From NCBI RefSeq assembly GCF_021134715.1, contig NC_060023.1, positions 10,354,001 through 10,418,000 of the forward strand: a stretch of 64,000 bases of DNA. The letters run 5' to 3'. Positions 1 to 64,000 of this stretch are shown in pieces. The notes under the pieces were generated by a model. It saw only the letters and a list, made by a program, of their open reading frames with translations. It made no database searches and had not been told where the DNA came from. The stretch's first letter is position 1; every line of letters begins with the position of its first letter. The position numbers were made by a program, and so were the translations under genes. The DNA is from Daphnia pulex (taxonomy: Eukaryota; Arthropoda; Branchiopoda; Diplostraca; Daphniidae).

Positions 1-1142
1 GACAATGAAACAAGAGAGAAAGACACGCAAACAATCTTTGGTTGTTTTTCCTTTTTTTTTTTTTTTTTTCTAGCATGGGTGGTGGGCAATTATTATCCTG
101 GGAGACTTGGATGATATTCCACTTTTCAATTTGAAATTGAAAATCAGCGCGTATTATCGTGATTAGTTTTTCGTGGTATTCCGACTTGTCTGACTGACTG
201 GCTGTGTAATACACCTCCTCTTACGTATACCTGGCTAAACAACCGACCCAAAAATTCGCGATGAATTATAAATTGTATCATGGCCACACCTTACTCATAA
301 TTCAGTCTTCCTACCTATCTCCCTGCCACTGTCTCTCGTCTATGTTTCTTTTCTTTTTTGGTTATATTTATAAATAACCAGCACACACACACACACACAG
401 CCCAAAGCCTCACCACTGTGTATTCTCACTCTCTCAACCACCGGAAACCTGCGTGTCGGTTTCTCCCCCCCTCCACATGTACCCTCCCCCCACCTCTATA
501 GACTTAGTGTGTGTACGGTAGTACTATACAAGCAGGGAGGGTCTAAAGCAGTTGCATCTTGCACGGTGGCCCGTCAGTATCCACGTCGCCGTCGACAGGA
601 TCGCACACGCTCACAACCTTATCCTTTTTTTTTTCCCGCAGCCTAGAAATAGATCCTTGGTCGTCGTTTTGATTCAAAGTCGATGATTTCCCTGGTGTAC
701 TTGCTACCGTCGATGAAATCAGTTGCAGATTATTACTACCTGGCCGTGTCCAGCGCGTCCTTTTGAAACAATTTGATTTGTCCTGTTTTTATAGCGAAGA
801 GAAACTCAATTTTTTTATCAATGTGTCTTGATTTGATTTACCTACAAAAATGTGGATGGGCTCGTCCGATTTGAAAAAGAACAGTGGAATTCCATCCAGG
901 TGTATTTAAACGAGAGACAGCACAGCAGACGCTTGGTTTTCTGTTTTATTATTCTTCTTCTTTTGTTTCTTGATTATCCGGCTGTCTGTCACACTCTAGT
1001 AGACATCCCCCCCCCCCTTCGTGCCGTCGTATATGTGTGTGCGTCGGGAGAGCAGTAGACGTGAGCACGTGTGATTTTTCCCGCGTGATCGTGCCGTATC
1101 TTTTTAGCCTCTGCTGCGAGCTCCGTACCCCCCCAACCGACC
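1..1142. other. Non-coding upstream region, low complexity
   Basis: No coding exon was recognised here. The stretch is rich in homopolymer T and C runs and holds a CA-dinucleotide repeat at about 382-399. It presumably contains the promoter and 5' UTR of the carbonic-anhydrase-related gene that starts at 1143. I see no convincing TATA/initiator pair. Short open frames look like chance. Confidence 0.5.
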
Positions 1143-4100
1143 ATGAAATCTCTGACAGCCTTCGTCTGTTTCGTCGTTTTGCCAGGTGAGTTGTTAGAGT
1201 TTCGCCAAGGCGTCACGATTCGGCCAGACGCCGCTCATCGATCTAGTCGTTTTATTGGGCTCCTCACCTCTAAGCGTATCGTTTATTTTTTATTTTTTTC
1301 TTTTCTTTATTTTACCTCGTGATCCTCCCCCGCCTTATCTTAGCCAACCTTATCTTTAATGCATGTCTGATTGTCGCAAGCGGGGTTTTCAATCCGGGTG
1401 TTTGTTTGCCGAGCCGAAACGTTTTTGGCCGTGGCAACAAACAACCGTTGAAACCGTAAAAAGAGATGTTGAAATTGAAACAATGAATAAATGAAACGGA
1501 ATATCGTACAGTGTAGGCGAATAATCGCGATCCTTGTCGTGTAATCTTTCCCATCATCCCTTAAACCTTAGCATTATTACAGATCCTTCCGGCAGATGCT
1601 TCTCCATTGCATCCATTCTTAAAAGATCCTTTCCGCCGAAGTAGGAGTGACGTAAGGGCCAACGAGTAATATTTTACCTGTAGACTAGGAAATCGGAGCT
1701 TTATCATCTCTCTTTCCCCCCCTTTTCCATCTGCTTCTTCTTCTTCTTTCTTGCCTCGGATGTGTTTGATGTCTGCTTATACTTGTTCTTAGCATCCCGA
1801 ACAACCGCTAGGGAAATGCCATTTATCTTATAAAAGATTCAATCATCGATCCCGTATTATGCTTTTACTAGTTACTTACATCTACGGCTTGATCTCTGTA
1901 CTTTTCTTTTTCTCCTTGTAAATGGTTTGGTGATGATGATGATGAAGATCGGGTAGGTTTCTCATTTTACCTTTTGCTCTTTCGCTGGATGGGCCGCTTC
2001 GCTTAATCAACGTTGTTTCATGTCAAGTCATTAGAGAGAAACCACTAGCGTTTAGTTCGAGTTGTACACATCGCAAGTAGTTGCGCGCGTTATTGTGTTT
2101 CTACCAGCCGAGGAAATCGACACCCCCGCCACCGATCTCTCTATGAGGGCGTGTCGGCCGATATTTTTGGCTTCCCCCCCCCCCCTCGTTCGTCTTCAAT
2201 TAAACTGACTGGCGGGGGCCCCACTATTATTCTTCTTTCTCTCTCTCTGGTTTTGGTGGGGGCAAAGGAGGAACCACCGGGAGTCGATAACGTGCGGATG
2301 GAAAGCGCATCCATCATTTGATATATTGTAGTGTAATAAACACGGACGGAATGGTTGGGGAAAAAAAGGCGACGATTATTCACAGAGGCAACGGGATATC
2401 CTCCTCGTCGTTTTTCATCATTAAGAATTGTTGCTGCCTGATATACCGAGCAGGGCGTGTGTGTTTGTGTGTTTGTGTGTGTCGGTAGAGTCCCTTGATA
2501 GAATCAAGAGATGTTGTTTGGTGTTGTGTGTCGTCCCGTATTACAACATTCTTTGATAATGCCACCCGTGGCAGATTGGCAGCCTTGCAATCACATTAGC
2601 GGTGGCTTGGTTTGCCGGCATCACCAATCGGTTTTTCTCCGTCGTCTTTTTTTTTCCAAGTTTTACAATGGGGGAAAAAGAAGAAGAAGAATCCCGGAGG
2701 ATGTTACTGTTACAAATCCCTAGTCCTCTCTTGTCGAGTTTCTATTTTCATTCGTCAATGATGTCGAGTTACCGGATTTTCGCCGGTACATCGGGGAGTC
2801 GAGGGAGAGAGAGACAGATCGGAAGGAGAAGAAGATGGAATGGCGCAGGATTAGATTGAATCGAGAACAATCAAACGCTGAAACAAAGGTGGCCCCGTTC
2901 ACTATATCTACCGCGGGGATATCTTATATAGCTCCACCTCCCGGACGAACACAGTCTAGTACCTACGAATCCGATTAGGAGCTGCTCCCCCCTTTTTTTC
3001 CCCCTCAGACTCTGTGTGTGTGTGTTGCTCCTTGCTCTTCTTTTTCTTTGAAGCATAAAATATATTTTTATTTTACGGCAAATCAAAGGTAAGAAGGAGA
3101 AGAAAAAGTAGACGGTCCAGAAAAGAAATAAGACAAAGAGTGAGCGCTAGAGGAGAGAGAGAGAGAGATGGAAAGACCACTGGGTATTGCATTTTGTGCC
3201 CGTCTATTGACGGCGCATCCTCTAGAAGAGTAAAAAGGCCGCAAGGAGCTCCTGCTCCTGCCGCTCCTGCCGCCCCGTCGAGTCACTAGCGACGAGTAGA
3301 AGGAGGAGGTATTCGCTTGGGGAATCAAATGGAAATGGGAGGCCAAGTCCCGAACGAACAGGGGCCGTCCGAAGTAAAATGGAAGACGTTTTCGTTGTAA
3401 TGCACTTGGAGAAATATCTTTCGCTGTATAGAGCAGTAGTAGTAGTATATGTACCGCCGCTATTACTCTGGACTGCTGGGATGCGCTCCTGGCGCTCCTG
3501 GCTGGTGTGTTACTTCTTCTTCTTCTTCTTCTGTGTGTGTGAAAAAAAAAACTTCTTTTTTTGGCGTCACTATGGCAGGGCGAGAGAGTACAGAGTAGTT
3601 CTTGTGTGCCATTTGCTGCTGGCGAGTGTGTGTGAAAAGTCGTTTGATCTTTCACCCACGTAGACTCGAGATAGATATGTATGTAGTGTGTGTGTGTGTG
3701 TGTGTGTGGATAGAGTCTAGCATATCAGCACCTCTGCGTTTATGGACTAGATGGACCGACACAGTGGAGTATTACGGGGCCAAAAGGAGCAGGGACCCGA
3801 AGAGAAACAGAGTGGAGGGGTGGAGTATAGTCTATATATGGATTTATCCCGAATAAATCCCTATATCTCGCCCCACAGTGGTTGTCGTAAACTTCTCTCT
3901 CTCTCTTCTCACGCTCTATCTCTCGACACCGTTCTACTCCGGTTATACGATACAAGCGGCAAAACCCGGTGATGTGGCATCATGCACACGCCGGTCGTAT
4001 CATTTCTTCTTTTCCTTAGTTTTTTTTTCCCCACTTCCACATCACACATCTCCCGTGTTATATAGGCACTAGACGTATAGTACTGTGCAGTTTCGGCAGC

Positions 4101-7100
4101 AAGAGTTGCTGATTGGTCTTTATCCCCTCGAGTGTCAGAAATGAGCGTTTTCATCTGTCCGGCTATTGGCTTTTTTTGTATCTTGATCCTCATCAACTTT
4201 CGGGTGAAACATTTAAAAAATGAAAAAAAAATTTCCAACGGCCAAATTTTTGTTTTGAATGACCGGAATTTATAATTTTTTTGATTTTGTTTTTTTTCTG
4301 ATGGAATCGGGGCGGAACCAGATCAAATAATCCGCTCGTGTGATTACACGCAGTACATATAGCTCGCGACTCTCTTTGCGTTTGCACACGGACAACTGTT
4401 TGAGTATTCTCGTCTTGTCGCCGGTGTGGGCGATCTGTTGTCTAGTGCTTAGCGGAACCTCTAAGGATTTGATTATTAATTTAATCCTCGAATGTTGTCC
4501 CCTCCCCCCCCCCCCCTATGGCGTCCGTCCTGCAATCCGTAGATGTAGCTAATAATATTGTGTACCCAGACTGGGGCAAGTAGTCGTCTGGATAAATTGG
4601 ATCTTTTTCGACAGGTTCCAATTAAAAGAGTTCTGGGAAAAAAAAAACTAGAGTTTTAGAACTATTAATGTGTTAATTGAGAAAATAATTTGCGCCTTGA
4701 AATCGTTCTATCGGAGCTTCTATTTACTTCTCATCGGCAGCTATTGACTCAATTACAAGTTGATTGCGCATTATTTTCTCTTTCGAACAGCATGATTTGA
4801 TTTAATAAAATTAATTTCAAATTTTGAAAATATGTTACATTTGTCGGACTGTGACAAATTTTTACATGCCGGATTAGTTTCCCATGTGACGCATAGCTCG
4901 TCGCCCTCACCTGCCCAAAACGTGCATATAGATTGTCATCATAACTAGTCTTTTAATAAGTTTTTTTTTCTTATTATTTTATAGGTGTAGATATTATTTG
5001 TTGTATGGTCGTCATCTTGAAAAATGAAAATACCTAATTCTGTTGTGCTTTATTTATTTACAGCAGGATCACTGGGTAGCTGGGAAGAATGGTGGACTTA
5101 CGACGGCATATCAGGTAATAATAACCCTTTTTTTAAATTACTAATCAACAAAATTCCCGTTAGGAAACTTTCATTAAATTAAGATTCTGCCCGTGTCAAT
5201 ATTTAATCTCAACTCTGTGTATGCGAGCGACAAGTTTTTCCCCGTTGTTCGCGTCTTCGACATCCAACATTTAAATTGGAAAGAGAAACAAGAACAACAA
5301 CAGCAGCAGAAGCCGATGATGAAAAGTTTGCCCTTTAAAAACATAAACTTGGCCCTTTTCTTCTTCCATGTATTGTTAATCATCATCAAGGCAGGAACAG
5401 ACACCCTGCCCCGAGAAAAAAGAAGGAGGAACTTATAGATCACTGCTGTTATGCAGAGGGGGTATTATGTATTGCGCCCCTTTTTCGTTATTGACACATC
5501 AAACATGTGTCTATTGTCTGCGACTTTTGTTTTTGTTTCCCCCCCCCCCCCCAACACCTTTTTTGTTGTTTACATTTTTGTTTCTTTTCCCCTTTGGTCT
5601 TTTTTCACGAGTGGAAGTCGTGATTGTTGTCCGTCCATTTGTTCATCTCCCTGACTAATGTCGTAATATCTCCTTGGCCGTTGACAATTGCAAAAAGAAG
5701 GAGAAGATATAGACAAATAATAGTTGGGAGGAAAAATGGAACGCACGTGACTAGGTGCATGTTACATAAGAAAACCAGGGAGGGGGGATAGATAACTTTT
5801 TTTTTTCTACCCTCTTCCAAAACTCTTTGATGATCCTGCAGGAACAGCTGCTGCTGCCAACAAAAATTCGGTGAAGGAGCTAAAAGAGAAAGATCCAACC
5901 TTTTTTTCTTCTATCGTTTGGATCCTCACAAAAGGCTCGGGCGCAACCCACCTTCTTTTGTGGGTGGAGGAAGGAGCTGTGGTTACACAAAAGAGGAGGA
6001 GTAGTTGAAAGAAAAAGTTTTTTTTTGGTGAAAAGAGGGAAGGAAAAAAAAGTGAAAAAAAGGCTATGAAGTGGAAGTCTGAGGATTTGTGCTGGCTTTG
6101 ACTCAATGACGGTTCTCGATCATCTTCATCATCATCAGAGGGAGCCTATATAAATACGGATCGTTATACATGGTAGAAAAAACATTTACTTTTATTATTT
6201 CCCTTTAAAAAAAATAAAATCCTTAAGAAAGAAGAAGAAGAAGAAAAAAATCAAATGGAGCGGATATCATTTTCCAAGCGTCCAGGCGAATCCGCCCTCC
6301 CGCCCACTCGGGAAAATCCCTCCCCTTTCCCTATACGTGATGTGTATATGTTTGCATAATAACGGCGGCAATATCTCTATGCAAAACTGATGCTTGCCCG
6401 TGCGATATTCAAATATTTCCAAAGGGGGAAAAGGGAAGGAGAGTAGAACTTGGAAGAAAAAAAATTGCATTTTTAAATCCCACTTCCTTCCTTACATATA
6501 TGTATATATATATCTGGTCGTGTAAATCTCCTGCTATGCGTACGCCGAGTCCGGCACCCCCCGTTCACGAAACTTGATGAAATATTTGAGGATGAACGGG
6601 CGCCACCTTCTGCGTACTAGTTATGATGACGGATTTTAATAACTTCATTTCAAGAAAATCCCGAAGAGGAAAAAGTCTTCCCCCCCCTTTCGCCTTATAA
6701 CGTCAATATTTGCATGGATAGATCCAGTAGCTACTGTGTCTAAAAAGGAAGTTAATATCTCACGCAATTTTTACTTTTTCTCACCAGGTCCTTCGTTTTG
6801 GGGCCTGATCAATCCGCAGTGGATGCTGTGCAACAAAGGCAGGAGGCAGTCGCCTATCGATATCGAGCCGGCCAAGATGCTCTACGATCCCAACCTGCGG
6901 CCTCTCAGCGTCGACAAGCACAAGGTAGTATTATTTATGGTTGATTCATTATCACAACACAATAGAGAGGGCTATTATTTCATTCTCTCTCAATTGTATC
7001 GACGTACATCTTTTATCACCGGAAAAGATTTTTGCTCCCCCCCCCCCTTCTAGTTGCGAACATTGTGTGTCCACTGGTCAAAAGATTATACGAAGTCACG

Positions 7101-10100
7101 CTCGATGTGGCGGAGGAGATTTGTTCAAGTGATTTGAATATCTCACCGCAGCAGCACTTGGACTACTAAAAAAAAGAAAAGAAAAGTTTGAGCTCGAGTT
7201 ACATAATAGAATTCGCTATTTGAAATTCCTGACGCGGCAGACAAGTCCCACCGCAGACACTCGACAAAATAAAAAAAAAATAATACCGAGAAAAAAAAAG
7301 GAAAGAAAAAGTGAGGAGGAATAAGGAAATAATCAATAATCGACACTTTCTTTTTTATTCTTTCCCCCCGATCGTCTTCTCGAAAGAAGTAAAGGAAGAA
7401 GAAGAGCTTTGAGTTTGGTTGATTTGACTTGGGGGGGTAGGGGCGGGAAAGAAAATTTGCTCCTCCCTCTATGCTGCGAGAGTCTGTCTATGGGGGACTT
7501 GGAAGAAAGACAGAGGCACGCTTCTGACCTTTTGGAAATCTTTCTTGAAGAGATCAAGATTTCTTCTTTTATATGATGACAGCGTTTCACAGGGGAAAAA
7601 AGGGTTGTGTGTCTGTGTGGAGGACAGAGAGGAAATTCGATTTCTATTCGTCAGTTCTTCGTTCCTTGCCGCTTCTCTTTTCAACTTCTCCTTCTTCTTC
7701 TTCTGGCAAACAAAACACCAAAGTGACACGACACGCTCAAAACTCTTTTTTTTTTTTCTAACCCTCCGGAAAAAAGAATCCATCCCGGATGGAATCAAAA
7801 AGAGAAAGAACCCACTCGTCTAGTCTAATGCCAAGGCGTTTAAAACCGCATACATGCCTCCCAGTCACGCGGACAAAGAGGATAGAGGTCAATCCTTCCA
7901 CCCTACTCCCCCCCTCCTTGCGGGAACGCAATCCGAAATGAGATTGGAAACTAACGTCGGGCGACCCCGTCGACTGGCGGAGGTTATCTTTCCCCCTCCG
8001 CGTTTAGCTCCCGTGTGCGGGACTATCACTATAATAGGACACACTTTTTGGAATCAAGCCGATTCCTTCTCCCTCCCCTCTGCAAATGTTTCCTAGCTTC
8101 TTTCTACTGTTTTAGATGGATCGATTTTGATGGATATTTCGCGGCTGGGATATCGTCGTTTTTAGACTGGATATCCTATCAGCTGGGATTTATCACCTGG
8201 ACCTTATCATCTGTGAATCCAATATCTTTATTTCTTTTTATACAAAAAGAAATGGAAAGGGCTTTTTATCTCTTTTGTTATCGCTCAAGTGTGCAAAGAG
8301 AGGAAAGAGGGGTGGGGAATTCGCTTTATTTTTTTTTTTAGTTTTTTTCAAAATTGGCGCCGCGGAATAATTCAATAAGAAAAATTGTGTCGACTCTGCC
8401 GAATTGTTGATTTATTGTTGTATAGGCCGAGGGTTCTCCAGCGGCCGCACTCGATCACATTTAGAGTCCCCACCGTTCTCCCCCTCGTTCACGCACATTA
8501 GGGACGTCGGGCACGTACTTTATAGACACACACACACACACACACACTTGCCCGGCTCTCTACCAAGGAACTGTCCCGTCCGTGCGTGAAGAGACGCGGA
8601 AATGAAAATAATTCAATGAAGAAGAAAGAATGAACGTGCAGAACGTGTGGAAAATAATATTCACTCACGCTAGGACCCAAGGCCCCCCTCCCCCACTCCC
8701 CCCTATTCTGGCCAATCAGTCTTATTTGTGCAATCTCGTAAGAAAGAAAAAGGAAATCAAACAAAAATAAGAAAAAAAGGACATTTCTTTTTTCTTTTCT
8801 TTTTGCCTTCTTGTTCATTTGATGACATAATCCGTTTATGAAATGATGATGATGAATGTATTGTGTACAGGTCTCTGGAGTCCTGCACAACACGGGCCAG
8901 TCGCTCGTCTTCCGTCCAGAAACCGGGCCCAAACATTCGCTGGCCGTCAACGTTTCCGCCGGACCCTTGGCCTACCGCTACCAAATCGAGGAGGTTTTTC
9001 TCCACTACGGCACGGATAATTCGCACGGCTCCGAGCATCGCATCCAAGGCAGCGCATTTCCGGCGGAGGTAAATCAAAATCCACCACTTCTTTTTTTTTC
9101 TTTTTCTTCTCTTATTCATTTCGATCGAACCACGCCCTTTTTTGCGTTGCATCGTCCGGAATTATTTTTCCAAATCCCCCGTAAATTGTTTCTAATATGA
9201 AACCCTCGGATGGATGAAAACTGATGATCAGTGGCGAAATACCGCCCCCTTTTTCTTAATAAAAAAGAAAAGGAAAAGAGGCGGCACACTTACTGTATTA
9301 CAGCGCGGGAGTAGTAGGAGTAGTAGTAGTTGCGGTCTTTAGATCAACGAACGTGCTGGTATCGAAGAAAAGCCAACGGCAAATGTTGCATAAAGGCCAG
9401 GAAGGAAGGAAGAAGAAAAGGTGGCGCGTAATCAACTCGAGGATATTTCCATTCTTTGAAGGTTTAAAGGGTTCTGCTGCTGTGCTGCTACATGTACCGC
9501 GCGTTGAGGGATGCCGACGAACTCACGTACAGACACGTAGCCGAGAGGAACAAAAGGCCGCCCGAGTTGCATAAGGCTTTGTAGAGGAAACGGAAAATTT
9601 CCTTTTCCTTTATTATCGCCATGAAGATCATCTGGTTCGATTTTCATCGCTCACAAAAACCGCGGCGCAAACCACTTGATCCGTTTTTTATTTTTGTTGT
9701 TTCGGTCTGGTTGGGTTCATCTGAGAATTGGTAGCGAAACTAAACGTTTTATTTGTTTTCTTTTTGGTTTGAATGATGAAATAATAATCATTTTTAAATT
9801 ATTATTATCTTTCGATGAAATGATTAGATCCAATTTTACGGTTACAACGCGGAATTGTACGCCAATGCGTCAGAGGCCCGGCACAAATCGCAAGGTCTTG
9901 TCGCCATCGCCGTTATGGTTCAGGTCTGGAATGATTTTTAAATCTTTTGTCGGTTAACATGCACGCGGCCGTAAACCTGGAGAAATGTCAACTTGTCTCC
10001 ATTTGAAATTTGACAGATTGGCGAGACTCCAAATCCGGAATTGCGTTCATTATCGTCGCTCTTCGGTCAAGTCATCTATCGAGGTTTTATTTGATTTCTC

Positions 10101-11096
10101 TTCTTCTTCTTATGACTTGATGAATCATTTGGACTTGTGTAACGAGATTCGTTATTGAATCATGTCACACCAACACTTATTCGAGACTCGTTGGGCGTTA
10201 CGTAATTAGGTCAATCGGCCGACTTGCGGCATGTGTCCCTTCACGCTCTCCTGCCGGAGACGGACCACTATATGACATACGAGGGTTCCACCACACACCC
10301 GGGCTGCTGGGAAACGACTTCTTGGATTATTTACAACAAACCCATTTACATCACACGCCAGGAGGTATATAGTCTCAGCCAGAATAATACATAGTACGCA
10401 GATCTTTCCGTTAGACAAATGACGTGATGAGTAGGATGAGGAGGAGGGCAACGGGTGTTTTATATACTATACACAGCCCACATCTTTTTTGACTCTGGGC
10501 TTTGAATTGTATATTACATTTCCACATATTCAATTCTGAAAAGTTGAATAAGTGTCACTGTGAAAAGGGCGCATTGCAGCCACTCATCTGTCATATTATA
10601 AAACTTTTTTTCTCTTTCTCTTTTTTCTTGCATTTTCCATTGAAACGTCATTTCCCCCCTTTGAAAAAAAAAAAATGGAATGAATCATAATTCAACACGA
10701 ACCTCCCAACAAAAAAAAAGTTGTACGCCCTTCGTCGTTTGGTACAAGGGGACAGTGAAACGCCCAAAGGCGCACTGGGCAACAACGTTCGGGCGCTCCA
10801 GCCGCTCCATCACCGCACCGTCAGAACCAACATCGATTTCACCAATTCCATGGTAAAAAAAAAACTACTTGACTTATTTGATCTCACTGACCACCACCGC
10901 CGCTACACTCCCGTACGCAAGTGGGAGTTTCGAGTTTGATTTGACGATTCAAATGTTGGAGAACACACACGGCGGATTGATTTTGTTTCTCTTTCTCTTC
11001 TTTCTTTCTTTGTCTTTGGTGCAGGAACGAGGCTGCGTCACGATGAAAACGGACATGTCGTACAAGGCCAATTCGTGGAACATCGCCACAACGTGA
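1143..11096 (+). CDS. CA10: Carbonic-anhydrase-related protein, CA10/CA11 type (9 exons)
   Basis: Coding exons: 1143-1185, 5064-5114, 6788-6924, 8871-9068, 9828-9923, 10017-10083, 10210-10364, 10721-10852, 11025-11096; 316 codons plus TGA with consistent phases. Exon 1 encodes a signal peptide (MKSLTAFVCFVVLP), so the product is secreted. Alpha-carbonic-anhydrase landmarks follow: WEEWWTYDG, SFWGLINPQW, CNKGRRQSPIDIEP, GSEHRIQG, FPAEIQFYGYN, WIIYNKPIYI. Where active enzymes have two zinc histidines in FHFHWG this protein reads VFLHYG, and the third ligand in ELHLVHW is replaced in EIQFYGYN. Two of three zinc ligands are therefore lost, as in CARP-X/XI, and a catalytically dead, probably neuronal or extracellular binding role is expected. 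The length matches CA10 (about 328 aa). Intron 1 is about 3.9 kb, far longer than introns elsewhere in the window. Start chosen because it is the only ATG giving a signal peptide in phase. Confidence 0.9.
1186..5063 (+). other. Long intron 1 of the CA10-like gene
   Basis: No coding exon, RNA gene or transposon end was recognised in this 3.9 kb intron. It has long pyrimidine and purine runs and a TG-dinucleotide repeat at about 3685-3708. Large intron-borne enhancers are possible but nothing specific can be supported. Confidence 0.5.
8526..8547. repeat. CA dinucleotide microsatellite in CA10-like intron 3
   Basis: Eleven CA/AC repeats. Similar short tracts lie at 382-399 (CA) and about 3685-3708 (TG). 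They have no evident function and could serve as polymorphic markers. Confidence 0.85.
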
Positions 11097-11372
11097 TCCA
11101 ATTTGATCAAAAACCGCCAGACGTTCTAAAAAAAAAAAATCTTTTCCTTGATATTCTCCAAAATATCGTCACTTTTTTTTTTTTTGCGGAATTGAAAGAA
11201 AGAAAAGTCGGATATTATTATTTTAAATAATATTATATTACAAATCAAAGGAGGGGGGAAAAATTAAATTGTAAAATGTTGAATTCTTTTTCCTAGTTTT
11301 TTTTTCAGTACCTGCTACTACCGTTTTTATTTTTTCCTTTTAATTATTTCAGTGGGAATCGATCATGTCTGC

Positions 11373-11378
11373 AATAAA
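11373..11378 (+). terminator. Candidate poly(A) signal AATAAA for the CA10-like gene
   Basis: AATAAA lies 277 bp after the stop codon of the carbonic-anhydrase-related gene. A second AATAAA at 11549-11554 could serve as a distal site. Confidence 0.45.
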
Positions 11379-14300
11379 ATCCGGTGACGTCTTAACATAT
11401 TATACATTTCCCCTTCTTTTCTCCTCCACCCTTTCTCTGTCGCTATATAAAGGAAACAAAACAAAACCTTTATTTGTGTTAACTGTGTGCACACACTTTT
11501 CCTACCCTTTTTTTTCTTCTCTAATTCTGTTTGTACATACATACATACAATAAACACACTCACTCACTTTCACGCGTATCGCGAGTTCTCCGTGTCCTTG
11601 TGTGTGTGTTTGCGCGACTCGTGTCCACCCTCTACTTCCACTAAGCAGTAAGCACTAGTACATGCCTTGATAGTATTTATCGATCAGTGCCGTGGATCGT
11701 GCAGGTGCCAGGGAAGTCTCAATCAACCTTTACACAAACACTTTCGGCTATAGATCTTGTGTTAAAAAAAGAAAATAAAAATGAAGTCTTTTCTCGGCGG
11801 TCAGCTCGTTCGACACGGTTATGTCAATTCGTAGGTTTTGTTGAGGTAGATATTTAAATTTCGGATAAGGTTAGAGACCGTTTGCACTCGATCAAAGACT
11901 GCTGGTATGGGGGGTTGAGTCCATTATATTCAAATGCGCCCAAACTGACTCTCTTCTTTCCTATACAAACGTGTTGTGTGAGTTACAGCTGTATTATGAG
12001 AGCGTTACATTGCCGAGATCAATGGACTGCTCGTTCGTGATGCGGTTCTTCATTCGTGTATGGCGTGTGCTGATGTGTGACATCAGAAACAAAAACAAAA
12101 CAAAAAGTATCCACCCACCTATGAGGTGGGGGGTAGAATATTTTTCCTCGAAGCACAGACGGCATTGAAAAGGTGATGAGGTGGGGTGGCGGTGCGGGAA
12201 ACTTTTTTTTTCTTTTTCTTTTCTCGTCATGTTACAACTCCCCGACTCCTCCCGCACACGACTGGATCGTCAAGAGCGCAGGGAATGTTAAAAAAAAAAT
12301 AAAATAAAAACCCAAAAACTGGAAAAAAATGAAAGAAAAGAAAGAAGGAAAGAAACTTTTTGTGATGATGTATATTTTATCATTTCTAAATATCTCGAAA
12401 AATATCGAAACTCATCAGTTTGAAAAGCCTAACGAAAAAAAAAAAAAAAAACTTGTACCGAGAAACTTGGTCCGTCACGCCACACGGCACGAAAAAACAG
12501 ATTGAATTAAGAGACTCTAAAAGAACAAACTTTTTTCCCGATTTAACCCCAATCCCACACACATTTTTCTTTGGCTCCTTCCTTTTTGATTGAATAAATA
12601 ATCAGAATATTTGGTTTATTTTGATTTTTATTATTCGCCGAGCTGAGCAACAGTCACGCAGATAATAGAAGCTTTGAAAAAAAGAAAAAAAAATGATTTT
12701 ATGCGCATTATCCAGCGCTGCGAAGAGTTGCGGAATTATTGATCAAGTTAAATAAGCTTCTAACGTACCCTACTACCCTTTATACGTTGGCTTAAAATGA
12801 TTTTAACATGTTTTTCACCTTCATTTATTATTGAGTTGGCGAAAGTCTTTTCTCCTACCTTTCCAGACTCGGATGTCAGAGTCGAAAGTAAAACACTACA
12901 GACTGGGACTTGTCTTTCAAATACAAAGTTCTTCTCCTAGCTGGTCTATATATATAAGAGGGATGAAGAGTGGTATACTATATAGAATGTTATCGATTTC
13001 CATCTAACCGAGAAGCCGATAGAGTCAAAACGGATAAATAAAACAAAAGAAAGAAAGAAGAGCTCATCTTTTGCGTGGTCTCTCTCTCTGTTTGTTTCCT
13101 TCCTCCTTTTTTTCTTTGAAAATAAGAGGCGCAGTTGCACATTTTGAGGCGACGTGAACGAAATGAACAAGTTTATGGTCGGGATGTTTGTCGAGCGCAG
13201 CATTGTTCTTTTTGTTTCCGGTCGAGACCTGCAGTTCACCATCGCTCCTCCAATTGTCTAACACGTTGGAATTTATTCCCACGAAAAACCAACACTATAC
13301 TTTGGGAGTTGTACGTATATTTTTCTTCTGGATGTATCGATGTATCGACTGAATCTTCTTCTTCTTCTCTAAAAAAAAAAAAAAAAACTCTTGAAAACTT
13401 TTCCGCTCCGGATGACAGTTGACTCGTGACGTGACCGGCATCGTCAACTTTTGGTACGGCCGACAACTTTGCCGTTCTTCCGTTATTCTTTTCCCCCTTA
13501 TAAAAAAAAAGTAGTCGGTCGTCTATATCTTCTTCATCTTTTTGGCTTGAAAAACAAAACAAAGCAAACGTACTATACGCAACTCTACGGCGTTTGGTGA
13601 TGGATTAACCGGCCGCGGTCTCTACTAGGCTAAGATGTCATCTGTGTGTAGTGTAGTGTAGTGGGACCGCCGGTTTGGTACACGTGCGCGGCGTCTAGTA
13701 AGTGAACACACTTTCGTCGATTGCTTTTCCGTTAGTCGTCGTGTAAAAGGCCTTGATCAAATCAACGTCAGTTGCGTCTTACAGTTTTGCCCGCACGACG
13801 GAAGCCACTCCCCCGTCAATGTACAAAATTTCACCCAGGCGCTGCCGACATATCGGTTGAGCGCATTTGATGTGCACGCCAATCATCCTTTATCACGGCA
13901 ATTGATAACCGTGTAATCTTCTTATTCTCTTTTTTTTATTTTATTATTATTTTTTTAAAGAAAATTGAAGTTGTACCTTCGTTAAATTTGTTCGATGATG
14001 CAGACGACGATGGACCTTGCGCGTTGTGTAATATCAACGTAGCTCCTTGTTAGAATCCAACGGGGTAGAGATAACGCGGAAGATTGGCGCTCTCCACAAA
14101 GGATCGCATCCACTATACAGTATACACACAACATTTTGGCTACAGCTTTAGGACTCTGTACTACTACTACTTCTACTACGTATATCTATCTATTTTCATT
14201 GAAATGGAACTGGGAAGAAGGGAGTGAGATTTTGGAGATGACACGTCAATTGAATTTACCTCGGCGCGGGATCGGCTCCCACTGGCGCTGACGCAGAGTC

Positions 14301-15313
14301 GAGACTCTCTTCTCTCTCTCTCCCTATTTTATACATATTATTGCTTTTACATCACTCTCTCGTCTTTCCCATTTTCCCTTGCATGAGCTGCTTGCTCTGC
14401 ACGGTAGGATTGTACACTATCGATAAGAAATTTCCGCCGAAAAAAAAAGAATAAAAATCCTGAGATAGCCCACGTTCAAAGAAAGACTCGACTGATCGAA
14501 TCACGCCTCCTCCTCCTCTCAAAAGAATAGATATTTAGATTATTCATCGGAGATAAAGGGCTGCTGGTGGGTTATCCTGCGCCTCCAATTGCAACTTTGG
14601 TTCAAGTCACATTTTCTTTTCGCTCGCGGAACACTCCAGCAGGACACGCCGATTACATTGCGGTGGCAATTCTTTTTCGACGTTGGAGGTGAGAAATTCG
14701 ACGGTGTGTCGTCTCGCTTCTTTTTAAAAAATGCAGTGTAGTAACCGGTCGAAAGAGTGGGCAGCATGCAAGTCGGCACTTTATGGACAACAGTTCACTT
14801 TGCGTGTTTTTTGAGCCACTGCAGTTGGATTATTTTTTTTTTTTATTAAAGCTGTTACAAATTTTCGCTATTTGAGTGATTTTGCATAATACCATACAGT
14901 GATGCGACTTTGCATGGATTTTAATTTTAACTGAGACAAAGTCTAACTTTTTTCGTACAAGCAATTGAGATTTTTTGAAACATTTCGCTCCAAACTAGTA
15001 CCCGCGGTAACCTTGCAACAGAAATTATTTTGCTTCAGAAAACATAGGTTGTGAGCTTGCATTATTGGATTAGACCATTTCATTTCTTTTGTCACGAGCA
15101 CCTAGTATTTGGCCAGGTACATGAGAACTGCTGAAATAATCTGAAAACATTTAGTCAAGAATGCACTAAGAATCATCTATTACAAAATAGTTAACTTATT
15201 ATCCGATCTCCGTTGTTTAACTTTTTTAATTGTTTTGAAATTTGAAGTAACGAACGGCGTGTCATTTCTGTCATGTGATGCGACTGCGATGTGACTGTGC
15301 AGTGTGCAACAAA
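11379..15313. other. Intergenic region without a recognised gene
   Basis: About 3.9 kb with no supportable coding exon on either strand. It consists of AT-rich and low-complexity DNA (poly-A/T and poly-C runs, CT-rich stretches). A splice-acceptor-like sequence precedes a short open frame near 13785-13915, but the frame resembles no family I can name and has no partner exon. Confidence 0.45.
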
Positions 15314-15995
15314 CTTAAGATTCAAAACTCATTACTAGATATCGCCAGTGTCGCCCTTGTTGTTCTTTTACATTTGGTTACATCGTGAAACGAGGCAAAA
15401 TGGGCGAAACAATTTGTTGCTAATTTATACTTACGTTCCTGTGATTTCAAATACCGAATTTAACTTCATATCTTATGTAGGTTCAGCTTGACCTAGTTTT
15501 CTTATTTTTATGTTATTCTAACTTATTTCTTCAAAATCTAGCTGCAAGTCATTCCAACAAGTTGACTTAAGCACTAGTTGCTTTTCATCTATTAGATCCT
15601 CATGATGTCAATAACCTAAAACTCATGATTGAAGCCCACACATAGAGGAATACAAATGTATGGAGATAAAGTATTCCCCCATTACTGCTATCAGACCATT
15701 ACAATTCAGATTTTCATATAACATAGGTATTCTTGCTTATGAATCATAGGATCTTTTCTTAATCTCGTTTCTGAATTTTGGTGGTGTACCCGCAACAGCA
15801 TTTTTGTTGTTTTGGCTGTTTTTACTTCGGTTTAGAAGGCAACCCAGCTAAGAGTTAGGTAAAGATTTATTTTGTATAGGTAAATTTGGAAATAACGTAG
15901 ATAATTTCCTTGTCCAATTGCTGTTTAGAAAATCAGTGACATGAAGAGTGTCAAGTGAACAACCTGCTGCAATGTGTATGTACATTTACCAGATC
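15314..15995 (+). repeat. Dispersed repeat, outer copy (direct orientation to 22326-23010)
   Basis: This block aligns by eye, with roughly 10-15% differences, to 22326-about 23010 in the same orientation, and to about 21690-22305 in inverted orientation. Shared landmarks include CTTAAGATTCAAAAC, CATCGTGAAACGAGGC, TCATTCCAACAAGTTGACTT, and a segment around GATCATAGGATCTTTTCT-like sequence. No long open frame or named transposase was recognised. It may be a non-autonomous element or a relic of an older duplication. The three copies in this window flank and form the tip of the large palindrome. Confidence 0.7.
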
Positions 15996-16313
15996 TGTAC
16001 ATGAGTACAGATGTATAATAGGAAACAATTTTATTTTTTAAATCCATGTAGTCAATAATCATTTCATTCTTTCCAACAGACGTGCAAACACGAATTTTAT
16101 GAATTTCGTTTTGGGGTCAATGGAGTTGGCGCTGATTGCCGTTACTGGCCTTTTTCGACGTCTTGATATCAGTTTGGAATAATAGCTCTGGAGTCTGGAC
16201 TCTAGGGAATTCTCACTCGTACTCGAGGTAACTTTGCAGTCAACATATGTGAGGAGTTTTCAATTCGTTACAATTTTTGCATGTCTTCGTTGTGTTTTTT
16301 TGCATCGCTTGGA

Positions 16314-16625
16314 GGTCACAAGAAACATTTCGTAAAACTGGCATGCGGTGGTGTAGAGGTTGGGTGAGAATTACACGTGTTTCATCATTATCAAGCAGGT
16401 ACCATAGCCGCAAGGGTAAGCTATTTGGTGTTCATTTTGATATTGGTTTTTGTAGACCCATCCCCAGCAACGTCTACCTAAAGAAGGAAAGGCCAGTTTG
16501 CATTTCAATCGAAGGTCATGGAGATCATTAAGTAAAAAGTGTCATGCAGTGGTGTAGAGGTTGGGTGAGAACGGGACATTTTGTATCATTTTATCAAGAA
16601 GGTAAAATAACCGCAAGGCTTAAGA
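16314..16625 (+). repeat. Tandem ~200-bp promoter-upstream module, two copies (left arm)
   Basis: A module beginning GGTCAC/GGTCAT and containing GGTGGTGTAGAGGTTGGGTG-type sequence occurs twice about 200 bp apart (core at 16350 and 16551), each followed by a related TATCATTATCAAG / CCGCAAG stretch. The mirror copies lie at about 27960-28265. The modules sit immediately upstream of the TATA box at 16646 and may be duplicated regulatory sequence. The core fits a loose tRNA A-box pattern, but no B-box or cloverleaf follows. Confidence 0.55.
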
Positions 16626-16645
16626 GGAGGGGTGAGAAAAAGTCG

Positions 16646-16680
16646 TATAAAAGGCGAGAGAAAAGTCGACAGGGATCAGT
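16646..16680 (+). promoter_or_regulatory. TATA box and initiator of first YYTT-repeat gene (left arm)
   Basis: TATAAAA at 16646-16652 is followed about 30 bp downstream by TCAGT at 16676-16680, the arthropod initiator consensus. The start codon of the first YYTT-repeat gene follows at 16766. The spacing is textbook for a polymerase II core promoter. Confidence 0.65.
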
Positions 16681-16765
16681 CGAGCGAGTATCTCCGACAC
16701 GGTAACAGCTGCATTCCACTATCTGCCATCAGCTGCATTCTTCATCGTACTATCAGTTCTCAATC

Positions 16766-17207
16766 ATGGGTAAGTTTTCTGTTTGTCGTATTTAGTTGTG
16801 TATCAATATTCAATTTCTATTTTTTTTTCTATTTGCTATTAGCCAGTTATTGTTGAATGGTAATGTTTGAATTTTATCATTTGTCTAGTAAACTATGCTG
16901 CCGTGCTGTTGTTGGGTGTTGTGTCGTTGATGGCTGGTTCAGCCACTGGCGTACCGATGTATCCTGGGTATGGCGGATACCAAAGCACTACACTGCCGCC
17001 TTAGGACACAACTTACGACACAACCAGTTGCTACACCGATGCCCCCCAGGTACTTCACCACCATGCTGCCCCGAGCTACTACACCGAATCCCCGCAGTAT
17101 TATTCTTCTCCGAGCTACACTACTAAAGGGTAGAGTACTACACCGAGGCTCCCCAACACTACACCACCAAGGCACCGGAGTACTACACCACTACATATCA
17201 TGGGTAA
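16766..17207 (+). pseudogene. YYTT-repeat secreted protein, copy A, left arm (broken)
   Basis: Exon 1 supplies only ATGG (16766-16769); exon 2 begins at 16889 after a TCTAG acceptor. The joined frame starts MVNYAAVLLLGVVSLMAG, a good signal peptide, then GVPMYPGYGGYQSTT. A TAG at 17002-17004 stops it. The same frame then resumes with motifs such as YTDAPQ, SYYTESPQYYSS and SYTTKG, and a further frame slip near 17130 moves the YYTEAPQ/KAPEYYTT motifs into another frame. The lesions indicate a relic of a small secreted tyrosine-, threonine- and proline-rich protein. I do not recognise a named family; repeated YYTT/KAPE motifs suggest an extracellular structural role. The copy in the right arm also has TAG at the same codon. 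Confidence 0.65.
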
Positions 17208-17299
17208 ATATTCTGTTAGGTCGAGTTTTAATATGTCAACTACTAAATATACAAATTATTTAATGTCTATTAGTAATGAAGGAGAGAAAAGGTGAAATA

Positions 17300-17869
17300 T
17301 TTCAGCAGCCGATTGAGCATCTCCGTTACGGCAACAGGAACTGCCGTGCACTATTTGTCATCAACTTCATTCTTCGTCGCATTAAAAGTTTTAAATAAAG
17401 GTAAAAATTTTTCCATAGAGTTGTGAATCAACTCTTCTTTTTTTCTATTTCTTAATATACCAGTACCATAATTGAAAATAAATGTTAAAATTTATTAATC
17501 GTCTAGTAAACTATGGCGTCGTGCTGCTGTTGGGTGTTGTATTGTTGATGGGTGGTTCAGCCATGGTGTACCGATGTCTCCTGGGTATGGCGAGTACTAA
17601 AGCACAACACTGCCGTGCCGTCTAACTAATTAGCATCAACTTCCGCTGCTCCAGCTTACTACACTGAGGTTTACAAGTGCTACACCACCATGGATCCAGA
17701 GTATTACACCACAGCTCATGTTGCCCCGACCTACTACGCTGAATGCCCGAAGTATTTTTCTTCCCCGAGCTACACTACCAAAGGGTCGAGAACTACGTCG
17801 AGGCTCCCAAGTACTACATCACCCAGGCACCGGAGTACAAAAACGGTTGAATACTACACAGAAGCTATC
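17300..17869 (+). pseudogene. YYTT-repeat secreted protein, copy B, left arm (broken)
   Basis: This second copy retains a degenerate 5' region (17300-17400) resembling that of copy A, but the TATA box is lost and the start codon region reads AAAGG instead of ATGG before the donor at about 17400. Exon 2 starts at 17507 after TCTAG and encodes NYGVVLLLGVVLLMGGSA, then a one-base loss (GCCATGGTG instead of GCCACTGGTG) shifts the frame. Downstream motifs (EYYTTAHVAPTYYAE, PKYFSSPSYTTKG, YYTEA) are still legible in mixed frames. It lies directly between copies A and C in the same orientation, so this is a tandem gene family. Confidence 0.6.
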
Positions 17870-19316
17870 ATGGGTAAATATTTTTTTTATTTTTCATGGA
17901 AATTTGAATCAACTTTCTAATTGCCAGTATGCCAGTTATTAATGCAAATTGAAGTTCAAATTATTTGTTGCCTAGGAAACTATGGTGTCGTGTTGCTGTG
18001 AGTGTTGTAATCATGATGGCTGGATCGACCACTGGTGTGCCGATATCTCCTGGGTATGGTGGGCATCAACAACATACGCAACAACCGCTTACTACACTGG
18101 GACCTGCAAGTGCCAAACCACCAAGGCTTCAGAGTATTACACCACAGTTTATGTTGGCACGAGCTACTACGCAGAAGCTCCGGAATAATTTTCTTCCCCG
18201 CTTCACTACCTTCACCACGCCGCGTCCTTACTAAACAACAACAACAACGTCGTCAACACCTACTTACTAAACGAACGCCTCCAAGTACTACGCCATAAAG
18301 GCTTCGAGTATTAAACTTCAACCTATGATGCTCCAGCTAACTATAATAACGCTCCCATGTACTATTCTGTTCCCAGCTACCACACCGAGGATCAACCTGT
18401 TACACCGCCGAAGCGCCCAAGTACTGCACTACAACCTACATTGCCCCAGCTTACACCACGAAGGCAGCGGAGTCCTACTACACCACGAAGGCAGCGGAGT
18501 CCTACTACACCACGAAGGCAGCGGAGTCCTACTACACCACGAAGGCAGCGGAGTCCTACTACACCACGAAGGCAGCGGAGTCCTACTACACCACGAAGGC
18601 AGCGGAGTCCTACTACACCACGAAGGCAGCGGAGTCCTACTACACCACGAAGGCAGCGGAGTCCTACTACACCACGAAGGCAGCGGAGTCCTACTACACC
18701 ACGAAGGCAGCGGAGTCCTACTACACCACGAAGGCAGCGGAGTCCTACTACACCACGAAGGCAGCGGAGTCCTACTACACCACGAAGGCAGCGGAGTCCT
18801 ACTACACCACGAAGGCAGCGGAGTCCTACTACACCACGAAGGCAGCGGAGTCCTACTACACCACGAAGGCAGCGGAGTCCTACTACACCACGAAGGCAGC
18901 GGAGTCCTACTACACCACGAAGGCAGCGGAGTCCTACTACACCACGAAGGCAGCGGAGTCCTACTACACCACGAAGGCAGCGGAGTCCTACTACACCACG
19001 AAGGCAGCGGAGTCCTACTACACCACGAAGGCAGCGGAGTCCTACTACACCACGAAGGCAGCGGAGTCCTACTACACCACGAAGGCAGCGGCAAGTTAAA
19101 CCGAGGCTCCAGTTTACTACAATACAACCTTCGCTGCTCCATCGTACTACACCGATGTTCCCAAGTACTACACCATCAAGGCATCCGAGTATTACGCATT
19201 ACTTACGCACAATCATTACTACACCGAAGCTTCGAACGCATCACTCTGCCCCGAGTTACTACACCACTAAGGCAGTCAAATATTACACCACAAACTACTA
19301 TCCCGCAATTTTCTAA
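17870..19316 (+). pseudogene. YYTT-repeat secreted protein, long copy C, left arm (broken)
   Basis: Exon 1 (ATGG, 17870-17873) and exon 2 (from 17976) would give MGNYGVVLL, then TGA caused by a one-base change; without it the frame would continue into a signal peptide and GVPISPGYGGH. Further downstream the ancestral frame encodes AAPSYYTE/APKYYTT-like repeats, then 24 copies of a 9-residue unit YYTTKAAES, then a TAA at about 19098 where the related motif would read YTEAP, and several more YYTE/KASEYY motifs to a terminal TAA at 19316. Two other frames are open through the repeats only because the unit is 27 bp long and stop-free. The product, if ever made, would be an extended Tyr/Thr/Lys-rich repeat protein. 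Confidence 0.6.
18453..19091 (+). repeat. 27-bp minisatellite, 24 units (left arm)
   Basis: The unit TACTACACCACGAAGGCAGC followed by GGAGTCC repeats with essentially no variation; the core AAGGCAGCGG recurs every 27 bp from 18461 to 19082, giving 24 cores. In the ancestral frame each unit encodes YYTTKAAES. The near-absence of point differences indicates recent unit turnover. Confidence 0.93.
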
Positions 19317-19871
19317 AAGGAAATTTCTAAATACTAGGGCCGGAAATTCTTGAGGTTATTTATATATGTCGGTTATTTTCGTGGTCATTGGTTATTGGGA
19401 ATTAATTATTGATCTTACATGAAAAAATAAAAGTTTTAATATGGGTAATTCTTTTGTAAGAGTTTTAACTACAAGTTTGTCAACATTGCGTGCAACATTA
19501 TAGGTACTTCTTCAAGGCCGGTATGCTGAGTTGTGAATTTTTTGTTTTATGTTTTAGCTGTGACTACTGCCTTAGTCATACAGACATTGTCTTGTGATTC
19601 GACGATGCTATTTCAAAGGTGAGTTACGAAAGAAACTTGTAACTGTTGATTTTTTAAAATCTTATAAATAATGGGGAAGTGATTGACTTTTGTAAAAATG
19701 AAAAACTTTGAAGTTGAGAATAATATATTGATACAATTCCTAAACAAAACATAATATAAATTAAAAGACAATGAACAAAATACTTATAAAAAGAATTATG
19801 TTATATTGTCCCACCTCCACCCACAATTCCACCACATTTTACAGTCACATACATACATACATACACTTAAG
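19317..19871 (+). other. Arm sequence between pseudogene C and MITE (left)
   Basis: AT-rich 3' flank of the YYTT-repeat copy C. It contains an AATAAA at 19426-19431 that could be the poly(A) signal of copy C, and a short tandem TACA repeat just before 19870. No other gene was recognised. The mirror image is at about 24822-25376. Confidence 0.5.
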
Positions 19872-19875
19872 TTAA

Positions 19876-20138
19876 CCCGTTGGCTGCCACGCCATACAAC
19901 TCGTAGGTTGTACTCTACTACTCTACGCGCCACGTCTGAAGGATCCATGACCAAGTGGGACTTGCCATTGCTGACAAGTCCGTGCTGACAAGGGGGGGAC
20001 TAAGGTGCATTGCCTTTTGACAGGCTTGCCTTGCGGCAAATTTTGGGCTTGGCGACTCCCCGACCCCGCGGCTTTTAAACCACGAGACCGAACAGCGCGG
20101 CCCGTGCAGGGGAGAACAAAGGCGTGGCAGACAACGGG
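19876..20138. mobile_element. piggyBac-type MITE, 263 bp, left arm
   Basis: The element is bounded by TTAA on both sides (19872-19875 and 20139-20142). Its ends are 18-bp terminal inverted repeats: CCCGTTGGCTGCCACGCC at the left and the complement of CCCGTTGTCTGCCACGCC at the right, differing at one base. TTAA target sites and ends starting CCC are hallmarks of piggyBac transposons. At 263 bp with no transposase it is a non-autonomous miniature element. An identical insertion lies in the mirror arm, so it was present before the arms were duplicated or was copied by conversion. Confidence 0.82.
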
Positions 20139-20479
20139 TTAACTAACACAACACAAACGAAATAATACCAACAATACGATGATCCACGTTGATGACGAGT
20201 CTCGGTGTCGGTCGCGATTCGACCGAGTTTCGTTCGCACCAGAAGCAGGGGCAACATCCGACGGAGACCGATGACGACCATTAAAGATGAAAAAATCCAT
20301 CTTCTCGACGTTTCCTCTGCATTACCTGAATAAAGAGAAAACAATTCTTATTAAGTGACATGCCAATAAAAGTTACATAATACAGATAGAAACAATAACC
20401 AGGTTTTTAAGCTCAAACATTTAAAGATACACTTTTTTAAACTTAAAATCAAGCTTGCAATATTGAGAACTGTAAACAG

Positions 20480-20869
20480 AACAAAGCTCACTTGCTAGTT
20501 ACAAAAAAAAATTCCGGAAGTAGACCGGAAGTAACCACAGCGCCTCAACCATTGACCTGTCGTCAAATTAAACCACATATTCGTGATCTCCATGAAATTT
20601 GGGGTCGAATAGGTGTGATTTAAACGAAATCCAAAATTTGGCCAAAATCGAGAATTTTCCTGAACTATAGTTCAGGAAAATTTTCGAAACCGGAAGTACG
20701 AAAACGTAAAAAAGATAACATGAACTTTACCACAAATTTTACGGGGATCACGAATATGTGGTTCTTTTGCTCCTCAGATGAATATTTACTGAACTACTGA
20801 CTGAAATGAGCAAACCGGAAGTAGAAAAAAAAAAACTTATTATCAAAAATCTAACAAGTGAGCTTTGTT
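20480..20869. mobile_element. ~390-bp MITE with inverted ends and internal palindrome, left arm
   Basis: The ends AACAAAGCTCACTTG (20480-20494) and CAAGTGAGCTTTGTT (20855-20869) are perfect 15-bp inverted repeats; beyond them the similarity continues weakly (CTAG, ATTTTTG-like, ACTTCCGG). The middle (20653-20682) is a perfect 30-bp palindrome centred on TGAACTATAGTTCA. GACCGGAAGT/ACTTCCGG motifs and ATTCGTGATC motifs also occur on both halves, so much of the element is a fold-back. No coding capacity. The family is unknown to me; no clear target duplication was seen. Confidence 0.7.
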
Positions 20870-21690
20870 GGAGGTATAGTTATCGTCAGTTTCCACTAAA
20901 ATTTTCCACACAACAGCTGCCGATAAATGTTTAAAGAGATTTTCAAAGTAACTGAAACTGACTGTTTTGACAGCTGAAAATTATCGAAAAGCCATCTAGC
21001 GTTAGAAAAAAGAAACGTCTAAATAACACACTAACACTTCTTTTACGCGCAAGAGGGGCCTGATTTTGGAATTACTACACAGACAAAGAGTTTTACGCAA
21101 AAAGATAACTAGTAGATAATCTACGAAAATAATTCAATTGTCCGGTACCTGGCCATAATCCCGTGGTGAGTGACTGCACACTGCAGGTGTGTAACAGCGG
21201 ACGGAAGCGATCACTGAAGTGATCCAGAAACTCGCCAAGTCGCCAGTGAAGTAAAACCAATTGTGTTTAGAAGCAGTGAAACTAGATGAGCGTGCGTCGC
21301 GAAGATAAGGATGGAGAAGAACGTTGATGGAAATCCCTCTTCCGTCATGGTCAGCATTGGCTCAAGAATCTCCGTGCCAGGACCACACGATTCCATAAAG
21401 AAACTGCGTGCTCTGTAAAATAAAATGTTTTACATTAATAAAAATATAACAAAGAATAAAGCATTTCAATCTTTACCTATTTTAAGAAGCACACTGATTG
21501 TTCATGATGGAAAAACCGTGAAAATGGAATTCACAGCAACCAACAGCATTACTCCACATGATGAGATAAATTTCCTGATGCTAAAGAAAGTGTCATGAAG
21601 AATTGTAACTGAGCTTGGTGATAGGTGGTATTGATGCTTACCTTTATCATGCGGGTGATGAATTTAGTAAGGCATTTGACTTTCATCAAG
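20870..21690. other. Arm sequence of unknown content (left)
   Basis: Near-identical to 23005-23825 in the other arm. Short open frames appear on both strands, for example 61 codons at 21211-21396 (minus), but they match no family I recognise and no splice chain is convincing. May be transposon relic or non-coding. Confidence 0.4.
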
Positions 21691-22305
21691 CAGATCCGGT
21701 ATATGTGGAATACACATGGCAGGCTATTCACTCCCACTCTTCACGTCACTGAAACTCTAAGTAGCAAAGGGACAAAGAAATTCTCTACATTATTTACAAA
21801 TAGACAAAAATTTACTTATGAGAAATAAAACTGTACCTTTCTCTTAGCTGTATTGCTTTCTTAACAGAAGTAAAAACATCCACAACAACAAACATGCAGT
21901 TGCAGCTAGGTACACCACCAAAATTGCGAGATTCAGAAAAGATCCTATGGTTCAAGAATACCTATGTTACATGAAAATCTGAATTGTAATGGTCTGGTAG
22001 CAGTAATTGGAAAATACCTTATCTCGGCAAATTTGTATTCCACTACATGTGGGCTTCAAACATGAGTTTTTGGCTTTTGAAATCATGAGGGTCTAATCCG
22101 ATGGAAAGTGACTGAGTGCTAAGTCAACTTGTTGGAATGACTGACAGTATGCATCTAGAATTTGGAGAAATAAGTTGGTACAGTATACAAATAAGGAATA
22201 TACTATGCCAAGATAAACCTACATAAGTTACGAAGTTCAATTTAGTATGTGAAATCACAGGAATATAAGCCTCGTTTCACGCTGTAACAACAACAAACGC
22301 GACAC
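21690..22305 (-). repeat. Dispersed repeat, inner left copy
   Basis: Reverse-complement relative of 22360-about 23010 and of the outer copy at 15314-15995. It differs from its mirror partner at roughly one base in ten, with several indels, unlike the outer arms. It forms the left half of the palindrome tip. Confidence 0.7.
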
Positions 22306-22396
22306 AAGCCCCATCGTGTTACCTACTTAGGATTCAAAACCCATTACTAGATGTCGCTAGTGTCGCCTTTGTTGTTGTTACATCGTGAAACGAGGC
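22269..22396. repeat. Hairpin tip of the palindrome
   Basis: GCCTCGTTTCACG (22269-22281) and GTAACAACAACAAACGCGACAC-type sequence (22284-22305) pair with GTGTCGCCTTTGTTGTTGTTAC (22360-22381) and CGTGAAACGAGGC (22384-22396). The loop is only about 54 bp (22306-22359). This is the symmetry centre of the 12 kb inverted repeat. Confidence 0.8.
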
Positions 22397-23010
22397 GAAA
22401 AAGGAGAAACAAATTGTAGCTAATTAATACTTTAATATTCCAGTGATATCAAATACCAAATTGAACTTCGTAGCTTATGTAGGTTAATCTTGAGTTTATC
22501 CTAGTTTCCTTATTTTTAAATTGTACCAACTTATTTGAGTTATTTCCCCAAATTCTAGATGCATACTGTCAGTCATTCCAACAAGTTGACTTAGCGCTGA
22601 GTCAATTTCCATCCATTAGATCCTCATGCAGTCAAAAGCCTAAAACTCATGTTTGAAGCACACATGTAGTGGAATACAAATTTGCCGAGATAAGGTATTT
22701 TCCAATTACTGCTACCAGACCATTACAATTCAGATTTTCATGTAACATAGGTATTCTTGAACCATAGGATCTTTTCTGAATGTCACAATTTTGGTGGCAT
22801 AACCTGCAACAGCATGTTTGTTGTTACGGCTGTTTCTACTTCTATTTAGAAGACAACCCAGCTGAGGGATAGGTAGAGTTTTATTTCTCATAGGTAAATT
22901 CATATAAATTTGTAAATAATGTAGAGAATTTCCTTGTGCCATTGCTACTTAGAGTTTCAGAGACATGAAGAGTGTGAAGTGACGTGCCGTGTATGTACCA
23001 GATCTGCTTG
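22326..23010 (+). repeat. Dispersed repeat, inner right copy
   Basis: Direct-orientation relative of 15314-15995 (both begin CTTA(A/G)GATTCAAAAC and share CATCGTGAAACGAGGC), and inverted relative of 21690-22305. Together these give three copies of one repeat, two of them head-to-head. Confidence 0.7.
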
Positions 23011-23825
23011 ATGAAAGTCAAGTGCCCTACTAAATTCATCACTCATATGATAAAGGTAAGCAAAAATTCCACCTATCACCACGCTACTGCAATACTTCAT
23101 GACACTTCCTTTAGCATAAGGAAATTTATCTCATCATGTGGAGTAATGCTGTTGGTTGCTGTGAATTCCATTTTCACGGTTTTTCCATCATGAACAATCA
23201 GTGTGCTTCTTAAAATAGGTAAAGATTGAAATGCTTTATTCTTTGTTATATTTTTATTAATGTAAAACATTTTATTTTACAGAGCACGCAGTTTCTTTAT
23301 GGAATCGTGTGGTCCTGGCACGGAGATTCTTGAGCCAATGCTGACCATGACGGAAGAGGGATTTCCATCAACGTTCTTCTCCATCCTTATCTTCGCGACG
23401 CACGCTCATCTAGTTTCACTGCTTCTAAACACAATTGGTTTTACTTCACTGGCGACTTGGCGAGTTTCTGGATCACTTCAGTGATCGCTTCCGTCCGCTG
23501 TTACACACCTGCAGTGTGCAGTCACTCACCACGGGATTATGGCCAGGTACCGGACAATTGAATTATTTTCGTAGATTATCTACTAGTTATCTTTTTGCGT
23601 AAAACTCTTTGTCTGTGTAGTAATTCCAAAATCAGGCCCCTCTTGCGCGTAAAAGAAGTGTTAGTGTGTTATTTAGACGTTTCTTTTTTCTAACGCTAGA
23701 TGGCTTTTCGATAATTTTCAGCTGTCAAAACAGTCAGTTTCAGTTACTTTGAAAATCTCTTTAAACATTTATCGGCAGCTGTTGTGTGGAAAATTTTAGT
23801 GGAAACTGACGATAACTATACCTCC

Positions 23826-24213
23826 AACAAAGCTCACTTGTTAGATTTTTGATAATAAGTTTTTTTTTCTACTTCCGGTTTGCTCATTTCAGTCAGTAGT
23901 TCAGTAAATATTCATCTGAGGAGCAAAAGAACCACATATTCGTGATCCCCGTAAAATTTGTGGTAAAGTTCATGTTATCTTTTTTACGTTTTCGTACTTC
24001 CGGTTTCGAAAATTTTCCTGAACTATAGTTCAGGAAAATTCTCGATTTTGGCCAAATTTTGGATTTCGTTTAAATCACACCTATTCGACCCCAAATTTCA
24101 TGGAGATCACGAATATGTGGTTTAATTTGACGACAGGTCAATGGTTGAGGCGCTGTGGTTACTTCCGGTCTACTTCCGGAATTTTTTTTTGTAACTAGCA
24201 AGTGAGCTTTGTT
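23826..24213. mobile_element. ~390-bp fold-back MITE, right arm
   Basis: Mirror copy of 20480-20869: ends AACAAAGCTCACTTG (23826-23840) and CAAGTGAGCTTTGTT (24199-24213), with the same central palindrome (TGAACTATAGTTCA, near 24020). It is shorter by about two bases than its partner. Confidence 0.7.
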
Positions 24214-24554
24214 CTGTTTACAGTTCCTAATATTGCAAGCTTGATTTTAAGTTAAAAAAAGTGTATCTTTAAATGTTTGAGCTTAAAAACCTGGTTATTG
24301 TTTCTATCTGTATTATGTAACTTTTATTGGCATGTCACTTAATAAGAATTGTTTTCTCTTTATTCAGGTAATGCAGAGGAAACGTCGAGAAGATGGATTT
24401 TTTCATCTTTAATGGTCGTCATCGGTCTCCGTCGGATGTTGCCCCTGCTTCTGGTGCGAACGAAACTCGGTCGAATCGCGACCGACACCGAGACTCGTCA
24501 TCAACGTGGATCATCGTATTGTTGGTATTATTTCGTTTGTGTTGTGTTAGTTAA

Positions 24555-24817
24555 CCCGTTGTCTGCCACGCCTTTGTTCTCCCCTGCACGGGCCGCGCTG
24601 TTCGGTCTCGTGGTTTAAAAGCCGCGGGGTCGGGGAGTCGCCAAGCCCAAAATTTGCCGCAAGGCAAGCCTGTCAAAAGGCAATGCACCTTAGTCCCCCC
24701 CTTGTCAGCACGGACTTGTCAGCAATGGCAAGTCCCACTTGGTCATGGATCCTTCAGACGTGGCGCGTAGAGTAGTAGAGTACAACCTACGAGTTGTATG
24801 GCGTGGCAGCCAACGGG
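24555..24817. mobile_element. piggyBac-type MITE, 263 bp, right arm
   Basis: Mirror copy of 19876-20138, again bounded by TTAA (24551-24554 and 24818-24821) and of exactly the same length. Inverted ends start CCCGTTG. Presence in both arms at corresponding positions shows it shares the arms' history. Confidence 0.82.
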
Positions 24818-25376
24818 TTAACTTAAGTGTATGTATGTATGTATGTGACTGTAAAATGTGGTGGAATTGTGGGTGGAGGTGGGACAATATAACATAATTC
24901 TTTTTATAAGTATTTTGTTCATTGTCTTTTAATTTATATTATGTTTTGTTTAGGAATTGTATCAATATATTATTCTCAACTTCAAAGTTTTTCATTTTTA
25001 CAAAAGTCAGTCACTTCCCCATTATTTATAAGATTTAAAAAAATCAACAGTTACAAGTTTCTTTCGTAACTCACCTTTGAAATAGCATCGTCGAATCACA
25101 AGACAATGTCTGTATGACTAAGGCAGTAGTCACAGCTAAAACATAAAACAAAAAATTCACAACTCAGCATACCGGCCTTGAAGAAGTACCTATAATGTTG
25201 CACGCAATGTTGACAAACTTGTAGTTAAAACTCTTACAAAAGAATTACCCATATTAAAACTTTTATTTTTTCATGTAAGATCAATAATTAATTCCCAATA
25301 ACCAATGACCACGAAAATAACCGACATATATAAATAACCTCAAGAATTTCCGGCTCTAGTATTTAGAAATTTCCTT

Positions 25377-26715
25377 TTAGAAAATTGCGGGATAGTAGTT
25401 TGTGGTGTAATATTTGACTGCCTTAGTGGTGTAGTAACTCGGGGCAGAGTGATGCGTTCGAAGCTTCGGTGTAGTAATGATTGTGCGTAAGTAATGCGTA
25501 ATACTCGGATGCCTTGATGGTGTAGTACTTGGGAACATCGGTGTAGTACGATGGAGCAGCGAAGGTTGTATTGTAGTAAACTGGAGCCTCGGTTTAACTT
25601 GCCGCTGCCTTCGTGGTGTAGTAGGACTCCGCTGCCTTCGTGGTGTAGTAGGACTCCGCTGCCTTCGTGGTGTAGTAGGACTCCGCTGCCTTCGTGGTGT
25701 AGTAGGACTCCGCTGCCTTCGTGGTGTAGTAGGACTCCGCTGCCTTCGTGGTGTAGTAGGACTCCGCTGCCTTCGTGGTGTAGTAGGGCTCCGCTGCCTT
25801 CGTGGTGTAGTAGGACTCCGCTGCCTTCGTGGTGTAGTAGGACTCCGCTGCCTTCGTGGTGTAGTAGGACTCCGCTGCCTTCGTGGTGTAGTAGGACTCC
25901 GCTGCCTTCGTGGTGTAGTAGGACTCCGCTGCCTTCGTGGTGTAGTAGGACTCCGCTGCCTTCGTGGTGTAGTAGGACTCCGCTGCCTTCGTGGTGTAGT
26001 AGGACTCCGCTGCCTTCGTGGTGTAGTAGGACTCCGCTGCCTTCGTGGTGTAGTAGGACTCCGCTGCCTTCGTGGTGTAGTAGGACTCCGCTGCCTTCGT
26101 GGTGTAGTAGGACTCCGCTGCCTTCGTGGTGTAAGCTGGGGCAATGTAGGTTGTAGTGCAGTACTTGGGCGCTTCGGCGGTGTAACAGGTTGATCCTCGG
26201 TGTGGTAGCTGGGAACAGAATAGTACATGGGAGCGTTATTATAGTTAGCTGGAGCATCATAGGTTGAAGTTTAATACTCGAAGCCTTTATGGCGTAGTAC
26301 TTGGAGGCGTTCGTTTAGTAAGTAGGTGTTGACGACGTTGTTGTTGTTGTTTAGTAAGGACGCGGCGTGGTGAAGGTAGTGAAGCGGGGAAGAAAATTAT
26401 TCCGGAGCTTCTGCGTAGTAGCTCGTGCCAACATAAACTGTGGTGTAATACTCTGAAGCCTTGGTGGTTTGGCACTTGCAGGTCCCAGTGTAGTAAGCGG
26501 TTGTTGCGTATGTTGTTGATGCCCACCATACCCAGGAGATATCGGCACACCAGTGGTCGATCCAGCCATCATGATTACAACACTCACAGCAACACGACAC
26601 CATAGTTTCCTAGGCAACAAATAATTTGAACTTCAATTTGCATTAATAACTGGCATACTGGCAATTAGAAAGTTGATTCAAATTTCCATGAAAAATAAAA
26701 AAAATATTTACCCAT
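25377..26715 (-). pseudogene. YYTT-repeat secreted protein, long copy C', right arm (broken)
   Basis: Mirror of 17870-19316. Exon 1 ATGG lies at 26712-26715 and exon 2 begins at 26609. It has the same early TGA after NYGVVLL, the same frame breaks and the same stop after the repeat array. It has 20 rather than 24 copies of the 9-residue unit, and one unit carries a substitution (GGCTCC for GACTCC on the plus strand). Confidence 0.6.
25602..26124 (-). repeat. 27-bp minisatellite, 20 units (right arm)
   Basis: The complement CCGCTGCCTT recurs every 27 bp from 25602 to 26115, giving 20 cores. One unit near 25789 has a single base difference. The left arm has 24 units, so the arrays have changed length since the arms were last identical. 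Confidence 0.93.
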
Positions 26716-27285
26716 GATAGCTTCTGTGTAGTATTCAACCTTTTTTGTACTCCGGTGCCTTGGTGATGTAGTACTTGGGAGCCTCGACGTAGTTCTCGAC
26801 CCTTTGGTAGTGTAGCTCGGGGAAGAAAAATACTTCGGGCATTCAGCGTAGTAGGTCGGGGCAACATGAGCTGTGGTGTAATACTCTGGATCCATGGTGG
26901 TGTAGCACTTGTAAACCTCAGTGTAGTAAGCTGGAGCAGCGGAAGTTGATGCTAATTAGTTAGACGGCACGGCAGTGTTGTGCTTTAGTACCCGCCATAC
27001 CCAGGAGACATCGGTACACCATGGCTGAACCACCCATCAACAATACAACACCCAACAGCAGCACGACGCCATAGTTTACTAGACGATTAATAAATTTTAA
27101 CATTTATTTTCAATTATGGTACTGGTATATTAAGAAATAGAAAAAAAGTAGAGTTGATTCACAACTCTATGGAAAAATTTTTACCTTTATTTAAAACTTT
27201 TAATGCGACGAAGAATGAAGTTGATGACAAATAGTGCACGGCAGTTCCTGTTGCCGTAACGGAGATGCTCAATCGGCTGCTGAAA
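26716..27285 (-). pseudogene. YYTT-repeat secreted protein, copy B', right arm (broken)
   Basis: Mirror of 17300-17869. Exon 2 begins at 27078. It shares the one-base loss after GGSA and the lost start codon. Small differences from the left copy occur, for example ACCTTTTTTG versus AACCGTTTTTG (complement) near 26740. Confidence 0.6.
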
Positions 27286-27377
27286 TATTTCACCTTTTCT
27301 CTCCTTCATTACTAATAGACATTAAATAATTTGTATATTTAGTAGTTGGCATATTAAAACTCGACCTAACAGAATAT

Positions 27378-27807
27378 TTACCCATGATATGTAGTGGTGT
27401 AGTACTCCGGTGCCTTGGTGGTGTAGTGTTGGGGAGCCTCGGTGTAGTACTCTACCCTTTAGTAGTGTAGCTCGGAGAAGAATAATACTGCGGGGATTCG
27501 GTGTAGTAGCTCGGGGCAGCATGGTGGTGAAGTACCTGGGGGGCATCGGTGTAGCAACTGGTTGTGTACTAAGGCGGCAGTGTAGTGCTTTGGTATCCGC
27601 CATACCCAGGATACATCGGTACGCCAGTGGCTGAACCAGCCATCAACGACACAACACCCAACAACAGCACGACAGCATAGTTTACTAGACAAATGATAAA
27701 ATTCAAACATTACCATTCAACAATAACTGGCTAATAGCAAATAGAAAAAAAAATAGAAATTGAATATTGATACACAATTAAATACGACAAACAGAAAACT
27801 TACCCAT
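27378..27807 (-). pseudogene. YYTT-repeat secreted protein, copy A', right arm (broken)
   Basis: Mirror of 16766-17207. Exon 1 ATGG is at 27804-27807; exon 2 begins at 27684. The frame opens with the same signal peptide and ends at TAG in the same codon after TTLPP. It lacks 12 bp just after that codon compared with the left copy, the clearest coding-region difference between the arms apart from the minisatellite. Confidence 0.65.
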
Positions 27808-27892
27808 GATTGAGAACTGATAGTACGATGAAGAATGCAGCTGATGGCAGATAGTGGAATGCAGCTGTTACCGTGTCGGAGATACTCGCTCG

Positions 27893-27927
27893 ACTGATCC
27901 CTGTCGACTTTTCTCTCGCCTTTTATA
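27893..27927 (-). promoter_or_regulatory. TATA box and initiator of copy A' (right arm)
   Basis: On the minus strand TATAAAA (complement of 27921-27927) precedes TCAGT (complement of 27893-27897) by about 30 bp. It is the mirror of the promoter at 16646, so transcription from both arms would run toward the centre of the palindrome. Confidence 0.6.
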
Positions 27928-28268
27928 CGACTTTTTCTCACCCCTCCTCTTAAGCCTTGCGGTTATTTTACCTTCTTGATAAAATGATACAAAATGTCCC
28001 GTTCTCACCCAACCTCTACACCACTGCATGACACTTTTTACTTAATGATCTCCATGACCTTCGATTGAAATGCAAACTGGCCTTTCCTTCTTTAGGTAGA
28101 CGTTGCTGGGGATGGGTCTACAAAAACCAATATCAAAATGAACACCAAATAGCTTACCCTTGCGGCTATGGTACCTGCTTGATAATGATGAAACACGTGT
28201 AATTCTCACCCAACCTCTACACCACCGCATGCCAGTTTAACGTAATGTTTCTCGTGACCTTCAACCAA

Positions 28269-30318
28269 ATTCATAGGAAATGATACCGGTTGATTATTTT
28301 ATTCAAATATACAGATTATCCATTCTCTCTTCCTTTACCTCTTTTTTCAACAAAGAGAAGAATAGAAAGAAAAAAGAGAAAAAGGCGAAAACCGGGGGTA
28401 AGGTAGGTACCGTGATCGTGGTTTCTTCCCAATGGAGACACGTTTAACGATTGGAAGCTGTCTGTACAAAAAAAAAAAAAAAAAACAAAAAAAAAAAAAA
28501 AACAGACAGTTTTAAAGAGGATTTCCCAATGAGTAGATCCAATGAGAATGTGCATTCATAGATGTTCTAAACGCGTTTCAATATCTACCAAAGCAAGTGC
28601 GATTTGTGGACTCAACACTGACTTCCTCTTTCTTGAGCAGCGGCGGCGTCTTTTCGGTGGTCAGGATCATGGCAAATAAATAACAACTACCATGTCTGGA
28701 TTAGATGTTGGGAATATTATCCGTTTCGACGCCAATTGTAGGATCACACTGAACATACCGATGTTCAAGGACTTCTATCAAAATTAATGTAATGAATCTA
28801 AAATCGTCACAAGAGGCAACCGTAAACTTACCTCGAGTACGTGTGAGTGACGAGAAAAAACTCGAACAAAAAGTGGCCACTGTTTCAAAACCTCTATGAA
28901 AAGACAAAATAACATTTGTGGAATTATATTCTTTAATCATGGCAAAATATGTGGTTTATTAATTGTATGCACCTTTACGCATGATTGCCTCTAAATTGTA
29001 TTGCTCTTGACAAAGGACCTTGTTAAATTTTGTCATGCAAGCAGCTTTTCCAATTGATGGGGCTGCTTGACATGACACACCAGTCTAACGATCCTCCATG
29101 ATAACGAATTACGACTGATAAGACGTACTGGCTGTAATTTAAATTTAACATGGAATTGTTTTAACATATTTTCCTTTATAGTTGACTTTAAGAGGAAAAA
29201 TTAAACGTCTTTACCTTTAAGTACATGTGCCATGGAACTACTTTCATTAATTCATTAACTAGCATTTGGTATACCATTTGCAAGAAACGAATGAAAGATC
29301 TTTATGGGATCCCGGTTCCCATGCCCAGTGCAATCGAGTGACGTTCGCGAGATTTATTGGTCTTGAACTTGAGGATTCGCTACAAATAATCGGTCCTAAT
29401 ACGAGCCAACGAACAAAAAATTTAATTCAACACCAATAGATTGCTTGATAGTTTAATAGAATATTCACATCAGATGGAGTTTGGTCTGTGTGATTTTAGC
29501 GTTGGAAGTTCTTTACCATTTTTTTTGGCGGTCTTCAACTCAGTGATAAAGGAAACCATATGAAAACACAATCCGGAAGCAGTAAACCCTATTCAGAAAG
29601 AAGGAAAAAAATCAAATCAATTTTTTGAAGCATTTTCGTATTGATATAGAATCCGCAAGGCACTAAAACTAAGAAAATAAGTTTGACAAGGGCGGTGGTT
29701 TTTAGCAGACCAAACATAAAGCATCTTACTAAAGCATGTCACTGTTAGGTTAAAAAATTATTGTCGAATTTAGGCAGCAAAATATGACAAATCGGCAGTA
29801 GTGTTGTGTGGTCAAATTAGAAAAATAAAATTTATGAATCCTGTTTTAAAGCTCAAGGCAATATCTGCAATAAGCTTGATAGTATTGTTCAATGACTCCA
29901 AGAATAATTTTTTTAAATGCGCAATACGGAGAGAATATTCTACCAACGAATCTTTCAGCTAACGTTGTTGATAATATTTTTGGTTTATCTATACGGCTAC
30001 GGCGCTATTTAAAGCCACTACTGTTAAAGAGTAACAGAAAGTAGAAACGGATTCCGATGGACAAAGACGTACGAAGTAAAAAAAAGAAAAATTCAATTCC
30101 GATCCAAAAGCATTTTTAACCGAGTAAACAAATAAAAACTTGCCAACCATATGGGTCAAGTTACAGATAGCTTCTGATGCAGCGCTAGATACAGCCCTAA
30201 AAATGCTGTATAAAGCTTTTGATAAAATATTACTATGGGAGGAGGGGCAAAGCGAACGTGAGGGTAAATATTTATTTCCCACTAACTAGTTGCTGCTACG
30301 CAGTCTGTGTAGGACGTC
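28269..30318. other. Intergenic region right of the palindrome
   Basis: No gene was recognised in about 2 kb. There is an A-rich tract (28468-28502, interrupted by one C) flanked by CTGTCTGT and ACAGACAG, a small inverted pair. Short open frames on the minus strand have no family resemblance. Confidence 0.5.
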
Positions 30319-33010
30319 ATGTTCTCGTGTTATCTGAGAAAAAACAATGGATTTCTACCATTCAGGAAAGCATCTATTCTGAATATCTTGCGTTTCACAC
30401 GGGATAATAACAACACTAAGGGTATCTCTACATTTCAGAGGTTTTTCAATTTTTTTTAAATTTTAAAGATATTTACTTTTTATACAAAATTGTTCAAACT
30501 TCACAGTTTTAGAGGATTGTTTGTTGAGCAAAAAATAAATTTGTACTTTGCTCCAGGAAATTTGGACTTCAGCAACAGGCAAAACTGAAAACTAGTTATT
30601 TGAGTGGGCCCCGCGATATCCCACTGATAAAGCTAACCTTGGGACAGCTACTACAACAAGCTGCGGACAGATTTGGAGACCGGACAGCAGCCGTTTTTAT
30701 CCATCAAGATATCAGAAAGACGTTTCATCAAGTGTTGGTTGATGTATGGATAACAAAAAGGCATGAAAAAAGAGAAAAGAATCAAAATCAATCCATCTAT
30801 ACAGGCGGATAAAGCTGCTGCTGGGTTGCGCTCATTAGGTTTGAAACGTGGCGATAGGATCGGTATTTGGGGTCCGAATTCTTACGAATGGATTTTGACA
30901 CAATGGGCGGCGGCAAGAATAGGATCAATACTTGTAACTACACACGCTTTTCTTTTCTTAAACGAGTTAACATAACTTGCTAGAGATTTTCATAGGTAAA
31001 TATTAATCCGGCATATCAAGCTGAAGAACTGCGCTATGTACTAGAAAAAGTTGGTGTTAAGGCTTTGGTCGTGGCTAAACATTTCCGCAACACGAATCTC
31101 ATGGACATTTTAAGTCAACTGGTTCCTCAATTGGACCCTAATCGAAACACAAATCAACTTGTGGACACCCAAAAACTTCTCGTTTCTTGTTCCCTGATAC
31201 CAACACTAGAAAGAGTGATAGTAATGGCAGAGGAACCACAAAACAAGTAATTTTAATAAATTTGTTGGCAAAACACTATTTTGATAACATATCAAAGCGT
31301 ACATAATTTGGCTACAGTGGGGTTCTGCGCTGGCAGGATTTGATGGAATTAGCTTCATCAGCTTTAATCGCTGAAATTCATAATCTCCAACGAGGTATCC
31401 AGATTGACGACGCGGCTAATATTCAATTTACTTCGGTAATTTTTATTATTGTTTTGTTTTTTCTACTGTCGCTAAGAAAATCTGTTGTTTCCTAATAATC
31501 TAATCAGTTTTTTTTCCTTTACAAGGGGACAACTGGGAGTCCAAAAGGTGCAACTTTATCCCATAACAATATTGTCAACAACTCTTATAATGTTGGACTA
31601 AGAGTTGGATATCATCAGAAAGTATATCAATCAAATGAGCTATTAACTATATTATTTCATTTTTGGCGTTCTTGATAAGGAACATAAAATTTGTGTCCCT
31701 GTTCCACTGTATCACTGTTTTGGATGCGGCCTCGCCGTATTGGCTGCTGCTTCATTTGGAGCAACTTGTGTATTTCCAAGTCCGGTTTTTAGTGCTCGAG
31801 AAGCAGTTAAAGCAATTCACCATGAAAGGTTGCTAAAGTTTCAAACCAATCAAACATGAACGACAAAAATTCAGTTAAACACATATTTTTAAACTCCCAA
31901 AAGGTGTACATCTTTGTACGGGACTCCGACCATGTTTGTCGACATTCTTAACCTGCCTGATCTGAAGCAATACAACCTGAAAAGCCTATCGACAGGTATT
32001 ATGGCTGGGGCACCATGTCCAGAAGAAATAGCCAAAGGAACTATTAAGGACTTGAACATGAAAGACTTTGCGGTAGGTTCTCGTGACAAGCCAGCAATTT
32101 AGTAAACATCATTAAAATTTCTTTGCTTCTTTTAAGATTTTGTACGGAATGACCGAGTGCAGCCCAGCTACATTCATGACACTACCCAACGACAGCTTTG
32201 ACCAGCGCTGTTCTACAATCGGATATCCGGGCGAACACGTCGAGGTTAAAATCGTTGACCCACAAACAAACGATATTCTCCCTGTCAACACCCCAGGAGA
32301 AATCTGCACAAGAGGCTACAATACTATGTTAGGCTATTGGAATCAACCGGATAAAACGAGAGAAATCATCAGCGAGGATGGGTGGATTCGATCCGGGTGA
32401 GTTTTTCAATTTGTGACTAAGATTTAATTTTTAGTTTTCAACGCGAAACTTCTGTTTGGGCATCATCAGTGATTTAGGTGTCTTAAACGAAGATGGGTAC
32501 GGCAAAATTGTTGGGAGGATTAAAGATATGATTATCCGAGGGGGAGAAAACGTATATCCCCGTGAAATAGAAGAGATTTTGCATACACATCCTTCCGTGC
32601 AAGAGGCACAAGTAAATGACAATGTACTTATCCTATTCCTTTATGATATAAACTAATGAAAAATTCATACTTTTGATTGTGTGGTGTGGATCAAGGTGGT
32701 TGGGGTTCCCGATGAAAGACTAGGTGAAGAAATTTGTGCCTGGATTCGCTGCAAGCCTCAAACTAATTTGGATTCTCTTGAATTGAAGAGATTCTGTTTA
32801 GAAAAGGTAAAATTTTATTAGAAACAAAAATAGAATAAAGCTCATATTTAACTATTAAAACTATTTAACTATTAAAACTCTTGAAAACAGATGGCCTATT
32901 TTAAAGTTCCCAAATATTGGATTTTTAAGGAACACTTTCCATTAACTGTGACTGGTAAAGTAAAAAAATTCGTCATGAGAGACATTTCTGTAAAAGAACT
33001 GGGGCTTTAG
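30319..33010 (+). CDS. ACSF2: Acyl-CoA synthetase family member 2-like, copy 1 (12 exons)
   Basis: Exons: 30319-30440, 30557-30743, 30805-30933, 30996-31246, 31318-31435, 31526-31621, 31680-31828, 31904-32072, 32137-32396, 32470-32611, 32696-32806, 32891-33010; 617 codons plus TAG, all phases consistent, close to the ~615 aa of ACSF2. It activates medium-chain fatty acids to acyl-CoA with ATP. The basic, Ser/Phe-rich start ([15 protein letters not shown]) fits a mitochondrial targeting peptide. ANL-superfamily motifs in order: [16 protein letters not shown] (P-loop, split over exons 5/6), [57 protein letters not shown], and the C-terminal catalytic lysine region [11 protein letters not shown]. 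It is followed by a tandem paralogue 700 bp downstream in the same orientation. Apparently intact. Confidence 0.93.
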
Positions 33011-33711
33011 ATATTTTCAATCAACAGGGGGAATTGACTGAATGTCTGTTATCTGTCTATATCTGTTATTTGTCCTTAAAATACAATCAATCCCCCCGCG
33101 TGCAAATAAAAGTCGGTTGCAAAGCAAAATTCAAATCAATCTTGGAATATTTCATCTTCTATTGTCCAAAACAAGCAAGTGTCTTAAAATCGCTGTTTGT
33201 TTTAGCAATGCAACATTAGTAAAGACTCTATAACAAAATAAACCATAACCGCCTCAACGCAAAAAAAATTATTTGTCTAACAACGAACCATGCTAGATGT
33301 AGATTCGCGAGATTTTTAGTTAATCTAGTAAAATATGCACGGAAATCTCAATTTTTAATATATAAGACTAAAGATATCATAAAGTTAAACTAATCTAATC
33401 CTATATCATTTATATTTCATTTTACGCATGCCGTATAATGCAATCTACTAAAAAATGTTTTAAAATAGCTTAAAAGAAATTAAACAGATATGTTCAAACT
33501 CAAACATTTGGAACAATATAACGTTTCACGGCAAAGAGGGAAAAAAAATTCGTTAACGGCATGGGGTTAAGCAACTATACATAATTCATCTTTAATAGTC
33601 TAAAAAGAGAAATCCAAGGTTGCTAAACCAAACTTTGTAGAGCCTGAAAAAAGCAGTGTTTGTAAACACTAGAGACACAACTAGTCGCAGTCAACGCAGT
33701 CTGGCTGAAAC
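33011..33711. other. Spacer between the two ACSF2-type genes
   Basis: Contains AATAAA at 33105-33110 and 33237-33242, probable poly(A) signals for copy 1. The rest presumably holds the promoter and 5' UTR of copy 2; no TATA box stands out. Confidence 0.5.
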
Positions 33712-36444
33712 ATGGTGTTCACGTGTTGTCTACGAAATAGCCTTGGATTTCTCTCGTTCAGGAATGTAGAATACTCGATAACATTACGAATCCAGAGCAG
33801 ATCCATCTCAACAGTTGAAAGGTTTGTGGGACATATTTTATTTTTTTATTTTAGCAAATTTCGTTGCTTTTTGCGCAACTGTTTCAACATCCGTGGGAAT
33901 GGAGCAAATATTTGGTATTGACTTTGTACGTTACTCCAAGGACATCTGGACCTCAGCAACAGGGAAAACTGAAAACTAGTTATTTGAGTGGGCCCCGCGA
34001 TATCCCACTGATAAAGCTAACCTTGGGACAGCTACTACAACAAGCTGCGGACAGATTTGGAGACCGGACAGCAGCCGTTTTTATCCATCAAGATATCAGA
34101 AAAACTTTTCATCAAGTGTTGGTTGATGTATGATAACAAAAAGGCATAAAAAAGAGAAAAGAATCAAAATCAATCCATCTATACAGGCGGATAAAGCTGC
34201 TGCTGGGTTACGCTCATTGGGTTTGAAGCGCGGCGATAGGATCGGCATTTGGGGTCCTAATTCTTACGAATGGATTTTGACACAATGGGCGGCGGCAAGA
34301 ATAGGATCAATACTTGTAAGTTGTAACTACACACGCTTTTCTTTTTTTAAAGAGTTAAAATAACTTGCTAGAGATTTTCATAGGTAAATATTAATCCGGC
34401 ATATCAAACTGAAGAACTGCGCTATGCATTAGAAAAAGTTGGTGTTAAGGCTTTGGTCGTGGCTAAACATTTCCGTAACACAAATCTCATGGACATTTTA
34501 AGCCAACTGGTACCTCAATTGGACCATAATCGAAACACAAATCAACTTGAGGACACTAAAAAACTTATAGTTTCTAGCTCTCTGATACCAACGCTAGAAC
34601 GAGTGATTGTTATGTCCGATGAACATCAAAACAAGTAAATTTTAAATCATTAAAATATAAATCTAATACTAATAATAACATGAATTTATCTGTTAATGGG
34701 ATTGTTATCGATTTGTTTAAAGTGGAGCTCTACGTTGGCAGGATTTGATGGAATTGGCCACTTCAGACTTAGTTGCTGAAATTCATAATCTCCAACGAGA
34801 GATCGAGATTGATGAACCGGCTAATATTCAGTTCACTTCGGTAAATCCTATAAATTTTGTTAGCGAAGTACTTGTCAGTTAATTATAATTGATAATTTGT
34901 TATAGCTTAAATTGATTATTTGCTTATCTTAGTATATTAATGATTACTTTATCTTACAAATTAACTTTTTGATTTTAAGGGAACGACAGGAAACCCAAAA
35001 GGTGCAACACTTTCCCACAAAAATATTGTCAATAACGCGTATCTTGTCGGACTGCGACTGAACTACGACAAAATGGTCTGCATCATTTAAATAGATTTCC
35101 TCAACATTTTTTTTAAAGTCCTCTTAAATTACCACGTTCCTTACTAGGCACATAAAATTTGTGTTCCGGTACCACTGTACCATTGCGCAGGATGTGTTGT
35201 TGGGGTATTGACAGCGGCTTCACATGGAGCTACGTGCATTTTCCCGAGTCCCGTCTTCAGTGCACGAGAAGCCGTCAAAGCTGTTCATCACGAAAGGTTG
35301 GTGTGAATAAAATTTGACACGAGATTTGACTAAACCAATATTTTCGTTCCAAAAAGATGTACAGCTTTGTACGGGACTCCGACCATGTACGTTGACATTC
35401 TTAACCTGCCTGATCTTAAGCAATACGACCTGAAAAGCCTATCGACAGGTATTATGGCTGGGGCACCATGTCCAGAAGAAATAGCCAAAGGAACCGTTAA
35501 CGACTTGAACATGAAAGATTTTGCGGTAGGTTATCGTGACGAGCCTATCATATAACATTTTTGTAAACATCTTTGAAATGTCTCTGTTTCTTTTAAGATT
35601 TTATACGGAATGACCGAATGCAGCCCAACTACATTTATGACACTACCCAGCGATAGCTTTGATTTGCGCTGTTCTACAGTCGGTTATCCCTGCGAGCACG
35701 TCGAGGTTAAAATCGTTGACCCACAAACAAACGCAATTGTCCCTGTCAACACCCCAGGAGAAATCTGCACAAGAGGCTACAATACTATGTTAGGCTATTG
35801 GAATCAACCGGATAAAACGAGAGAAATCATCAGCGAGGATGGGTGGATTCGATCCGGGTGAGTTTTTCGATTTGTGACTACGATCAGTCGTATTTTTTCA
35901 ACAAGAGTTCTGTTTGGGCATCATCAGTGATTTAGGTGTCTTAAACGAAGATGGGTACGGCAAAATTGTTGGGAGGATTAAAGATATGATTATCCGAGGG
36001 GGAGAAAACGTATATCCCCGTGAAATAGAAGAGATTTTGCATGCACATCCTTCCGTGCAAGAGGCGCAAGTAAATGACAATGTACTTATCCTATTCCTTT
36101 ATGATACGAATGAAAAATTCTTACTTTTGATTGTGTGGTGTGGATCAAGGTGGTTGGGGTTCCCGATGAAAGACTAGGTGAAGAAATTTGTGCCTGGATT
36201 CGCTGCAAGCCTCAAACTAATTTGGATTCTCTTGAATTGAAGAGATTCTGTTTAGAAAAGGTAACAGTTTTATTACAGCAAATAATTAATGCACAATTTT
36301 TACGATGAAAATTCTTGAAAACAGATGGCCTATTTTAAAGTTCCCAAATATTGGATGTTTAAGGACAAATTTCCTCTAACTGTGACAGGGAAAGTAAAGA
36401 AATTTGAGATAAGAAACATATCCATCCAAGAATTGGGGCTTTAG
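33712..36444 (+). CDS. ACSF2: Acyl-CoA synthetase family member 2-like, copy 2 (12 exons)
   Basis: Exons: 33712-33821, 33941-34127, 34187-34315, 34384-34634, 34723-34840, 34980-35075, 35148-35296, 35357-35525, 35598-35857, 35928-36069, 36150-36260, 36325-36444; 613 codons plus TAG, same exon plan as copy 1. The presequence differs ([16 protein letters not shown], then Arg/Ser-rich) but is still mitochondrial in character. Motifs are conserved with some changes: [61 protein letters not shown]. Exons 2-3 and 9-11 with their introns are almost identical to copy 1, while exons 5-8 and introns 4-7 differ clearly. Both copies look functional; substrate preference may differ because the diverged block includes part of the acyl-binding region. 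Confidence 0.93.
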
Positions 36445-36605
36445 TAACATTCCTTCTGAAGAACAGAAATTACAAAGATAAATGAAAAATTTATATGATT
36501 ATTACCACAGTGGGAACCAATTTCTGACAAATCTCTATATAGTCTCATCTTTAATTTTCAACCTCTACTAATTGAACTATGCAAATACATGAAAGATAAG
36601 TCAAC

Positions 36606-36764
36606 ATGAACGAAAATTCAGCACATGAGCCCAGACACGATGCACATGATTCAAATGTTGTTAGCAGACAAAAAATTTTTGAATGGAATTGGTATTTGCC
36701 TATTTGGCAACCTTGTTCCTATCTATTCGGCTTTTACGAGAAGAGGAGTGGTAAAAAAAAATGA
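36606..36764 (+). other. Short open frame (52 codons) upstream of the ZDHHC gene
   Basis: ATG to TGA reading MNENSAHEPRHDAHDSNVVS then a Trp/Phe/Tyr-rich tail ending in Lys residues. No family was recognised. It starts about 160 bp after the ACSF2 copy 2 stop and ends about 125 bp before the palmitoyltransferase start, so it could be an upstream open frame in that gene's 5' UTR, or chance. Confidence 0.2.
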
Positions 36765-36889
36765 AGTGTCAAATTGGTCAAATTGTGGTTGTTTGTGTTG
36801 TTTAACTGGGAAAATTAAATATCAATGTGGCCATCCCCATCACATATTTTACGTGAAATCGTTTCTATCATTATTCGACTTCGTAAGTA

Positions 36890-39036
36890 ATGGCTGGAGT
36901 AAATAGGTTCATCAATAGTTGCGTGGCATGTGGTAATGCCTTAAAATGGATTCCGGTTGTTTTTATCGTCACTGTCATAGTATGGAGTTATTACGCGTAT
37001 GTCGTACAACTTTGCTTCAGTAAGTAATTTGTGTATCAAACTCGTTAAGTGATCTACTGAATAACATATATTTTTTTACCACTATCAAGATTTTGCTACA
37101 ACAATTGTTCAACAAGGTAATTTTTGCAAAAACTAGACATAGTATTCTGTAGACTACAATCTCGTTTTCTTCTTGTAGTATTTTACCTTGTGATATACCA
37201 TGTATTATTGGTGATGCTCAGTTGGTCATATTGGCAAACCATATTTACCCCAGTGGGGACTGTTCCAAAACAGGTAAACTATAGATAAGCTACACATCCA
37301 ATTTTAACATATAATAATCCAATGTGTTATAACAAAACAGTTTAGATTGTCAGCTGCAGATTTAGAAAGGTTTGAGCAAGCAGAAGGCTTGGAAGCACAC
37401 CAACAAATCCTTGAACAAATTGCAAGAAATTTACCTGCACTCACCAGAACACCAATTGGGCGTAAGGTTCCTTAATTATTTTGCTTATATTCTCTAAATT
37501 AACTTATTATTCCTTTAAAAATTTTCAGCAAGGTACTGTGAGAAATGTGTCCATATCAAACCTGATCGGTGCCATCATTGCAGTGTCTGTGGTGTATGTG
37601 TTACAAAAATGGATCACCATTGCCCATGGGTTAACAACTGTGTCGGATTCAAAAATTACAAATTCTTCATCCTTTTCCTGGGCTATGCGTTCATCTATTG
37701 TATTTTCGTTGCATTTACGTCACTGCCCTACTTTATCCAATTCTGGAAAGTACCGGTAATGCATACCGTCTTTCATGAACGAAAGTATGTCAAATGTTAA
37801 TTACTATTTTTTATTTATCTTTTACTAGAATGAAATTCCGGGCACCGGTAGATTCCACGTTCTTTTTCTCTTTTTCGTATCGATAATGTTTTCCATTTCT
37901 CTCGTTTCCCTATGGGGTTACCATATTTATCTTGTGCTGCACAATCGATCGACACTTGGTACGTTTTCCCCTTTTTTTAAACAAATGTTTTAGATCAGTT
38001 GATTGATGAAAAATTTCGCAGAGGCTTTCCGTGCACCAATCTTCCGCAGTGGCCCTGACAAGGACGGTTTTAACCTTGGAAAATATAACAATTTTGTAGA
38101 AGTGTTTGGCGACCGGAAATCCCATTGGCTACTTCCAGTCTTTACAAGGCAAGTCTAATCTTCTTATTTTAATTTGCTTGGCTTTAGACGTACGAAAAAT
38201 CTGCTTTCCCGGGAAGACTTTGCTTTTTGTTGTTCTTATTGTTACACGTCCAATTTTCTTTTGCTATTCGCGTTGTGAAAGTGGGAAGAATCTTTATATG
38301 TTTCCGTCCAGAAAAGAAATGGAGTGATCGTCATGTTTTTCTCCGGGCTCAGTATATTAGTCTTCATTTTCTCGCGATCGATGCAATTGTCGTTTCGTGT
38401 GCTCAATGTTTTGTTTTGTTTTTATTTTGGCAACTATTCCCTTTTCTTTTATTTCACTTTTTTTTTTTCGTTTTTAGTTTGGGCGACGGCATTATTTATA
38501 AAAGTTGTCACCTGGCCACTCCTGTAGTAGCTTCCACGCCCACCACAATCTACAGTTCTATGGAAACTACCTCTCCTCTTGCTACCGCTAACACCTTGTC
38601 TTCTCACAATCCTGATCCTCAGCACACGACGGAGACGGCTTTGAAGTACGCTTATTGATTCAAATTTTTTTTTGTTTTCGTGATAGTTGGTCCGATTCTT
38701 TTCTTGCTTTTCTTTGGTTAAGTTGAATTACGCCGGACTCGCAGATTGTACCTTATTTCTTGATTTATCAATTTGTCTATTCTATATTTGTTTTACAGTA
38801 TGGGCGATGGAGTTACCTTTCCACAACGACACATGGACGAAGATGAAGATTCACTACTGGGTGCTAGAAGCCAGCGCTGGATGGAAGAGGGTGGCGTTGA
38901 AAACACACGCCTCGAGACTAATCCCTATCGTATATTTTTAAAAACTATTCAATGGTTTAGTTAGCCTTCTATTAACAGTTCTTTTTTTTCTTTTTCAGAT
39001 GTAGTGAACTTGGATCCTTTAGTCCAGACGGTTTGA
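36890..39036 (+). CDS. ZDHHC15: DHHC palmitoyltransferase, ZDHHC15/2/20-like (9 exons)
   Basis: Exons: 36890-37019, 37090-37116, 37179-37273, 37341-37461, 37529-37755, 37829-37958, 38022-38148, 38799-38929, 38999-39036; 341 codons plus TGA, close to human ZDHHC15. It transfers palmitate to cysteines of membrane proteins at Golgi or plasma membrane. The cysteine-rich domain in exon 5 reads [20 protein letters not shown], then [18 protein letters not shown] with the catalytic DHHC. Four hydrophobic segments are visible: two before and two after the DHHC domain (about [61 protein letters not shown]). Exon 7 ends in a GC donor (ACAAG/GCAAGT). An alternative exon at 38478 can replace or precede exon 8. 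The 5' donor of exon 5 has a near alternative at 37746. Confidence 0.92.
38478..38658 (+). CDS. Alternative C-terminal exon of the ZDHHC gene
   Basis: After a TTTTTAG acceptor the exon reads in the correct phase from exon 7: [20 protein letters not shown] and on to TALKYAY followed by TGA at 38656-38658. It parallels the downstream exon 8 at 38799, which begins [12 protein letters not shown], so both begin with the family's S-L/M-GDG element. A GT at 38646 would also allow splicing onward in phase 2. The two exons therefore look duplicated and alternative, giving different C-terminal tails (Ser/Thr-rich here, acidic DEDEDSLLG there). Confidence 0.65.
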
Positions 39037-39278
39037 AAGCCGAGTATTTACCAAAATCTTTTCCGTTCGCCATCGTTGGTTTCTCTCTTCATACACGAGC
39101 TTTATTATGTGTTTTGACTGGGGGAAATTAATTAAGGCACCTTTCTGTCCGACGTTCGATGCATGGTCGCATTCACACGTGCAATTTCAGTTGTCATTAA
39201 TTCCGATCCTGTTTTTTTGTTTATTTTATTTGTGTGTATGTGTGTGATGTAGATAAATATTACAACTCAATCAAGGTA

Positions 39279-42943
<3,665 letters not shown>

Positions 42944-44338
42944 GACTATAAGCACTGGGCAGGTTTAGAGGGTAGATATGAAACGTTGTTTACGTCGTCC
43001 CTGATCTTTTTCTTGAGTCTTGGGGGAAGACTTGGGAGGTAAAAATGAACAAGAAAATTTACATTTTTTAGTGTCAATCGTCACAACGATGTGTGTGGGC
43101 AACAGGATTTCATACCGAGAGTTCTAAAATTGATCCGAAAGAGGAAATCCTAAGTCGGCCAACATGTAGTTAAGCCCATGCTGTTTGGTTCTTTCCTAAA
43201 TGCGGGAATTTTCGTCTGCTATTTGAAAAAAAAAAATTATGCGGAAGCTTCCGCCTTTTTAATTACTTTGTATGAAGTTGTGAACATTTAAAAAACGTTC
43301 AAGTGTCTCTTTCGAAAACATACAAAATCAATGCTAATACACAGCCCCAAGTTTTAATCCAGAATAAAAATTATACATGAAAGGAATTAATAAATAACTG
43401 CGTCATCAAGTGGAATTTTCACGCAACTTTTCGGTTCGGCAACTTCGAAATGTCGAGATTTTAATAGCTTTCATTTGAGAGTGCTATCGAAGACTAGTTG
43501 CCGAACCTTAGAAAAGATTTAACAACTATTATCGACAAGATTTCGTTAATAAAACAAATTCAAAGTCCCAGCGATGAATAACCCCAATTAGCATGATTAG
43601 ATTCCGAGAGTTCCGTATCCTTTACAGAGCACGCAACTAACAAAGAAAAGACTGAATAGGACATTTCGTGACCAAGTCCCTCGTTCTTTTTTTATATGTA
43701 TCCGACATCAACCCGGGAAAATCCTATTTTAACTTGCTCACAAGAAAATCTCTATTTCGAGTACAAAAGAGAATCGATTCGAAAAAAGAAATGAATCGAT
43801 AGATGAAAAAAAGACTCGCCAACATTAAGGTTGTTAAGGCTGTTGAACCACGTCTTCTTTAAATAAAAGATGACGAGCGACCCGCCGCGCGCTCGTTTAG
43901 TTTCCATTTGTATAGGCCCCGCTGAGTCTTATTCCCTTTTTCACCTTCAGTCTCGCTCGAAGAACCTTCTTTTTTTTCCCAAAGTCTGTCTGCCTTCGTC
44001 TTCTTCCCCTACACGGAACGATGAAAAAGAAGAGAATAGAAGCAGGTGGTCACTCACCTCGTGCAGCACGACTCGCGAACGCTCTTATATCTTCCACTCC
44101 ATCAACCGACTTTATACCTTTCGTACTGTGTTGGCGTTTTGCTTGGAGCTTTATTTCTTTTCTTGGTCTTGTTGCTCGTCGGCGGCGGCGGCAGTCGTTC
44201 TCCAGACAGAGGATACTCCGCCAGCCATCCTGCTAGACGTCGTCTGGCCAAGCTCGGATTTGTTTGTTTTTTCGTTCGCATTCGCAAAGTGTTTGTGAAA
44301 TACATCCAGAGACAATTTTGGTTTTCTAACAAAAGGCG
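42944..44338. other. Divergent intergenic region, RECQL5 and sulfotransferase
   Basis: The two genes start head-to-head about 1.4 kb apart. A perfect 14-bp palindrome GCGGAAGCTTCCGC lies at 43241-43254; its GAANNTTC core fits a heat-shock-element half-pair. A 12-bp inverted repeat GGTTCGGCAACT / AGTTGCCGAACC spans 43433-43507 with a ~50-base loop. Open frames at 43870-44342 do not look coding and probably belong to the 5' UTR. Confidence 0.5.
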
Positions 44339-46003
44339 ATGATTTTGACATTTCGAAGATGGTGTTGGAATTCGTGCTGCGAAAGCAGCCCTCGACGGAT
44401 CGCCCAAAAGAACAAGTAAGTCTTTTGTCATTTGAGAGTCACCAGCGACTACTATACCGCCAGGGTCGAATACGGAGCGTTTGATTGATTGCTGTACTGG
44501 ATTGTTGGCAGATTCCTTCCATATGTTGTGAGTCTCGTGGCCATGAAGCTGACAGTCATGATGCTGCTAGCGTCCAATAAGCGCGGTCATCCACAAAGAA
44601 TGGGAACCGCTCTGTCAGCCGATTCTTCATTGGCGGTAACGGCGGTGGACGCGGTAGGCGAAGAGGAGATGAAGAACCGACGCTATTGGCAAATGTTGGA
44701 AAATTTGGAGGAAGCGGATATTGAGGGAACAGGAATCAACCGCACATCACCGTCCTCTATATGGTACTACCCGCCGACATTTCATTAGGCAACATAAACA
44801 ATCTATTTTACGATATGCTGGCTCATGGTGATTATTTTTTCAGGTTAATTTACAATCGCGTTCCCAGATGCGGTGGACTTACCATGGTTTTCCTGATGAA
44901 GGAATTAGCTAAAGTTAACCGATTCGCTCATCAACGACATCAGTACAGAACGCCTTGGAACAGGTCATTTTTTCTCTGCAACAAAAACGAATTATAATTA
45001 CTAAAATTACTAATCAAAAAATAGATTGTTAATTGAAGAAGAAATGAAGAACTTGGTCACATGGTTTGAATATCAACATCAGGCAAAAAGCTATGACCGC
45101 CATTTTCTCCATGTCAATTTCACGCGATTTCAACGGTTCGTAACTGATACCGAGTCTTAAAATTAAAAGACACTTAATACTATTTACTATCATTTTAGGT
45201 ACACGAAAAATCTAAGGCCAACTTACATCAATATTGTACGCGATCCAGCTGAACGCGAATACTCGGCTTTTCGCGGAAGAAGGTCGCAGGATCCACTTCA
45301 AATCACCCAAGAGATTAAACGGAGGGATGCCGCAGGAGCTGGAACGGGTTCGTGTTCGAAAGATGGATCTTCTTTGCATCAATGTTGACATTTTCATTGA
45401 TGTAGGAATGGAATGGTACACAAAATCCTTTGACGACTGCATTCTTGATGAGGATCCTGAATGTGCCTTCAACTCTTCAGAGTACACCTTCAGCCGGGCA
45501 ATTCCATATTTTTGCGGGCAGGATCCACGATGCCTGTATGAAAGAAAAATAAAAACTGCCTGATCTGTTGGCCAGCAATCCAATCACGCTCCATAATTGC
45601 TTCTCCTTTTTTCCAGGGTTCCACGCAGCAGGTGGGCATTACAACGAGCGAAATTCATTATCGAACACGAATACTCGGTGGTGGGAATCCTTGACAAGAT
45701 GAACGAGACGCTCCAGGTCCTCGAGCGTTACATTCCACGCTTCTTTGCTGGCTCTTCCAAGATCTACTACAGCAGAGGTGAACGAAACAGTTGAGAGCCA
45801 TAATTGGTTTTTAATGGCTAAAACTATATTTCGCTTCAGGTTACGGCCGGCGGCATGAGAACCGTTACATCAAGAGTAAGCCGTCCCTAAGCGAGAAGGT
45901 GTTGGCAAAATTGAGAGATTCACTGTCGGATGAGTACGAATTGTACGATTTTTGCCAGCAGCGATTGTATCACCAGTACCAAGAAACCATCAACACACAT
46001 TAG
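44339..46003 (+). pseudogene. Heparan sulfate/uronyl 2-O-sulfotransferase-like gene, frame broken in exon 5
   Basis: Exons: 44339-44415, 44512-44763, 44844-44963, 45025-45135, 45199-45535, 45617-45777, 45840-46003. The product resembles UST/Pipe/Hs2st, Golgi type II enzymes that sulfate uronic acids on glycosaminoglycans using PAPS. A hydrophobic anchor (FLPYVVSLVAMKLTVMMLLA) is near the N-terminus. LIYNRVPRCGGLTMV is the 5'-phosphosulfate-binding loop; YINIVRDPAEREYSAF is the 3'-phosphate-binding segment. The C-terminal part contains SFDDCILDEDPECAF, IPYFCGQDPRCL, RWALQRAKFIIEHEYSVVGI and LERYIPRFF. Between about 45262 and 45310 the frame must shift by one base: the incoming frame ends at TGA 45386-45388, while family motifs continue in the other frame. 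No intron can explain this. It is either a sequencing/assembly indel in a live gene or a young pseudogene; all splice sites remain intact. Confidence 0.75.
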
Positions 46004-46228
46004 AAGTGGAAACCCTGCGTCCAGCTGCAATCACAACACAGAATATGCTTTGACTAAAAAATTTAAAAAAAAAAATGGAAGTTTTACATTAAGGAGCCTT
46101 CGGAGAGCGAACAATAATTCTTCCCTCAAGGCCACAGAGAGGGAATAGCAACAAACATGTCAGCATCATTATGTGAGTGCGGAACAAGACCTTGTTCTGT
46201 CAGTCAAAAGAGAGCTTCAATTTTGTCC

Positions 46229-48403
46229 TCAGACGAACCAAGAACGATATTCGTGCGGCAGAGCGCCTCGTCGAGCGTAAAATGTGTGTTTAGGAGAGAA
46301 GCGCAAGAAATTAGTCACATTTGACGTGTAAACGTCAGCAAAGCGGAAAAGACGCCGTGAGAAATAAGTGGGGTTGTGGTATGTTCTAAACAAGCTACCA
46401 AACTGTTCGTTGAACACATGTTTTGTATCTTTCCTATAATAAAAGAAAAAAAGTTATAATCTTAGTAAACACGACGAAGTTTCTTTATAGCCAATAAAAC
46501 AATACCTGAGTTGGTCACGCTCAGCGATCCATTCTTTAATAAGCTTTCGTGAATGTTCACCCTCGGACTCCTGAAATTGTTCGATCAACTGTTGGAGAAC
46601 TTGAAGCCAATTAACGTGCCATTTGAATTGGGATGTGTTGAGCGTTTGAATTTCTGACTGTAAAAAACGGAGAAACTCGTTAGCAATAACAAAATGACAA
46701 TGATTAATGACCAAACATCTGGACAATAGGAAGTAGAACATTACAGTGAGTTCTTTAATAATGGCACCCGTTCTCCAACCATGCATCAAGGAAGCATCCG
46801 CTAAATCAGTGTAGGGGTGATCTCCAAAATACAGCACCGATCCGCCTTTCCATCCGGTCATATCTTGAAGTTGTCTGACGGTACCCTGAAGTGAAACAAA
46901 CAAAATAGTATTTAAACAAACATTCATGCTTTATAAAAGAGTCGAATATCTCACCTCGGTGTAGACTTGTCCTTTTTCTAACTTGCGTACTTTATCCCAT
47001 ACATGATTTTGGTGGTTGAGGTCGTAAATTCGAAACGGGCGGTTTTTATCTGTAAAAAATTTTGGCTTTCGTGCTTGCACTATAACGACATCAAAAATAT
47101 CTCGCCAATGCTTGCCAATCAGGTACTGCATTCCCTTATTTCTGTTGACCGATAAATAAATGCAGTTGATCTTTTAAGAAAAGAACGACAATGAATTGAA
47201 AACTAAACAAATATAAAACTACTAATTACACAAAGTTGAAAGGGCTATTTGTAACCAAGAAGAGTTTTTTCCCGGCGTTAATTAGTCTATTGAAAAACAC
47301 TTCCAACTGAGGATCTTTCTCAAGATAATCCTCTGGTTTGTTTTGCACAATTTGATGCATAACTGGATGGATACTTTGCACTGCATTCTAATATAAAAAA
47401 ATAATAATAATAAAGGATCACAAATTAAATATGAATGAATTCTGCAATTTTACTTTAACATCCCTAAAGAGGATATCAGGATGGTAGTCTATGTGGTTGT
47501 TGACAAAATATTCTGTAGCATTGCACAACAAGGACATTTCAGGCACTGAAAATAAATCAGCTAACTGGGCCATCTTTGAAGAACCCTAATATTTTAATTG
47601 AAAGTATTTTAAAAGTAAAGCCAATTGTTGATATATAAAACCTTAACAGTTAACACACCTGCTGGGATCCATTATGAACATATGATTCTAAGTAGTCAGC
47701 TGGAATGTAATGCTGCCCATATAAATTTAAAACTTCTTCATCAGAAAGTGGAGTAAGTCCCCTATAAACACATCCCAACTGAATTTGATGGAAGGAGTCC
47801 ACCTTTAGAAGCAATCCTTTTCCAATGTCAAAGTGAAGACCTCTCACAGCAAAACCTGGCTGGTAGTTTAGCTTAAGGATTTCAGAAGGATACTAAATAT
47901 TTTTTTCAAAAAGATTGTTTAAAATCAATCCAAATCCATCAACAACCAAATTTAAATGTAAATACTTTTAGCTTCCGGACTAGAGTTTCACGACCAAGAT
48001 TGTAGATGAGGTGATCAACTGATTCTTTGTAACATGCTAGAGTGTAATCGTAATCAAACCCATACACAGAAACATTTTTCAGGTCTAATTCATTTGTGGC
48101 AAAGACCCCATCAACTTCAACATCGGGGGGAGGTTTTTTCCCTAAAAACAAAAAATTTGAACTTGTAACTTACTTTGTAATACTTTGTAATAACTAACAT
48201 AGTAACATAATCTTGTGATAACTGATATTTCAAACCACTATACAAACATTACCTTTGCAGTATGCTTTGGCATTTTCATATGCATTTTCAAGGGCAGTTA
48301 CGTTAGAAACAAAATACTTCTGAATCGGAAAAATCGTGGATGGTAAAATATACTTAGGGGTTCGGGAGTGTTTGAAAATTCTTTGCCCTAAAAGACTGCA
48401 CAT
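46229..48403 (-). CDS. NT5DC3: NT5DC-family HAD hydrolase (5'-nucleotidase domain-containing, 9 exons)
   Basis: Exons in transcript order: 48253-48403, 47966-48141, 47659-47892, 47454-47585, 47230-47387, 46955-47141, 46745-46885, 46506-46657, 46229-46433; 511 codons plus TGA. It belongs to the cytosolic-IMP-GMP-nucleotidase-like HAD group (NT5DC2/3); substrate is not established for this branch. HAD motif I is [12 protein letters not shown] (DxDxT), motif II lies in [13 protein letters not shown], the lysine region is RKPKFF, and motif III is [16 protein letters not shown]. The N-terminus ([19 protein letters not shown]) is basic and could be a mitochondrial presequence. The C-terminus ends [10 protein letters not shown]. 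The exon 6 acceptor was chosen (47142) because it joins [11 protein letters not shown] in phase. Confidence 0.9.
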
Positions 48404-49341
48404 TTTGTTGTTGGGAAACTTGTATAAATAACTAACTTAAGCTAAAAACAATGTTATTGATTCTGCAACTGTGCTCCCGCGTGCTCGCGCTGTTGCGAAG
48501 TTGAAGACTGTAGTGTCAAAATCTTTTTTTATTAAAAAAAAATATTATTAGTTATAAAGTATTATAAGTAATTATTTTGATAGTTTTAAGTGCAATTTAA
48601 AAAAATTATGCAATGTTTTTATAAGTCTAGAAATTCAGCAACAAGAAAAAAAAATAGTCCGATCGGGCTCGAAATTCAAACAGGATGATGAATGAAACAA
48701 AGTCCATTTTCTATTGACAGGATTTTGTGTGGAAATGTTTAATGCAGAATTATAATGTTGGGTATCAGCACTCGGCTAGTTGGTATCACGTTTCTAGCTA
48801 AAGTTGACTTCTGCGTCGTATAATTAAGATCGCCTATCATTACCGTTCACTCGTAGTCCAAACTCCAAAGGCCCAATGCGCAGTCAATGAAGTACTACGA
48901 GTGTCTACTCAAGTCGGATACCACTCCTTCTGTTTTGCTTGTTTCAATAAATCTTCCCATCAAACAACTCGAATTAATTCTTATCTAATTACCTTTAAGT
49001 GTGTAATACGACATTGCCGTCCACCATCATCTCTAGGCCTACGTCATATGAATTTTCATCACGTAAATACAAAGGTTATTAAGCACGTTTACCGCATATT
49101 TAACGCTGACACAATTGAAATGTTGTTTTCTCAGGTTTCTTTATTAATTTATTCACAATCAAAGTTTACATGTATATCAGAAATTAAGACTTAAAAAGTC
49201 TCTTCTGAAGTATGATTTTGTGCATTGCCGCGAATTTTTAACAGTTGCATATTAAGTTTCGAAATGCATGAAAATACTTATAACAACGATCAAGGAATTT
49301 TTAATTGTAACAATACAATAACAATGGTGAAAGTAGCAAAA
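48404..49341. other. Intergenic region between NT5DC and BEN-domain genes
   Basis: AT-rich sequence. It should contain the NT5DC promoter (minus strand) and the BEN-domain gene 3' UTR. No coding exon, repeat or RNA gene was recognised. Confidence 0.5.
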
Positions 49342-50428
49342 TTAACTTTGTTGCATCATCCAATGTGATGGATTGAGACTTGCTGTTCTAATCTGTAATT
49401 GCCTCTTATCCCGCAGCTTATTTCCCATTCGCTGTTTTACTTGAGGTATCGTAACATGTGGGAAATTGGCTGTAATGAAATCTAGAGAAAACATTTCATC
49501 AGATCACTTGGTATCAGTCATAATTCAAGGGCATTTACCAATCAATGCCGATGTTTTACATGCATCCAGTGGCTGCTTCGAAGTATTTATTCCGGTTACA
49601 CTGCAACTGAGCATTTCTTCTTCCGTAAATAGACACTCCATGAGGTTACCAATAATCTTCTTGTAATTTGATGTGTGCAAACAAGCTTTATTCAGTTGCT
49701 CCTCAGATAAAAATTGGACCAATGCCTAAATTTAACAAAATCTTTGATTAATTTGTTATCTCGATTGACTGACTGTATCTTGAATAAAATTTTACCATTG
49801 AAGAACCATTGGTATTATTTATCTTTTGTTCTTTTGCTGTTCGTTTGGCTGATTTCCTCGTTGGTGGACACAATTCTGAGAGTGTTTCTCTTTCTGAAAC
49901 GGATTCTTCATTCCCGATTCCCGATTCCCTGGATCGAGGAGCAGCAACAATGGAATTTGTATTTACTGAGGGGGCATGTTGTGCTTGTCCACTCAGCAAA
50001 TCAATCATTTTAGGGAATGCTGTGAAGATCAAGTAAATGAACAACACATTCTTACTTTTAAATAAAAATTAACTTACTCTCTTGAAGTTTCCAATTGAGA
50101 TGCATTAATGTAGCATTTTCTTTCTTCAATTTTTTTACTTCTTTTTGTAGACGTTTGACTTCTGAAAGTAGCCAACTTTGTTGTCCTGAACTAGGCTGCA
50201 TGACAACTGATTTTCGCTTCCTTCTGTGGTTCATACCATGTTTCTATAAATGTGAAGAAAGAATACATTTAAAAATTAAAAAATGCACAATTTATTCAAA
50301 AAATTATTTAAATGTCAACCTACATCATTGATTAGGACTTGACAGAGATCATGATTCATCACTGGACCATCACTCGATGATGATGATGAAGAAGATGACG
50401 AGGAGGATGATGATGATGAAGAACTCAT
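49342..50428 (-). CDS. Small BEN-domain protein with coiled coil and poly-Ser start (5 exons)
   Basis: Exons in transcript order: 50324-50428, 50078-50243, 49796-50019, 49539-49725, 49342-49481; 273 codons plus TAA. The first ~20 residues are almost all serine, encoded by a TCA/TCC/TCT run. Residues about 35-50 carry a basic patch (NHRRKRKS), followed by a Leu/Lys coiled coil (LLSEVKRLQKEVKKLKKENA). A Ser/Lys-rich linker (TRKSAKRTAKEQK) follows. The last ~100 residues fit a BEN domain (ACLHTSNYKKIIGNLMECLF, EEEMLSCSVTGI, LDACKTSALIDFI, NFPHVTIPQVKQRMGNKL), a DNA- and protein-binding fold of transcriptional repressors. No other domain. Which BEN family member it corresponds to cannot be told. 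Confidence 0.82.
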
Positions 50429-53400
50429 GATAAGGACACCTGAAATGTATGTCAAAGGTTTATTATTTTCGGGTTTAAAAATTTTACTAGCAAATGAAAT
50501 CTGTAAATACTTGCACAATCTACGACGAAATTATTGTCCTTTTTTATTGCTGGTCTTTTTATTATCAATCGGGCACTAGGCCGTCAAGAGTGTTTTCTAA
50601 AGAGCCACGTACTCTTTTCCACATCGAACAGAATTTATGAATTTAACTGCCAAATTTTACCGTGAATTCTTTGATAGAGGGCAAGCATAAAATCTATATG
50701 TTCTTAGAGAAAATAAGTATAATATTTCATATAAATAATTCAATAAACTTTGCATAAATGCTGGATTTAGATTTATGATTTCTCCCTCAGTCAATTGTCA
50801 ATAAAGAAGCAGAAATGCTACGTTGCCGCATTTTCAAATAAAAAATAAAAATGACAAACGAATGAACGAACGAACGAAGAATAATAGAATAAGAGTATAA
50901 GACTTTAGTAATTATTCAGCCACAGGAAGGGAGAGATAACGCATTATTAGAATCATTCCGATCACTATTTCATTTTTGACGTTTGCGTGTTCTTACTCGG
51001 TTACACTCTGCAAGTTTGCAACCCTTCATTTCTTACAAGCGCAGATTTTTTCGGATTTAAAAAAAAAATTTAACTGCGCAGTAAAAATATACGAGGCTAG
51101 GTATTCGTGTCATTTGATTCTTCTTTTTGATGAAATAGTGAGACGAAGCGAATCGCCGGTGATTACAGAAACTGCTGAACCACGACGTAATATTGCTGAT
51201 ATATAATACCTCGAGCGTTGCACACCGTTCGACTCCTCAAAAAGCGTGAATTTCGAAAGAAGAATAAACTTTGCGAGGTTTAATCATTTCGTGAAAACCC
51301 CAAAAGAAAGAAATAAACGAAGACTTTTAAATCACCTCCCAAAAGATTTGACAATTAAATAGGTGAAAAATGGGGCCCTACCAGTTTGATTGACATGCAA
51401 ATTTTGCAACGAAATTCATTTTCTCACGCGTTGTGTTCCCTTTTTCACGACGAGTCGAGAGAAAGTGTCGCCATACACTATACATTCACGAATTTTCTAA
51501 AGTTTGACGGTAGGGGAATTCCGCCGGAAGAGCTATAGAATGATGAAGAAAAGAGAAAACGTAATAGCTTTTGAAAAGGTACACAGAATGGTGGAAAGAG
51601 TTAACGTACTACATCAACAACAAACGGTGTGAGATACCGGTACTGTTGTGAGTATAAAAGGTGTATGGGGGTCCCGTAGAGTATGCCGCCAATTACCTCT
51701 ACATTCATAAAATCAGACTATAAAAAGGCTAAAATAATTGAACGTGTACTGACTAGCCAGGTATTGTGCCAGCTGGTCCCGTATATTGCGGATTGTTGGT
51801 TAAGTAGGTTACGTTTACGATATCAGAAGCGCTGCTGTGTGCAATGACCAAAACATACAGTTGACGTAAGCAACTCTCTCGCAGCGGGATGACATAACAC
51901 ACGGCGTTGGTTATACGCCAACTACCTTATTTATCCTGCACAACAGAACGATGCTATGAGACACCACAAAGAGAGTTAAGTCACGGTCGGTGTACGGGTA
52001 TGATACCAAGCACAAATAACAATAAGAGGACAGGTAACAAAAGCGCAAACAGGATTTCATTCATTCACGCTGGTATAAAGGCAGGTCTGGATCGTGAAAC
52101 GCGTTAATTTGTGTTAAAATAATCTCTTTAAAATAAAATAAAACAACAACAGAAACTTCCGTCCGTTTACCTATAATTTTGCATGATGACACACAATTAT
52201 GCAACTGCTTTATTTATTTTCATACAACCGGTCACGCGGTTTCAAACGAATTTCTATCAACTATACGATGGGCTCACGATGTTCGTTTTGTCTACACAAC
52301 ATTCATGCGCAACACGCAGAAGAATAAAGGTATAAATTGGCACTTTTACACAAGTGTATAGAAACAAATTCCCATTTTCTCTCGATCTCTTATTTACATT
52401 GTTCTTTCTAGATTGATGGGTCTAAAGTGACTATAGAATTATTGAGTGGTAAAAAAAAACAAATTCTAGCCATAAAGAACCACGGGGATTTCCCTGGAGA
52501 AACGGGAAAAACCGGCGATAATAATCCAATTCCGCAAAGGAGGCAAAATATGGTCTGGGAAGCGACCGAAATGAGATGATTTTCGCCTTAATGATGAGAA
52601 AATACGGCCTGAACCTACGTATCAGCAAGCAAAAACCCACGTACGATGGAGATGATCGAACTGGAAAAAAAAAGAAGAGTCCATACTCCATATCAATAAG
52701 GATCTCTCCGCAGAAGCCTATATTTAAACCAAAAGAAAAATATGCCGAATTCGCCACAACGGCCACAACCTGCCGCAAAGGGCGTACGTGTGTTTGTTGT
52801 GCTATTTTGGCATCAACTTCCTCCTTTAGCACTTAACCTGTACAGTCTTTTTATGTGCTTAAAACAGCAGCACTTAGCAGGAGCACTTAAATTTTTAAAA
52901 GAGCGGGTTACTGTTTCGTTTGCCAGCTGCAAACTGGCAGAATAACGAGGTACTGTATACACTAATATGTTATTAAACTTTCTAAATGTGTGTGCCATGT
53001 GGATTCATTATACGATTCACGACCTGCTCATGTAATAATTTCTTCTGGCTCATCCACAAGTCGGAAATTCCCAGAAATTTCTTATTTCCAGATGGAATCA
53101 TTAGATGCGCGTTGTATGAAAGTTTGGTTTGGATATACAACGATCGAGCTGCCACCTTATAAATTTTCTTACGTTCCCATAGTTTCTATACCGGCTCGTA
53201 TATTTATATATTCACTCGCATTAATGGCCCGGAAAAACATTTGTCCATAAACATTATTCAGGAAAATTTCCGAAGAAAATTCAGTCGCTCATTTAAGATG
53301 TGTATACTACAGGTGAATTCGGCCCGCATTTCTATTTCAATATCACTGTTATTATACGAAACAAAAAGCTTCGGTTTCCACTCAAACAAGGAAACATTTG

Positions 53401-55391
53401 ACCATACAGTGTACAGTATACCCTAATACCGTATTTGGTATAACTTTCTAAAAACAGCTCTATAATACAGAATCAGCTATCTCGGATAGAAAATCGAATT
53501 TTTCGTTTTCTTTTCTTTTATCGATTAGTTCAATTTTTATTTTACGATATTTCTTAAAAAGATAAAAGCGCCAACTATTATCATATAAATTTTAGTGGGC
53601 TACGCTAGTCAAATTTATTTCTTTAGACGTGCGTGATGAATATCGCGAATAATAACACAGGATGAAGATGTGTATTAGCATCCTGCACGGGTTATACACG
53701 AATAGTACGGAAATTCATCATCATACATTTGCTGGTGTGTGTGGGTGGGTGGAAGACACACGCCAAAGTAGTCGCCGGATATATTCATATTCATTGTAAA
53801 ATTAACCTGAATTTCGGCACGCATCTTCTTCGCGGATGTAATTGAAACAATTAAAATTCAAAACTCGCGGAAATCGATAAACAGCCTCACGTTTTATATG
53901 ACGGAGAATACAATCCGCCGATTCAGTGAGGCACAAACGCGAGCTGCGGCGTATACACAAGGAACCCACAAGTCCATAACAATAATAGCAGCGCAACTCG
54001 AGAGTCTTTTTCCATCTCTCGAGTCGAGTCTCAAAGAATATAACTATGGGGACAAAGACGGATGATGGGTGTATAATGATAACCAGCTGATAGCTCAACT
54101 GGAAAGAATCGCCGTAGGCTGCACGGACGCATCAAAAGAGACGAATGAAAAATGTAGGTTAACCATCAGAAGTAGCTAGACAAAAGACTCAAAAAGGGGC
54201 TACTTCTTTTCGTTTCAAAAGATAGTAGTATACATGAATAATCAAACAAACCCTAGCTAGCCCCAGCAGCAGCGCATCACCGTACGTATACAAAAATTGT
54301 TGACTCTGGCCATTATAACCTGAAGAAAAGAAACGCTGTGTGCGTCAGCGAAAATAATCCTTCTTTTACAAATAGTCAAATAGACAAAACTATTCGCCTG
54401 CAAACGTTTTGGATGCCTTGATGATGACAAATGTCGCAATGGGCTAGGCATCCAAACTTGTGAAAAGAAAGTGTTTTTATGACGTCGTGATGCGAGGTAT
54501 AGGTATAAATCGTGGTCTTATATATGCGTATACACGCAGTTCTATATCACGCCCGCGTTTGCCCGCGCTGCTGCCGCTCTTTTATCGTTTTATTATCGGG
54601 CGGGGAAAACAAAAATGGCGAAAAATGGTGGCCGCGGGAGAGAGTAGATGTGCCGTTGAATGTGTAGCTCCCGTTAGATTAGGTTGTAGATCTCAAAACG
54701 TAGGCTAATATACGCCCGCGAAAACCTGATGAAAAGCAAATGGAGATAAATTTAAAACGCGCATATCATATTATATATTGATGCTCAAGTTGGTCATCCG
54801 GTGGTTTCCTTCTCGTCCTGTTTTGAGCCGAACTTTTAAAAGCGCATCATGTTATTTGTCTGCCGGACAATGGCACAAGCAACAACAAAAAGAAGTCGTT
54901 TTTGCTATATCACAAAAAGCACCTGTTGTGTGTCATAACTCTGTAGATACAGTAGTCTATATGCATATCGACTGTTTGTGTGTAGAACTGTATGGTGGGC
55001 GGTCCCACGTCTACATGACTACTATATTTGTCCTAGTTCCGAACGAGGGCTGAGAGCGAGCGTAATAAGGCCTGAGAGAAAATAGGCCTACAAAAATTCT
55101 AACCTAAAGGAGAGAGAAACACAGCACAGGACGACTGTATACCGTAGGGGGGAAATGAAATAAAATTCAACCCAACAAGAAGAAGAAGAAGAACTGTGTG
55201 TGTGTGTGTGGGTTGAAAATAAATACACGGCACCAACTCAGACATGACGGCAGAGCGGGGGGAAACGTTCAGTCGTTTCAGTCCTGGGCGAACCGAGCCA
55301 GCGTCGAGTTGGTTCTTTTGATTTGCTCTCCGAGATTCATCACTGTTTGGTCGCGTCGGTGTTGAATAATTATATTTAAATCGAGGTGAAA
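50429..55391. other. Large intergenic region, no gene recognised
   Basis: About 5 kb without a supportable gene. A TATAAAAG at 51653-51660 and several other TATAAA-like sites occur without a convincing following exon. A GT repeat is at about 55195-55212. The initiator-like TTCAGTCG at about 55267 probably belongs to the CYP4 gene that starts at 55392. Confidence 0.5.
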
Positions 55392-58145
<2,754 letters not shown>

Positions 58146-60861
58146 AATATCAATCGCAACTCAGCAACAACAACAACACAAAATTGATACGGAATTAATC
58201 ATTGCGTAATGTAATACAGTTCGTGATTGAATTTGACCGGGCGGCAATTTTTACAAATCTAAGGTAAAACATGAATCAAATAATATCAAAGTGGCGCATG
58301 ACACATTTTATACAAGAGTCACAGATCCCCTCAATATGATTTTAATACATTTATTATTAAGATAACTTTTAAAAATACGTCAATACATGTAATATGTCAA
58401 TAAAACTGAACTCTCGTTATACCCTTTGATACGACACGTGACTATCACTTCCGCACAGGCAAATATTTTTCCCACTTTGCAGGCGGTTTTCTTGATGTGC
58501 ATTTTTCTCGATCACAATTAAAAATCGATTTGGAACAACCGCATTCCCGCGCTTCTTCTTCGCTCATCATTCACGCGGGCGAAATTGGCGGCTGGCCAAA
58601 TTCGTTGCGGTTAAAAGTGGCGTGTTGTGTACTTGTTAGACGCGCATACGTTTCGTATTATTCCCTTTGAAATCGGCAAATCACGTCACCGACACTCACG
58701 TTGGATAGTAGTACACAGTCTACCGTAATATAAATCACCGAATATCTAATCGCATTTGTATACGGTTCTATAAACGGCAATACAATCGGCGGGATTGACC
58801 AGCTTTTTGGTCGGCACTACATGTGGCGGGCGCGCGGCCTCTCGTCAACTTGGCAGATGGAAGAATTGAGGTCACCGGTAAGACGAATGCGGTTTTGTTC
58901 TTTTTACCTTGGAAGGAATCAAATGTGTGACGTATGTACGCCTTGACACGCGGAAATCATCATTCTTCAAGGTCTGACGGTGACGTTGTTTTGATATATA
59001 ACTGTCTTGCATGCATGTCGATATGTTTTTTGGGTTGTTTTATTCAACGGGTGGAACCTTACCAAGTCCAAGGTCCCAACTGGCTATAGGTGCTGTGTGT
59101 TACCTAATAATATAGAGAGACGCGGTGGATATAACCTCATAAGAATACGGTATCACGACACAGTTTTTAACTGCCTGGAGAATTTTGTTTTTAATGGCAA
59201 GCGCGCAGTTTGTTGGTGATGACGTCACAGGAGATGCAACTTGATAAAATAAAAAAGAGGTTCGAAATTTAATTATTATTATTTTTTTAGAATATCATAA
59301 ATCGTTTTATTTTAAAATGGTCAATTCTTATTTTATTGTTCCGGAGGCGGTGAAAGATTGACACTTATGTATCGATCATTTTAAGTCGAAGTTGAGTTGT
59401 TTTTTGGGGGGGTTTAGATGACTGTCGTCATGCGGCAGAACTCGGCAGAACATTGCCGAAAATATTCGATGAATTCGACTGCGGGACTTTCTATAACTCG
59501 ACAGCCAAAAATTTCAGCAGCGAAAGTTTGATGTGTGTGGCAGACGGTTGATATCAGGAAACTCAAATCAATCCGGAAATTTCTATGCGTTTCTGAAACA
59601 GCTGAATATATGCACTTTTTATCAAACTTAATTCGCAACTGGTAAGTGCGCTGTACTATCATCAAATCAGTTGATTATAGGGAATATCAAACACTCTTGT
59701 TACATACACCAATGACGGATTCAATTGGATTTCATCATAATTCTATATTTGTATGACACAATCTCTTACACATCTTGACATTGACAGATAACAGGAATAG
59801 GGCAGAGATTAAAGGATCGGTGAGTATATTATTACCACAGATTTTGGTTATAAGGAACCACCTATCTATTGGCACTTTCACCTTTTATACCTTCTCATAG
59901 AAAGTCGACCACAACAGAGATCAAAGTTGAATGACGCCTGAATAACAGCTTGAACGCCCGACCAAAATAAGACGGCACCAAAGGAAGTAACGGGAAAACC
60001 CTTTATAAAAGACGTCAAACAGGACTCACCGTGTTACTTATATATGTAGTTAGACGTAATATATGAGATCAACAGCTTATAATAGACACATAAAAAACCA
60101 AGTTTCAATGCTGGTTTTTAGACATTTCACTTTCGCTCGGGCTCAAAAATATAATTGAAAGCCGGGCATATCGCATTAGCCTTTTGTTAACTCGAGTGTC
60201 ATATATAGGAGGGCGTGGCTCACGCACTTAACTATCACTCAACTCTGAAATACTCGACAATCAGAAATTCTACTTAAGTCTAAAGTGAAAAAACATAATA
60301 ATGGCGTTGAATCATTTTGTCGTTTACTAGTCGATGGTGTAAATAATTATTTTGCATTCACTTGTAGCTATTATTATTATGTAACTCGAGTTTCGCAGAC
60401 GACACTGAGATGCTACCGACCTCGATCCTCTTTTTTAAAATTTGTTTTAAGAAAAGGGAATGATTACGAAACAGACAGAAGAGTTTTTTCCCGTCCCGAC
60501 TGTCATCAAGTGTCCGTGAAGTCGTCGAATTCCAGAAAGAGAAACTTGTGTGTCGCTTATCCTTTTTATATTCCAAGAAACGAAACCAAAAAACATTTGG
60601 CTACGAAATTTCGTTGAAAAATGTATTAACAAAGATTCATTGGCAAATAAGGACATTTTCAAACAGGATACGATTATTTAAACAAGAAAAATAAAAAGGA
60701 TCGGTTTGCGGTTGATTCTATAATTATTCGTGAAAATGAATTGGAACGACAAAACAAATGGAAACATTCGACCCAGTACGCGAATGAACGATTTGTCGTA
60801 GCGAGGATATAACGGAGAGATTTGCGATGCGGCGATGAGAATTATTTAACGGATGTAAGCA
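58146..60861. other. Region between the two convergent CYP4 genes
   Basis: AATAAA at 58399-58404 is a probable poly(A) signal for CYP4 gene 1. Two TATA-like boxes occur on the plus strand: TATAAAA at 60004-60010, and TATATAG at 60202-60208 followed 33 bp on by TCACTC. Neither leads into a recognisable coding exon (the nearest ATG, at 60301, opens only nine codons). No relic of a third P450 was seen. Confidence 0.45.
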
Positions 60862-63255
60862 CTAGTAGTTGGATCGTGATTGATTCACGCCATCAACTGT
60901 CGTCCGTTTGGAGACGATGAGAGGTACTCCGTGTTTGGGTTTCAGTACGACTTCGCTGGATGGGGTGAGCATGGGCTGCGACATATCCGCAACCGCAAAC
61001 CGGAACTGGCGCATCAAATTGGCCAGGACGATTTTGATCTCCAGAATGCCGTACTTTTGCCCTGCAAAACAAATTGAATAATTAATATTCAATTAATAAT
61101 CTAAAAATTTATTTACCGATGCAATTGCGGGGTCCGGCGCTGAATGGAATGAAGGCGTACGGATGTCGGCCGACGCAGTTCTCCGGAAGGAATCGCTCCG
61201 GCTTGAAAGCCTCCGGATCGGGATAAACCAGCGGACTGTGGTGCATTCCGTAAATCATCAAGGCCACAGAGACGCCAGCAGGTAATGTATATCCACCTGC
61301 GACGACCAAAATGTAATTTAAGATGACACCATTTTTTAAATTTTCGACTATACTATTACCTATGTCAATATCCTCGGTGAGGGATCGCATGACGGCTGGC
61401 ACACTTGGATAGAGCCTGAGGGTTTCCTTGATGCAACACTCTAAGTATTTGAGCTGGGCCGCGTCCTGTGTGCTGCACGGACGCTCGGCGTCGCCGCCAA
61501 ACACCTGATCCACCTCTTCCATGACCATTTGCTGCACGCGGAAAAGATAACAAGAGTGACCAGAAAAACAACAATTTATCCTTTTTGGGGTTTCTTTCAT
61601 TCGAATTTAATGGCAATAGACATCAAAAAGACATTATAGTATGTATTTCTACTATATAGTATACCTGGTGCTCTGGGTGTTTGGCGATGCAGTAGAGGAA
61701 CCACGTCATGGCAGAGGCCGTCGTGTCGTGTCCCTGTACAGCCAATCACGAGAAAACGATTTGAAAAAATAAACAGCTGAGAGAAATCAGGACCTGAGAA
61801 AATTAGAATTACCGCGAACATGACTGTGTCAACCTCTTCTCGGATGTCGTCGTCGTTGAAATCCGCATTCGTTTCGGATGCCTTAATGAGTAAATCCAAA
61901 AAGGCTAATCTTTCTTCTAAAATTAAAAAAAAATAATAGAATTGATTGTCATCAGGTCAAGATATAATTTGAATTTTAAAATTACTTGGGGCGTCGCATT
62001 TTTCTTCCTGGACGTTATTGTTGTCTTGGCTTGTCTTGGCTTCCCGTTTGAGCGCTTCGCGTCGATCTTTAATCACCTTGATTCAATTCATTTGTTAAAT
62101 CTACACAATGAAAAGAAGCTGCTGATTAATGATTTAGCATACCTGATTGGTGAAGGCGTGAAGAGCTGTGACGCAGCGCTGGTTTTCACGACCCAGTGTG
62201 CTAAATTGGTAGATCCAATCGAAGGTCAGCCACGGTCGGATCCCTCGCTCCATGACAATCTGCCCAATTCTGTCGGCCAGCAAAAGGCAAAGAAAGAAAG
62301 TTTGAGCGTTTGAACATCATTTCTCACTCATCGGCCGATAGATTCTCACCTGTGAAGATTTTTCACGTAAATCGCCTTCTCTTCTTCGCTCCTCGTCTGC
62401 CGACCCATGGAAGTTTCTGCAACCACATGAATAATTTATGAATTGATGAACGAAGGTCGGCCGTTTTTAAAATATTACCGCAGATGATGTCCAGTGCGCA
62501 TTGCGTCATGATCGGGAAGACGTCGAATTCGGCGTCTCGGTGGATGTCGATGGCTCGATTTAATTGCCGGGCGCAGTCGTCACTCTTCTCGTTGAAAACG
62601 TCGACGAAACTGTTGAGGATTTGAAAGTGGAAGGCGGGAGTGAGCAGACGACGGCGGTTCTTCCAACGGGCACCCGTCGTCAGGAACATGCAATTGCCCA
62701 GCCAGGGACTCAGGTAACTGTACTCGGTCGCCTTGGTGATGAGTTTCTGGCTGACCAAGATCGGCTATCACCAGGAAAACAATATCAAGTTTGAAACAAA
62801 TTTGCATCAATGAATGAAATGGGTTTGCTCATTGACGTACCTCCATGAGTTCGGGTGATGAGAGAATAGCCACCGGCCGGAAGCCGCCCCAGGCCCTGTA
62901 GATGGGCCCGTATTTCTTGACCCAGTCAAAATGCACAAGTTTGAGAAATTCTAAAAAAGGAAATTGGATCATCACCAATCAAAGAATTGAAATTGTCAAT
63001 TTCATCCATTTGATTTTGAATTCGAATTTCTCCATTATAACACAAACACGCACCATCGAGATCGACGTTCAGATCCAGAAAATTGCCCAGGAAAGGTAAG
63101 AAATCCGGTCCAGGCAGTGCGTTGACGAGTCTGACGTTGCGCGATTGACTCCACATCAGGTAATAAACGACGAGCAAAACGGCCAGGACGGTCCAGGTGG
63201 TGAAGGGACCCCATCCGATCCACGAATAACTGGCCAGCATCAACACGGCAGACAT
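60862..63255 (-). CDS. CYP4: Cytochrome P450, CYP4 clan, gene 2 (11 exons)
   Basis: Exons in transcript order: 63054-63255, 62841-62950, 62479-62764, 62350-62416, 62143-62269, 61986-62076, 61813-61916, 61665-61733, 61360-61531, 61117-61296, 60862-61061; 535 codons plus TAG. Anchor segment TWTVLAVLLVVYYLMW; hinge PGPDFLPFLGN; C-helix WKNRRRLLTPAFHF; I-helix EEVDTVMFAGHDTTASAM, again with Ala at the covalent-heme Glu position; K-helix [17 protein letters not shown]; heme loop [13 protein letters not shown]. Compared with gene 1 it lacks the intron after MFLTTG and has an extra one after FTNQ. Divergence in the B-C and F-G regions suggests different substrates. Inverted orientation relative to gene 1 indicates an inverted duplication. 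Confidence 0.93.
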
Positions 63256-64000
63256 TGTCGATCCAGCTCAGCAGACTCAGCAGATAGAGAGATGTGTCTA
63301 TATGAAATGATGTGCTGTGTGTGTTGTTTCCAGCATACGACACGATGGGCAACTAACCTCGGATAACACGGCGTATCCGAATAAATAGCCAAAAGTCCTT
63401 TCCCTTACGGAGCCAACCAAATTGTTATTTTTCCTTATGGCGCACAGCAGTAGGAATCCCTGGCCAGCAGTTCCGCGCTGTTATGGGGGGATTCTATTTA
63501 AAAGAAAAGCGCAAGTGCCGAGTGGGCAGGTCTCTGGCGACCCCGCCCTTTTCCATCTCTATGTCAGTATAGCTATATAAGAGAGGGAAAAGAGGAGGAG
63601 CATTTCCCATCACTTTCCCCCTTCAACCCGCGACCGCTGCTGCACATCGCCAAAGAGATTCCCAGCAGCCCACCAAGTTTGGTCGAGAGCCTTGAAGCCC
63701 TATAACGGCGAGTGTGGATGGAATAATATAATCATTTTGAATTACACGTTCAGCAGCCATTCCGCACAACCGCATGTCAGTCGTGGCTGAGATTCTTGCT
63801 TTGTTTGATATTATATACACCGAGGTGGGCGGCGGCTGTGTCAACATTTTTGAAAATAAAAAAAAGCGGGAAATATAAAAAAGTTGACAACTGCAATGCG
63901 GAATGCTCTGTCGACTGGATATGCGAAAGCTTCCACTATTATCATCCGGGAATCAGTTTCTTATATATTCTTTCTCCGGGTTGGTGTGTACGTGTACAGT
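63256..64000. other. Upstream of CYP4 gene 2; possible divergent promoter
   Basis: No coding exon recognised up to the window edge. On the plus strand TATATAAG at 63574-63581 is followed by TCCCATCACTTT about 30 bp on, an acceptable TATA/initiator pair that could drive a gene beginning beyond the window. The CYP4 gene 2 promoter must also lie here on the minus strand. Confidence 0.4.

Follow-up and report, generated by a model that had tools for sequence, protein, structure and literature searches.

Spacer-less palindromes with arms of several kilobases are expected to be unstable. Foldback and Galileo transposons carry long inverted arms and internal tandem repeats and are dispersed through their host genomes. 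In the palindromes of the human Y chromosome, such as the human palindrome P6, inverted arms are kept alike by arm-to-arm conversion, and the arms outlive what their identity suggests, according to the sections of the source available to us (PMC3723533). Multi-locus palindromes proposed to permit gene conversion are described for Adineta vaga and Folsomia candida; Daphnia pulex was left unscreened in that work because it lacked annotation, as the accessible portions of the text state (PMC7953838, PMC5490193). Here we describe a palindrome of D. pulex and compare it with related loci of the same genome and with these systems.

The palindrome in the window and the contents of its arms

The window is the whole stretch of 64,000 nucleotides that was analysed (NC_060023.1, positions 10,354,001 to 10,418,000). 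Self-comparison of the window returned inverted arms at 16309-22266 and 28264-22435, and reading the centre by eye extended the paired sequence inward to 22315 and from 22350. The palindrome, hereafter P1, thus occupies 16309-28264, with arms of ~6.0 kb each and a spacer of 34 nt. The flanks outside 16309 and 28264 are unpaired and differ from each other. The features are as follows.

16309..22315, + strand: left arm (self-comparison and centre reading)
22316..22349, no strand: unpaired axis spacer, 34 nt (read by eye)
22350..28264, - strand: right arm (self-comparison)
21691..22315, + strand: repeat E, left axis half; diverged, putatively conversion-refractory zone
22350..22982, - strand: repeat E, right axis half; diverged, putatively conversion-refractory zone
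15313..15997, - strand: extra E copy beyond the left arm; matches the axis copies at 78%
16310..16618, + strand: promoter-side repeat of ~205 bp, two copies; found again in the outer arms of other loci
16765..19320, + strand: secreted Tyr-rich (YYTTKA-type) repeat-protein gene, three broken tandem copies
18452..19091, + strand: 27-bp minisatellite, 23.7 copies, left arm
25602..26133, - strand: 27-bp minisatellite, 19.7 copies, right arm
19870..20144, no strand: MITE-like element, 24-nt inverted ends
about 20482..20867, no strand: MITE-like element, inverted ends CAAAGCTCACTTG

Arms of 6 kb at about 99% identity far exceed chance. A preliminary description had reported a near-perfect palindrome with almost no spacer; the palindrome is real and its spacer tiny, but the zone next to the axis shows about 10-15% divergence between the arms. 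The innermost ~0.75 kb contains 81 arm-to-arm mismatches, which that description did not report, and its statement that the arms are reverse complements over essentially their whole length does not hold. The outer ~5.2 kb (16321-21520) contains 17 mismatches. Two indels, of 12 bp at 17005-17016 and of 2 bp at 20825, and four units of the minisatellite also distinguish the arms. All these outer differences except the 2-bp indel had been noted correctly before, as had the minisatellite, the three broken gene copies and the two MITE-like elements; the gene copies and MITE-like elements were read in the left arm. Signal-exon copies of the Tyr-rich repeat-protein gene lie near 16885, 17505 and 17975. 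An intact relative of 357 aa is present in L033, and a Pfam search with it matched no family; the Plasmodium_HRP match of the minisatellite frame was taken as a low-complexity match. Because the gene copies in P1 are broken, selection on them is unnecessary for keeping the arms alike.

Related loci across the genome

The notion that such palindromes are rare does not fit the D. pulex genome. In 133 Mb we tallied by hand about 43 related convergent inverted loci, a lower bound like all our locus counts; they are spread over ten contigs rather than confined to a sex chromosome, and repeat E was found in at least 40 places. Judged by sequence, P1 is one member of a family of dispersed convergent inverted loci around a head-to-head pair of E. 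We read 25 loci, ten of them only as ~3-kb centres, and the axis is intact in 23. The axis profiles omit P4 and P6, in which one inner half is missing, and the measures nearest the axis also omit P8.

Near the axis, the two halves of a locus are seldom each other's closest relatives. At 40-180 bp, the own partner was the nearest relative in 3 of 22 loci, with median differences of 11.2% to the own partner and 1.7% to the nearest other locus. Both axis halves were closer to another locus than to each other in 18 of the 22, although in five of these (P2, P10, P12, P15 and J1) the centre matches are narrow. The axis halves of P1 differ from each other by 11.5%; compared with locus J2, they differ by 1.8% when matched half to half and by 11.7% when crossed. 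Such half-by-half orthology of asymmetric centres, found in many loci, shows that centres already inverted were dispersed or duplicated as units. At 950-1200 bp the own partner was nearest in only 10 of 23 loci, partly because the borders of some loci lie further out, and at 1200-1430 bp in 20 of 23 (all except P2, J7 and J10), with 0.0% to the own partner versus 3.4% to another locus. In 22 of 23 loci, the apparent border of arm-to-arm copying lies at a distance of 35-1526 bp from the axis.

A refractory zone is not universal. The halves differ by 4.1-17.8% at 40-180 bp in 20 of 22 loci, and by 0.0% in loci E2 and J10, where identity reaches nearly as far as the spacer; these two loci weaken a purely geometric exclusion of conversion near the axis. 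Spacer types occur in both orientations, which is suggestive of centre inversion. The orientation of a centre could be compared with its flanks only in P12 (about 1 kb) and P2 (212 bp), too few for centre flips to serve as proof of crossing over.

Further out, the arms of one locus are nearly identical, yet distinct from those of other loci, so that kilobases have been copied from arm to arm since the centres were shared. The median difference within a locus is 0.00% at 0.5 to 3 kb from the axis (11-13 loci), and the pooled difference at 1.5-3 kb is 0.05-0.14%, values from which polishing could have concealed small differences; past 3 kb the bins are too high, because the ends of P9 and I1 are misaligned. 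Inverted arms are about 99% identical or more, except for pieces of P2 and P4: among hits above our length cut-offs, the longest arm pieces of these two loci reach 93.4% over 2.7 kb and 88.6% over 1.6 kb, respectively. In a core tree without support values, left and right arms are sisters in 9 of the 11 loci having both, P2 and P3 being the exceptions. Between P1 and P2, 276 sites group by locus, 11 by side and none crossed, and all 11 by-side sites lie at 21.7 kb or further in. Between I1 and I2, 23 sites group by side and none by locus at 40-250 bp, whereas none group by side and 33 by locus at 500-1000 bp; beyond 2 kb the arm sequences differ between these two loci, each of which is still palindromic. 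The arms evolve in concert within a locus, and the palindromes are older than the divergence between loci. The differences can be patchy: the arms of P8 are identical at 500-2500 bp and differ by 1.5-2.3% at 4-5.5 kb, and those of P2 differ by 10-17% at 0.75-1.5 kb and by 0.0% at 2-5.5 kb. Patchiness inside one locus, as in P8, is the pattern that conversion tracts give.

Probable dispersal of centres and homogenisation of arms

Taken together, we consider it likely that asymmetric centres were dispersed as units and that recurrent gene conversion, halting near the axis, then made the arms alike at each locus separately. Inverted E-E centres first spread or were duplicated as units. A break in one arm would be repaired with the other arm, on the same or the sister chromatid, as the template, and the gene conversion linked to such repair might recur, overwriting kilobases of arm. 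Copying usually halts abruptly some hundreds of bases short of the axis. The E copies there already differ by about 10-18%, and since recombination depends on DNA that is almost identical, this divergence would stop it. Since divergence at the border would itself block copying, the border could sustain itself. The imperfect centre might also lower the tendency of the palindrome to extrude and break. More tentatively, with a probability of about one in three in our judgement, these dispersed loci might form a self-maintaining class. Its asymmetric, recombination-refractory core of paired E and spacer would be passed on whole and keep the axis stable, and the arms around it would be overwritten again and again over kilobases; anything entering one arm, even a different gene (compare I1 and I2), would be copied into its partner. 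If true, the core would be an engine making identical convergent pairs from single genes genome-wide.

The main competitor to recurrent conversion is separate births: centres dispersed with at most one arm, and one fold-back copying event per locus, following a break, made the second arm without continuing conversion. The arms would then have been identical from birth, with divergence limited to the old E pair. The accessible part of PMC7999016 describes fold-back priming from short inverted repeats, and the model predicts identical arms around a short, diverged inverted pair at the axis, which is what we see; I1 and I2 moreover have the same centre and different outer arms. However, a single copying event should leave even differences, and those within P8 and P2 are uneven. 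The divergence between I1 and I2 is 7% at 500-1000 bp but 0.4-1.0% at 1-2 kb, and because this pattern is the same in both arms, more than one round of copying is needed. We therefore regard separate births as unlikely. If each locus were a recent insertion of a Foldback-like transposon whose inverted ends are very long, this would account for dispersed, convergent loci with internal tandem repeats and for the many places of E. Yet the 11 loci with outer arms read have no common outer terminus, and we rejected the Foldback classification because the outer ends are unshared: the arms of P1 and P9 end at the homologue of 16.33 kb, but those of P3 continue about 3.4 kb past it and those of P5 about 1 kb. 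What looked like a common boundary near 16310 is the ~205-bp repeat where the P1 flank changes. Recent insertion would also leave a diverged axis common to other loci unexplained, which makes this origin very improbable.

An assembly artefact, be it a missed hairpin adapter, a false haplotype join or a collapsed and re-expanded repeat, would fit the many arm stretches that are exactly identical, but a missed adapter would give a perfect axis, and symmetry here is lowest at the axis. The two axis halves have distinct orthologues at other loci, where the flanks are different, and against a false haplotype join, each half of P1 has its own orthologue at J2. The arms of P1, moreover, differ by the bases, indels and repeat units given above and adjoin different unpaired flanks. 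For the flank at 28300-29700, scoring 27 of 27 candidates yielded no second long copy; for that at 14300-15007, none emerged among the 40 scored of 108 candidates. We find an artefact scarcely credible. With no second long copy of either flank among the candidates scored, neither co-duplicated unique flanks nor a large, simple segmental duplication surrounding P1 is supported.

Implications and comparison with known palindromes

Dozens of such palindromes appear to persist in one animal genome, which would make them natural replicates for where arm copying works and where it stops. Two questions become testable: the protection of the axis and the level of divergence that halts gene conversion in vivo. 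At equilibrium, the ratio of conversion to mutation is 2 divided by the arm difference. If the arms are at equilibrium, the pooled difference at 1.5-3 kb would put conversion per base some three orders of magnitude above point mutation. In such families, gene numbers, age estimates for duplicates and variant calls from short reads will mislead, since paired copies seem newly made however old they are.

The family resembles Foldback and Galileo transposons in its long inverted arms, internal tandem repeats and dispersal, and differs in that its members lack a common outer terminus. A weak literature search, with subscription literature mostly outside its coverage, returned no recognised description of this D. 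pulex palindrome family. With fold-back-primed inverted duplications, as far as the available text describes them (PMC7999016), the family shares a short central inverted repeat and near-identical arms outside it; here, in contrast, 18 of 22 loci have a centre orthologous to that of another locus and the arm differences are patchy, so that one birth per locus is insufficient. The palindromes of Adineta vaga and Folsomia candida are likewise multi-locus palindromes in an invertebrate genome, but they are collinear multi-gene blocks found by annotation at about 19 and 15-16 loci, and a shared centre, common to loci here, is undescribed in the portions of those papers available (PMC7953838, PMC5490193). 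Human Y palindromes share inverted arms and, probably, arm-to-arm conversion with the present loci; in the part of that account available to us, they mostly have large non-homologous spacers and lie on one non-recombining chromosome (PMC3723533), whereas the D. pulex loci are homologous to one another, dispersed over many contigs, and have tiny spacers and a diverged axis zone.

Architecture of the palindrome in the window

The window's palindrome (P1) is genuine and far beyond what chance could produce. Self-comparison of the window placed its inverted arms at 16309-22266 and 28264-22435, and a reading of the centre showed that pairing reaches 22315 on the left and resumes at 22350, leaving an unpaired spacer of 34 nt. 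Between 16321 and 21520 a comparison of the arms shows 17 mismatched aligned bases, two indels (12 bp and 2 bp) and a difference of four 27-bp units, so the 12-bp indel, four minisatellite units and scattered bases of the preliminary description were recovered. Its near-perfect palindrome with almost no spacer holds for the spacer and this outer stretch, but not for the innermost ~0.75 kb, where 81 bases differ between the arms. The three pseudogenes, two MITEs and minisatellite that it assigned to each arm are present as three broken tandem gene copies, two MITE-like elements and a minisatellite, arranged as follows.

Features of P1 and related sites (window positions, or contig:position elsewhere in the genome)
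15008-15227: copy of a ~220-bp dispersed repeat
15313-15997: additional copy of repeat E, outside the left arm of P1
Outermost part of each arm: ~205-bp promoter-side repeats, then three tandem gene copies
Gene copies: exon 2 starts with VNYAAVLLLGVVSLMAGS or similar
Minisatellite: inside the last of the three tandem gene copies
Inner part of each arm: core with two MITE-like elements, then repeat E next to the centre
C12:1143292, C12:1197460, C7:11515898, C7:11247427: unpaired signal exon with E

The signal-exon frame of the broken copies is 46 aa. Their intact relatives are two divergent 357-aa frames at C1:4613201-4617200, where the 1.8-kb arms are 98.9% identical; divergent pairs of this gene family can therefore be near-identical too. 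Repeat E, which forms the head-to-head pair at the axis, occupies at least 40 places in the genome, and hand matching of two search lists put the ~220-bp repeat within 1 kb of at least 11 E copies. The latter repeat also lies near several contig ends (C7:17253, C12:41988, C9:50928, C7:12208259 and others) and is possibly subtelomeric. Unpaired signal exons often have one same-strand E ~3-6 kb downstream, and E looks as if it were the 3' flank of an ancestral gene unit.

Elsewhere in the window, 30540-36444 holds a direct duplication with pieces of ~0.9-1.3 kb at 86-88% identity. The frame 30528-30812, judged from its translation, resembles an acyl-CoA synthetase, and the frame 61109-61606 resembles, by its motif, a cytochrome P450 haem-binding region. 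TTAGG repeats are abundant in the genome; arrays inside contigs and distant from their ends (C1:3295816, C2:8780730) are perhaps interstitial telomere repeats or joins.

A family of convergent inverted loci

The family to which P1 belongs is more interesting than P1 as a single locus. The genome searched comprised 133,188,837 bases in 13 contigs. A query with the outermost 1 kb of P1's left arm retrieved at least 15 further inverted pairs, spaced 8.7-15.8 kb, plus unpaired matches (40 of 585 candidates scored), and inner-arm and E-repeat queries added pairs, some on C3 and C10. With the signal-peptide exon as query, 76 of 150 matches sit in convergent pairs less than 16 kb apart; among these 150 scored of 701 candidates there were 45 convergent combinations (31 with equal score), whereas divergent and same-strand combinations numbered 2 and 24. 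The convergent-minus-divergent excess was 43, and its maximum in 2000 strand shuffles was at most 23. Tallied by hand, the convergent inverted loci number at least about 43, P1 counted, and are spread over ten contigs; palindromy is established only for the loci read. These number 25: P1-P6, P8-P10, P12 and P15 (eleven loci, outer arms included), I1 and I2 over 7-8 kb, E1 and E2 over ~3.4 kb, and J1-J10 over ~3 kb. The axis is present in 23 of them, P4 and P6 being without one inner half.

Arm identity and divergence at the axis

The longest arm pieces within a locus are mostly 97.5-100% identical (exceptions: P2, 93.4% over 2.7 kb; P4, 88.6% over 1.6 kb), and P1 shares ~67-96% identity with other loci. 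In the core tree, left and right arms are sisters in nine of the eleven loci having both, P2 and P3 being the exceptions; the right core of P2 groups with P5 and P6, apart from its left counterpart, which points to exchange between loci. Informative sites between P1 and P2, minisatellite excluded, group by locus at 276 positions, by side at 11 and crosswise at none; all 11 side-grouped sites lie from 21.7 kb inward, where just 3 group by locus. As read from these alignments, the arms are homogenised within loci, the axis excepted.

Within 250 bp of the axis, counting the spacer, left and right differ by 6.6-18.9% in all 12 measurable loci of 13, and the median difference in the same profile is 0.00% between 500 and 3000 bp. 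In 22 of 23 loci, ten further centres included, the arms begin to match at an edge 35-1526 bp from the axis (median ~470); J7 has no such edge within the ~1.5 kb read. The nearest relative switches at this border near the axis. At 40-180 bp, the opposite arm of the same locus is nearest in 3 of 22 loci (median difference 11.2%, versus 1.7% to the nearest other locus); the two arms differ there by 4.1-17.8% in 20 loci and by 0.0% in E2 and J10. The opposite arm is nearest in 6/21 loci at 180-320 bp, 6/18 at 320-500, 6/17 at 500-700, 14/23 at 700-950, 10/23 at 950-1200 and 20/23 at 1200-1430 bp, the last with medians of 0.0% to it and 3.4% to other loci (exceptions P2, J7, J10). In 18 of 22 loci each axis half is closer to another locus than to its opposite half, narrowly so in five (P2, P10, P12, P15, J1); P5, E2, J9 and J10 make up the remainder. 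The axis halves of P1 match J2, ~0.66 Mb off on C7: matched halves differ by 1.8%, crossed halves by 11.7%, and the two halves of P1 by 11.5%.

The clearest pair is I1 and I2, ~236 kb apart on C9. At 40-250 bp their same-side difference is 1.1% and that of opposite arms 13.7%. Sites by side versus by locus number 23 and 0 at 40-250 bp, 6 and 0 at 250-500, 0 and 16 at 500-750, and 0 and 17 at 750-1000 bp. Past 2 kb I1 and I2 have different arm sequences, each locus still being palindromic. This switch, together with the private outer palindromes, implies that kilobases were copied arm to arm in at least one locus after their separation, and that the axis was untouched by that copying.

Origin of the pattern and known palindromes

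Sequence comparison firmly indicates that the asymmetric centres are ancestral and that arm-to-arm copying came later, with a border close to the axis. Identical arms around a diverged centre would equally follow from a single fold-back birth at each locus, but the evidence speaks for repeated copying instead, because arm differences are patchy and because I1 and I2 form a mosaic. The arms of P8 show no difference from 500 to 2500 bp but differ by 1.5-2.3% over 4-5.5 kb, and those of P2 go from 10-17% over 0.75-1.5 kb to 0.0% over 2-5.5 kb. The pattern expected of an assembly artefact was not observed: a missed hairpin adapter should yield a perfect axis, whereas the axes here are diverged, and a false haplotype join does not predict separate orthologues of the two halves elsewhere. 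Polishing could mask small arm differences, though not 10-15%, and the exact 0.0% values carry that reserve.

The repeated copying probably represents recurrent break repair with the opposite arm serving as template, and the border is probably positioned by the divergence between the E halves, since the transitions are abrupt and the borders of I1 (318 bp) and I2 (270 bp) are similar despite changed arms. The divergence between the two E halves within a locus is similar to that among E copies at other sites (mostly 85-92% identity), which also favours a divergence-set border. In E2 and J10 arm identity reaches almost to the spacer, showing that proximity to the axis does not by itself prevent copying. 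Survivor bias may contribute to the diverged centres, because a more perfect centre is, according to excerpts of PMC7999016, more prone to secondary structure and breakage.

The literature search, based on partial texts, yielded no description recognisable as this palindrome family. The accessible part of PMC12102780, where the KAP4 assembly of D. pulex is named, contains neither 'gene conversion' nor 'inverted'. A survey of 26 parthenogenetic animals, as excerpted, screened 23 for palindromes, leaving out D. pulex for want of annotation, and lists 19 for A. vaga and 15-16 for F. candida, while eight others have 1-4 each and 13 have none (PMC7953838); for Folsomia, an excerpted report gives 11 palindromes with collinear genes (PMC5490193). 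In the human Y palindrome P6, 56 conversions and 3 inversions are given for 83 phased chromosomes in the excerpted text (PMC3723533). The loci described here are probably conversion-maintained palindromes, marked by a recurring refractory zone at the axis.
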